A stretch of 64,000 nucleotides of DNA from Acheta domesticus (taxonomy: Eukaryota; Arthropoda; Insecta; Orthoptera; Gryllidae). Below the pieces are notes generated by a model. It did not search any database and was not told where the DNA came from. It saw only the letters and a list, made by a program, of their open reading frames with translations. Each line of letters opens with the position of its first letter. Position 1 is the first letter of the stretch. Below, piece after piece: positions 1 to 64,000 of this stretch. The translations under genes and the position numbers were made by a program. The DNA lies in assembly GCA_031308135.1 (NCBI GenBank), contig JAHLJT010000631.1:177817446-177881445 (forward strand). Reading direction: 5' to 3'.

Positions 1-159
1 GAAAACTCAACCGCTAAAAAATAAAAATATTTTATACATAGATTTTTTGTTACATCTTATTTGTTTTTTCCTTTAATTAATTCTATTTAATTCGTCTAAT
101 TTTTCAATGTTATTCTAAGTTTTATATTTTAAGATTAAAGAAACTTTTGTAATTTTTAA

Positions 160-520
160 AAGTCTGTGTTACAGTACCCCTGAAGATGCGACCAATTGGG
201 TCGGAAACGTAGTGGTTTATGCGAATAAAACAAAGGTAACTTAAATATGATTTGTATTGATTGTCTGGAATATGAGAAAGATACTACTGTATACAATAAT
301 ATTAAATTAGATAGACAATAATTTTTGGTCCCACTTTTTAACAAGAAATATTTTAATTTTAAAAATAAATTAACAGGCATAAAAACTCGTGAATAATTTA
401 TAATCACGGAGACGCGTACACCATTCGTACTAAATAAACTAAAAAACAGTGTAAATAAGTCATTTACATTCGTATCCTGAAGATGATGGCCTTCCAACAC
501 AAAAATCTAAATTTTGGTTT
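160..520. repeat. Possible Penelope-like or other retroelement end fragments
   Basis: At 180-211 the motif gaagatgcgaccaattgg continues to gtcggaaacg, forming a short hairpin flanked by GAAGATG and AAACG. This arrangement is common in arthropod Penelope-like terminal repeats. A second weaker CTGAAGATG occurs near 477. No coding sequence accompanies it. Confidence 0.3.
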
Positions 521-746
521 TATAGAAAAATTTAAAATGGTAAACCAATGATTTTTTCGTGGATAAAGGGGATACAATGCGTTCTATTTCACAAACACAA
601 TCGAAGGGGTTTTGCATGGAAAACAAAGATACAATTCTAGCGCAAATCGATTGCCACGATAATCAACTGCGTTACATATGGCTGGGTCGGCCAAAGAATT
701 TCTTGGTATAGAAAAGTCAATAATGATTCAATAAAAAATGTCAACT

Positions 747-770
747 TTTATTTAGCATCTTATTTTTATT
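747..770 (-). promoter_or_regulatory. Possible poly(A) signals of the PRDM9-like gene
   Basis: Two AATAAA hexamers on the minus strand (747-752 and 765-770) lie about 280-300 bases past the TGA of the zinc-finger exon. The sequence is AT-rich, so chance occurrence is likely; position is the only support. Confidence 0.25.
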
Positions 771-1046
771 ACAAGAAATTTACATGTAAATATTGAAATA
801 TGGAAAATCAAAATGGATAAAGACAAAGTTATATTTATGCCAATTGGTACTACAATATTTCCAATCTGATTAGTTTGTAGATATTTAATAGTTACTTATT
901 CAACAGATAGCTTATATTAGATAATAGTTTGTAATAGTACAGAACTGCACTTGTCCTTTGTGCAAGACATCTTCAAATCACGATTCTCGTAAAAGACTTT
1001 TAGATTAGATCGTCCACCTCCAGATGACGTTGCAATTACATGGTGC

Positions 1047-3045
1047 TCATAAAGTAGCCCTTCGCTTGTGTTTAACTGATGAAGTAAACATTTTTATATT
1101 TATTTTATTCAACTGTTGTTCTGTGTGGACACGCTTGTGTTTATTTAAACTGGACTTGTGACAGAAAGACTTCTCACAAACATTACAGCAATGTGGCCTT
1201 TCAATAGTGTGAATCCTCATATGTTCCTTGCAACGACCTTCTGTTTCAAAACTCTTTCCACATTCTGCACATTGATGTGGTTTTGCAGTATGGAGTTTCA
1301 AATGTTTCGCACAGGTCGCCTTTAACTTGAAAGCTTTCTTACATATATCACATTCGTAAGGTCTTTCATCAGTATGAGTTACTTGATGAGTCTCATAAGT
1401 TGATTTTCTCTTAAATACCTTGTCGCACACATAACATTGAAATTGTTTCTCAGATTTTTGAGATTGAGAACTCTGTGTTACTCTCCCTGAGTGAGTGAAA
1501 CTGTGTCGCTTGAGGCTCCATTTGTAGACAAAGCTAGCGCTACAAATTTCACATGTGTGTGATTTGTTGCTTGTGTGTCTGTAATAAATATGTATCTTCA
1601 AACTCCAGGATTTAGTAAATGTTGCGTTGCAAACTTGACATCGATACGGGTTATCGCCCTGATGGATTAGACTGTGTTTCTTCAAACCTGACACCGTTAC
1701 AAATGGAGCTTTACATACGTCGCAGATAAGATATTTCTCACCAGAATGAATTAATTTGTGCCTCGAGAGAAGTTGGGGTCTATCAAATGTTGCAGAACAT
1801 TTCTGACACTGATATGGGCGTTCACCTGTATGACGATAAATGTGCCATGTCAGACCGTGGCGTGTTTTGAATGTAGCTTCACATGCCTGACAGCTGTATA
1901 TTTTTGCAGTTTTGTGCTTTAAATTATGAACCTTCAAACTTTTAGCTGATACACACTCTTCATTGCAAATGTTGCATAGATAAAATTTATCATTACTTTT
2001 CTCCAACTCATGAGTATTGAAGTGGAATCTGAGAGAAGGCAGATATTTGAATTTAGCGTCCACAAGCAGGGCACTTGTATGACCCTTTAGGAGAGTGGAC
2101 GTAATTATGGACAACAAGTGATGCTAATGTAGTGAATGCTGCATTGCATTTTTTACATGAAATTGATTTTCTGCTTGAATAATTGAAAGTGGACTTACTT
2201 ATATTATTCACAAACAATCCAGTCCTACAAGTTTTTTGAGGTGATTTTTGAGTATTATGAAGAGATTTGTTTTCTAGGTAACCATGAGATGCATCGATAG
2301 TATTGAACATTTCTCTGTGATTTTTATTCAAATGCCTTCTTAGAGAATGTAGTTCTTTATAGCTTTTATCACATTTGTCACAATGATAGGGTTTTTTCGT
2401 TGCTGTGAACTAAGGCATGTTTTTTTAGAATTTTGTTCCTCTTGAATGAAGCATTACACAATGTACACTTGTAAGGTTTTCCCTTATGTATGGAGGTAAT
2501 ATGTCTCTTCAGCACAGTGGAACTTTTGAAATGAACTTTGCAAAACTCGCACTCGTTCAGTTTGTCATTTGTTTCGTTCGCCTTGGGAATGTTCTCTTCA
2601 GAGTTTAAGTGACTGAACGATAGTTGATGTTCTTGCAAGTCTTGATTCTGAGGTTGTTCATCGGTCTTTTCGCGAATATTTTTGACATCGTATGATAAAT
2701 TTGGTTTTTCATTTTTGTCGCCAGTTTGACTTCCGTATTCTTCAACTTCATTCTCTTTTTGTTCTATAAAATCCTGATTTACAACTACGTTTGATGGAGG
2801 CTCTGATTCAACATTCTTCTTACTTACATTTTCATCTTTACGACTCAACAAGAGAAATTTCAAGTTTGGAATTTCTTGATGTTTATCATTTGATCCATAA
2901 GAATGTTGTTGTCTTGTGTGTGAATCTGCAGCGAGCCGATTTGATTTTTTCGTTGACTCTTCATCATCAAAGTTACACGAATGCTCCTGTAAAGTCAGTG
3001 GGCTACGAAATGTATTTTTGCAGTAGTCACAGCAAAACGTATTAT
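1047..3045 (-). CDS. Prdm9-like: PRDM9-like gene, last exon: zinc-finger array (two 1-nt frameshifts)
   Basis: This is the terminal coding exon, about 665 codons. The acceptor TTTTTGCAG lies just above 3045, and the two bases AT complete a codon begun by the PR/SET exon. It opens with an isolated C2HC-type finger (FCCDYCKNTF...), matching the lone finger after SET in vertebrate PRDM9. An acidic linker of roughly 120 residues follows, then about 15 C2H2 fingers (C-x2-C...H-x3/4-H), many with TGERP-like linkers, and a TGA stop at 1047-1049. The frame breaks twice by one extra base: in an A6 run (2392-2397) and near 2058. Removing each base restores perfect finger spacing. The fingers should bind DNA sequence-specifically in the nucleus (family knowledge). 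The zinc-finger content is certain; joining it to the SET exons rests on splice phase and order. Confidence 0.88.
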
Positions 3046-3059
3046 CTGCAAAAATATAA

Positions 3060-4700
3060 AAGTACTCATTAAAAATTTTGTTTACTTTCTTCCTTTACTT
3101 TCTATCGTACTGTAAAATTGATCGAATGTCAAAAAATCACAAATAACAAGATTTTGAAAGAAATATGTTTTTAACACCTCAATATTTTATTTTCAAGGAT
3201 GTATGCCTGTTTTTCTGAGAACGACATTAGTAACTACAGAGTAAATAGTTTTTTGAAAACATGTACGCTGGAATCTTTTAATTTTAAGGGTATCTTAATA
3301 TGATACATGATTCATATTTCCGTTTTTTTAACGGGTCCAAATTATTTTCTTTAAATTTCCTTTTAAAATAAATGAAAATTCGCACATGAATATGGTAAAT
3401 TCACATTTTTCAATTAATCATTTCAGTGTTTGGGAATAGCAAAAGTTTTACTTTTTTACCTCGTACAACATTATTTTCGACAGATATTTTATTCCTGAAG
3501 CAGTTTCAAGAAAAATTTTTTAAAAAATATCAAGTTCATTTTGTGAAGCTTTAAAGGTTATTGCGTGATTCTGAATAACAACAGACATTCTCGTACTGGT
3601 TAGTTTCGTTATTTCTTTACTCTGACCTAGCTTTTAGATTTGCCTCATCCACTTGACAGCTGCTTATACACCGGCGCCCAAAATATATTTTTCTCATTTT
3701 TTGGGTTCCTATTGTTGAATTAAAAAACGACTTGAAGGAAATTATAGAAGAGAAAATGTCGTTCGAGCATTTCTGAAAATGCACAATTGTGTTTTCATTT
3801 TTGCAGAAAATGTTTGGGCTCTCGAGACTGAGAAATTGTTTGAAGAACAGGATCTCACTAATGCAATAATATATAAAAATGCGTATGATATAAATATTAA
3901 TGACGTGATTTTCCTGTATACAGTTTCCTGGCAGGCCCAGACTTTATTCTTTCTCTTATACCTCGTATCTTACTCCCTGTATACTTACGTAGACGAAAAA
4001 AGTGAAATATGGTACCGTTATTTTGAAATATACATATTTTGAAAAACTGTGCGTGATGTTAATGAAAGATTTAACTATTGATAATAGATGTCATTAAGAA
4101 CACAAGTTATGTATTTAATACTGTTTTTCAGGAAAGCGTTCCAAAAATGTACCTCACAGTAATTTCAAAAATTTGAAGATATTAACTGGCTGTAACTACC
4201 CCATTTTTACGATCGCAGGAGTCAAACTTTTAACAGAAAATCTCATCTCGTCTTGAGGAAGGTCGCAGCATGATGGCCAAAGCGCTGGCATCTGTTCCTA
4301 TGACGCCGAATCACCCGGGTAGCCATGAAGATACTGATTCCGGTCACGGAGCCTACGCTTTCATTTTACGGAAACATTGAGTATTTTGAACGTTTCTTGT
4401 GAATGTTTTGAAAATTCGCTGGGATTTAACGTAAAGTATCCCCCCCCCAAAATAAAAGATTAATTTCAAATTTAATAAAGGTTTTGGCCGAGCCAAATCA
4501 ATTGGGAAATGTTTTTTGGGAAAATCTTATTTATAGTTTAAATACACTGTTGTGTAGTTCTTCAACAGAGAAAACAAAGGATTTGCAAAAAGCAACACTT
4601 TTCTTGATATCTGGTCCCATAACACGTAATGTAGCGCCAGTGCTAAATTATTAAAATCCAGAAAATCAGATTACGCGGGCAAGATAGAACAATCTGAGAA
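3060..4700. other. Intron sequence, no gene seen
   Basis: This AT-rich sequence lies between the zinc-finger and PR/SET exons. A short GC-richer patch near 4255-4360 (gaggaaggtcgcagcatgat) looks like repeat debris. Small open frames here have no recognisable protein features. Confidence 0.5.
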
Positions 4701-4764
4701 CCGAACGTACGATGCGCGAGAACGAGTGGACAGTGGAACCGAGAGAGCGGGAGCAGGAAGTCGG

Positions 4765-5115
4765 TGAGTAGGCCCCGAGCACGGTGTAAGATATAATGGG
4801 TGTGTCAACTAGCCGCCTTTTGGACAGAATTTTTTAAGCCAGTTTGAGGCTAGTTCCTCGGCTTATCCGTACGGTGCGCACTGTTCGAGTTGGGCATTCA
4901 TGATGGCGTTTAGTAGCTTCCACCAGAGGTTACAAAGCTATTAAATGGATCACCATCTTGTCCCAAAAATGCCCAAGTCGTTCGCAGCGCTTACATAGCG
5001 AGAACTGTGAGAACTAGGCTCACATTAGCTTCAGTTTTAGACCGGGAGTGAACCCACCTATATCTCTTACACCGTGGCCCGAGCAAAGGGAGAGGAAAGG
5101 AGATGAAATGGCGGC
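4765..5115. repeat. Imperfect foldback element
   Basis: The segment gcacggtgtaagatata near 4779-4796 recurs inverted near 5058-5078 (tatctcttacaccgtggccc), within a GC-richer patch. The arms are imperfect, suggesting an old inverted-repeat element in the intron. Boundaries are approximate. Confidence 0.35.
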
Positions 5116-5861
5116 GGACTCGGTGGGAGCCGAAGTCGACCGATGAAGCGAAAGTGTCAAACGCGCTCATAAACAAAAATTAGTGACGGCGTTAATCTAG
5201 ATCGAGTGGAAACATTATGTGTCACGTGGACGTGTGCTTTCAATAGCGAAAGTGATAGAAAATTGAACTCTTTTTCAATACGGAGGTGTTCGAAAAAAAA
5301 AATCTGCGTTTTTGAAAAATTGAGTTCGAACGTTTTCGAAAATGCGCGAAAATTTTTAATTCTTTTAAAATGGATTTTTGAAAATAAAATAATTTAGTTC
5401 GTAACAAAATTAATTTTTGAAAAAGTAATATTGAAGGAAATGAGTAGTCTGTGTTAACAATGTATTAACCAATAAACTGAATCTAAAATTTAACTTTAAC
5501 AATGCAAACCATATTTTGAAACAATTACATTTGTAAACTTTTAAAAAAGTCAAAAGAAAATATCAAAATATCGTTTACGTCATGATATTGGGGGCAATTA
5601 GATCCATCCGTACAAAAAATTGGATAATGAAAAATCATGGATAAGTTTTTGAGAAACTATTTTTAATATATTTATTATTTCACTTAAAATTGAATCAAAA
5701 CTAATATTTTTTTTAAATGTACATGGCATTAAATTATAGAACTATTTGTGGGAAACGAATTTCGTGTTAAGAAAAAAAGCTGTATCTTCAAACATGTAGT
5801 TGGACGAGGGGATTTGATAAATTACAAACTATCGCATTTTTCAAAAATTCCGTGAATATTG

Positions 5862-6046
5862 CTATACTTCGGTTTTTCTTTCTTTGCGCGTGGGTGTTGG
5901 GGGTGTTATCAAAATGGAATAGCACTGCTCGATACAGTCGCGATCATGCGACTCCTAGCGGCACAACCGAGAACAACGCGAAATACCGTGAAATATTCCA
6001 TTTTGATGACACCTCCACGCGCAAAGAAAGAAAAACCGAAGTATAG
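5862..6046. mobile_element. Short MITE with ~55-bp inverted repeats
   Basis: The ends ctatacttcggtttttcttt and its reverse complement (ending ccgaagtatag) form long inverted repeats over roughly 55 bp with one small indel. They enclose about 70 bp. The TA-containing tips suggest a Tc1/mariner-type non-autonomous element. It lies 40 bp inside the intron after the SET exon donor. Confidence 0.7.
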
Positions 6047-6085
6047 GTGGGTGAAGCAGCGCCAAGAGTCGCAGAGTTTACTCAC

Positions 6086-6345
6086 ACGGCACGGGGTGGG
6101 CGAGCGGCGACGTGAAAGCCTCGAGCGAGATGCCCAGCTGCTCGCCCGAACTTGTCCCCGTACCACACCAGCAGCTCCTCGTGGGCCGGGATGTCGCGCT
6201 TGGTGCGGTAGTAGATGGCCCCGCGCCACTGAAACGCCGCCAAGTTCTGCTCCAGCACGTTGCGGGCGCAGTTGACGAAGCGCAGCCAGTTGGCGTGGCG
6301 GCAGTCGCCCGCGTCCACGTACAGCAGTCGTTTGCCCATCCACAG
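6086..6345 (-). CDS. Prdm9-like: PRDM9-like gene, exon with C-terminal half of PR/SET domain (1-nt frameshift)
   Basis: The acceptor TTGGCAG precedes 6345 and the donor GTGAGTAA follows 6086. The translation from CTG TGG ATG contains ANWLRFVNCAR, EQNLAAFQW, AIYYRTKRDI and ELLVWYGDKFG. These are the signature blocks of the PRDM7/9 PR/SET domain, including the NCAR substrate/cofactor motif and the tyrosines of YYRT and WYGD. The family methylates histone H3 (K4/K36). Just after KFG the frame slips: reading one base later gives EQLGISLEAF, the same spacing as vertebrate YGQELGI. The exon is 260 nt, but its flanking phases (0 in, 1 out) require 259, so the base at 6144 looks like an insertion. 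A short MITE sits in the intron 40 bp below the donor. Confidence 0.88.
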
Positions 6346-7049
6346 CTGCCAACCACGCACACGGTTCCGGGTTAGGGATATTACAATCTAGAGGAGCTAC
6401 AAGAGCTCATACTTTCTCACATTATTTGTAATGTTTGCAAGTTTCGGAAATTATAGGAGTATAATGAACATGAAACTTGTGCTATTTTTGAGAGTCCTTT
6501 GTTCTATCCGAAAAAAAAACTAAAGTCTCTTCACTTGCTGAGTGACACAAAAGAAATTTCACAATATTGGACACACTCTCGTGAGTGTTTAAATGTAATT
6601 CCTAGGCACAGTTCTGGTTAATTTTAAGTTCATTTCAACATTGAAGTTTATAAATATACTTACCAAAATGTTGTGAAACGTACCTTTTCCAACAACCCTT
6701 TTCATTCCTGTCACACTTGTAAGAAACCTTTTCCCTCAGACTGTATTTCCTTTGAATGACCTGCTATTTAGGTATGGGATCAACAACTATATGCGATTAT
6801 TTATGTATTGGGATCGATTTTTTGAAAATGGCCTGTGGGAAGAGTAGGCGCAATGGTCTGAGCCTCGTCACTAACGAAAACATTTTCTTATTTATTTACA
6901 GTCTCGTCTATTGCTGCATCGGTTTACTTTCACTCATAGCGGAGCGTTACTGCTGACTTAGCAGCCACTTTGATTGGCAGGTTGTAGAATTCGGTTCCCC
7001 ATGGTGCGTGGGACATTTTCGACAATAGCTACGTAGCTGTGTCTGATTC

Positions 7050-7225
7050 AAGCACTGTTTGGAGGAGAATTCTAGCGGCAGGCTACTCTGTTCGGAAAAT
7101 TTTCGTGTTTTCTTCTATCAATACCAAGAGAATACCCCATCAAATAGGCCACGGACTGCGCGAGATTTTTCCTTCCTCTTCCGGTGGCGGGCGCACAGTG
7201 TTCCAATGACGTTACGGAAGTGGGG
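7050..7225 (+). repeat. Dispersed repeat family 1, copy a
   Basis: This copy shares gagaattctagcgg, a diverged tatcaataccaagagaata and ttccttcctcttcc with copies at 8100-8300 (+) and 32820-33245 (-). The family looks like a tRNA-derived SINE or LINE-derived short repeat; this copy is the most diverged. Confidence 0.5.
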
Positions 7226-8094
7226 GGAAACATTCGTTTGGAAAATTCATAATTAACTGGTAACTTGACAATTGACTATTAACCTCATTTAACAGGTAAT
7301 TATTATTTAGAATGTTTATGATTCAATTACAATATGAAGAATTATATAATAGAAGAACTTTATTACATAACTCAAAGCAATCTTCGACTCTTTATTATAA
7401 TCAGTAATGTAATTCCACTTCCATTCTTCTCTTAAACAACATTTTTGGAAAATACAGTTTTCGCATTTTAGGACAAGAATATTTTATTCAATAGTATATA
7501 ATATAACGAATTAGTTCGTTCTGAAACAATAATTAATGTTAACTAATGTGTAACAAATGGGTACCCAGTAGGGGTCACATGAGGGAATTTTGACCTCATG
7601 CTCAATTATTTTTGATGCACAGTTTTGTTTGAGAATGTTGTAAATCCTCGTGATTTTTAATATCTTTCCATAATCTTCAATCTGCAAATTTCTTTACTCC
7701 TATGATTGCGAGCTATATCAATTCTCAGAATTTATTTATTTTAATCTCTCAAAGCTATGTAATGCATCCGTAGATTGGACTTTTTACATACTGCAGTTAT
7801 TTCAAACACACTAAACACGTCATTGTTCCAGCATCTACAAAGGAAATCTTTCTTCCCTAACAGAAAGAAAATTAACGGGTGTAGATGTTTTCCCACTTAT
7901 GTTGTCTGAAACACCGACAAAGGCCCACTGCCAAGGTTTTCGGTACCGGCGACCGCTATTTGGCCCTTCTCTCTCTCCCTCTCCCCTTTGCTCGAACTGC
8001 ATCTCCATGTGCCTACCTCGGAGGTGAAAAAGCTCCGTCATTTTTTGTCCAGTTGGCAATCGCTGGTCTAGATAGCTAGGTCAAGGTCTGTTGT

Positions 8095-8345
8095 AGTCTG
8101 AAGGAGAATTCTCGCGGCTGGCTGCATTGATCGGTAGTTTTCAGATAAATACCAGGCGAATACCGGAGCAGTACCCTCACAAACGGACCGCGCGCGATGT
8201 TTCCTTCCTCTTCCGTGTCCTATACTATCCCTTACTTACATGTACACACATGTCGGGAGCAAAGAACTTGTCCCGGCTGAGGCGGTGCCCTGCTGGTTGG
8301 AGAAAAATCTCGCTAGCTGTCGGTAGGCCGCTACACTTACGAGAC
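8095..8345 (+). repeat. Dispersed repeat family 1, copy b
   Basis: Homologous to 32820-33245 (minus). Shared landmarks are ataccaggcgaataccggag, cagtaccct and catgtcgggag. It lies in the intron just downstream of the zinc-knuckle/SET exon. Confidence 0.55.
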
Positions 8346-8378
8346 TAATAGCCTAAGCATTTGACTCACTAATCAAGT

Positions 8379-8612
8379 GGTGTCAAGATCTTCTACTGGT
8401 GGCAGTGGCACGCGTCGTGGCACCGTAGCATGCCATGAGCTTTTCTGCGCAACTAGCGTCGGGAAAGGAAAGTACTAGTAACCCCGCCGTTTTACAGTAC
8501 GGATGGCGTTGTCTCTGGTGGCGGGATAATGAACTGCGTGCTGGGGGCGATTTCATTGTGGCACTTGTGCCACGGACTCCCGCTAGTGGCATCAACCACG
8601 ACAACACTGCAC
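8379..8612 (+). repeat. Dispersed repeat family 2, copy a
   Basis: About 235 bp that align closely with 18918-19146: gtgtcaag, tactggtggcagtggcacgc, ccccgccgttttaca and ggtggcgggataatgaa all recur in order and orientation. No protein feature. Both copies abut exons of the PRDM9-like gene. Confidence 0.65.
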
Positions 8613-8647
8613 TAATCAATCAACGCTTGGCTGGGGTGGGGGCATAC

Positions 8648-8928
8648 CTGCCAGCTGTAGTCGGGCGTGGCGGCGCGGCGCAGCAGGCGTCCGGCGTAGG
8701 GCCCCAGGCGCAGGCGCGCCGGCAGCCACACGCGCGCCCAGACGCCGCGCCCGGCGTGCGGGATGGCGGACGCGGCCACGGCCAGCAGCGGAGGCACCGT
8801 CAGCGCCGCGCGGTCCTCCGGGCTGGAGCTCGCCGCCAGATCCGCCGGCACGCGCGCGTTCTCCACGGGCGTCAGCGGCCCGTGCGCCAAGCACTCGCCC
8901 GGCCACGCGAACCCGCACTCGTCGCACG
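8648..8928 (-). CDS. Prdm9-like: PRDM9-like gene, exon with zinc knuckle and N-terminal half of PR/SET
   Basis: The exon starts after TGTGCGCAG and ends at CAG|GTATGCC. It encodes CDECGFAWPGECLAHGP, a C-x2-C-x7-C-x2-H zinc knuckle with exactly the spacing seen just before the SET domain of vertebrate PRDM9. Next come an acidic stretch, RAALTVPPLLAV, IPHAGRGVWA, LRLGPYAGRL and DYSWQ, which align block by block with the first half of the PRDM9 PR/SET fold. The two leading bases CG complete a codon with the T left by the SSXRD exon (Leu-Ser-Cys), and the exon ends in phase 0, matching the next one. It is very GC-rich compared with its introns. Identification is strong from motif order; the acceptor lacks a good pyrimidine tract. 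Confidence 0.85.
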
Positions 8929-9054
8929 CTGCGCACACATGGCACCCGCGTCCCTCATCACCTTTTAGACTTTGATTTAACCATTGCACTTCAGGGTCAC
9001 AAGCTGGATGGAGAAAGGACACTCTCAGACCATGGAGCTTTGTTACGTCTTAGT

Positions 9055-9480
9055 TTTGGTACTGGAGCTCCCGATTGGATGATAATGCCCCTCCCCTCAA
9101 CTTCCAGTCCCCCCTGACCTTGAAGTGCCTGTACTTTTAAATCGGAGCATAAGGCCTGAGACATACGAGCGCACTTTAACGGACGTTAAAATGCGTCCTT
9201 TGCAGAGTACGCGCAAAAACCCAACTGCAAGATACAAATGTAACATAGCATACGAGCGCCCTGTGGAACATTCGTTGTGCTCTGCGTATGTATCCTGAAT
9301 ATTGACGACCGTAAAAATACGGACCGTAAAAAACGTCCGTTACGCGACGCTCGTGTGCTCGCAGCCTTAAATTTTCCTATTTTAGGTGTGTTAGGAGAGG
9401 GGACACAATTATCCTATCGATAGATTCAACTTCAGAAACTACGTTCCTGATTGGATAACAATGCCCCGTCTCCCAAGTTA
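9055..9480. repeat. Foldback repeat family also seen at 48578-48680
   Basis: The strings cccgattggatgataatgcc (near 9068) and ctgattggataacaatgccc (near 9447) match arms of the foldback at 48578-48680. The MITE at 9150-9369 lies between them. Boundaries are approximate. Confidence 0.4.
9150..9369. mobile_element. MITE with TAAGGC termini
   Basis: The ends taaggcctgagacatacgag and, inverted, taaggctgcgagcacacgag are imperfect inverted repeats of about 45 bp. The interior contains taacggacgttaaaatgcgt and a related inverted piece. It is a 220-bp non-autonomous DNA element in the intron above exon 8648-8928. Confidence 0.6.
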
Positions 9481-9489
9481 CAAAGTGTT

Positions 9490-11640
9490 GAAAATTTTAA
9501 TGAATAGCATCATAGCATCATAGACTACGCGTGGGGAATCTGTGCACTTAACCGGTCACAGAGCACTGAGGCGGCTATACTGATTGCCGTCTCAAAAATA
9601 TCGACTTTCTAGCTTTCCGGCGGGCAGCCTAAGGACAAAAATCTTACATTTTCATTTTGTGTAAGAAAGCACACAAGAAAACCAACAAAACCAGGAATCG
9701 GTTATTTCTGAAAGAGCCTAAGTCAATTTTTTTTGTTAAAATGATATTCAGGTGGAATAGACTTCTGTGGGTGTCAATACGCATTTTAATTACGATTGGG
9801 CACTCGTTAGATGATCACATAGCTAAGAAATGAACACCCATTTTTAGTTTATTTATGGAAGGGCACTAGTCAAATGACATAGGTCCTTTCATAAATTAAG
9901 AGTTTAACGTAGTTTGTGAGTTATGGTTATCAGCACTGAGTTTATTAACTACTGCTTAGCATTTTGTTTTTGCATTCGAATGTCACTGATTGTTGAATAA
10001 TGAGACAATGTCAGTGAGTCAATTTTTTCAAAAAGCTTTCCCGGGCCCGTAGCAACCAACGTCAGTCTTTTTACTTCGAGCAATAATGGCAGTAGAACCC
10101 AATTGATTGTCATCGTTTGTTGTTGATTTATAAGCAGTTGTGAATATAAAAACAGCCTTGCTCGTAGAAGTTTTAATGTCATGGAGCCTTCTGTTAAATA
10201 TTGTAAGAAAAGAAAGTGTAAGGGGATTTTATTTGTTAATTTAGCAACAGGGTTTATCAACTTTTTACTTTTCCGTATACCTACGTATACACGGTGTGAC
10301 AATCACATATTCAGTGAGCTCAAATAGCCCGCGTAGAGCGCGCCGACCAGCCAAGCATCGCCGACTACGCCATCCCTCCTCGGACCGACGGAAGGCACTT
10401 CAATTGCAGACTCGGACCGAGTAAGTCGTATTCCGAATAACGGTGGTGGATGCACGAAATATACCACGTGGCGAATAAGAAGAGTCGACGCCAGGAATAT
10501 TACTTGGATGGGACAACGAACTGCGGGAAAAGTTCCAGATGTGAGTTTTTTTTCTTTTTATTAGGTTGGAGTGAACGAGAGAATTACTAGCGGATTCGAA
10601 TCGAGAAAGCTATGACGGAATTCTGGAAGGCTACGCACCACGGGTTCAGCGTGTGGTGAAGGAATGCCACGGCCGAGATCGACCGTGCAGTGCACGCCGA
10701 AGGGTTTGGCTAAAGGGGACGTCAGATAAGATTCCGCGCAGGAAGTCTCCACCTCAAACGCCACCAAAGGTAGTATTAAAATTTGATTAATAATGCATCC
10801 GAGAGGGAGACACGCAAGTAGTTCAAGTAACTAGAACTAAAAAGTAGTGAAACAAGAAAGGAAAAGGAAACTGTATTAAATTAATACGAAAAAAAGGGGT
10901 TTTGTTAAAATAAAAAACACGAAAATTCGACAAGTTACTCTAGCTCGCCGTAATAGTTCAATAGTGCAGGCTCGAAACTTGTAGTATGTTTAAACGTGAG
11001 TGTAAATAAGACTGGTATCATTTTTTTATCAGAATAGTTAGTATATCAGAAAATGGTTAACATTAGTAGTGTAAGTTCTCAGTGTTGTATTTAATTATAA
11101 GAAAATTGTGGGTTTCTCATAATTATAGCTAAGAACAAAGTTTGTAGACAAGAGGTTCTGTATATAGTTTTGTTTTTGTTGTTGTTGTTTAGCTTGTAAG
11201 GCACAAGTTCCGCAAATTGAAGAAAAAGAAAAGGAGTATATTCAGATATGTTTTAAAGTTATATTGTGCACGAATGTATTCTGAGGGACACAGCTATTAC
11301 ATAATAATAGTGTTCCGTATTTGCTTCAAGAAACTTGTGAATAGATTATACATTATTCTTGAAAGATCCATTGGATTTCTTTTTTTTATGTGCTCATTTT
11401 TTTTTCTTACAGTGGCATCCTCTCACTCAATCCACCATTGAGCCCGCACCGTAATATCCACGAACAATTTCCTTGGTTTACTATTTTTCACAATAGTGAA
11501 GAACATCTACGGAGCAAGCTGTACTCCCTAAATATGGCATACGCCTGTGTTTTGAGTGTAAGCGGACTCGGCACTTGTGATGCGAGCGTCTCCGTGTTCT
11601 ATCTTTCGTTCGTGTTAGACAGGGTCCGCGGTACGTAACA
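9490..11640. other. Intron sequence, no gene seen
   Basis: Intron between the SSXRD and zinc-knuckle exons. A GC-richer stretch at 10320-10790 has open frames but no recognisable motif and could be part of an old retroelement. The rest is AT-rich. Confidence 0.4.
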
Positions 11641-13375
11641 GTACGTGAGAGAGAACACGTGAGGCACGTCGCTAACGGAGTGATATACGTAGTATAGGGA
11701 AAGTTATGTAATGCTGCGCGAAGAAATGGCCAATTTTCGGCGGGAAAAATTCATTGCCGGGCCGTGAAAACGAAAGAGTGGATAAAACCAATTGCTAAAT
11801 TAAGAAAAAAAATCCCCTAACACGTGGTGTACCCAGAAACCCTCTTTTGTGGGTCCTTTATATCTAAAAACTAATTGAAAGGAAAACGTCCGTCTGTCTG
11901 TCCGTCCGTCTGTGAACACTGCTAGCGCCTAAATCATACGCACGATTTCTTCCAAAATGGATATTCCCCGGTCTATCTGGTTCTAGTCGAAGCTTTGAGA
12001 TTTTGAAAGATTCTTCAAAATTTGGGGGTACTTTACATGAAGCCCCCCGGACATTTTCAAAATTATTTCAAAAACGGCTTCAAATTGTTTCTTTAACCAT
12101 TTAGTAGGGGTAGTGCTAAATGTACCCTATGAGATGACATAAACGACATATTGCTGTATTCTTTTGTTTTTTCAAAAATTGCAAAAATTTAATTTTTTTG
12201 ACTTGTCTCTCACGTCGTTAATATTTACACTAGAGGCGAATTGTTCACATTATTACATTTATGAGTACATGTGCTTTAAATAATGTCAAGTAAAGTTTCT
12301 CGAAAACACAACCGTTTTCTGTGAAAAGTAGCTCAAAATTTTGCATTTCTAGAAACGCTCAAACGCCATTTTCTCATATATGGCTGCAATTTTTTTCTTC
12401 AAACTTTTGTAACGGATAGTGCTAATTACACTCTTTAGTATAGCGTAAAGTTTATTTTGAGTATTTTTTTTTGTTTTTTCAAAAATTATACATATGTAAT
12501 TTTTAAAGGATCTCTCACATCTTTAATATGCACATTACCAGCAATTTGTAAACATTATTATATTTGGGAGTGTAAGTGCTTCAAATAACTTCAAATAAAG
12601 TATTTTGAAAACTCAAAAATTTTCTGGGAAAATGAGCTTCAAATGTCGCATTTTTAGTAGAGCTAAAACGTAATTTTCTTTAAAACGGCACATAATTTTT
12701 AAAACAAAATTGCCATTTAGGGCTAGGTTTTTGTGTTCTTTAATATTCTAAAATTAATATTTTCGTTCTACCAATAGGAAACCGAAAAATTAAGAAAATG
12801 ACGAAAAAATGGGTATACTTTAGGGGTGATAGATCGCAGCTGGCAAGAAAGAGTATGTGGCAATTCGTAATAGCTAGCGAAGACCCAAGGAAATAGAAAA
12901 CTAATACGGGGAAGTCTGTGCCATTCTGTAGCACCACTTTTTCGTGATCAGCACCCGTCAATGAATTTTTTCGTGCAGTATTACAAAAAAAAAAAACAAC
13001 CGAAATTTCGCCATTTTTTTCGCGCAGCATTACATAACTTTCCCTATACTAAGTATATCACTCCGTGTATACGTACGTATACGGGAAAGTAAAAACGGCT
13101 CCAAATTTTTCAAAGAAAATTACTATTTAGGACGAGGTTTTAATGTTCTTTAATATTTTAAAACTAATATTTCCGTTCTACCATTAGGAAAACGAAAAAT
13201 TAAGAAAACGTTAAAAAAAGGACTTTGAGCGGCGATAGGCACGAGTATGTGGCAAGTCCGAATAGCTAGCCGAGACGAAAATAAATATAAAGCTAATACG
13301 GGAAAGTCTGTGCCATTCTGTAGCACCACTATTACTCCGTATACGTACGTATACGGGAAAGTAAAAATGTCAAAT
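11640..13375. mobile_element. Long-inverted-repeat element family 3, copy A (composite)
   Basis: The end at 11676-11781 (cggagtgatata...gggaaagttatgtaatgctg) is repeated inverted at 12935-13065, giving arms of about 105-130 bp. The interior holds diverged ~300-bp modules (acggct-caaatttt..., tagtgctaa, ttttcaaaaatt) and a short (GTCY) run. A second copy of the right end follows at 13080-13373, ending in tacgtatacgggaaagtaaa. No transposase frame is visible, so it is non-autonomous. Confidence 0.65.
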
Positions 13376-13444
13376 GTTGAATTTCACATTTTGGCGAAAA
13401 TTCAACGAATGATTACACAGTAAATGTGCATTTCCCATACTTAC

Positions 13445-13645
13445 ACAACTCTTCTGAATCATCCCCATCAGTATCGAAGAGTTGCTCTCGATAATTTATT
13501 GGTTTTCTTTTTCGCAGGGATGAACGTCTTATATTTTCTTCACACGTCTGTGCCCCAGCTTCCACGTCAATGTCGTCAACGGTATACACAGGTTCTAATT
13601 TGCTATTAGACGAGCGATTGGATTTCCGCACTGGGGTATTTGTGG
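13445..13645 (-). CDS. Prdm9-like: PRDM9-like gene, SSXRD-like exon
   Basis: The exon is bounded by TTTTACAG and T|GTAAGTATG. It encodes 66 complete codons plus one base at its 3' end, beginning TNTPVRKSNRSSN and ending RRSSLRKRKPINYREQLF followed by an acidic run DTDGDDSEEL. The SLRxRKxxxYxE core followed by acidic residues directly before the zinc knuckle corresponds to the SSXRD region of vertebrate PRDM9, which is linked there to repression and nuclear localisation. Phase agrees with both neighbours: two bases CC complete GCC with the G of exon 14681-14796, and the trailing T joins CG of exon 8648-8928. Composition is less GC-rich than the SET exons. The SSXRD assignment is by motif and position, not by a profile search. 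Confidence 0.75.
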
Positions 13646-14680
13646 CTGTAAAATATAATAAGCTTCTGTTAATGTTACTGCAAATTTGAGATAATATGTC
13701 TGGAAAACGAGCAAGAAGAAAATTTTGTATTTAAAGGGCTCTTGTCCTTTCGTTCATTCTGTTGAATACATATCTAAGATAAATAAAAATATAGTGTTTT
13801 CAAACTTAATAAACAGGAAAACCTGTTGTAATTGCTATTTAATGTATGTGCCCGTACCCATAACATGCATTTTTTCGTGGTCTCGCTTTTCATAGAGACG
13901 CGCGTTAAGAGTCACAGTTTTAAAGCAGTCACTTGGACTTGAGGTCAGTAATCAGGCCCATTTCTTGGATTAACTTGTATTACACAGTAACAGCTTTCTC
14001 AATTTTTTTATTGTTAGCCTTAGGTGACAATTAAGGATGTTGAAATTCTATGGAGATTATTGTTCATTTAGTATCTTCCTGCGAGATGATTCATTTTCTG
14101 ATTACCTACCACAGAGAAACATTTTCCATTTTAACTAACGATTGGTGATTTTTATGTGTACGCTGTAGTTTCCCCTATAGCTTGGTATCAAATCTGAAGT
14201 AGGAAAGAACAGAAGCAAAAAATAATGTGAATACGTCGCGAATCAGTTTCCAGTATTTTGTAATTTAAGTGTAAATAAGAAGGTGCAAGTGTAAAGGAAT
14301 GATCAATATTTAAAATCCAATTAATAGATAAAATGCGCGTATTCAAATTCTAGTGCTGGTGAAAACGTGAACACATTGAGATCCTTCCCCATACGCCAAA
14401 TATAGTTTTTAATTTTTTTTGCTTTAAATACAGAATACTTAAGAATGTGTGTAAGCAACGTAAACATCAAAATTGGACCAAAAGAGCCCTTTGTATACTT
14501 CAATAACCTCAATTAGGCAGTCATATATAACGGGTATTCTCTGGAACCAATAATGGCAGTGTAGGACACGACTCACTGTACGAAGTATTAAATAACTTTA
14601 TTTCAACTAAAAGTAAATTTTTATTTTTGATTTTTTCAAGGCTAACTATATTTTATCTTAGGAATACTAACCTGCCTTAC

Positions 14681-14796
14681 CTTTCTTAGAACCACTTTTC
14701 CCATCAGAGCACTCGCTGTCTTTTAGGATTTCCTGTTGCACCTGCTCCTCAACGCATACAATGATCTTAGCAAAGACTTCTCTGATTTGCCTACAC
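14681..14796 (-). CDS. Prdm9-like: PRDM9-like gene, N-terminal exon of unknown function
   Basis: This is a 116-nt exon with acceptor GGCTTTTCAG and donor AAAG|GTAAGG. It encodes CRQIREVFAKIIVCVEEQ, then QQEILKDSECSDGKSGSKK. The first part is probably helical; the C-terminal part is acidic and basic low-complexity and leads into the SSXRD-like exon. One incoming and one outgoing base fit both neighbours' phases. I do not recognise a domain. It occupies the place where vertebrate PRDM9 has the region between KRAB and SSXRD, but it shows no KRAB consensus. Confidence 0.68.
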
Positions 14797-15369
14797 CTGA
14801 AAAGCCGAAACAAATTCTTACATACACCAGTTTTCGAATAAAAGAAATTTAAAGAATAATTTATGGATTCTTAATTATACTCGAATATCCACATCTTGCA
14901 ACGTACTCTCAGAAATGGTGAAATTGAATTTTATCCGCCTCCCGTTCAATTTGTTTCAATTAAATGAATATTTACATAAGTAGCACTTAAAGATCATTTC
15001 AAGTATAATTTTGTTTCAATGTGCTGACACAAATTCATTTTTTTCACAAGATATCACTCAATTTTGAGTCTTATCAAAAACCAAAGTGAACGACAATCGT
15101 CCTTTAAAATATTCTTCAAAACACCTCAGCTCAGAGGAGAAGCTCTGAAGTCTATTGACTTTTGAAAGACAAATCTAACGGTGAAAGTAGTTGCAGGATT
15201 TGTGCAGTTGATGAGATTGCATGGTTAAACGGAAGCATATTTTTGTGGTCACACGATCATTTAAACGACCCTCGACAGAAAGAGAGTCTCTTTCTGTGTC
15301 TGCAGGGCCGGGAACAGTGTTGCCAGACGTACCAGGATCCTGGAATTTTTACCTGAATTTTAATGAAGA

Positions 15370-15402
15370 TGCCATGTACCAGGATGAAGTCATCCTGGTA
15401 CA
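15370..15402. repeat. 26-bp perfect inverted repeat
   Basis: gtaccaggatga and tcatcctggtac are exact reverse complements separated by two bases. The word taccaggat recurs nearby at about 15330 and 15755, suggesting fragments of a small transposon. Confidence 0.5.
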
Positions 15403-15900
15403 CTTAAATACCGGTGTAAGTTTACAGTAATTGATGATGTACGATTCGTACATTTTTTATTCAATAATTTAACACAAATGCTAATATTACAAATAACTGT
15501 GATATTGGTGCCGTAAAACATTAAGCGTGACATCGGATGGTATTTTTCCAGCACATACTATAGGAGTAAAAGGATATAACGTCTTAATCTTCCATTTATG
15601 GTGGAATGACTTTTTCTTTCCACCATGCTTCCATTCAGTTTATTGTAATAAAATGACTCGATATCGAGTTAAATTTAACGAACGTTAAAAACATAATATT
15701 ATAATATGCACAAATTTAGAATCGATTGTCTTTGGTACCAGGCAGTTTAGTGGAAGTACCAGGATTTTTGATAGTTGGTACTGGGTTACACATTTAATCA
15801 TCTGGCAACGCGGGCCTGGAGTCTCTGCCGTCAGCAGAGCGAGCGGGCCAGAGGCGGTCGTCGCGGATCAACAAATGCCAACACCGAAGGCACCGCCCTT

Positions 15901-16139
15901 AAGGTGGTTCCACACATTCGGCATTCGCTGAGCCGCGAGCTACTGCTCGCCCGATCCCGACCAGCTGATGTGTTCGGAGAAGGTTCGCTCCCTTCGATGT
16001 GTCCAAAAGACCGACACGCGGTGGGTAAGGCGAGCGCCGAATGTTCGTCAGTCGGCAAATAGCAATCCATCCACACTACTCGGGATTCGGCGAGCGGTTG
16101 CTTGCTGTTCGCCGAATAGCGAATGTGTGGAGCCGCCTT
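15901..16139. mobile_element. MITE with GGYGGYTCCACACATTCG ends
   Basis: The left end aaggtggttccacacattcg and the right end, read inverted (aaggcggctccacacattcg), match closely over the tips. Inner arms rich in gctcgcc/ggcgagc also pair. The length is about 239 bp with no coding capacity. It interrupts a GC-rich exon-like stretch. A target duplication could not be resolved. Confidence 0.7.
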
Positions 16140-16214
16140 TACGCTTCCGCCACAGACGCCACCGCGCTGGCCAGCGAGCCCTCGCTCAGGCGGATGCAAA
16201 GGTCGGGGCTGCAG
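16139..16214 (-). pseudogene. Candidate exon interrupted by a MITE
   Basis: After a good minus-strand acceptor (TTTACGTTCTCAG) a GC3-rich reading frame begins: CSPDLCIRLSEGSLASAVAS, then VAEA. It runs straight into the inverted-repeat element at 15901-16139, and GC-rich sequence resumes on the far side. The incoming phase (one base) would match the outgoing phase of exon 17788-17928, so it may be a lost or alternative exon of the PRDM9-like gene. No donor can be defined. It could also be chance open sequence. Confidence 0.3.
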
Positions 16215-17787
16215 CTGAGAACGTAAAGGTGTTCTAGGGAGATTGATGGTACCGAGCAGCGGGTGGTGAAAGTTGAAGTATATAGTTTTGACAAGCTGTG
16301 CGACGAAATTAGTATTTCTCTGGTAAAACTAAGGTACAACCCTCTTTAGCGAATATATACCCGATATATGCAAGTAATGTAGTCTATGGTTCATTTCCCG
16401 TAGGCACGAAAAGTTGTCTACATTTGTTGGTACGATTCTGTGTTGTAGCTGGTATAAATAAAACTTTTATACCGAGTTGTGATAGTCCTAATTTGATCAC
16501 ATTTGCAATTTTAAAAATATTGATACACATTTTAGAAGCGTGTGCTTTAATATATGGTTTACTTAATAGCTACTTTGTTATTTTGTTACCGATTTATCAT
16601 TTTGTGCAAAGGCAATAACTGATTACTAATTTGAACAGTGCACGAGTTGGGCAGGACGTCATATTTAGCATCTCCCGTAAAATTATTCTGCAAAACCCAG
16701 GTGTCTTACATGTTTCCATATTCAATGATCTTCCTTTGTGTCTTGACGACTTGCGTTGAAAATTGTAATTCCACAAGTATATTCCGTGAAATGAAGAGCT
16801 CATAATCTGTCGCTAGTGAAGAAAAATTAACTCGCACAAAAATGGTATCTACTTATCTTAGTAGATACACCCCAGAAAATGACAATAGAATATTAACTCA
16901 CAGAGGGACATTCTACGTTCCCTACTGTACACTGCACATATCGTAGGGTACATTTTCATGTTATCATGCTAATTACTCCAGACACAGCTCTGAATTAAAC
17001 ATTGATTTTTCATTTATACATCGAAAACAGTGTAACGTTGAGAAAAGTTCAACATTCAAAATGAAAGCTGAGAAATTTGCCTATGAGATATTTCACTACG
17101 TTTTTCTCGTTTCCAATAGATTTCGTATTATTTGCAAAGGAAAATTGAGAATTTAAAAAAAAGGTAAATTGCTTTAAGTTGTTCGTTAAAGGTCGTCTTG
17201 CAGAATATTAACTCATTTGTTTTACATAATTGTAGTATTATCCTAGCACAAGTTGTAGAGAATTAAGAAATGACTTAGAGAACGAGTTATTATTACGGAA
17301 TGACGAGTAATTTTTTTTATTTAAACGATAAAAAGAATTTGTAATGTTAGGACAGTTTCAAATCTTGTTTTGCATGCATTGATCACAAAAACCTCCTCGG
17401 TTTTTCACCAAGCACAAAATCTATCTGTTAGATTCCAGGAATATGACATTCGTCGTCGAGTGTTATTATATAAATAAAGTAAAATTAAATAACAGAAATA
17501 TAAGAAAAGAAGAATATCCCATTAGTCTTATTTTGTAGAATCTTAAGAAGTAGGTCTGATCATTTTTGTTAAAAAATATACCACGGACTAAATGCAAATA
17601 TTGTCTCTTGTCGCTTTGGCAACAAATCTCACAACAAATTTCGGTTTTATCCCACTATATATCAGAAAAAATTATCTTTTTGCATCAAGTAAAGTATGGC
17701 ATCTGCTTCTACTCCCGCGTCAATCCAAATGTGTGTCCAGTTCATATAAGCCGTTTTGGCGAACGTGAGCAATTATGGAGCACTCAC

Positions 17788-17928
17788 CTCTCCAAGGGCT
17801 CCTCGCTGAAGCCGTAGAAGGGCCCCGTGGCGTCGAAAGGGTCCACGCCGAAGAAGCCCGGCCGGGCCTCTGGCACCTCATTCTTAGGCGGCTGCGAATG
17901 CACCAAAGCAAGCTCAACATGGCACTTG
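17788..17928 (-). CDS. Prdm9-like: PRDM9-like gene, most upstream confident exon
   Basis: The exon has an excellent donor (GAGAG|GTGAGTGC). It encodes KCHVELALVHSQPPKNEV followed by a Gly/Phe/Pro-rich stretch containing GFFGVDPFD and GPFYGFSEEPLE. An alternative acceptor (ATTCGCAG) would start it at 17891. The outgoing two bases AG complete Arg with the first G of exon 14681-14796, giving an uninterrupted frame into the SSXRD and SET exons. No known domain is recognised. Third codon positions are strongly GC, like the other exons of this gene. Its membership in the gene is inferred from phase and order. Confidence 0.6.
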
Positions 17929-18671
17929 CTGCATTGTTTTAAATTTTAAAATAAATGCAAAGCTCTGAATAATTTTCTGCATATCAAACTAGATTTTTCT
18001 GCCCCTCGAATGTCCCATGCACTTGTATTACTTTACCAGAATAAAAATATGGAATATTTTATGTGCCCGTTATGAAAACGTGTGGATATTTGGACGTACT
18101 GTACATTAATTCGTAATGAAGCAGTAACTGAGTTCTAGTAGTAACTGAATTTGCCGTAATGTCAAACATTGGAATGTTTTTTTAAAGAAAGGAAACTTAT
18201 TTGGAAGACGTCTAGGTGAATAGTTCATGTTGATTCCATTTTTTTCCATGCAGTCTTTTTACAGCCAAGGAACGGCTGAAGTAACAGATAAACGGGCGAG
18301 ACAGTTGTGTCGCCCCTAGGGTCAAACGGCTCCCTCAAAGTATGACACGGAAAGTTCTGAATAACTAGAAAATCCAGGAGAGCAGAAAAAAAATTGAGTA
18401 TGACACAGAGATTTAAAAGATCTTTCGCAAAAAATGCATTTCTAAAAACTAGCCCTTTTAAATCATTGTTTAAATAGTGAAAATAACTACACTGGCACCC
18501 AACTATCAGTGTGTTCAATACCACGTGCTGTGAGATGAATAAACTTTGAAGAACATGAAACAGAATATCCAAAAAGTTCTCGTTGTGTAGATTACGGCGT
18601 AGAAAACATTCGTCGTGTTCCTTTTGGTAGACTAAACTTTTAGGTGATGTGGATATTGCAGTGGCCCTCAC

Positions 18672-18891
18672 CTCGATGGCACGTGGTGGCGAAGGGCTCG
18701 GCGCGGTGGACGGGGGAGGAGGCGGCGGGCAGCGGGGGCGGCGGCCGTGGCCCCGTCCCCGGTTCCGATCCCGGCCGCGCCAGGAGGAGCTTGGGCGGCT
18801 GCGTGCACAGGAGGCCGTGGAGGCACGGGGCCTGGCATGCCCGCGCGATGGTGCGGCCTTGATGCTGAGACTCGGCCTTGGCGCCCGCCCT
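18672..18891 (-). CDS. Candidate further upstream exon (GC-rich, Pro/Ala-rich)
   Basis: This is a 220-nt GC-rich block bounded on the minus strand by GTGTTGCAG and GAG|GTGAGGGCC. All three frames are open. The frame with the highest GC at third positions reads RAGAKAESQHQGRT, then a Cys-containing segment (ACQAPCLHGLLC) and a Pro-rich tail. That frame leaves one base at the donor, which does not join directly to exon 17788-17928, so either another exon lies between them or a different frame is used. It could be the 5' part of the PRDM9-like gene or an unrelated exon. No domain is recognised. Confidence 0.35.
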
Positions 18892-18917
18892 CTGCAACAC
18901 CACGAGCACTTCAGCGA

Positions 18918-19146
18918 GTAGTGTCAAGGTCTTGTACTGGTGGCAGTGGCACGCTCCGTAGCACCGTGCAATGCCACGAGCTCCTCTGCGCCACTAGCGT
19001 CGGGAGAGGGAACTATTAGGAACCCCGCCGTTTTACAATTGGGATGGCGTTGCCTCTGGTGGCGGGATAATGAAATGCGTGGAGGGGCGATTTCGTTGTG
19101 ACACTCGTGCCACGGACTCCCGCTCGTGGCATCGACCTTGACAAAA
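18918..19146 (+). repeat. Dispersed repeat family 2, copy b
   Basis: Copy of the repeat at 8379-8612 in the same orientation, starting about 27 bp above the acceptor of candidate exon 18672-18891. Similarity ends near the word acaaaactgg. Confidence 0.65.
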
Positions 19147-19149
19147 CTG

Positions 19150-22100
19150 GCTTCAGCTCACAGGGCAGGAGCGCACTTGCAATTCGGTGGACTGTGTCCA
19201 CTGCTGACGACAGCTCGTATCTGCACACTTCTGAAATTTCTCCATATGTTGAGGGAATGCTATGGTATTGTTGACGTAATTAAAAGATGAAATAATGAAA
19301 ACCATCTCTGTCAACTTAATAGTAGTAAAAATTAAGTTGAAGGAGACGACTTTCATTATTTCATGACTCTCCATCTATCAGTTAAACGGCATCGCTGAAC
19401 TATGGGTGTTGCAATCTACCGAATTCTTGTAAGCTGATTGCTTCAGAGTAAGTCAAAACTGCAGAAAGTGGGGAGAGATTTATCAGACACTTTTACATTC
19501 TGACGGCATTATTGTGTTCTTTACGACGGGACAATAACAATTCTCTTTGTTTTCCGTTTTAGCCGGTCGCTTAAGGGAAATGCTGAGACGTTATTTATTT
19601 TCGCATTTGTGAGCCCAAGGGCAAGACATCTGTACGTTGTTTTATTTTATTTACTGAATTTATATTTGAATAACGCTTTATTATTCAGTTTTTATAAATT
19701 TATGTATTACGCGGTTAGGCGAAAGAGTGGGCCTGATGGCTCGAGTCTCGCCACATAAATAATGTCACTATATTAATCAATTACTACTAGTAATTGATAG
19801 AAGCATATTACACCTGCTAAAAGTTTTAGGAAATTTCCTCTACAATTTTCTTTGATTATGCAGCCTGATTATGATTATGAAAAACCCTACGGGATTTTTA
19901 TTTCTTCCAAAGTACTCTCCTTTCCTTTACGACACATACAAGTATCTTCTTATACATACACGGACCGCGTGTCGAGTATTTACTTACCACCTTGTTTGTA
20001 AGGCTACTTACTTGAATTATAAATTTTCCACGAATCAGGCGAGTGGGAACCAAAACCATTACTATTGCCTGTGATGTCGAATACTTTTTTTACTTCAAAT
20101 TTTCATATACTTTCAATGTTTCTATCCGATTTTCCGTGCGCTTAGTTATTAACTTGCCGGTACACTTAATTGAAATAAAATATAAATTGTAATAAGTTAA
20201 TTACTGTAGTAATTACATCTGTTAAAAATGTCCAAGCGTTCGAATATTTTTACGCTCTCTGAACTTTTCCCTATGATCGATACTTTTACGCTCTCTGAAT
20301 ATTTTCCAACTCGCACTTTGCATCTATAGGCTCCCAACAAAGCGAACTGTAGATAACACTACGTTCTTAGAAAGTCTAGAGATAACTCTAAACTCTAGAA
20401 TACAAAGTAAAATCAGTCTTTCGCATTCATTGTTGTAAGTAGTTACTTTAACATTGATTTTACCGTCAAATCTTAAAAAAAAGACAATTTCATAATTTAA
20501 TTAATTAAAGTTTAGATATTACTAGACCCCGGCGTGCAAAGACAGTTTCAAAGAATAGAAATACAATACAAGTTTACTTTTAACTCTGAGGGGGTGGCGC
20601 GTATTTGAGAAACATAAGAGTGTTAGGAAGTTATTTCTGACCTCTGCGAATGCTACTACACACATTGTCATTTTTAGCAACCAATAAGTAAGAAATCATT
20701 ATTTTAAATAAAAATCAGTTCTATTGTATTCATTAAAACCATGCATTTTATAAGAAGAGAATCTCTTACATGTATGCAACCTCTAAATATTGGAAAAGAA
20801 AATTAAAAGGGATACAAATGACATGAATCGAAAACCTTTTATTCAATAATTGGTTTTTGATGTATAGAATAAAGCTTGAATTACATTTCTTGTGAAAGAA
20901 CAAATCAGAATGTTTTCTATTAATAAACAAAAAAGTCTATTAAAATTCAGTCTAGCAATCAGTACAACTTAGATTCAAATTTAAAAAAATCTTTTTACAT
21001 TAGACATAATTACAAATAGGTTTTTTCACCGAATATACCGAAAAAAACTGAAAATGGTCACAGACATATCACCCGATCACAGAATTACTTTAAATCAAAG
21101 TACCAGCAAACTTTCTGCTGTGAAAATGCAAAAAATGTTTGGAAACAAACTGGAATATTAGTATATCTTTGTGGAAATCTCTTACACCGCATTACAAAGT
21201 ATTGACTAAAATGACACATTACAAACCTTTTGGGAAGGTCACTAGTCTGTAGAAAATCCGATTCTTGGACGCACTTGTTTTCCATTTTCTACGTACAAAG
21301 GAACTAACACAATACGCTTCTCGCTTTACACGACAACAAGAAATTGTCTCGTGCAACACTGTCAACTTGTCCGACCTAGCTCTTCTCTGTGCAAGGTTGC
21401 CATTGGCAGGATTTGATATTGAAACTTTCAGGTGATTGGAGCACTAGCGAGCGTACTGCACATAAAAAAATAAGTCTATTAATCTTCATGCTTCAAGCAT
21501 TACGCAATAGATTGAAGCTTTAAAATGTATATTAATCTTATTGAAGTTTTATGATCAATAAAATGAGAAATGTTATGAGCGACGTTATTCACCACCTGTG
21601 CACATTTATGAATTTACCCTCGTACAAACCAACCAACCCACATTCTACCATTTTCATCTTCTAGTTTTTTTTAAAGAATAATGCTTAAAGCTTTACATGC
21701 ATACAATAACAGCGCGTAAGACTTCTTGCGCTCTTACCCAATAAGCAATTTCGAGAATCGCTGTTTTTCACTGAGATATATTATTAGTTTTCTTCTCACG
21801 TTGCTTGTACAGGGATAAATAGTCGCAAATATAGCGAACTGCACATTGCTCTTTGTGTTCAAATCAGAATAGCCCAGTCAAATGAGATAAATAAATAGTG
21901 ATCGACTGAAATAAATCCTAGTTTTGAAATTTTGTTCCTAGATACCAACAACATATCATATTAATATTCCTGAAGTATGTGAGGCTGATCCGGGAGTGGA
22001 GAGCAAAATAAGTTGTTAGGCATTCCGTAACTATCAACTCTATCGAAAGTTATATTATCTCCAAAATGAAGAGTAGATATTAACTTAAGTTATGGACTTC

Positions 22101-22950
22101 GAAAGTTCTGGTATTTACTTAGGAGAATCCCTTTCTTTTAGGTTTTTCCTTTGTAACCATGGGGGTTTTTTTCAATGCACGAAAGTAATTTAATTTTTGT
22201 TCAAAATTTATCAACATTCTGCATCTCCCTACTTTGAGCAAGAAACACGGATATTTCATACCATGTCAAATATTTATATAGCCGTCTCGTGAGCATCCGA
22301 AATTTCCTCGGATTTGAAAAATCTCGGATAATATATAGTTCATTTGGTAAAGGACCGTGGGCAAACATTTTGCTAAAATATTATGTCCTCTGTAAAATAC
22401 AAAATGCAAAAATCAGTAAAAAATTAATAAACACGTTTACTGGAGTTAGAGAGACGTCCTAAAATATTTATAAAAGAAACGACAAACGGCACACTCAGTG
22501 GTTGCCAAAGGACTACAATGATCAGACAGAGGAAATTCATGCAATTGCATTTATTTCCTGATTACGCATATCAAAAGAAAACGCATAACTTTATGCCTAT
22601 CACAAAACTAAAACAAATATAGTCCACTTTTATTTTGAATAATTGCATATTTCTAGAATTTTTTTCCTTAACTGCGTATTTTAATGTTTGCGGCATTTTT
22701 AAGTGCGTACATTGCAGTTTTTTGTGTAGAAGTGGGTCGAAGTTAGACATTTTAGTGTTTTTCTCTTTCGAAAGAAAACTGAATTAAGCCATGCCAATGC
22801 TACAGTACCAATACAATATTTCCAATAGTCCTCTGATAAGATTGTTTGCGCTAGAATCAATTTACTTCCTGTAACTTTACTCGTACGCGTGAAATTAGGG
22901 TTCTCTAGCTAGCTATTCATTAGCTAGCTATTCATTAGCTTAATATTTTT
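19150..22950. other. AT-rich sequence, no gene seen
   Basis: I see only short frames without recognisable motifs, splice-bounded GC islands or transposon proteins. If the PRDM9-like gene extends further upstream, its 5' exons were not detected here. Confidence 0.5.
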
Positions 22951-22959
22951 TTACTTTCC

Positions 22960-24594
22960 CGTATACGTACGTATAAACGGAGTAATAAACGGAGTAATAT
23001 ACGTACTATAGGGAAAGTTATATAATGCTGCGCGAAAAAACGGAGGATTTCGGCAGAAAAAATTCATTACCGGGTCCTGATAACGAAAAAGTGGATAAAT
23101 TAAGTTGCTAAAGTAAGAAAAAAATCCCTAACACATGATGTAGCCAGAATCCCTGTTTTGTGGGTCCTTGATACAGAGAAACCAATAGAAAGCGAAACTT
23201 CCTTCGTCCGTCTGTCCTTCCGCCCGTCCGTCTGTGAACACTACTAGTGTCTAAACCATACGTAGGATTTTTTTCAAATCGAAGAAACCTCTGTCGATCT
23301 GGGTTGAATCAGAGCTTTCAGATTTTGAAAAAGATTTTATAAAATGTGAGGGTACCTATAAAGATTCTATAAAATATGAACCCCCCCGGACAATTTCAAA
23401 ATTTTCTCCAGAAAACGGCTGCCAAATTTTTTCTTTTAATTTCATATAAGAATAGAGTAAAATTGGCTTATAAAGGTGCCATAGGTCCTAATTTCACGGT
23501 TAACTCTGAATTTTTGAGAATTACAAAAGTGTGATTTTTTTCGGCCTCTTCCTACAAGTACATAATTAAAGATGGAGATTTTTACTTCAAATAAAATTTA
23601 TTCTCCATAGTATGTTATTTCATTAAGTTCATGTACATTTTCTTGAAGATTTTAGTAGTTTTAGCTCAAAATGGTATGCAATCTGTGCAATTTAAAAAAA
23701 ATACAAAAAACTAGATTTTCTGAAACGGCTCCAAATTTTTGCTTTTAACTTTTGGTAAGGATAGTGCTTAGTGAGTTCTAAGAGATGACATAAACACCAT
23801 ATTGCTATATTCCTTTTGTTTGTTTTCTTCAAAAATTACAAAAATTTAATTTTTTAGACTTGTCTCTCACGTCGTTAATATTTTCATTAGCGGCGATTTA
23901 TTTACATTATATATTTATGAGTACATATGCTTTAAATAGTGTCATGTAAAGTTTTTCGAAAACTCAACCATTTTCTGTGAAAACTAGGTCAAAAGTCCGC
24001 ATTTTCAGTAACGCTCAAATGCCATTTTCATACAAATGGCTCCAAATTTTTTCTTCAAACTTTGTAAATGGTTAGTGCAAATTGCACTCTTTAATATGCC
24101 ACTAAAGTTCATTTGGAGGTATTCTTTTGTTTTTTCAAATATTACACTAAATGTTAATTCTTTTTGAAACATCTCTCACAGCCGTTAATATGAACATTTC
24201 CAGTAATTTGTAAACACTATTGTATTTGTAAGTTAATGTGCATTCAAATAAGTACTAATGAAGTTTTTGGAAATCACAAAAGATTCCTGTGAAAAGAGGT
24301 TCAATCTTCGTATTTACGAATAGCACTTAAACGCCATTTTATTGAAAACGGCTCCAAATTTTCAAACAAAAATGCCATTTAGGACGAGGTTTTACTGTTC
24401 TTTAAGTATTCTTTAAGTAATATTTCCGTTCAACTACTGAGAAACCGAAAAATTAATAAAATGTTTTTAAAAAAAAAAATGTAGTGTGGCGGCGATAGAT
24501 GGCAGCTGGCAAGAGTGTCAAGTTCGAATAGGTAGCCTAAACCGAAGGAAATAGTTAAGTAATACGAGAAAGTCTGTGCCATTTTGTAGCACCA
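22960..24594 (+). mobile_element. Element family 3, copy B
   Basis: Begins tttactttcccgtatacgta, then ctatagggaaagttatataa and the short (GTCY) run near 23205-23235. Internal modules containing acggctccaaatttt follow, and it ends gccattttgtagcaccacta. Same family as copies A, C and D; no protein. Confidence 0.7.
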
Positions 24595-24629
24595 CTAGTT
24601 TTGTTTATTATAAAGTTCGAAAGTGTATT

Positions 24630-26432
24630 TTTACTTTCCCGTATTCGTACATTCGGAGTAATGTACTTAGTATAGGGAAAGTTATGTAATGCTACGCGAA
24701 AAAACGGCGGATTTTCAGCCGAAAAAAATTCATTGCCGGGCCCTGAAAACGAAAAAGTGGATCAATTCACTTTCTAAATTAAGACAAAAACCCCTAACAC
24801 GTGGTGTAGCCAATATCCCTTTTCCCTTAGTTTTTGACTCCGAAAAACCAATTGAAAGCAAAACGTCCGTCTGTCGGTCTGTCCGTCTGTCGGTCTGTCC
24901 GTCTGTCGGTCTGTCCGTCTGTCGGTCTGTCGGTCTGTCGGTCTGTCGGTCTGTCCGTCTGTCGGTCTGTCGGTCTGTCGGTCTGTCCGTCTGTCCGTCT
25001 GTCGGTCTGTCGGTCTGTCGGTCTGTCGGTCTGTCGGTCTGTCGGTCTGTCGGTCTGTCGGTCTGTCGGTCTGTCGGTCTGTCGGTCTGTCGGTCTGTCC
25101 GTTCGTCTGTGAACACTACTAGGACCTAAACCATAGGTACGATTTCTTCTAAAATGGATATTCCCCAGTCGATCTGGTTTGAGTCGAAGCTTTGAAATTT
25201 TGAAAAAGATTCTTTAAAATTTGGGGGTATTTTACATGAAGTCCCCCGGACATTTCCAAAATTTCTCAAAAACGGTTAAATTTTTTAAAAATTTCTAGTA
25301 AAAAAAGTGTAAAATACACTTAAGGTGACATAGGTCCGATTTTCACGGATAACTTCGAATTTTTGAAAATTGCAAAAGTTTAAAATTTTTACGGCGTCTT
25401 TCTGGAACTACAAAATTGAAGATAGAGATTTTTCTTTTAAATAAAATTTGTTGTCCAAAGTGAATTGTTTCATTAAGGTCATGCACATTTTTTTGAAAAG
25501 TTTAGTCGTTTTCGTGCAATATTGCGTACAATATGTGCAATTTTAAATAATTACGAAAATAATATTTTCTCAAAAACGGCTCCAATTTTTTCGTTAAACT
25601 TTTGTTAGGTATAGTGTCTAATGTATTTTATGAGATGACAAAAACGCCATATTGCTCTATTCTTTTGTTTTTTCAAAACTTGCAAAAATGTAATTTTTTC
25701 GACTTGTCTCTCTGTCGTTAATATTTACATTAGACTTGATGTGTTGGCATTATTATATTAAGGAGTACATGGGCTTTAAATAATTTTAAGTAAAGTTTCT
25801 CGAAAACACAACCGTTTTCTGTGAAAAGTAGCACAAAATTACGCATTTTCAGAAACACTCAAACGTTATTTTGTCATATATGGCCGCAATTTTTTTCTTC
25901 AAACTTTTGTAACGGATAGTGCTAATTACACTTTTTAATATGACGTAAAGTTTATTTGAGTTTTTTTTTGTTTTTTCAAAAATTACATAATTGTAATTTT
26001 TTTGAAAGATCTCTCACATCTTTAATATGCACATTATCAGCAATTTGCAAAAAAATATTATATTTGTGAACGTAAGAGCTTCAAATAACTTAAAACGAAA
26101 TATTTTGAAAACTCCAAAAATTTCTGTGAAAAAGAGCTTCATATTTCGCATTTTTAGTAGAGCTAAAACGCCTATTTCTTTAAAACGTCACAAAATTTTA
26201 AAAAGAAAATTGCCGTCTAGGACAAGGTTTTTGTGTTCTTTAAAATTCTAAGATGAATATTTCCGTTGTACCATTAGGAAAACGAAAAATTAAGAAAATG
26301 TAAAAAAATGTACTTTGGGCGGCGATAGATGGTAGTTGGCAAGAGTATGTGGCAATGTTGAATAGCTAATGCAGACCCAAGGAAATAGAAAACTAAAACG
26401 GGAAAGTCTGTGCCATTCTGTGACACCACTAG
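24630..26432 (+). mobile_element. Element family 3, copy C, carrying an expanded GTCY microsatellite
   Basis: Starts ttactttcccgtattcgtac only about 40 bp after copy B ends, in the same orientation, and finishes gccattctgtgacaccacta. It retains all internal modules. The short tetranucleotide seed of the other copies is expanded here (24868-25110). Confidence 0.7.
24868..25110. repeat. GTCTGTCSGTCT tetranucleotide array
   Basis: About 240 bp of GTCT/GTCG/GTCC units. Every frame is open, giving artefactual Ser-Val-Cys-rich or Asp-Arg-Gln-Thr-rich frames that are not genes. Confidence 0.95.
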
Positions 26433-26439
26433 TTATTTT

Positions 26440-28860
26440 TTGCGTTTTCAACTTCTGTGTAAAATGATTACCTACAAAAAATGTTAACTGTTGTTTACTA
26501 TATTTTTGTTTAACGCATATTGTTAGTTTTAAGCGCATATATTGGCTGCTTTATGTGCATATATTGTCAATTTTAAGTGCATGGTTGTATGCATATTTTT
26601 AACTTTTCTTATTGCATGAAGTTTTGGAAGCCGTCATTCCTGGAATTGATAACGGCATCGTTTTCCAAGGATAATTTTTTTGCTTTTTCTGCCTCGGTTA
26701 ATCGGAAGTCCGATAACTGCAAGTTCTCTGTAGTATCAAATATCTTATAAGTTTTAGATATCATTGCTTTTACAAATAAACTGGGAACTGACAGCTTGCG
26801 CACAGCTGTTCTCAATTATTATTTTGTTGATTTTCCTGCAACTATGATTCCGTGGCCTGTTGGGCTTCGCAAGAATGCGAAAGCTCCCTTGTGTTGTAAT
26901 TGAGAAATTGTAGAATCGGAAGCAATTTCCAACGACACCGCCTGCTATTATCGACAATTGTCGATCGTAAATGAAACCTTTGCTCAGCGCCAAATAGGAA
27001 AATTTGCATTTTGTGCTGAAAAGTGTGCTGTTAAGTGCAATATGGTGTAAAATAGGCTCTCAGAAATTTTCATTCTTAGGAGTTAAGATTTTCGCCGCTA
27101 CATTGCGCCTGAGTCAAGTCGCATGAAACTGAGTAATTAAAAACGTGCTAGGTGCCTTGCACTGTCAATGTGTTTAGAGAGGAGTTATAGTTGTATGTTT
27201 ACTGCTGTATTGAGAAGTGTGCTTCTGAGTTTTATATGGAATGTGTGATAAAGTTACTCAGTGTATTGTTCGAGTACTTGTCAATTCACGCCGAAAAACC
27301 CTTTTATGGCAACTGTTCGAACAAGCAAACTATTTACCATTTATTTATATATGCCCATCGCATATGATTAAGCTACTTGTACAACCATTTCATCATTTAT
27401 TTTATTGGTAATTGTAAAACACATTCGCCATATATCGACTCGTAATTCCGAGGAAAGGCTCATCGGCTTGGCACTATCGCCTGAGCGCCTTTCCACGAAT
27501 CGCCCGCGGTAATTCGAGGCGTTACACTTACATTTAAATATTCAGTTATCGTAATAAGTTAACTGCATGAAATCACATACTTTTTGGTATTTAAAACTTT
27601 ACATGTTCATATGATTTGCCTAATTAACAAATCAAAGATACCTTGCCCTTAATTTCATAATCTTAGAAACATGACTGTCTATTGTCTGGCGACAGGAAAA
27701 CGCGCCAAGCCGAATCGAACTCTCGAGACGAAGCCACGCGTCGTGAGTGGGACTTGAGATCTCGTAGCAAGCACACGTGCGCGAGCCCACTCGCATGTTT
27801 ATATCTTCACATTGCAACATATTATGTATACGCGTGTGTAAGATTACCGTAACATGTTACTACTACAGTTCAGTGTATTATACGACAAACTAATTAGTGG
27901 TGCTAATTGCCCGAACTCGAAACATTTACGTTTCAAGTGAACATTATACGCTTGGTCCAGAACTACTTATCATTGCAGAGATCAGTAATTGTTCTCACGC
28001 AATGTACTGTGTTGCGCAATGTACTATGTTGGGTGTTTGTGCCTAAAACAGTAACTCTTCATGTACGCAATTATTTAATTGAACATATGTTCACATCACA
28101 CCAGCCACTTGCTTCTAGCGTGACAAGCGAACAGTGCATTAACGATGTGGTCCATGTTCTTCAATTGTATTGTGAGTTGCTAGCCATAAGGCAGGCAACG
28201 CGCATGCATTCCTGGTGCTCCAAGGCACCAGTAAGCGCATCCAGCCAGCGGGTCGCCCTCCGCTCCCTTGCCCTGGTCTCCGCATTCGCCGCATGGCGTC
28301 CTCAGCTCCTATCGCAATGTGAACTCAGCGCCACCTCTAGACGTGTGTAACAATCACTTGTCTTTCTTTTACAGCATTACTGTTAATTACAATGTGATTA
28401 TTTTTACATTTGGTTAATCTTTGCACATGCCTTATACATGAACTGATAATCTTAACCTTTCTCAGTGATTCAATGATGGCACATAACGTTCAAGTTCAAC
28501 TACACCATCTGTGTGCTCATTCTATTTCATAATTTATGCATTCAGAAGGCATCACAATCTGCCAACCTAATTTTCTTTGTAATGTTTATTTAATTTAATT
28601 ATATTATCAACTTCACATTTTAACTAATTTATTTCTGAGTAATGATGACAGCACCTGAGAGATTACTTTCAGGAACGGAAGACCGTCGACTTGCAACCAA
28701 TCAATCATTAATCTATCGTCAGTGGTCCTCCAAAGTAAGTTGAGTAATCAGAGGATTGTGGAGTGGTGTGTATTGGCTCATGCCTTAATTAATCACAGTT
28801 CACTAATCACCATCACACGCCCTGCTCCTCCAGCAACTCTAATAGAAAAAGAAGACTTTT
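26440..28860. other. AT-rich sequence with two tRNA-like scraps, no gene seen
   Basis: At 27690-27790 the minus strand contains gagagttcgattcggcttgg, resembling a tRNA B box. A related aaggctcatcggcttggc lies at 27456-27473. These may be SINE remains. A GC-richer patch at 28195-28340 has an open frame but no recognisable protein. Confidence 0.35.
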
Positions 28861-28874
28861 GATGTGAAACAAGG

Positions 28875-30270
28875 AACTAAATTCAATTCAATTCAATTTT
28901 GTTTGCAGGGTTAACCTATTACAAATTGCTGTGTATAATCACAGCTCTATCGGAAATAATTTCATTACAAATAATCTCTAATAGCATAAAGTAGTTAGTA
29001 CAAGATACAAAATAAACAACGCAACAAATGTATATAATATAGTAAGTAACACAATAACAAAATAATACTATAACAGATACAAAATAATTATGTCAATATA
29101 ATATACAAATATATACGGGACAACCTGCGTCGAGACAACCTGTTGAATTTAGCTTGAACTATTCAGTGATAATAAATGCTCGTAATTTCAGAATTGATGG
29201 AATAACATTGTACAGAGTTTCAGATCTTTCAGAGCTTAGTTCCATAGATAGGAAATCCCTAATTTATCGATATATTGTACTGTATGATGAATTTATGATT
29301 CTACGCGTATAGTCCAAAAATATTTTATCTAAGATTGCTGCAACAATCGAGGGAATTCTATTTCTGATTGCATTGGGATTTTGTTGCTACGTAATAAAGT
29401 AATGGAAGCCCAAATCATTCATCAATCTGTCCAGAACGGACACCCAGTTGTATTTACTAGAATTTGGATATGCATTTCTTGATTCTAAAAGCTTGTTGAA
29501 GATTATACGTGGGTATTGCCAAGGCTCCATAGATAGCAATTTTGTCATGTAAGTCAATAATCTTTTAATTACTTCTGATTCTTAATTGAGCCAGTTTCCT
29601 TTCTAATCTTGTACCCAGGACTTCTTCTTGATAGTCCAAAAGACGTTTGTAGAAGTTCATTTGTATCTTATCCAGTTGATTAGTGTATCTTAGATCCCAG
29701 AAACCTGCTGCGTGTAGCACAGTAGATGTTACAATGGAATCGAAACATTTCCTATCAACTTGCCAGCTATCATTTTCCCCTGATATTAATATTTTCCAGA
29801 CAGAACCCAATTCCATGTTTCCTTTGGTCAGGGCACTGGCAGCAGCGTAATTGAATAACCCTGATGTTGTGAATTGGATACCTAAATACGTGTACTTCTT
29901 GACCATTTCTGTAATTTCTCCTCTGTATTTCACCGGCCTCTCTGACCTCATTCTGCCTATTCATTATTTTGTTTTATTAAGATTAACTTCGAGGGATTTT
30001 TCCAGACAATATTTGGATAGCCTATCTATCTTGTGTTGAAGATCCATCACATCGGTTGCCTGGATAATCAAATCATCAGAAAAGAGAAGAATGTCAGCTT
30101 TTAACTCTATGTCAGTGAAACCTTCATCCACGAAGAAACTGGTAATATCTCGAAGGAAAAGAGCAAATAGTGTAGGGCTCAACGAATCACCTTGTAGTAC
30201 GCTTTATGTACCTTCTACCGAATTGGTAGTAGAATGGGTGTTGATTCTCACTTTCAATGAGGCTCTTCCA
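28875..30270 (-). pseudogene. Degenerate non-LTR retrotransposon (LINE) reverse transcriptase and 3' end
   Basis: Reading down the minus strand, VLQGDSLSPTLFALFLRDI is followed by DILLFSDDLIIQA (catalytic F-S-D-D box) and DLQHKIDRLSKYC. Next come LNKTK, KKYTYLGIQFTTSGLFNYA and a thumb-like region to ERKLAQL. More fragments continue to about 29390 (SMEPWQYPRI). This is a LINE reverse transcriptase interrupted by stops (for example TAA before SVLQGD) and frame changes. The element ends near 28876-28897 in TTGAA repeats on the minus strand, typical of a LINE tail. It is 5' truncated and inactive. Confidence 0.8.
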
Positions 30271-30271
30271 T

Positions 30272-30344
30272 AAAGATTCTGTAGAATCTTTAGTAGTTTT
30301 GTAGCAATATTATAAAGATTCTTTAGAATCTTTATAATATTGCT
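30272..30344. repeat. Two adjacent near-perfect palindromes
   Basis: 30272-30291 (aaagattct, gt, agaatcttt) and 30303-30344 (20-bp arms agcaatattataaagattct around tt) are perfect inverted repeats sharing the same core. They sit at the 5' truncation edge of the LINE fragment. They could form hairpins; origin unknown. Confidence 0.75.
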
Positions 30345-31249
30345 GCTTACAAGGAGCTAAATTGAGCTTAAAGATAAAAAAAATTGGAGTTTTAAAAGTT
30401 CAACGGACTAAAACAAAAAGGATAATCCAGGTGTAATCAGCATTAAAACGAATTTTAATGATATGGATCCATGGACCAACACAAATATAATGAAAAAAAC
30501 GAGTTAAAATAGAAGATATTAAAAGCAATCTTCAGCCACTGGAAATTCACAACAATAGAAGAAAGATTTCAAGAAGATGATTCCATTTTGAGGGAAGAAA
30601 ACAAAGAATTCTGTAGACAATTAGTCGATTGATTTGTTAGCAATGAAATGATTTTTGTTTCCATCAGTTTCATGTATAAGTTAGTAAAATTAAAACTGTC
30701 ATTTCAACATACATCTTTTATTATACCTCACTGCGAGTTCAATATTCCAATATAAATGAACATCACCGTTTTTACTAACTCTGCACTTGACTCGTAATTT
30801 GGTTTTAGAATTGGTACTTAGCCCACAATTCTGGCAGATGGACATACTCCTTTTCATAAACTTTGAATTTCGAAAATTTGTTTTTAAGTAAACATAAATT
30901 ACTGCAAATTGTGTTTATATCAAAAACACTTATTTACATATGAAATATATCTTATAAAAATATCACCGCACGAATATTGTTCGTTTACTTTTGAAACGGT
31001 TTTTCTTATCTCGGAATTCCATTTTTCACACTTAGCACGGTTTTCACTTTCTGTCTACAATTAACACAAAAAAATAATACCTACACATAATAATACCTTC
31101 ACATACCTACAAATGTCTATGAGAACCTAAAAGATCGCTCCCTCATTGGTGACTCCAGGTCAACAATACATCCGGGTGGTACCCCATCTCTCCTTGTAAA
31201 TATCTCGTATGATTAGGGCCAACAAGTGATATTAAATTTTTCTAAGAGC

Positions 31250-31510
31250 TAGTGCATTTACTGGTTGCAATTTCCAGTGTAATGTAGGGGCTAACATGGT
31301 TAGATACGATCTGGAGGGTCGGGGATTCGTTTATCCGTCGATTCTGGGATTTTCACCACAGGATTGGGTCTGGAACCGGGTGCACTCAGCTTCGTGATTA
31401 TAAATTGAGAAGTTACCTAAATGTGGCGTCATCGTCGGTCTAGTAAATCGAGATAGGGGTTTGGAAGTCGTTGCGTTGACCACACATCACCTGTGCAAGC
31501 TCCTGTGGTA
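31250..31510 (+). mobile_element. tRNA-derived SINE-like element
   Basis: ctaacatggttagatacgat resembles a tRNA A-box region, and gagggtcggggattcgttta a degraded B box. These precede a SINE-type body with gggtgcactcagcttcgtga. Ends were not defined. Confidence 0.5.
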
Positions 31511-31519
31511 AACAAAAGC

Positions 31520-32800
31520 AGAAATTCACTCGACCGGCTTGAATCTTCTTGGATAGTTGCGCTTAAGATGATTTCCAGTGTATTTCGGTGTTGGACCATC
31601 TCCGCATGCTCACAGTTACGCGACAAAAATAAAATATATACTAAATAATATAATATATACATCACATTTTGAACTAATAAGATATTTGTAAAATAAAATA
31701 ACATCGCTTTTCTTTCTAATCCTGTTGGACTCAATACATTTTTCTTCACATTTCAATAAAAATACATTTTATATCATTCCAGAATACAATTTTATTGCTT
31801 CTCAACACGCTGAAATCTGCCTGAGTATTGATCGGGACAAAATATTTGAACACTTAAATAAAATATTAAAGGAGATATTTTATACCGTCTGATGAAGAAT
31901 TTTTGTGCTATATTTTTGCATCGTGAAATCGTTATCGTGAAGTCCAATTTTCCTCGACACCCATCAAGTAAAGTTTCACCATATGCAGTAAACTTTTATG
32001 ATATCAATCAAAAAATTGAAAAAGACTAAAGTAATAGTCGAAAATGTCAAAAAGACTTAAGTCTTTTATAATAATTATTATCTGTTCAAAATAGATTATT
32101 ATTGCTCCAATAGCAATGTTCCAATTTCAGTACTACTTTGCTTCAAAATATTTCATAAAAAATAGTTTTTAAATTCAAAGTTTCTATTTTTCTTGGATAT
32201 TTGTGTTTAAACAACTTTCAAAATCAAATTACAGAAAGCATTGGTCATTATGTTAATTTCTTTGTTAATAAAAATATGCAGTGAAATTGATCTTAAGCAG
32301 TCACTAGACTAAGTGTTTCAGGGAAAATGGGCAGAAAACAAAGGTGGTCGCGTATTAAAGATTATGAGATGACGGGGAGGGTACATCGTGTCTATTTGTG
32401 TTAATTGCTATGAAATAAGATATGTTTCCATTAAGTCATTTTAATTAACGTATAGTATAGTGAAACCTGGTCTAATGTCTACCTTTACTGAACGGTAACC
32501 TTAATTTGCGGCCATTTTTTGTGGAAGCGATAGAGTTTTCCACAAGACATGTGATAAAATTACATCATTTGAGCGAACATCGTGTCCCCTTGGCAGAAGT
32601 ACATTTTGTTGATTAACCGCTATTAAGCAATCACTTCAGGAAGTTTTGAACTATTATAGAATAAGAAGCGGAAGCAATGAAGTAGAGATATTCAGATAAC
32701 ATGTTTTCACTCATGGTTTTACCAAGCAACTTCCCCTCTCACATCCACAACTAAAAAAAACGACTTGCCTACAGTGTATAGCTATCTTATTAATCCCATA
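31520..32800. other. AT-rich sequence, no gene seen
   Basis: No recognisable coding, RNA or repeat structure beyond low complexity. Confidence 0.5.
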
Positions 32801-32819
32801 CGTTTAGTACATATATTTA

Positions 32820-33245
32820 TCACGGGAGGTGGTGGTGATCTTCCCCCGCTGGATGGTGAGAACCAGGCTCGACATACCGACGGCAAGCGGGATTTTCCCA
32901 AATCAGGTACCTCCCACCAGCCGGAATGAACTCCGACCGGTCTCCCGGCATGTGTGGTAGTGTAGTGCATGCAAGTATGTGTGTAAGTATGGAACAAAGA
33001 TTGGGAAGAAAATATCGAGCGCGATTCTTGGCCCGTTTGTTAGGGTACTGCTCCGGCATTCGCCTGGTATTGATCGGAGAAACCAGGGAAAACTACAGAT
33101 CAGAGCAGCCGGTCGCTAAAATTCTTCTCCAGACAGCGACAGAATTCAACTAGCTACCTGATTAGTGTTCAAAAACTGGCCATCGTCGGAACTCGAACTG
33201 AGGACCTCGCGGTTAGAGGAACTGCTATGACATCATTATGCCCTG
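32820..33245 (-). mobile_element. Dispersed repeat family 1, copy c, with tRNA-like head
   Basis: On the minus strand the element starts near 33240 with cctcagttcgagttccgacg (B-box-like). It continues into the body shared with 8095-8345 (gaatgccggagcagtaccct, catgccgggagacc) and ends near cacctcccgtg. The tRNA-like head suggests a SINE. Confidence 0.6.
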
Positions 33246-33435
33246 ATCCACCTCTCCCGGTAATTCCATCTAGCTGCGTATGAGAGACCTTCGGGACTCG
33301 AAAGTTAAGAACAGTGCACGATGGTGTAGGCGAATCGGTGTTGCCACTGTGCAATGGCAGCCGGTTGAAGGAAGATTGAAACGCTGACGAAAGAGGGCGC
33401 AGGACGCAGTGGAGAGGAGCGAGTAGATCGGCTAC

Positions 33436-33660
33436 CGCCGCCTTCGCCGCCGCCTTCGCCCGCCGCCTTCGCCCGCCGCCTTCGCCCGCCGCCTTCGCCC
33501 GCCGCCTTCGCCCGCCGCCTTCGCCCGCCGCCTTCGCCCGCCGCCTTCGCCCGCCGCCTTCGCCCGCCGCCTTCGCCCGCCGCCTTCGCCCGCCGCCTTC
33601 GCCCGCCGCCTTCGCCCGCCGCCTTCGCCCGCCGCCTTCGCCCGCCGCCTTCGCCTCCGC
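33436..33660. repeat. 13-bp GC-rich minisatellite
   Basis: About 17 head-to-tail copies of gccttcgcccgcc, nearly perfect. Because 13 is not a multiple of 3, each frame cycles through the same 13-residue Gly/Arg/Ala-rich pattern; long frames through it are artefacts. The G-rich strand is the minus strand. Confidence 0.95.
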
Positions 33661-33900
33661 CACGGGTGCAACCGGGGTGGCCGGTGGCCAGGGCGCGGGG
33701 CGGCGGCGGGCGGCCGCAGCGGGGCAGTGGGTCGATGGGTAATCGCCCCCGACGCGACGCGCCTCCTCTCCCTCTCCCTCCCCTCCCCCGCGCGTGGCCT
33801 GCTGGCCCCGTTCCCCTCGCGCGCCGGGCCGGGCCTATTTCCCCTCGCTCCGGGTCGCAGCCCTCCGCGCCGCGGCCAGGGCAAGGGAAGCGATAAATCG
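33660..33900. promoter_or_regulatory. CpG-rich island of unknown function
   Basis: Extremely GC- and CpG-rich sequence with CCCTCCC and GGGGCGG-like boxes directly adjoins the minisatellite, in an otherwise AT-rich region. It could be a promoter island for an unidentified transcript. No exon with convincing coding content is seen on either side. Confidence 0.35.
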
Positions 33901-34811
33901 CGTTAATGCTCAAATTTGCTGGGCGGCCTCAACGGAGGGAAGGGCGCGCTGTGCTATATTTTGTACTTCGTTTCGTCCTTAAATGTATTAAAGAACTTCC
34001 CACTGCCGACAGGATTTTCCTCTCATAACCTGCGTAATCTGATTCCTTTTACCAACTCTTTCGGATTGGACACACTTGAGGCACAATCCCGGCAAGTCAG
34101 AGTTTGGTATCCAGATTTTCAGAAGAAAAATGAACATTTTTAAAGCAAATATTATAATTTTGGACTTTTAAATTTGATAGAAAAGTAGCAATGTGGAATG
34201 AATAAAAATAATAAATTGTACTATGCGAAATCAAGCACTGTGTTTGCGGAAGAGAAATTCATTATTACAATGTTGGCTAAGGTTTGATTGAATTCTTAAC
34301 TAGGCTGCAACATGTATACAGATATGATATTGTTTCTCTAGTTGGACATTATGAGATGAAGTAATCCATGTTTGACGTTTATGAAGCATTATTAAAACTA
34401 ATGTAATTTGTGTGTGGAAAGATATTTCATCTCTAAATGTCCCATTTGTGTAATTTTCAACTCAAGATTTGTGCATGAGCCCGCCAATATTTTTGTCACT
34501 GCTGTCCACTGCTACAACGAGATACAAGCAAGGAAAATATCAATATTTATTCCTATATATGCATTCAAATATCATCCTCTTGATTTTATCTAACATACAA
34601 AGTATATTTATATTTTTCAATTTTCGACCACTACACTCTTACGTAGTAAATAGAAAGTATTGTAGTGTGGCAGCAGAAAATGGCGTTTTTGTCAAAAAAA
34701 AAACTATTGCAAAACAACTATCGAAAAAAAGTTGACAAATCTTGTTCCTAATAGAATAAACTATTTCCTCTTATTCCTGGTCTTTTTATCACTGCACTCC
34801 AATTGAGATAA

Positions 34812-35375
34812 AATACCTCTGCCAATAAAACTGCTCTTAGTAGAAAAAAGTCCATGGAAGTGCAGGAAGTGCAGTGCAGCGGTAGAAACCATGAATCACA
34901 TCCTCGGACAGAGCATTTTTACGAAGCCAGTAAGAATAAAGCGTCATGACGAGATCAAGAATTTCATAGAAGGGAAGATGCATCGGACCCCGTGGTGTCT
35001 ACGGAAGCCACTTTCTCTGTTGCCGAAGGGGTTAGACTCAAACCTTATCTGGTAATAAAAAGCCGGAAAGGGGTCCACGTGGTCGATGTGCCTGTCCGCC
35101 ACGAGGATGGGTCTAGCCTTCTAAAAGCAGCAGAGGAAAAGGTGGTAAAATACCAACCAGTCATTCCCCTGGTACCCCAACTTCACGAAGTGCTCAACGC
35201 CAGAATCCTGCCAGTGGTGGTTGGTACCTCAGGGGCTATGCCAAGATCCACAGTTAGTGCCCTCAAGTCATTGGGGATCACGTCTCGAGGCAATCTACTG
35301 ACTATTTCATTAATTGCTCTCAGAAGCTCTATTAAGCTCTACACACAATTTGTAAACTATGATGTAGCAATTTAG
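34812..35375 (+). pseudogene. 3' fragment of an R2-type (restriction-like endonuclease) LINE
   Basis: From about 34854 the frame reads KCRKCSAAVETMNHILGQS and RIKRHDEIKNFIEGKM. After a frame change near 34990 it reads ATFSVAEGVRLKPYLVIKSR, then DVPVRHEDGSSLLKAAEEK, SGAMPRSTVSALKSLGI and TAG/stop-bounded YTQFVNYDVAI. This matches the C-terminal zinc knuckle (last Cys replaced by Ser) and restriction-like endonuclease region of R2-clade elements (the D...D/K core lies in DLVIK-VDV in active copies; here the first Asp is Tyr). It is truncated and inactive. Confidence 0.75.
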
Positions 35376-35479
35376 CATTGCTGGTAGTAAATGCAGGAAA
35401 GGAACGTCTTGGTCCTGTGGGGAAGTCTAGGGAACCCAGGGGATCCTAAAATGCCTAGGAATTACTTAGTTACCGCGAC

Positions 35480-36690
35480 TTTAAGTGTATGTTATTTAAA
35501 GTAACATATAGAAAATTGTGTACAGGAATCCACGTTTTGTGGGTTCATCTGCGGTCAACTCAATTTTTTTGACGTCTTCCATAACTACAATATAGAAAAC
35601 AAATTGATTTTCTCGTGCTAGCATATTTACGTTGTAAAGAGAAAGTATTTGACGAAAGAAATACGCGTTGATTTTTCTCGTATTGTCGAACCCTCGTAAC
35701 GAAAGAGCATAAATTTTGTTCCTTTATTAAGCGAATTACTTCTCATAACACCATATCTAGTCAAACAACAATCCATGTTGATTGTGGATCCTTGGTAATG
35801 AAAAGTCGAATGACGAATAAAATATCCGTGTGTGGTCAGCGCTCACGCCTAAACAGCTTAGATGATTTTCTCCAAAATTGATAGTCCCTGATCAATCTGA
35901 ACGATCTCGCGGCCCTGTCAGTTTGAAGCAGATATTTTGAGTTTTGGGACTTCGTTAATAATGCTTTATCAACATTTTCAAATTTTACTCAAATATCAAA
36001 AAAGTGTTTTGATTAAATTTTATTCTTGAATAGCTTAAAGGACACATAAAAATGAGGCAGGTCTAATTTTGGTTAAATTCTGTTATTTTTTGTTAATTGC
36101 AAAGGTTATAGAGAAAGTATTGTAAAGCTGCTGGAATTTTTATACAAAAAGCACTCCTATTGCTGAGCCTTAGTAACGGAAGATTACTGAACGTTTTTCA
36201 TAAGTGGGAAAAGTTCGATTTTTTCGGCATCTTCCTGTATCTACAATATTGAATATTGAAATTTTAAAAATCTTTTGTTTAAAGTCAGACTTGGGTTATG
36301 GGTTTTGGATAATTTTCGAAAATATATATGTAGTTTTCCCGTAAATTTGCGTGAAATAGGTACAATTTTTAATTTTGTTGAACACTTATATTTTCGAAAA
36401 GGCTCCAAAATTTTTCTTTAATTTTTGCCTCCTGTATGTAAAAGATCGGTAGAAAAGTTGGTTCTGGTCTCATTTTGAACAAATTCTCTGCATTTTTAAA
36501 AATTGCAAAAAAATTAAATTGCATTAGTACTATATGATAGAAATTTTTTGTTAAATGAATTCTTTCTAAAGAAATCAGCTCCTTAAAAGAAGTCATGTAC
36601 AAGTTAATAAAAATGAGTCATTTTGTACATTTTCGAATTTGCAATTTATATTTTCACGCACTTTCTTTACTAAATCTTTCAGGAGTTTTC
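35480..36690 (+). repeat. Old relic of element family 3
   Basis: Shares diverged landmarks with family 3: gaatccacgttttgtgggtt, ttctccaaaattgatagtcc and repeated caaaa/ttttttt-type modules near 36065-36590. No intact ends. Confidence 0.45.
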
Positions 36691-36899
36691 ACAGTACAGT
36701 TTTATCAATGGGACACCTGTTTGAAATTAACAGAATAACTTCACATGGTATGGTGATGTTTCTGAGTGTATTGAACTGAGTTTTGGCTGGTCTAATTTTT
36801 TATTGATTTATTACCTTGAAATAAATTAAATTTTCGCAACGAATTTGCTACGATTGGTAATGAAATTGATAAGTTCGGGCTGAAATGTGTTAATACATA

Positions 36900-37502
36900 G
36901 GGTGAGTCACGTAACTTTACCACCTCCTGTAACTTTTGAATGGTTGATGTTATTGCAATGTAGTTTTTTACACAAGTGCATGAGGGAATGAGGCTATTTG
37001 GTACGTGTATTCGTTTCTATTTTATCACTTATACTTTATGCAATTTTTGAGGTAACTTTGTTTTTCAAATGGAACTATACAAATTTTTTAGCCTATCATG
37101 ACGAGCGTAAAAAGATAAATCCATTGATATACTTATTTTCGTATGTTAGGTAAGTATTTTTCTGAGTGATTTCGATCTTTTTGCAACTAGTGTTTAACGG
37201 ATATTTTGAATGTAACAGTCCGCCACACAAGGTCATGCAGCGCTCCAAGAGCACGCGCTCGGGGAAGCTATATCCTTCAATTATTCTTTTTACTCTCGTG
37301 ATGATAGACTGAAAAAATATGTATAGTTCCATTTGAAAAAAACAAAGTTACCTCAAATATCTCGTAAAATACAAGTGATAAAATAGAAACGAATTCATGT
37401 ATCAATTAGTCCCATTTCCTCATGCACTTCCGTTAAAACTGTATTGCAATAACTTCAACCGTTCAAAAGTTACAGATGGTGCTAAAGTTACGTGACTCAT
37501 CC
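36900..37502. mobile_element. Foldback element with ~190-bp inverted arms
   Basis: ggtgagtcacgtaactttac at 36901 is mirrored by taaagttacgtgactcatc ending at 37501. Homology of the arms continues through caaatggaactatac (37067 versus 37325) and on to gagcgtaaaaag near the centre. The core of about 150 bp has no protein. It separates two stretches of family 3 relic sequence. Confidence 0.8.
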
Positions 37503-37599
37503 TTTATCCAGAAATTGCGGTATTATAATTTTATGTAACTGTTACTGATGCGAGTAAGAAACTGCTGTTGTAGCAGAATTAGTTTTCTTTAATTTTATT

Positions 37600-38070
37600 C
37601 TTGTATGAAGTAAAAGAACTGGTGCTGGTCCCATTTTTCAGCGAACTTTCTAAATATTCAAAAATAGAAATAAACTAACATTTCGAAAGTACAAAATTGA
37701 TTAATATTTTTTGTTAAATTAAATCATAAAAAATAGATTCTAAATAAGATAATGTACATTTTTATGAAAAAACAGTATTTTCAGATAATTTCTAGTTGAT
37801 GATAATGCAATTTATTTTTTTAATCTGAAAAACAGGTGCATTTTCTTCAATTTTTTCCTCCTACAAAATAAAGGACGCTTAAAAATTGCGCACGTCTCAT
37901 CTTGAACTTTGAATTTTCGAAAATTGCATAAGTTAGAAATAATGCACAAACGTGTGTGTACTCGCAGCGCCACTAAATTTAATGCTCGTAAATACAATTT
38001 TCTGGAAACGCTTTGTGTAATATTTAAAGGAATTTTTGAGTGGAGTAAATACAAACGATGGTAAAATCCG
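37600..38070 (+). repeat. Old relic of element family 3, continued
   Basis: Diverged internal modules (ttttcttcaattttttcctc, cgaaaattgcataagtta) resemble the 36065-36690 stretch across the foldback element. Confidence 0.35.
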
Positions 38071-38079
38071 CAGCGGTTA

Positions 38080-39890
38080 AAGAAAGTTCAAAATCGATTA
38101 GTGTTAAAACACGAACATTCTCGCCTGGTTATCTCACCCTATGGACAATGAATTTTACTCGATAGCTAATAAATCAATCAAGAGTTTTCCTTAATTATTT
38201 GAATTTCATGATTAAATACGCTGTATTACAGGTATAAGGCCATTTAGCTTCAATACTCGTTAACACGGTAAAAGTGATCTTCAATCAAAAATAAGTTCTT
38301 GGAATACCCATAACAATGATGTATGTGCAATAAGCTCGTCAGGATCACTCATAGAGCTTCATTATTCTATACATTTTTAATATATTTAGAAAAAAATGCT
38401 AAGATGTGGCGTTTGATCATTTTTTGCATCTACTTGAAATAGTATTTTCATTGTACTACTTTACGGAGAGATCTACGATCTCATGTATCACCTTTTGGCA
38501 TTGAATGCGTATGTTGTCTACTTTTTACACATTTGAAGGATATATTGAGGACAGTTTTAAGTGGTACAACATTTTGGTTTGTGATAACCATTTCTGACGT
38601 TTATGGTAAGGTAAACAGGGACAAAAAAACACTTGGTTGCTTATAAACTCGAAGTTTGAAAAAAATCTACTAATCTTCTGTCATTCTGATCCATTTCGTT
38701 ATCAGGGATGATGGTGTGTCTTATTTTCATTGCAATTAAACAAATTGAACAAATTATTAAATTAAGCAATGTGTGTGAGATTGATTTGTCAATGTGTACC
38801 TACCGAGGTGTGGTCATTATGTTGTTCTTTCTCTTTGTAGTGCCGATCCTAAAAATATACTACGCGATACAAACTCCACCCTATTCACAGCCCTGCTGTT
38901 CCAAAGAACGCTCCACTTGTGTACGACTTGTAGGAACTGCATCTTAATGGTCGGTAATATAGCCTTATTAGAGGAGTGAGTTGTTTACCGAAAGACCATG
39001 ATGTAGAATCGACACAAACTAACGCTGGATAAGGTAAACATATTTTCCGAAGCTGTTATCCGAGGCATAATATTTGTTAGTCTGGACGTAAAATGCACTT
39101 TGATATTCAAAGCAGTGGACGGACAAAGCAGAGTGTGTTGGTTCAGCTGACCATCCTTAATCACTACCACAGGAAAGCACATGTACGTATTTCAAGTACA
39201 TGAAAAAGTTGTGAGCCTTCAAAACAGTTTATTCTATAATATATAATAATGTATATTGTTTCCCCCAAATGTCACGATATACACGGTTAAAAATTAAAAA
39301 TATCCAGCAAGCTGTAGAAATCACTATATTAATGTCAGTGAGCTCTGGAATCCCTGGACATTATTGTATGATTAATTGTTTCTTTATACCTGTATAGCGA
39401 AACTTTTTCCTTTCTAATTTCTGAAAACGAATCTTATCTGATTTTCATAATTAGATATTATATTTTGATTATATATGATATCTAAAAGTAATTCTCACGC
39501 ATTTATATTTTTGTGAAACAGTATTGATTGATGCACTGTGGGAGCACTTCACTCTGAATTGTATTCATGGAGTTGTTGGCTCAACATTTAATTTCTGGCA
39601 GAGCTCGGCAAGTGCTTACTTTTCCCTTAGAACGGTATACTGGCCTGGTCGAATTACGTGCTTGTAGATTACAGCATCGGCTTTTCTAGATCAAATATTT
39701 GTTCCTATGTATTAAAGGAAGGTTTAATATTAGCTTTACTTTACTTACATCAAAGAGGTTTCTTCGAAAGATTCTCCTATGTCCATAGGTATTGATCATG
39801 CATATATTAGCTCCTGTTTCCTTATTCTAGCTTTTCCTTTGCATATGTCGAATTTATTATTTATTTACAAAAATGTATTATTCTTGAAGT
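38080..39890. other. AT-rich sequence, no gene seen
   Basis: Short frames only; none carries a recognisable domain or splice-bounded GC island. Confidence 0.5.
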
Positions 39891-39897
39891 GTAATGT

Positions 39898-41355
39898 TTT
39901 TACTTTTTCGTATATGTACGTATATATGGCGTAATGTATGTAGTGTAGAGAAAGTTATGTAATGCTGCGGAAAATCGATTTCGAGATTTCATCGGAAATA
40001 CCGAAAAAGTACTCTGATACCGAGAAATGTTGTTTGTTTTTCAAAACGTTTGCCCTTCTGCCTGTCCGACCGCCTATCATCTGTGAACAGTATAATGAGG
40101 ATTTTTTTCAAACTAAATAAACCCCTATCGATCTGGTCAGAGTCGAAGCTCGGTGATTTTGAAAAACATTTATTAATTTTTGGGGGTACTTTACATAAGG
40201 TCCTTGCAACATTTTCAAAATTTTCTCAAAAATGGCTCAACATTGTTTCTTTAAATTTTTTGTAAGAATGGAGTAAAATACACTTACAAAGGTGGCAAAG
40301 TTCCGATTTTCACTGTTAACTACAATTTTTGATAATTGCAAAAGTTTGGATTTTTTTCGGCGACTTTCTATAACTACAAAATTAAAGATGGAGGTTTTTC
40401 TTTAACTGAAATTTGTTCTTCATAATTAGGCCTTTCATTAACGTCATGTGGTTTTTTGAAAATATTAGTAATCACGCAATATTGCGTGCATCATGTACAA
40501 TTTTTAAAAGCAAGATTTTCGCGAAAAACAGCTCCAAATTTTCCCTTTAATTGTTTAGTAGGGATATTGCTAAATGTACTCTATGAGATGACATGAACGT
40601 CATATTGATCAATTCTTTTCGTTTTTCAAAAATTACAAATTAATTTTTTAACTAGCCTCTAACGTTCTTAATATTTACATTAGCTGCACTTTGTTCACAC
40701 TATTGCATATACGCGTACATGGTTCTTTAAATGATGTATAATAAAGTTTCTTGAGATCTCAACAGTTTTCTGTAAGAATGAACTCAAATATCTGCATTTT
40801 CAGAAGCGCTCATTCACCATTTTGTCAAAAAACGCCTCTAATTTTTTTTCAAACTTTTTGTGGTGATAGTGCTAATTGCATAGTTTAAGATGACATAAAG
40901 TTCATTTTGGTTTGTTTTTTTAAATAAACAAACGTAACTTTTTTCAAATATCTCTCCGGCCATTAATAAGCACATTTTTACCGATTTCTAAAGAATATTG
41001 CATTGTGAGTGACAGTGCTTCAAATGACTTCTAATAAAGGTTATCGAAAACTCAAAACTTTTCTATTATAAAGCTTCAAATTTCGCATTTACAGTAACAC
41101 TTAAGCACCATTTCCTAAAAATCGGTTCCAAATGTTTCAATGAAAATTGCCATGCTATACGAGGTTTTACTCTTATTTAATATTCTTAAACTAATATTAC
41201 TGTTCTACTATTAGGGAACTGAAAAATTGAGAAAAGTTCAAAAAATGTACTTTGGGCGGCGGTAGACAACAGCTGGCAAGACTGAATAGCTAGCTCAGAT
41301 CAAAGAATGCAGAAAACTAGTCTGAGAAAGTTCAGGCCATTTGTTGTGCCACTAA
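39898..41355 (+). mobile_element. Element family 3, copy D
   Basis: Starts ttactttttcgtatatgtac, then gtagagaaagttatgtaatg. The (GTCY)-equivalent region is short (ctgcctgtccgaccgcct). It contains the repeated modules and ends ggccatttgttgtgccacta. It is more diverged than copies A-C. Confidence 0.65.
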
Positions 41356-41359
41356 TTTC

Positions 41360-44300
41360 TTCATTATTTGTGTTGTAGTTTTATTACCTTGGTGGTGCTT
41401 TTATGTTACGAATATTTTCAATAGATTAGATATTTTACATTCAACTTACCATTTGGGAGTGGCAGTGGCAGATCTTCAAAGACTCTCGAGGGAGTGGAGT
41501 TAATTCATTTGTACAGTTGTATTTCGCATAAAATTTATTTTATGTCTTGTATTTGTTAATGTAGTTGGTGTTTCCGGAGATTTCATATGCATATGGATTT
41601 TTCTTTTGTTCACATGTTTTTCATTAAAATGCCATTTTTATTAGTTTATGTTATGTATTATTAATGTTTTGTTTAAGATAGCATGAATATTATCGTGGTG
41701 TTCATTCAAGAATGTTTTTGAAGAAAAATTGAGTGATAGGTATATTTCATGAACTGGCTCTAGAACCGGTAAGAAGCACTTAGCTTTCGAAGAAATCGGA
41801 GTGTGACGAAAAAGAATCGTAAAATGACAGTGGAAGATTTTTTCTCTAGATCACTCCAGTCAGTGTAAGGTGATTAATTTTTTACACTTTCATGACTCCC
41901 TGAAATCACAACAGCGGATTATTTTGCTTGTTTCCCTGAATACTTGAATGATGTGTTTAACTCCGTCTCTCTGCAAGGGAACTGACGTGAAACTCATTAG
42001 TCAGAGTTTAAGTGATAATTTTTCTTCTTCACCGAAAACGCCGATCTGCGTAATGATGAGCTGATATGGAGGGAAGGCAAAATATACACAAGAAGTTGAT
42101 CACACCAGTTAATTTCAGTTATTTGAGAAAATATTGAAAATGTTTATTTTCTAAAACATTATGAAAATATATAGAAATATATAAAATATTTTACTTTTCT
42201 TTTGTTTAGGAGAAATACATTAATTTAAATTATATTTGACTAGCGAAGCAAACGACATTATCACATCTTGAGTCCATTAGCATTTCACGGCGGTAAACTG
42301 AAGTAACTTGGATTTGACATCAGGTGCATTACCACTTGATTAGAGCCTTGTCTTGGAATTCGAAACTGAAAAAATATAAATATATAGATTAAAACAAACT
42401 TAAATCAGGCGAGTTGTTTTTCTGCTTATTAGTACTATCAAAGTAATATACTGAAGGAAATATTTTCCAAACGTTTTATTGAATTTTATTTCTCATACAA
42501 ATATCTTTTTGGTATCGTTAAATATATTTTATTTTATCAGTTTACACAGTCTAAAAAATTAACATTTCGTATTTGAAATGTATGCTTACCTCTTATACTG
42601 AATAATATTTGTTCTTGAAAATAATATTATTTTAAATTTTGCCCAAACGCCAGACGTATTTCCAATAATTCTAAAACGTATTTATATATTATATTCTTTG
42701 GCGATAAATTTTTAACACGCATTGCAGTTCACGTTTCAGTTAAATTTGGCGCTGAAACAGACTAGAAGAATATTTGCATTGCTTACACATCTCGTATCAC
42801 CAGGAGAATTGGAATATTAGATACAATAATCAATCTTACCTCACTTCCCAATTCCATCGACGAATTTGAATAACATGAGCAAATAAAGGTATGCTAGTCG
42901 TAACACTATGCCATTCAGATAAGGTAACAGGATAATGATGAAATCTGGTTTCCAACTTCATTCAAATATGCAAGTAAAATGAAACGATCATTTCTTAAAA
43001 TTTAAGGAGATGAAAAATAAAGATATTTGACGAAAATGAATTATTTTGGGGTTGAATTACTGACTCGAGCGTAAGAAGTTTCACTATTATTTTTGTAATT
43101 TGTTTGTTCTTTGAGGCCTACTGGGCCTCAAAAATACAATAGCTCCATGTTACCATAGCATGACAACCACTGGATTGCAATGATAAAAATATAAAACGTG
43201 TATCGAAATAATAGTATATAGATCTTTACGTCTTTAGGTTACCAAGGTATAATTTTTTAAACTTGCTTGTGCTTGCATTTGTGATAAAAGTAGAGTAGTT
43301 TTCGTTTTACAACAGGATAATAATGCTTACATTTTGCGTCTGGCCTTTTTGTATTAAGTACTGCCGGAAAAGGAAGCTTATTTTGCCACTAGAATTAAGT
43401 ACTTGTTCTTGTACGTCCGTGTATTCTTAACCATTATTTGAAACTGAATAAAGACAGCACAAAACGCATCTTATAACGAAATATTTCTGAGCAGAATTTC
43501 CAATTGATTTGATCAGGCACTTTATGTTCTCTCAGAATATAAAGTACAGAATGCAATTCATATTTGTTTTCTTGCGTGCACACTCATCACGATAATATGA
43601 TATTTTTAAGTTTATGGAAAAACGCAGGAATAATATCACGATTATTTCACAAATCTCATTACGTTTTCTTCTTTAGTATATTCGTAATTACAGATTTTAA
43701 GTGTCTGTTTTCTGAAAATTTTGTTTCCGAATGTAAATTCTAATATTATTTTTAGTGAAAACCAGTTTTCATATTTATCCCGTTTCGGATACATTAGCAT
43801 AATTTTCCAAAATAAACTGATTGCATTAGCGTCAGAATAATTATATAACAGTTTGCCATGTAGCAAAGAACATCATAGCTTGAGCAAATAAGCGGAGGAT
43901 ACAGTTCCGGAGGAAAACCAAAGGAATGTTCTTCTCCCATCGTAGGACCTCACTCCTGAAAGAAACGAAGTAGGTCAATTACACATTTAATCATCAAATT
44001 GATCGTGAACATATTTTTTTACTGACAGATCATACCTTACGTTCCAAGTGCCTTCGTATTGTTGGTCATGATATCCTTCACGTATCTCCTGTCTTCAGAC
44101 AAAATAGCCAACGAGGGTAAAGTTATCACAAACGTGCTTTCTTAAGAATTTATAGAGATCACTTTACACGAACCTAGAACAGAAGAGAACAAATTAAATG
44201 AACAATTTTCTTACTTTATTTAGACTGTAAATACTTTTTATAATATTATGAAGGATAATTCTTTTCTTGTAGAACTTTCTGGAAGATTTTAAGTAAACAG

Positions 44301-47300
44301 AATAAGAGATGATATCGTTTTAATGTTATGAAAAATTAAAATCTTTGGAAGGAGCCTAAAATGACGTACTATATTATGCTTCGTCAAAAATTAAAAGCAT
44401 TTAAAATATTTCATACCATTTATGAAATTCGTCGCTATGTCTTTGTGCTTACGTGGAAACTGCCTGCTTTATACACTTCGGTTATGTAGCTACAAGAAAC
44501 TGAATGAAGATGAAAACACGGTGCTAACTTTGACCTCAACGAACATTCTATCATTTGTCGTTCATAATGTTTTAAAACCTTATTATTAAACACCGTTCAG
44601 AAAATTTCAGTTTATATTTATTAGAACATTTTTTTATTTGTCGAAAACAGGAATAAAACAACTTTTCACTGAGGGTTAATTTTTACATTGCACGTTCTGG
44701 ATGCTCCATGTGTCATTTTAAATAGAAAGAGTATAAACTAAGATGTGATTACATAGCTTTACTATACTTTGTTATTGACGTAATCATCTAAAGATTTATT
44801 CATGAATTTATTGATGATACATAATGAGTACACTTGATATTCTTGAAATAAATTATGGTAACCACGTAAAACAGTCTTTTATTTTCTTAGCATCACGATA
44901 AAAATCTTCTCTCTGGCACTTGAGAAGCATGAGTTTGTGTAAAATATTCTGAAATTACTTTCGTCCCAGCACCCAATTAAAAAAGTTTCCTATTTTTTGT
45001 TGGAGATTACACATTTACCATCACTTGTTTTATGGTTTTGTTTGACTGATTTACCATTACTCAGAAGTTTTTGTATTCCCTTTTGATGTGTTGTGATGGA
45101 AAGAGTTGCCCCCACGTTTATTTAACTTACGTTTGTAATTAAAAAAAGTTTTTTTAGCCTAACGTTTCAAAAGCAGTGATATTACATTGCTAATCGCAAT
45201 TCAGATTCAACGAATATATTTTTTTGATTATTACAATTTAGAGTAAGGATAAACACGTAAAAGCCAACTCGGGCGAACAACAACTACGAGAACAAAACGG
45301 TAAAAAACAAATGGTAGCTCTGTATAACGTCACAACTTAATGTATGTTTCCGGTCGACTACCCGCCAACCGATTGTCAGAATGATGAATTTGAATGATGA
45401 TGATGAATTTAAAAAAGTGCCTTTGTGAGTAGTCATAATTTTACGACTAGCTTTCTCTTATAATTATACCTGTAAGGCAGACCTGCACAACGCCTGCTCC
45501 CGCGGGCATTCTGCACTTGCGAGCCGGTCGTCTGCCCATGGCAGCGCCGAAAGTGCAAGTAGTGGGGAGTAGGAAGCTTTGCGGGAGGGGAGAAGTCTGA
45601 CGTAGCACGACGCGGCGCGTAGATTGAATGCCTGGGCGTCTAATAATGATCTATGCTTCAAAATTATATGCCCATTTGTTTAAATGGATTATGTCTAGTA
45701 TTTCAAGTTACCAGGGTCATAATTCACTGTTTACGTTCTGTGCACTACTGTATATCCACCTTTGTATCCACTACTGTATGTATTTTCATTTTCTAATTTT
45801 TTTACAGAAAATAACATGCTCATTGTGACTCTTAAGCATTATTTTAAAGCAATAGTTTTAAAATATATGCTTATATGTAAGAAAAAAATATTATTGAATT
45901 CTATCTAACACAAAATTGCAATTTAATAATTGATTGTTCACCACGAATGTTATAATCTCCAAACATAGAAAAATGAACAAAATCATGAGAGCATCTCTCA
46001 CATCAAGATTGACATAAAATAGAATATGTGGCAATTACAAGAAGGGTAATGTTTAATAGCACATTTGTGACCATTTTCCCCATTATGAAACTGAATAAAA
46101 GAGATCAACGAGCAAACTTTTGTGACGATATGTTGCGGACAATCATAAGATAATCATGTGTATTGGTTAAATAGAATGCAAAGGGTTTTTATATTTTTAT
46201 ACGGTCTCGTACACGACTTAACTCTCTTGTCAGAAATTAGAACAGAAAATAATCATGTTTTTTTTCAAGAACAATATGTTTTTGCTTTGAGAGAAGCGTC
46301 TTATTCAATTAAACATAGTTAATAAAAAATAGTTTATTGCTGTCATCATCAAACAAAAACAATGCAGTATCAAAATTTTGTGTTTACCACAACACTAAAT
46401 TTGTGATTACATCGTAGCAAAGTGAATTACATTATAAGCCCTACAAGCAATTATAATACTTGGTGTCGAAATCCAATATGTATAATTCGTTGTAGTTTCA
46501 TATTTCGCCCTGTCATATACCGAGAACAAACATTTGCAATATACAAAATACAATATTACTTGAAATGTATATGACCGTCATATTCTTGCCAATTGCTCTT
46601 TAAATTAACGCGTTATCTTTCGAATTGCGCATTCTGATTGGTGGTCCCTGCTCCTAGATTGGGTCTCATCCCTACCCTTTATCGATTTTATCATTTTCAC
46701 CCGAGTTGCCCACACGCAGCTCCTGAGGTCAGTGAAAGTGCAAAATGCTGTGAAGGTCTGCTGTAAGGAATCCACTTCTCACGGAACTTATTAAGTATGA
46801 ACTCCAATCTATTTTGATGTGAGAACCTTCCATCAAATCCGAATTGATTTTTCAAGCTTTCCGTTCCTTATTTTTCGTCAACTGCCCATTTCGCACGTTA
46901 GACGTCGTGAGTTCAATGAATACAGGAGTATGTTATAGCTACTTTACACTGAGCCGGAAAGAGGGAGGATCAAGGCCCATGTGGATAGTCGAGTTAAGCT
47001 TACGACTAAAATGACAATTTGGAAAACAAGTGAGAGTGTTTACTTCAGAAATATTCTTCACCCCCGACAGCTCTTTAGTCCCATTTCTTCGTAAAACGTT
47101 TTTGTTAGTTGATGGCTTCCATAAATACATTATTGGTAGTCACGAATCTCATACCATAATACTTAGGCTAAAATAAATATGTAATAGGTTTGTAAAAATA
47201 TGAAGTTTTAAAGATGCACCGCTACCAGGACACATTCTAATTTCTATTTCTCATGGCGCGCTATATTTTCATATCTCATCCGAAGAAGAGATCACTTAGG

Positions 47301-47470
47301 TAGCGACAAAGCCATACATAAATGAGCCGTGCAATTTGGAAACACACTACAGTATACTGTGTACTAATAATCCAAGAATGAACTTAACATTAATGATACG
47401 ATCACAATGATAAGTGTAAGAAAAACACAGTGTTGCTTTTAAGCAGACGGTGATTGTGACTTATGATACA
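41360..47470. other. AT-rich sequence, no gene seen
   Basis: No exon-like GC islands except a GC-richer patch at 45480-45625 without a recognisable product. Otherwise low-complexity AT-rich sequence downstream of the Side-family gene. Confidence 0.45.
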
Positions 47471-47479
47471 CACATTAGT

Positions 47480-47493
47480 GTGGTTAGTTGTTG

Positions 47494-47565
<72 letters not shown>

Positions 47566-47941
47566 CTCTAAATCACGACTAAAGATGTTATGTGTCGCCT
47601 GAATATAAAATCTACTCCAGGTTGCAACCAGCTACCTAAGGAATAGATATAGGGACTGTCGGTGCCTCTACAATACTTTGCGCAAAATGTGGGCTGTTCC
47701 AAATAAAGCGATTTATTGAACTTCCCAGGCTTTTGAATTACCTGGGAGTTTAGACAAGTTCTTACACAAATTTTGCGGAACAAATCCCAGAGCTCCGATA
47801 ACTATCGGGGCGACCTGTGCTTTTACGCCCCACATTCGGCTGATCTCGATTTCCAAACTCTTGTATTTAAGACGTTTCTCTGCCTCCTTGGTAACGACGT
47901 TTTGATTGCAAGGTACAGCAACATCGACAAGTATGTTGTAC

Positions 47942-47945
<4 letters not shown>
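47480..47945 (-). pseudogene. LINE 3' fragment with (AAT)n tail
   Basis: The minus strand reads LVDVAVPCNQNVVTKEAEKR, then KSLEIEISRMWGVKAQVAPI and VIGALGFVPQNLCKNLSKLP. This is a C-terminal segment found in many insect non-LTR retrotransposon polyproteins. Frame is lost after about 47715, and the element runs into a (TTA/AAT)n tract at 47490-47562, the expected LINE tail. A second triplet tract (47946-47985) abuts its upstream edge. 5' truncated. Confidence 0.7.
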
Positions 47946-47987
<42 letters not shown>

Positions 47988-48577
47988 GAAATTGTTGTTA
48001 TTTCTTCCTGGTAAGCTTTAAATAGGTTTGAACCATATAGGATCAATATGGGTAAATTTCAGGAATTAAAACTTTTGTAATTTATTCATTTATTATTAGC
48101 TCGAAACTTCGCACATTCAGTATGTGTCTTTTCAAGAGCAATACAGATATTGATTGAAAATAAATTTATTACATCTAAGCGAATATTTTGTAAACAACTC
48201 TCGACAAAAACGCTCATTTCTCTATGTATTCAGAATTCAACTTAAGCTTCAGGCTTAGGGTAGGGATTCCAGAATTAAGAAAACGTGCACAGAATACATT
48301 TCTCCCTGTAGCACGTCACCCACAGTATTTAAATGTTTTCACGTAAAATAAAATTTTAAAAATTTCACCGGTATTGATGAATATTGATTCGTTCTTTCTT
48401 AATACGATTTGGTGAAAATTTGAACATGTCAGTTAATTTAACATAATTCCGAATTTCACCGTGTAAAAGCTACATTTATAAAAATAATTTTTTATAAAAA
48501 ATACAGAACATTTCACCGTGTGCAACAAGCATTAATAAACAGTGTCTGTTAAACGAAGTGTCTTCTCTAGGTAACGA

Positions 48578-48680
48578 GCTGGAAGGAGAGGGGGACACAG
48601 TCATCCAATCGGAAGCTTCAATACCAAACATTTAAGAAAGCTCTGGATTGGATGACAATGTTCCCCTTTCCTTCCAGATC
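48578..48680. mobile_element. ~100-bp foldback MITE in the 3' region of the Side-family gene
   Basis: The left arm agctggaaggagagggggac and the following catccaatcggaagctt pair with the right arm aagctctggattggatgaca and ttccttccagat. It lies 105-210 bp beyond the stop codon, so it is probably transcribed in the 3' UTR. Confidence 0.7.
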
Positions 48681-48784
48681 ATGACCGTGAAGAGACATTG
48701 CATTTAAATCGGATCATAACGTCACTGCACCTGCGCAGCAGGCCGTGGCCCGAAGGGCGGCGCCCCTCCCCCGCGCAGCCGGCG

Positions 48785-49009
48785 CTAGACGGCGCTCTCC
48801 TTGTGGCGCATGGGCAGCGGCGTCTGCGTCTCAGCGTTCTGCCGCGGGGCGGCGCTGGGCGCGGCGGTGGGCGTGGGCGCGGGCGCGGGGGTGGGGCCGG
48901 GGGCGGGCGGCGGCGGCTGCGCTTGCGTCGCCATGTCACGCAGGGAGGGCGACGGCTGCCATCGCACCGCCGCCACCGGCGCCAGCGGCTCGTAGCTCAA
49001 CAGGCTCTC
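48785..49009 (-). CDS. side: Side-family receptor, last coding exon (cytoplasmic tail)
   Basis: The acceptor TTTCCCCCCAG precedes 49009. The frame starts ESLLSYEPLAPV, continues WQPSPSLRDMATQA through a Pro/Ala/Thr-rich segment and ends RHKESAV with TAG at 48785-48787 (74 codons). Phase 0 matches the previous exon. The terminal Ser-Ala-Val fits a class I PDZ ligand (S/T-x-hydrophobic), which would allow scaffolding at the membrane; that is an inference. The antisense frames here are shadows of the GC-rich sequence. Confidence 0.75.
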   Translation of the reverse strand, partial: ESLLSYEPLAPVAAVRWQPSPSLRDMATQAQPPPPAPGPTPAPAPTPTAAPSAAPRQNAETQTPLPMRHKESAV

Positions 49010-49328
49010 CTGGGGGGAAACGAGGATCTGTGCGTAGACAATGCGGTGTGAACCAATTTTGGCAAAAGGAAAGTTTAGTGTCTTAAGATCTTGGATTCTT
49101 AAAACTATCTTTTAATACAATGTACAAAATTGAAACATTTCAGGCAAATTTTTCGTCGAAACAATTTCTAATACTAATTTAGGAAATGAATTAGCTTCAT
49201 GTGTAAGGTATTCAAGAAAGACAGTTCTTGTTAGCTTGAAAAGAATCCAAGAATGCAATTTTGTAGAGTAATCATTAAAATATAAATATAAATACATTTT
49301 TATTCTCCAAGAGGAATAACACCCTTAC

Positions 49329-49468
49329 CGTTGTGGGCACCCGCGAGTAGTTGTGGAGACTGACGTACAGGGGCGCTTGCAGTGATGAATCTACGCTGTG
49401 CGTCCTCGTGCTGCTGCCAATTGCGCGCGCCTCTAGCGCCTTGTACATTGGGTTCTCGTAGTCACTCT
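49329..49468 (-). CDS. side: Side-family receptor, juxta-terminal cytoplasmic exon
   Basis: Bounded by ATTTCAG and ACG|GTAAGGG. It encodes ESDYENPMYKALEARAIGSS, then a Ser/Thr stretch and LQAPLYVSLHNYSRVPTT. The block DYENPMY is typical of Side-family tails and contains an NPxY motif that could bind PTB-domain adaptors. Phase (two bases in, zero out) agrees with both neighbours. An (AAT/ATT) microsatellite sits directly before the acceptor (49490-49527). Confidence 0.8.
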
Positions 49469-49489
49469 CTGAAATAGTAATGATAATAA

Positions 49490-49494
49490 TAACA

Positions 49495-49525
<31 letters not shown>

Positions 49526-49527
49526 TG
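49490..49527. repeat. Trinucleotide microsatellite at a splice acceptor
   Basis: ATA/AAT triplets (ATT on the sense strand) form most of the pyrimidine-rich tract immediately upstream of the exon at 49329-49468. Confidence 0.85.
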
Positions 49528-49544
49528 ATGTTGAAAATACGATC

Positions 49545-49740
49545 CAGATAGCGGAGATTGCTAAGTAAGTAATGCAGTGGTGATCTTGGAAGGAAGGAAG
49601 GATCGCAGGTTTGAGTCCCGCCTCCGGCATGAGTGTGTTTTTGTTTGTACGTGTGTGTCGTCCTTTCACCCCTCATTATCATCATTTAATCTTCCCTATC
49701 CCCCGGGGTAACAACCCTGGGGGATAAAAATCGGATCCGG
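49545..49740 (+). mobile_element. tRNA-like SINE candidate
   Basis: gcaggtttgagtcccgcctc resembles a tRNA B box, preceded by tagcggagattgctaagt as a possible A box. A T/G-rich body and an inverted ccccggggtaacaaccctggggg motif follow. Intronic. Confidence 0.45.
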
Positions 49741-50152
49741 CTAAATTCTGATCCCTTGAACAATTACAAGCACCTATCATCGAGATAATGTTAATGAGGC
49801 CCAGTAAGTGCAGGATGCATGCATGCGTGGTCCAAGTTGGCCTATTCGTGGGCAAATAATATTGAAAAATGTCTGTTTAGATATACGCACATACTTTGCT
49901 TGAGATTTTAGAGGCGGTAGTAAGAAGCGTTATATTCTAAATCATTCTATAATGTTATAAGAAATATTGAGAAATGAACTGTTACGAATGGAGTTCTTGT
50001 ACCTCAACATGATAAAGTCCTCAGTAGGCCTTTCTGGAAACCTCCAAGCTTCACTAGCAGGAGGTAAGTGAAAATATTCTAGGAATATTTCACTAAGCGT
50101 TATTCAAAGTTCCTTTTTAGACAACCTAATTTTCTACTTCTATTATGTTTAT

Positions 50153-50762
50153 TGTGACGTACTGGAGTGAATGAACACAGACACTGCGTTTAAGATAAAT
50201 ATATTTACATTTATTTACAAAGACCTTAACAATTAAATAAATTTACAAATATTGAATAACCCCTGCAACCTTTTTTCCCCCTTGGCCGCGAAAACTTCGC
50301 GACCGTCCCTAGGCCCTACAGCCCAGTGCCACTGCTCGAAAGCAGGTAACAACGCGTGATGCGATGCTATCGGACGTAAAGTCCCCGGTAGCCAATGTAC
50401 CTACATGGCCTCGCGCCAAACCGGTCTCCGTCCCGGAAACCACGTGCTGGAGTGCACTGCAGATCCCATCCAGCCTTTCGGCTAACAACAAGCTCTACGA
50501 ATCTCTCTGAATCTCCGCGAGCGCAGAAAGCGCCCCCCCGGCGTCATGCTGTCGGCGTCCCCAGGCTCGATCGCTAGTCAATTCCAGGGATCCTGCACAA
50601 TCGTTCTAGACTCGCCAATATCCTTTCTCAATAGTTTGCGTGGGGTGTTTCTTGGAGCACACACATTCTGGCGTCTATTTTCAGCTCAGGTGCGCCCTTT
50701 CACTACAGCTTCGGGCTTAGGCATGCCGCCCGCTTGAAAACGTTGCCACGATGCACGCCACA
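50153..50762. mobile_element. Solo LTR with 4-bp target duplication
   Basis: A 610-bp, GC-richer block begins TGTGACGTACTGG and ends CACGCCACA, with TTAT directly on both sides (50149-50152 and 50763-50766). TG...CA ends with a 4-bp duplication fit a solo LTR of a Ty3/gypsy-type element left by recombination. No internal coding region is present. Confidence 0.65.
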
Positions 50763-50769
50763 TTATTGT

Positions 50770-52960
50770 GAAGTCACGATAATGCGGTTTGAGATCTGTA
50801 CGTCTAAAGGGATTTGTAAAGAGACTCAAGAAATCATTTTCCCTCTACCCATAGTATTGCCGAATTATAGCGACTATCAGATTTGACAACGAAATTAGAT
50901 ATCTAAGAGCCAAAACGGCAATTAAGAAGCCCAGGAGACGACATGAATTTACTAAAATATGACTGCGTCGAAAACAAAGCAGGGATGTGCGCATGAGCTA
51001 ATTTAGTACTATTTTACTGTGTTTACTCAAATGGCTTAGGAGTTTAAAGACAAATGGTTGTGGAGAGCCACCATTACTCCACAACGTGCCGGGAGCGTTA
51101 CCGAAGGCAAGCGGCTTGCATCGGCAAGCGTAACATCCCGGCGGCGCAACTTCTAAAAAGTGCTGCTGCATGCAAGCGAGGGCCGATGTATACAGGGAGA
51201 GCAGAAGAGACGAGAGAGATAGCAGTGGTAGTAGCAGTAGGAGACAGGCGAATCAGAGGCTCACTTGAGAACGGAGGAGTGACCTGCACCAATTCACCAG
51301 AAGCCCTCATCAATGATGACTCGCTCGCAGAAATCTGCCGCTGCCGCTGCTGTCATCCCCGCTGCGCGTGGTCCACGGAGTGATGGGGTAAGAGACCGCC
51401 ATGTCTGAGCTCGACTCCCTATGCATTTCCTTTATCTAATCTATCGTTCCTCCCCTTCTCTCTTCGTTTAATTGTAATAAATGATGCTTCAATCTGAATA
51501 AGACTTCTTCTTGAAGAAAACTGCCCTCCATTGCGCCATCCCACTAAACCCTTCACGTAAACCACAGTACTCTAAAATGGCGCTCAGGAATACGCTGAAG
51601 TCAGTCAGCTCCGAGTGTGGTACGTCACATGGTAAACATTTTGTATTTTTTCCACTAATTGTAAAAATCCTTCTTGCTACTTCACCAAATCCTTCAATAA
51701 CATCCCCATCTCCCCATTCCCCATCTCGATCAGGTTTTTGTCCAGTTTCCCTGATCCATAGAGCAAATGCTGAGATTGGCCCCTTGTTTTGCTTCTGGAC
51801 GTAAATGTAGCTTCACTGTGCGCACGTTTTGTTGAGCACTCCTTTTGCTTGTAGTTCATTTACAGTTGAAATTGATTTTCTATAACTCGGGAAAAAACAT
51901 TTTTCAAATATCTTTATTTTTCTAATATAATTATTTTCTAAATTAATTTTTTCGTTTTCGTTTTTTTTTGTTTTTTTTTTTAATAAACTTCTGGCCCTCA
52001 AGAAAATGTGCGCAGATAAATTTCTTTCCCCACACGTCATATACAGTTTTTACTGTTTTTTTGACTAAATAAATAAATAAATAAATAAATAAACAGCCAA
52101 TCCATAACAGCCCACCACGATAAGCCACATGATTGGGCAAGTGTATCAAACTTACCGCTTTTCGTAAATTTTAATTTCAAGTTGGGTGGAATAATTAATA
52201 TTTCGAGTTGGGTAGAAGTGTGTTTCATCTAGTTTCTGGCCCCACTCCTTTCATAATTAAACAAGATTTTAGTTGCAAGTTTTCACCAAATTTATTTATT
52301 TTTTAAAGATATTTACTTTTTAAAGTACCTAAGGCGGATCTTTGATAAGGCGAAAACGTGCCTATGCCAGAAATGTATCAGAACGAACTATTTTCCTTCG
52401 CAAATTACACTGGTAAATCGGAAACCTGCCTAAAGCGGAAACGAAAGGGTATTTCTACTACGACGGCTTTAAAAATTCTGAATAAAACGGAAAACAAATA
52501 TTGTTTCAAAAATAAGCATAACTTGTAAGTGTAGTGGCATCGTACTGAAGAAGATTACACTTAGTGTTGAGTTTCTGTATGTCATTTTCTTTGTCTCTTC
52601 CGTGACGTCTTTGATTCTTTGAAATGTAGTTTTTTTGTCAGATAATGTACTCATACAATCTATTCCAACTTTGAACAACTGCGTTTTCTGAATTAACACC
52701 TTTTATAGCAAATCTGATTAAGCTTAAACCTGTTCAAGACGGAAGAAAATGTTGGACCCAAACGATTCCGGTTTAGACAGGTTTTGCTGTAGTAGAAAAC
52801 ATGCAGATACCGCTGTGGCCTATCTTGTTATTGCTACAAGCCCTTCAATTTAACATCTGAAGTAGAAAGCATTTTTGCTTATCATCTAGGATTGTACAGT
52901 GTTGGGTAACAATTTTAGAGACTTTGCGATTATCATTTGAAGGAACCTCGACGAAGGGCG
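50770..52960. other. Intron of the Side-family gene, no gene seen
   Basis: A GC-richer stretch at 51054-51390 carries a 109-codon open frame on the plus strand without recognisable domains; it may be repeat-derived. ATAA tetranucleotides occur at 52070-52092. The rest is AT-rich. Confidence 0.4.
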
Positions 52961-52974
52961 AGGGAGGCACGTAC

Positions 52975-53475
52975 CGTTGGCGTGCGGCACGACGTCCGGG
53001 TTGTCCTGCGCGTCGTCGTGCATCTGCAGCAGCGGGTTGTGCGCGTGCGCGAGCACCGTGCTGCCGGCCAGCGGCCCCTCGGCGCGCGCCACCATGGTGC
53101 TGCCGGCGGCGGGCCCCGCCCCCGCCGCCTGGGCGTCGTCGCCGCCCCTGGGCCCCTGGGCGCCCGCGCCCGCGCCCGCCTTGGCCAGCGCCAGCGCCTT
53201 GGCCGCCAGCGCCGCCTCCTTGAGCGCGCGCTCGCTGCCGGGCGACGAGCCCGCGTCCCCCGAGCGCGCGTCCTCGTCGTCGTAGTCGGCGCCGCAGCAC
53301 GCGCACGCGGCGCACGGCACGGCCACGCCCCGCGCGCGCAGCGCCGCCGCGCCGCCCGCCGCCGCCCCCGCCAGCGCCAGCGCGCACCCCGCGCCCGCCA
53401 GCGCCCACAGCAGCGGCGGCAGCGCCTCGCGCGGCCACAGCGCCGCCGCGCCCAGCCCGCCGCCCGCGCCGGGCC
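52975..53475 (-). CDS. side: Side-family receptor, transmembrane exon
   Basis: The acceptor GTGTGGCAG precedes 53475 and the donor AACG|GTACGTGC follows 52975 (501 nt, one base in hand on each side, matching neighbours). The exon encodes ALWPREALPPLLWALAG followed by a hydrophobic Ala/Gly/Leu stretch, which is the single transmembrane segment. A Cys-rich juxtamembrane motif (CAACACC), acidic YDDEDARS, Ala-rich low complexity, and the family-typical end AQDNPDVVPHAN follow. GC content is extreme, so all six frames are open and the antisense frames are not genes. The long alanine-rich part is unusual compared with the conserved ends. Confidence 0.8.
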
Positions 53476-53479
53476 CTGC

Positions 53480-54560
53480 CACACGCGCAGCGCCCAAGGA
53501 ACCCTTTAGTGCATAGTGTAACTCAGCTGCAACATAATGTTTTTCTAAAATCCCTAGATATAGACAGTAGCGCAAACTCCGCCATTTAATATTCTCCCAC
53601 CTGACAACCCCGTCAGGCACCTAACCATAACTGAAGGGAAATTAAAATAATTGGTGACATTACGAAGATTTTCAGGAATATTAATATTGGTTTACGGTCG
53701 ATTCATGGTTCTCTACATACACAATACTAGATAGTTTCAATTTTCCTGACCACTGGACATAAAATGGCGGGATCGGTGGAATGATGGAATGCGCTACTCT
53801 CTGTATCTAGGGACTATGTTTTTCAGGTCATAAACGCATTCCAACTATTTAATTACGAACTATTTCATATTACATGCGATGTACACAATTCGTTCATGTC
53901 ACCCCATGCATTGTTAGGCGATAAAGGAGATAAGATAACTGGAGTTGAAGAGATAGATATTGGCGTCGTGAATCGAAACTTCACACTCAAAATACAAAAC
54001 CAAAACAAAAACTACACACTCTGTTATATAACATTTTGCATATACAGAATTAAATTTTGTGTTTTTTAAGTAATATTTACTTCCGATTTTTTAAATATTT
54101 TCCCCTAATTAAGATAAATAAATGTAGTGAAATATATTTATTGCAATTAAAAATAAAAACAAATAATGCAGTAAAGGGGTTGGAGTTGCTTGCCAATAAC
54201 TACTCACGCAAACATAATTACGACAGAAACTTTTGCAATAATGTGGCATACTATTCATTGCACACTATTCTTTACTTCAGCAGTTTTCTATAATGAATAT
54301 ACTCTATTTTACACAGTGTGACCATTTTGAAAATATGCTGGTCGCACGTGGATTTGGCCTCAGAGAACGAGCTCGTGGATGCCGGGGAAATGGAGACGGC
54401 GGTCGGAAGGAACGCCGAAGAGGGTAGGTGGCGTCTTGCTGCTGGAAATTTTAAATTGTACTCACGATATAGTAGATGCTGGCACTGCTCACTGCGGCCC
54501 TAGAACATTCTTGACACCTAAATAAGTTCTGGTTCACTCAGTAAAGGATGTCCTGTGGTA
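53480..54560. other. Intron of the Side-family gene, no further gene seen
   Basis: AT-rich. A short GC-richer piece near 54350-54430 has splice-like edges on the plus strand but no recognisable protein. Confidence 0.4.
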
Positions 54561-54585
54561 TTGCGGAGATCTGGTCCTCTCGTGG

Positions 54586-55700
54586 CTTCTTTACACGGCG
54601 CACATTAAGGCCATGTCTTTGTCCACTCACCTGCCGCAGCTGTTCTCCTTCGCTTGTGGGCGTCGGCGCGCAGTGTAAGAGTCTCCGTTCCCCTTCGTGC
54701 ACTCAACCGCTGCAGCTGATCTCCTTGCACATGGGTGCCGATACAGTAAAGCCGTATCTTTGCCTATTATTTTTGCACACATCCACCGCAGCTGTTCTCC
54801 TTCTTGTGGGTGCCGGCGCGCAGTGTGAGATTCTCCTTGCCCCTTAGTGCACTCAGCCACTGCAATTGTTCTGCGCGGCTCCTGCGCGCCGGCGCAGTAA
54901 GGTGTGTATTAATAGAGCACTCATCCACCGCAGCTGTTCTCCGCGGGTCCTGAGTGCCGGCGTGCAGTGTGAAGGTGTACTTTCCCCTTAGTGCACTTGC
55001 CAGTTGCAGTTGTTCCCCTTAAATGACCATCTCTTCCTTTCATTAGTGCACTCACCCGCCGCAGCTGTTCTCCGTGACTTCTTTACACGGCGCACATTAA
55101 GGCCATGTCTTTGTCCACTCACCTGCCGCAGCTGTTCTCCTTCGCTTGTGGGCGTCGGCGCGCAGTGTAAGAGTCTCCGTTCCCCTTCGTGCACTCAACC
55201 GCTGCAGCTGATCTCCTTGCACATGGGTGCCGATACAGTAAAGCCGTATCTTTGCCTATTATTTTTGCACACATCCACCGCAGCTGTTCTCCTTCTTGTG
55301 GGTGCCGGCGCGCAGTGTGAGATTCTCCTTGCCCCTTAGTGCACTCAGCCACTGCAATTGTTCTGCGCGGCTCCTGCGCGCCGGCGCAGTAAGGTGTGTA
55401 TTAATAGAGCACTCATCCACCGCAGCTGTTCTCCGCGGGTCCTGAGTGCCGGCGTGCAGTGTGAAGGTGTACTTTCCCCTTAGTGCACTTGCCAGTTGCA
55501 GTTGTTCCCCTTAAATGACCATCTCTTCCTTTCATTAGTGCACTCACCCGCCGCAGCTGTTCTCCGTGACTTCTGGGTGTCGGCGCGCAAAGTGACAGTA
55601 TCCTTGTCTTTTACAGCATTTACCTGCCGCAGCTGTCCTCCTTAGCTCCCGGTCGCCGGCCGAAGTAAGGCCATGCATTGTCTTTTGTTAGTGCACTCAC
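54586..55700. repeat. Tandem array derived from an exon end and its splice donor
   Basis: About 15 degenerate units averaging 71 bp, each related to the 3' end of the adjacent exon (55701 upward): ccgcagctgttctcc, a cggcgcgcagtg-like core and gtgcactcac. A 492-bp block of these units is duplicated exactly in tandem (54586-55077 and 55078-55569). Several units keep the donor word GTGAGTG on the minus strand. Confidence 0.9.
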
Positions 55701-56336
55701 CCGCCGCAGCTGTCCTCCGTGGCTCCTGTGCGCCGGCGCGCAGCGTGGAGGCGCGCAGGCTGACCGTGTCCTCGCTGCGCCCCTTGCCGTTGCTGGCGTA
55801 CAGCTGCAGCAGGTAGGCGGCGCCCGGCTCCAGCCCCGCCACCGTGAACTCGGGCGCCGAGCGCGCCGTGACGTTGGCGACGAGGCGCCTGCCTGCAGCG
55901 CCTGCAGTGTCTGCGTGCGCGAACACCTCGAGCGTGAAGCGCTGCGGCAGGCCGCCGTCGAAGCCGCGCGCGCACGCCACCTGCAGCGCGCTCCAGGTGC
56001 GGTTGCGCAGCGCGCAGCCGCGGGGCGCTTCGGGCCGGCCGGCGGGCACCACGTGGAAGACGCACGGCTGCGCCTGGGCGCCCAGCGCGTTGCGGCCCCA
56101 GCACAGCAGGGTGCCGTAGTCGCGCTCGGCGCGCGGCGTGTAGGCGGCGAGGGAGCGGCCGCCGCCCGGCGCCGACGCCACGGCCGTCACCTCGCGCGGC
56201 GCCACGGCGGAGCTGTTGAAGGACCAGCGGAAGAGCGCGGCGGGCGGGTTGGCGTCCACCTCGCACGACACCTGCAGCGTCTCCAGCCGCGCCGCGCCGT
56301 ACACGCGCTGCTGGTGCGGGCGGCACACCGGCGCGT
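55701..56336 (-). CDS. side: Side-family receptor, Ig plus FN3 exon
   Basis: The acceptor TTGTTGCAG precedes 56336; the donor GCGG|GTGAGTGC follows 55701 (636 nt). With the preceding exon it reads YAPVCRPHQQRVYGAARLE, CEVDANPPAALFRWSFNSS and YGTLLCWGRNALG, a complete Ig domain with its two cysteines and core Trp. FN3-like sequence follows: PRGCALRNRTWSALQVACA, GFDGGLPQRFTLEVF and LQLYASNGKGRSED. The order and wording (APVC, FDGGLPQ, SNxxGRS) are diagnostic of the Sidestep family, cell-surface ligands of Beaten-path proteins in axon guidance and synaptic partner choice (family knowledge). N-glycosylation sequons such as NSS and NRT fit an extracellular location. Confidence 0.88.
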
Positions 56337-56339
56337 CTG

Positions 56340-57360
56340 CAACAATATTCGTCATATGGAGCAATATTCGAACCGCGTATATTGTGGCTATCGCAGTAGG
56401 ATTTGATAAAATGGAAAGTCTGCACTAAACACCTCCGCATTATATACTACGTGCCTCTTATAGAAGAATGAACTAGTTATATGTTACGTCATAAATTAGC
56501 TGAACGTCCGTCCTCGCTGTTGAAAATTTCTATACATTTTCGTACCTTTCGGTTGTAAGAAAATAAACTTTGAATAAATTAAATGGAAGTAAACGAATAA
56601 ATAATGATGATAATAATAATAATAATAAAATTATAATAATGATGACCATAGTAAACGAGCAGAAGAAAATAAAATAGTAGTCCATTATTTGGAATCAAGT
56701 ATAAATTAATTTAATTTACTTTTTAGATAAAATAATAAGTTAATTGCAACATGTGTACCAGAAGTACAGAAAGTAAAAGATTAAAAAATACATTTACATT
56801 TTTTTCATTTCTGTGCTTTAGAGTAACTCTAAAAGTGATTTGAAATTGCTCTGAAATTTTACGTTTTAAGAGCCGCTTTCCATTTTACTGCAGTGCGACT
56901 CCAAAACATCGTTTGAAAGTAAGAAAAAGCTTTTCATAGATTCAAGCACAAAACCACATATGTTACCCACGCTCAATATACTTTTCCGTGCCACATACTG
57001 CATTTAAACGAGCTATGAAAATTAGAAAAAGTAATACTACCACAATTTATGAGAAGTTTATTATCGCGTCTGTTTTTGAAGGAAACCGTGTTTCACCGCA
57101 AATTGCGAAATTCCCTCGCATGGAGAAGACGCCACAAAAACCCCTTATTAAAGGACTGGTGTTGGTACGAGGTTTTGTTGCGTGTTGTACATTGCTTCGC
57201 TATTTTCTGCTGCAGGGTGTTTAATATCAAACAAGATTTGCATTTTAAAAAATGTAATTCAAGCGTCAACTAAAATCAATATGTAGGAAAGATGAGATGC
57301 AAATATCGTTTTGGCAGTAAATAAAACTAGTGGTGATACAACAGCACATAATTTCTCACA
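56340..57360. other. Intron of the Side-family gene, no further gene seen
   Basis: AT-rich with a short AAT-type tract near 56600-56640. No other recognisable structure. Confidence 0.5.
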
Positions 57361-57369
57361 TTTTCCCCC

Positions 57370-58115
57370 AAATTCAGAGACTCACGAAAATAAGACCTGC
57401 ACCAATTTTAAGCACTTCATGGTATATCTGTGCAAAAAAACTTAAGGAAAAAATTTGAAAACTTTTTAAGATTTTTAAAAAAATTGCATTAAATAAAAGT
57501 AGAATCTACGCCAATCATTTTTTCAAAAAAGTCTACATGCCTTAAAAATGTTATGTAACTTCCGAAAATACAGAGTTCGCCGGAAATGTAACCAAGACCA
57601 TTCTCTTACCAGCCTTTGACGAGAAAATTTAAAGATAAGATTGAGCAGATTTTTGAGAAAATAATTGTTTAAAAATTATATTTTTGAAGAATTCCAAATA
57701 TTATTATTTCAATATATCTCTTTGGAAAATAGATTTCATTAAGGGAAAAACTCCATTATTAATATTGTACTTGTAGGAAGATGCCGAAAAAATACGAACT
57801 TTTGGAAGTAGCGAAAAATCGAGTAGTTCAACAAAAAAGTGACCCGTGCCATTTTTAAGCGTTCCGAGGAATGAGTTTAATCAACAAATTTGGACCTAGT
57901 TTTGAGAATTTTTTGAAAATGTTGAGACTTCATGTAAATTATCCGCAAAAATCCAAAATTCCATTTGACACATGAGATCATTCACATCGATTGGGGAATA
58001 TCAATTTTGGAGAAATCGTCTGAACTGGTTGAGACGCTAGAGTTGACTACAGACGAACGGTCAGACAAATGTTTTGCCGTCGTTTGATTTTTCGAATCAA
58101 GGACCTACAGTACAT
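57370..58115 (-). repeat. Relic of element family 3 in opposite orientation
   Basis: Reverse-complementing the segment gives cgtctgtagtc, ttctccaaaattgatattcc and ttacatgaagtctcaacatt, in the same order as copies A-C. The ends are lost. Confidence 0.5.
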
Positions 58116-58119
58116 GAAT

Positions 58120-60880
58120 TTTAACTACTCAACATGATGGACGAAGTAATTAATTACATTGTCAGAAATCTTTGCATTACTTTAATGAAAAGTACATTAA
58201 AGTAATTATCATGAACGCACATGAAATTTAATGTACACATGCATATTAGGATGCAAGAGTTAAAGCTTTATGGTAATTTCTGGAAGGAATGTATGAATAA
58301 ACTTTATGGACTGGTGATTATGAATATACGATGGGAATGATGAGGCCAGAAATTTAATGTGCAAATATATTTAACTCTTTTTAACGTACAAGGTTACATA
58401 TTTATACATCAATTTAAATGACATTTCTGAGTGTGTACAAATAGGAATAAGATTTACATAATTTTTAGTTAGAGTGACCAGCAGTACATTTTGCTGTCGC
58501 AAACTCACCGATTTCCGACGCACAAACACAATACTTTATCTTCTTACGAAGTTGGACCAGAAAGTAAAAATTGAATACACATTTGCCTTTGCCAGAAAAT
58601 GTAGGGATAGACAGATATAACAATTTCGTAATTGAGGATTTTATTCCGACTTATTTGTACATGATCTATCTTGTATCAGCCAATTATGATCGCTGAGATA
58701 CTGCTTTAATATTTGTTTGTAAGTGCACTAATATGCAAATATTTCTTCATCTGTTATTTACTCCTCGCAACATATTCTAGTAAAAAAGAAGAATTCAGTT
58801 TGATATGAAAACACATTTTCTTGTAAGCTAATAAAAACATTGTTAATGACATAAACATTTTTTCTCAACACTATTTTTGTTGATACGTAATATCCGTGAG
58901 AAATAATATAGGAAATATGATGATATAGAAAACAGCGTTTGTTCATATCAATTTAGTTTACACGCTGTCGTGTTTGCGTGGCACGTATTACCAGACTCGC
59001 GAAGGTGTCCCGTGCCTCCCAACCGATTTGGACAATTTTTTATCGCCCTCCCTAGTTGGAGCGTTTTACGGCGGCGAGGTCAGCGGCGTTGATGGTCTTC
59101 GGGTAAAAACAGAAATCGTGCCGTGCATGAGCGAGTGGATTGCTCCAGACTACGTATCCCCTCCCAGAGGTTTCCACTCGGGTTTCTCAATTACGCGGGC
59201 GTGCTGGAGACTCCGCTGCGCGTATGCTGCAGGCGCGCTAATTCAGGAGACCGAGTGGAGAAAAAATGGGACTTCCAAATTATTAAATAGTGTATCGATC
59301 ATTTGATTTTCTTTCTCTATCAAGTGGAAACATGGTGGTGTTTTTTGTTTTGATTTAATATTTTCTGATGTGATTTAATTATTCACAGGGATCGAGAATT
59401 ACTTTTAATTCGTGAAATTTGAAACTAATAACTGTATTTACTGTCTGAAAATGTAGTTTTTTACAAAAGTCTGTAGAATGTTATGTTTTTTTAATGTTTA
59501 ATGCTTGTATTATAGGTCAGTTCCATCAAATATATTTTTTTATTTAACTTTGCACAAATGCACCGACCAGTAAATGATAAACCAGTATAAAATGATGATA
59601 ATACTTTGGTAACATTTATTATAAGCAGCAATTATAATGAATTGTAAGAATTTGAAGTACAAAAGTTAGTATTGCATCATTTATAATGAATGAAACAATT
59701 CCTTCACAATTAATATCAAGATATATCTCATTCTGAGTATATCTAAAAGAATGTGGATGTAAATAATTAATTGAACATGCTTCAAATTCTTCCTGGAGGC
59801 CTGCATATTACCTACTCAGTCTACCGAAACAGACGTCTACCTCACCGGATTTCTACAATCTTATTCAGGAGAATTTCATATATCTTCCTCGTTCCTTTAT
59901 TCAGAACAGCGTCTAGACCTTTCCGCTGAAATGAATGCGAGTTGCGTGGAAAGACATCCAAAGGAACAAAGAAAGGTTTTCTAAACGGTCTAAAAGCAAG
60001 CACCAAGAAAACTCGCAAAAGTACATCGCAATCGTCTTGAATGAATGAATAAATAACATAGCAAATTACTCGACAAAGCAATAAGAACGAAAGTAATTGT
60101 TTCTTCATTTCTGCATCTTGTAAGATAAAATGCAGAACATATTTAATAATAAAAAATACTCATTCGTTTGAAATTACGTTATTAAAATTTGACGCAGATA
60201 ACTCTAGAACAATCATCTTGTATTTGAACAAACTCATGTGCAATCATCTTGTATTTGAAATAATGTAGTCGGAAATCAGATAATAATGAAGTTTCAATTC
60301 ATAAATATTTATTCTTAGATTGTGTCATACATCGTTGGTTACGAACAAAGATATGATTTTACTCGTATATGGAATTTATATTCACATTAAGGTAAACAAA
60401 ACTGAGAAGTGTTTATTTAGACTCCAACGGTCTTTTGCTATTTTTATTAGTTTTGCCCTCTGTTTTCTTGGTTCATTAAGGAATAAAAACCTGAATGAAC
60501 TATAAGAATGAAGTTTAAAGAAGTCAGTCTGACTATTTGTTGTTATATATATCATATCAAAATATCATATTAAAATCTAGAATTTTATTTTTACTTATAA
60601 AATTTTCTACATCTGAATTTTTTCATATAGTCTCATTAAAAAGGATGTGTTATCCTGTAATTTCAGATTTAAATATCCAAACAATTGCTCTCAAGAGAAT
60701 ATTTATGCAGAACTTTACTGTAGAAATAATACAAAAGTACTATTTCAAATACACATTGTACGTTCCTTTAAGATTAGGGATAATTGTTTTTTGACGCATT
60801 TATAACGCGTTGTTTCTTAACTAAGTTCCTGTATTTCGACAGGAAAATGAAAACTGTAAAACAGCTTTATCTTGACGAAA
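58120..60880. other. Intron of the Side-family gene, no further gene seen
   Basis: AT-rich apart from a GC-richer patch at 58960-59270 with a 110-codon plus-strand frame of no recognisable family, possibly repeat-derived. Confidence 0.4.
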
Positions 60881-60894
60881 AAAGTACAACTTAC

Positions 60895-61053
60895 ACTTAA
60901 CGTTGAGATGAAATGGTTCGCTCTCGCCCTCGCCCTCCGCATGCTAGCAATGCACGCGTATAGTCCAGATGAGTGGTTGCGCACCGACTGCAGCACCAGC
61001 GTCTGGTTGCTCAGGATGACGCCCGCGCTCGCGTTGCTGTGCATCGGCCGCCC
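60895..61053 (-). CDS. side: Side-family receptor, second half of an Ig domain (1-nt deletion)
   Basis: After the acceptor GTTGCGCAG the frame reads GRPMHSNASAGVILSNQT, LVLQSVRNHSSGLYACIAS, then slips. One base further on, AEGEGESEPFHLNVK resumes, which is the usual end of this Ig domain in Side proteins (YxCxAxN-A-EG). The exon is 159 nt, but flanking phases (0 in, 1 out) demand 160, so one base is missing near 60942. The donor is AAGT|GTAAGT. The 5' 51 bases of this exon are part of a tandem array that continues upstream. Confidence 0.85.
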
Positions 61054-62790
61054 CTGCGCAACACCTCTGCTCAGCCTCATAGAAGATGCACAGGAACCAA
61101 AGGCATGGTTAAGCATACACTAAGCACGAGCGTCTGGTTGCTCAGGATGACGCCCCGCGCTCGCGTTGCTGTGCATCGGCCCGCCCCTGCGCAACACCTC
61201 TGCTCAGCCTCATAGAAGATGCACAGGAACCAAAGGCATGGTTAAGCATACACTAAGCACGAGCGTCCTGGTTGCTCAGGATGACGCCCGCGCTCGCGTT
61301 GCTGTGCATCGGCCGCCCCTGCGCAACACCTCTGCTCAGCCTCATAGAAGATGCACAGGAAACCAAAGGCATGGTTAAGCATACACTAAGCACGAGCGTC
61401 TGGTTGCTCAGGATGACGCCCGCGCTCGCGTTGCTGTGCATCGGCCGCCCCTGCGCAACACCTCTGCTCAGCCTCATAGAAGATGCACAGGAACCAAAGG
61501 CATGGTTAAGCATACACTAAGCACGAGCGTCTGGTTGCTCAGGATGACGCCCGCGCTCGCGTTGCTGTGCATCGGCCGCCCCTGCGCAACACCTCTGCTC
61601 AGCCTCATAGAAGATGCACAGGAACCAAAGGCATGGTTAAGCATACACTAAGCACGAGCGTCTGGTTGCTCAGGATGACGCCCGCGCTCGCGTTGCTGTG
61701 CATCGGCCGCCCCTGCGCAACACCTCTGCTCAGCCTCATAGAAGATGCACAGGAACCAAAGGCATGGTTAAGCATACACTAAGCACGAGCGTCTGGTTGC
61801 TCAGGATGACGCCCGCGCTCGCGTTGCTGTGCATCGGCCGCCCCTGCGCAACACCTCTGCTCAGCCTCATAGAAGATGCACAGGAACCAAAGGCATGGTT
61901 AAGCATACACTAAGCACGAGCGTCTGGTTGCTCAGGATGACGCCCGCGCTCGCGTTGCTGTGCATCGGCCGCCCCTGCGCAACACCTCTGCTCAGCCTCA
62001 TAGAAGATGCACAGGAACCAAAGGCATGGTTAAGCATACACTAAGCACGAGCGTCTGGTTGCTCAGGATGACGCCCGCGCTCGCGTTGCTGTGCATCGGC
62101 CGCCCCTGCGCAACACCTCTGCTCAGCCTCATAGAAGATGCACAGGAACCAAAGGCATGGTTAAGCATACACTAAGCACGAGCGTCTGGTTGCTCAGGCT
62201 TAAGCCCGCGTTCGCGTTGCTGTGCAGCGGCCGCCCCTGCGCAACACATCTGCTCAGCCTAATGACAGGTGCACAGGAATCAAAGGCATATATGCATACC
62301 TACTCCACCGGCTACTAGTTGCTCAGGATGACGCTCGCACTGACATTGACCTGCAGCGGCCAAACCTGTGCAACGATCCAGCACACCGAATGACAGATTA
62401 TCAAGATGCAAAAACATTTACTGCAGCAGCAACGTTTGGAGGCTCCGGATAACGCCCACGCTTGGACTGCTGTACAGAGGTGGCCCCTATGCGACATCAC
62501 GGATCAGCCTCATCACAGATGGTCAAGAAATAATGATATATTTAATGATGAACTGCACCACTGTCGTCTAGTTGTTCAAGATGACACCCGCATTACTGTC
62601 CAGAGGCCGTCTTTGCTCGTTAGTCCTGCTGAGCCTCATACCAGATGTCCAATAACCAAAATCGTGATCAATCACCCTCTGAGGTCGTACGTTTCTCAGA
62701 ATGTTTTGCAGCTGCCACCCAACTGTTCAGAAAATCACAGCCCTGCCACCTCTGCTCAGCCTCTTTAAAGAGACTTGCAGATTTTTATAC
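61003..62790. repeat. 131-bp tandem array containing a splice acceptor and exon start
   Basis: Nine near-identical units begin at 61003, 61134, 61268, 61400, 61531, 61662, 61793, 61924 and 62055. The unit at 62186 is diverged, and about four decayed units follow (near 62315, 62435, 62568 and 62686). Each carries, on the minus strand, intron sequence, the acceptor GTTGCGCAG and the first 51 bases of the Ig exon. The first unit overlaps the real exon. Plus-strand frames of 71 codons repeated through it are artefacts. Confidence 0.95.
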
Positions 62791-62799
62791 TTCAGTGCT

Positions 62800-63170
62800 G
62801 CAATGGGTATAGAATCATATTCCAGGATTGAATAACATTGTATTCCGATTGCAGATTTGTGTGGGACGTTCATATCTAAGCGCACTTTTTAGATTTTTTA
62901 AACTAAGTCCCTGTTAAAATTTTAAACATAGCACAAGAAAATAAGCAGTTCTTAAGCATGCAGAAGGTTTAAGTATGTTAAACAAGTTTCACCAGACATG
63001 TACTAGTAAAAGCTTGATAATAAAATAATTTCTTGCTTTTCTGAATGTCATGTACGAACGTAAAGACGGTCATATCAACTCAACACCTGTTTATATCATT
63101 GTATTATTCAAAATTGCTACCAGTCTCACTCACTTATAAGCAACTAATGAGGCCAAAGAAGAACGGTGCT
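62800..63170. other. Short intron stretch, nothing seen
   Basis: AT-rich sequence between the decayed end of the tandem array and the upstream Ig exon. Confidence 0.5.
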
Positions 63171-63179
63171 GCACAGGAC

Positions 63180-63310
63180 CTTGTGTTTCCAGACGACCTT
63201 GTGGATCCAGGGATTGGCGCGGACGCTGCAGTCGAAGTACACGTCGTCGCCCTCTCGGATGAAGGAGGCGTTGAGGTTGGCGCCGAGGTCCAAGTTCACC
63301 TCAGGTGGAT
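63180..63310 (-). CDS. side: Side-family receptor, first half of an Ig domain (most upstream exon in window)
   Basis: The acceptor GTGTGTTGCAG precedes 63310. The exon reads PPEVNLDLGANLNASFIREG, then DDVYFDCSVRANPWIHKVVW and KHK. This is the A-to-C strand part of an Ig domain nearly identical in wording to Side-family proteins (LNASxIxEGDDVYFxCxVxANPW). It ends in phase 0 at AAG|GTCCTG, an intronic GT with otherwise poor donor consensus, and joins GRPMHSNAS of the next exon. The signal peptide and earlier Ig domains must lie beyond the window. Confidence 0.85.
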
Positions 63311-63319
63311 CTGCAACAC

Positions 63320-64000
63320 ACCCTTGGCCTGCTTAGCGACGTGCAATCAGAACGCATAGAACACATTTTCCTCCTGCATCTTGCTTTAGGATAAATGTTA
63401 TGAACTTCTATGGCATCTAGGGGCAAATAGGATAATTTTTTGCAAATGAACACGTGATGGGATTTTTCAAGTAATGTAGGCACTGATGTTACCTCTGCCC
63501 TTGACAGATAGGCAACTCAACATATATTAGAGTCTGGCGGATTTTACGAACTATTTTTACTGTATCGGAACGTGTACCCTAGAGACATCAATTCGTGATG
63601 GCTGGCCTACCAATCTGGAACAAATGTCACAGGTCTAACTTTGTTACATGGGATATACCACCAGAGGTTAATTGGTAAACAATGATCATCTTCAACCCCC
63701 TACCACATTTGTAATATTTTTTCTGAATCACACTGTAGCACCCTGTGGGGTGAGAGACACTCGCTGCTGCCGGCTGAATTCTCATCAATGAAAGAATTGC
63801 AATGCGATTTCACTGATACTACTTTTTGATCCAGTTTCAACCATCTCACTATTCCTCACTTTTGCCTTTAATGAAAGTATGTCTTTAATGGAAGTATGCC
63901 TTCAATGCCTTTAATGAAAGTATCGGTCTACCGTCCTCTCATTTTAAAAATTGTGTCAATTCTCAATAGATACAATTGATTAATATTTTACAAAATATAT
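63320..64000. other. Intron, nothing further seen
   Basis: AT-rich; no further Side-family exon was recognised up to the window end. Confidence 0.5.

What the first reader, a model, noticed from the sequence alone, without database searches (positions are those of the whole stretch)
1047..18891. Insect gene with PRDM9 architecture: SSXRD-like + zinc knuckle + PR/SET + long C2H2 array
Seen: exon-by-exon matches to the PRDM7/9 block order with phase-consistent splicing, NCAR and YYRT/WYGD motifs, and an isolated finger after SET. Known: in many vertebrates PRDM9 directs meiotic recombination hotspots by H3K4/K36 methylation, and the gene is often lost. An insect copy bearing both SSXRD-like and SET modules with about 16 fingers bears on how old that system is. 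No KRAB was found here.
Basis: partly seen in the sequence, partly recalled or inferred. Interest (0 to 1): 0.85.

Follow-up and report, generated by a model that had tools for sequence, protein, structure and literature searches.

The report
PRDM9-class gene in a probable insect
A gene in what is probably an insect genome carries the histone-writing domain of PRDM9, the protein that sets recombination sites in mammals, next to a long zinc-finger exon, but no KRAB domain was found, its fingers are not the repeat kind typical of fast-evolving PRDM9, and its reading frame is broken three times in this assembly, most likely by assembly errors.

Summary
On the minus strand, six exons (17928 to 1047) encode an SSXRD-like stretch, the zinc knuckle, a complete PR/SET domain and one terminal exon with an isolated finger plus 15 C2H2 fingers. 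Knuckle-PR/SET scores 124 bits to PRDM9, against 76 (PRDM12) and 65 (PRDM11), and groups with PRDM9+PRDM11 in a small tree (91/90). All three catalytic tyrosines are kept.

Three claims need correcting. Splicing is not phase-consistent at the SET-finger junction: literal splicing stops at the end of the SET exon, and the finger exon breaks twice more. All three breaks are single extra bases repeating a neighbour. A tandem array in this window shows the same error type, 4 extra bases and 0 substitutions in three otherwise identical copies, so assembly error looks likelier than pseudogenisation. SSXRD is weak (11.8 bits, cut-off 23). The array is not a minisatellite (mean finger identity 47%).

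KRAB was not found. KRAB of the PRDM9 type is already in print for insects (PMC8835667). A new member of a known kind: probably a finger-targeted H3K4/K36 methyltransferase; hotspot control is unproven.

The parts
18672..18838 (-). possible first coding exon E1 (ATG at 18838, donor phase 2)
   Evidence: phase fits E2; ATG and 78% GC; no homology, speculative
17788..17928 (-). exon E2, N-terminal region without known domain
   Evidence: open, phase-consistent, GT-AG; no Pfam match
14681..14796 (-). exon E3, without known domain
   Evidence: open, phase-consistent, GT-AG; E2+E3 no Pfam match; the wider frame alone had a sub-threshold SAPS match, 16 bits of 25.6
13445..13645 (-). exon E4 with SSXRD-like motif SLRKRKPINYRE
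   Evidence: Pfam SSXRD 11.5 and 11.8 bits, below the cut-off of 23
8648..8928 (-). exon E5: zinc knuckle and N-terminal half of PR/SET
   Evidence: PDB phmmer to PRDM9; acceptor lacks a pyrimidine tract
6086..6345 (-). exon E6: C-terminal half of PR/SET (NCAR, YYRT, WYGD)
   Evidence: PDB phmmer to PRDM9; the SET frame ends in a stop at the strong donor
6145..6147 (-). frame break 1, after GDKF
   Evidence: the +1 frame continues as GEQLGISLEAF, like PRDM9; stop by literal splicing; run located
1047..3045 (-). exon E7: isolated degenerate finger plus 15 C2H2 fingers, stop codon at the low end
2392..2397 (-). frame break 2, between fingers
   Evidence: two overlapping open frames, both finger-coding; run located
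2060..2061 (-). frame break 3, inside a finger
   Evidence: CPAC in one frame, FKYLPSLRFHFNTH in the next; run located

Best explanation
This is an arthropod, probably insect, orthologue of the PRDM9/PRDM11 ancestor. Shown: homologous knuckle and PR/SET with all three catalytic tyrosines, and a terminal exon with 15 array fingers in the PRDM9 exon order. Inferred: the array binds a DNA motif and the SET domain trimethylates H3K4/H3K36 on nearby nucleosomes, as in PRDM9. The three frame breaks are most likely assembly errors and the gene is intact in the animal. Without a detected KRAB, with only a weak SSXRD and with a diverged, non-repetitive array, it more likely acts as a stable-address histone writer (germline chromatin or transcription) than as a fast-evolving hotspot selector.
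For: Knuckle+PR/SET 124 bits to PRDM9 against 76 and 65 for PRDM12 and PRDM11. Tree: window with PRDM9+PRDM11, 91/90. Human Y276, Y341 and Y357 (numbering checked on a recalled human sequence) align to Tyr in GPYAG, IYYR and VWYG. All four zinc ligands intact in 14 of 14 in-frame array fingers. Breaks: 3 of 3 are one extra base repeating a neighbour; in the 131-bp array, 4 of 4 differences in copies 6-8 are of the same kind with 0 substitutions and 0 deletions, while copies 1-5 are identical. Array: mean pairwise nucleotide identity 47%, highest 65%, over 91 pairs of 14 fingers in register, no repeated 14-mer, diversity at positions -1, 3, 6 is 0.238 of the total against about 0.214 expected. 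In vertebrates, with one possible exception, only complete orthologues show rapid finger evolution (PMC5519329, abstract and passages).
Against: The literal gene does not encode a SET-finger fusion. Exons E2 to E6 up to break 1 (940 bases), 549 bases of the neighbouring gene matched in one frame and a 244-codon open frame next to it show no break, so errors would have to cluster. The array that shows errors is repetitive and harder to polish than unique sequence. No expression data. The tree has only eight or nine rows and inside the clade joins mouse PRDM9 with PRDM11 rather than with human PRDM9, so its resolution is poor. Absence of KRAB rests on scans that can miss a divergent domain. A reviewer quoted in PMC5519329 notes that slow fingers do not prove that recombination is not targeted.
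Confidence: 0.55

Rival explanations
1. A complete PRDM9 that directs meiotic hotspots: a KRAB exon exists but was missed, and the breaks are assembly errors.
For: Ancestral-type KRAB is reported from insects (PMC8835667). The 5' end of the gene is not settled here. With 45% and 60% of positions randomised only 1 of 3 planted KRAB copies outranked the noise in each trial.
Against: No KRAB in Pfam scans of the minus strand, 13649-52900 and 54001-63998, while human PRDM9 KRAB (recalled) gives 31 bits. Weak SSXRD; array not minisatellite-like.
Confidence: 0.2
2. A recently broken gene (pseudogene), one more lineage losing PRDM9.
For: Three frame breaks in 2.26 kb of E6+E7, none in the other coding stretches looked at; PRDM9 is lost repeatedly in vertebrates (PMC5519329).
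Against: No in-frame stops apart from those the breaks cause, ligands kept in 14 of 14 in-frame fingers, GT-AG intron ends kept. All breaks are one-base duplications, the error type seen in this assembly.
Confidence: 0.17
3. Two genes: a SET-only protein ending after exon E6 (like ZF-less PRDM9 relatives) and a separate zinc-finger gene.
For: Literal splicing ends just after SET; ZF-less PRDM9 orthologues are reported in C. elegans and opossum (PMC2779102, section read).
Against: The +1 frame GEQLGIS matches the PRDM9 post-SET sequence and then meets the finger exon in the right phase; the isolated finger sits about where PRDM9 has its own.
Confidence: 0.06
4. A member of another PRDM class.
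For: The tree is small and lacks PRDM2, 4, 10, 16 and MECOM among others, and all named invertebrate PRDMs.
Against: About 48 bits between PRDM9 and the next class among 15 PDB sequences, and the knuckle aligns only with PRDM9 and PRDM11.
Confidence: 0.02

Closest known systems
PRDM9 (human, mouse; PDB 4ijd, 6nm4, 4c1q)
   Same: Knuckle with the same spacing (human and window), PR/SET with all three catalytic tyrosines, isolated finger after SET, array in one terminal exon.
   Different: KRAB not found; SSXRD weak; fingers diverged, not near-identical repeats; isolated finger degenerate; frame broken as assembled.
PRDM11 (PDB 3ray)
   Same: Knuckle and PR domain align, 65 bits; joins the same clade.
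   Different: About half the score of PRDM9; PRDM11 arose from PRDM9 within vertebrates (PMC5519329, passages).
Partial PRDM9 of percomorph fish (PRDM9 beta)
   Same: No KRAB found; array without concentrated diversity at contact sites.
   Different: Fish beta genes also lack SSXRD and all carry substitutions at catalytic tyrosines (PMC5519329, passages); here all three are kept.
Invertebrate PRDM9 of Nematostella, Lottia, Capitella (PMC2779102)
   Same: PRDM9 orthologue with finger array outside vertebrates.
   Different: Those show concerted evolution among fingers; this array shows none.
Termite PRDM9 genes (a report recalled from memory; not seen in any call)
   Same: Insect PRDM9, full-length as recalled.
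   Different: Could not be compared; searches returned no paper.

Membership tests
PRDM9/PRDM11 class | PR/SET domain closest to PRDM9 | tested here: met
   124 bits against 76 for the next class; small tree 91/90
PRDM9/PRDM11 class | zinc knuckle before PR/SET | tested here: met
   C-x2-C-x7-C-x2-H, aligned with PRDM9 and PRDM11; Pfam knuckle model 13.4 bits, human PRDM9 18.6, both below its cut-off of 25.8
PRDM9 | catalytic tyrosines Y276, Y341, Y357 | tested here: met
   GPYAG, IYYR, VWYG in the alignment; numbering
PRDM9 | SSXRD motif | tested here: inconclusive
   11.8 bits, cut-off 23, positions 8-23 of 31; 151 of 5000 shuffles score as well against human SSXRD, and 2 of 2100 six-frame pieces score higher
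PRDM9 | KRAB domain | tested here: inconclusive
   none found; control human KRAB found; divergent controls partly missed
PRDM9 | C2H2 array in one terminal exon after an isolated finger | tested here: met
   15 fingers plus isolated degenerate finger, exon 3045-1047; joined to SET in frame: not met as assembled
hotspot-directing PRDM9 | array of near-identical, fast-evolving fingers | tested here: not met
   mean nucleotide identity 47%, highest 65%, no repeated 14-mer; between-species rate not testable
hotspot-directing PRDM9 | germline expression and motif-centred recombination | not testable with these tools
   no RNA-seq or recombination map

The most novel reading that the evidence does not exclude
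A protostome PRDM9 that lost KRAB but kept a catalytic SET and a long, fixed finger array, used as a stable-address H3K4/K36 writer in the germline: an evolutionary half-way state that separates SET-finger function from hotspot turnover.
Probability: 0.3. Interest if true: 0.55.

Novelty: new member of a known kind. Interest (0 to 1): 0.38.

Why it matters
PRDM9 appears lacking in Drosophila (PMC2779102, section read), and honeybee work took its data as consistent with absence of a PRDM9-like mechanism in insects (PMC4406589, passages read). A PRDM9-class gene with a complete SET domain in an insect-like genome offers a place to test whether KRAB and repeat-like fingers, rather than SET plus fingers, make a hotspot selector.

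Tried and rejected
KRAB as an N-terminal domain: phmmer of three recalled KRAB sequences against 2100 six-frame pieces (best E 0.46) and Pfam scans gave none. The Pfam scans left 52901-54000 uncovered. Another PRDM class: rejected on score. Protein database searches: full-length read, region 1-345: 7999 candidates scored, none passed; exon E5: 267 candidates, none passed; exon E6: 1 of 4 candidates passed (P0001). P0001 shares 51% over 67 columns with the window, the window's highest identity to any row, yet the tree puts it outside the PRDM9 clade at an open fork, so I did not use it as an orthologue. An in-frame weak donor at 6092 (CCC|GTGCCG) would join SET to the finger exon; rated unlikely against the donor at 6085. 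TRF listed 0% indels for the 131-bp array, which first misled me; direct comparison showed 4 extra bases. A first finger comparison (mean 42%) had one finger out of register; one search replaces it. Rfam and tRNA scans of the window found nothing.
Full report
Gene model. On the minus strand I find exons E2 17928-17788, E3 14796-14681, E4 13645-13445, E5 8928-8648, E6 6345-6086 and E7 3045-1047, with GT-AG intron ends. Donor phases 2, 1, 1 and 0 agree with the next exon from E2 to E6. A GC-rich E1 with ATG at 18838 fits in phase but has no homology. The acceptor of E5 lacks a pyrimidine tract, so its exact start is uncertain.

Class. The knuckle-PR/SET region matches PRDM9 chains in the PDB at E=6e-35 (124 bits), PRDM12 at 76 bits and PRDM11 at 65 bits; among the 15 sequences listed the knuckle is aligned only in PRDM9 and PRDM11. 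A tree of eight sequences puts the window with PRDM9+PRDM11 at 91/90, and at 87/90 with the partial P0001 added. The tree is small and joins mouse PRDM9 with PRDM11 rather than with human PRDM9, so it supports the clade but not its inner order. The window is 46% identical to human PRDM9 over 154 columns. The residues aligned with human Y276, Y341 and Y357 are all Tyr (numbering on a recalled human sequence).

SSXRD and KRAB. Pfam SSXRD gives 11.8 bits (E 0.19; cut-off 23), against 60.6 for human PRDM9. For one pre-named family this E-value is roughly 1e-5 (my division by 24736 families), but a plain alignment to human SSXRD is matched by 151 of 5000 shuffles, and two of the window's 2100 six-frame pieces score higher. 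I call it SSXRD-like, helped by its position just before the knuckle. KRAB: no KRAB match at E up to 1 in three-frame minus-strand Pfam scans of 13649-52900 and 54001-63998. Human PRDM9 KRAB is found at 31 bits. A planted KRAB, whole or as two halves, outranks all window pieces; with 30% of positions randomised 3 of 3 copies do, with 45% 1 of 3, with 60% 1 of 3.

Fingers. E7 has 16 C-x2-C sites. The first follows SET by about two dozen residues, as in PRDM9, but reads CDYCKNTFRSPLTLQEHSC without the usual last His. Fourteen of the fifteen array fingers lie in one frame and these keep both Cys and both His. The array is not repetitive: mean nucleotide identity 47%, highest 65% over 91 pairs in register, no repeated 14-mer in 1997 bases, and TRF lists no array there. 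Contact positions -1, 3 and 6 hold 0.238 of residue diversity against about 0.214 by chance.

Frame breaks. The SET frame runs ...WYGDKFGRAAGHLARGF... to a stop at the donor; the next frame reads GEQLGISLEAF, like human GQELGIKW (recalled) and P0001 GKELKI, and meets E7 in the right phase. E7 then changes frame at the runs 2392-2397 and 2060-2061, the first between fingers and the second within one. Each break is one extra base beside an identical base. The 131-bp array at 60992-62289 is an internal control: copies 1-5 are identical, copies 6, 7 and 8 differ only by 4 single extra bases of the same kind and by no substitution or deletion, while copy 0 and the last partial copy at the array's edges have 5 and 4 substitutions. 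Mutation would be expected to give substitutions first, so these 4 look like sequencing errors, and the gene's breaks look the same. Against this, repeats are harder to polish; the 492-bp duplication differs by one substitution and no indel; and 940 bases of E2-E6, 549 matched bases of the neighbouring gene and a 244-codon frame beside it are unbroken. I put assembly error at about 80% (judgement).

Known work. Baker et al. (PMC5519329; abstract and passages) find rapid finger evolution, with one possible exception, only in vertebrates with KRAB, SSXRD, SET and fingers. Oliver et al. (PMC2779102; passages and section 9) report concerted finger evolution in Nematostella, Lottia and Capitella, none in tunicates and some fish, apparent absence in Drosophila, and ZF-less orthologues in C. 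elegans and opossum. PMC8835667 (section 2.1 and passages) catalogues ancestral-type KRAB, which it assigns to PRDM9, SSX and coelacanth groups, and names insects and mussels among its holders; as SSX is restricted to mammals there, the insect ones are PRDM9-type by its grouping. PMC4406589 (passages) took honeybee data as consistent with absence of a PRDM9-like mechanism in insects. PMC2082429 (passages) found 3 PRDM genes in arthropods. A termite PRDM9 report is recalled only; searches returned no paper.

Organism. No call names the source. The arthropod reading rests on the neighbouring Ig/FN3 gene, which resembles sidestep by recall, and on the finding's own statement.

Verdict. A real PRDM9/11-class gene, probably intact in the animal, with catalytic residues kept and a diverged long finger array. 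Hotspot control is unproven and, on the vertebrate rule, less likely than not.

Noticed in passing
60992-62289: 131-bp tandem array, about 10 copies, carrying the start of what looks like an Ig-coding exon of the neighbouring gene; three copies hold 4 single extra bases and no substitutions, a gauge of assembly error.
   Followed up: yes
52889-56424 (-): Ig and FN3 exon and an open frame read as membrane and tail of a cell-adhesion gene on the same strand; sidestep-like by recall.
   Followed up: partly
54581-55574: 492-bp tandem duplication, two copies differing by one base.
   Followed up: partly
8648-8928, 6086-6345 versus 1047-3045: Sharp composition split inside one gene: GC3 0.97 and 0.87 in the SET exons, 0.34 in the finger exon pieces.
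   Followed up: no
24865-25099 and 33435-33655: Octamer array (GTCGGTCT, 29 copies) and 13-mer array (17 copies).
   Followed up: no
8376-8546 and 18917-19087: 171-base repeat, 85% alike, in the intron after E5 and just upstream of the possible E1; perhaps a transposon remnant.
   Followed up: no
about 11.7-13.3, 23.0-24.6, 24.7-26.4 and 39.9-41.3 kb: Dispersed repeat family with several copies.
   Followed up: no
about 29874-30290 (-): Reverse transcriptase match, Pfam RVT_1 32.9 bits, in a frame read through stops.
   Followed up: no
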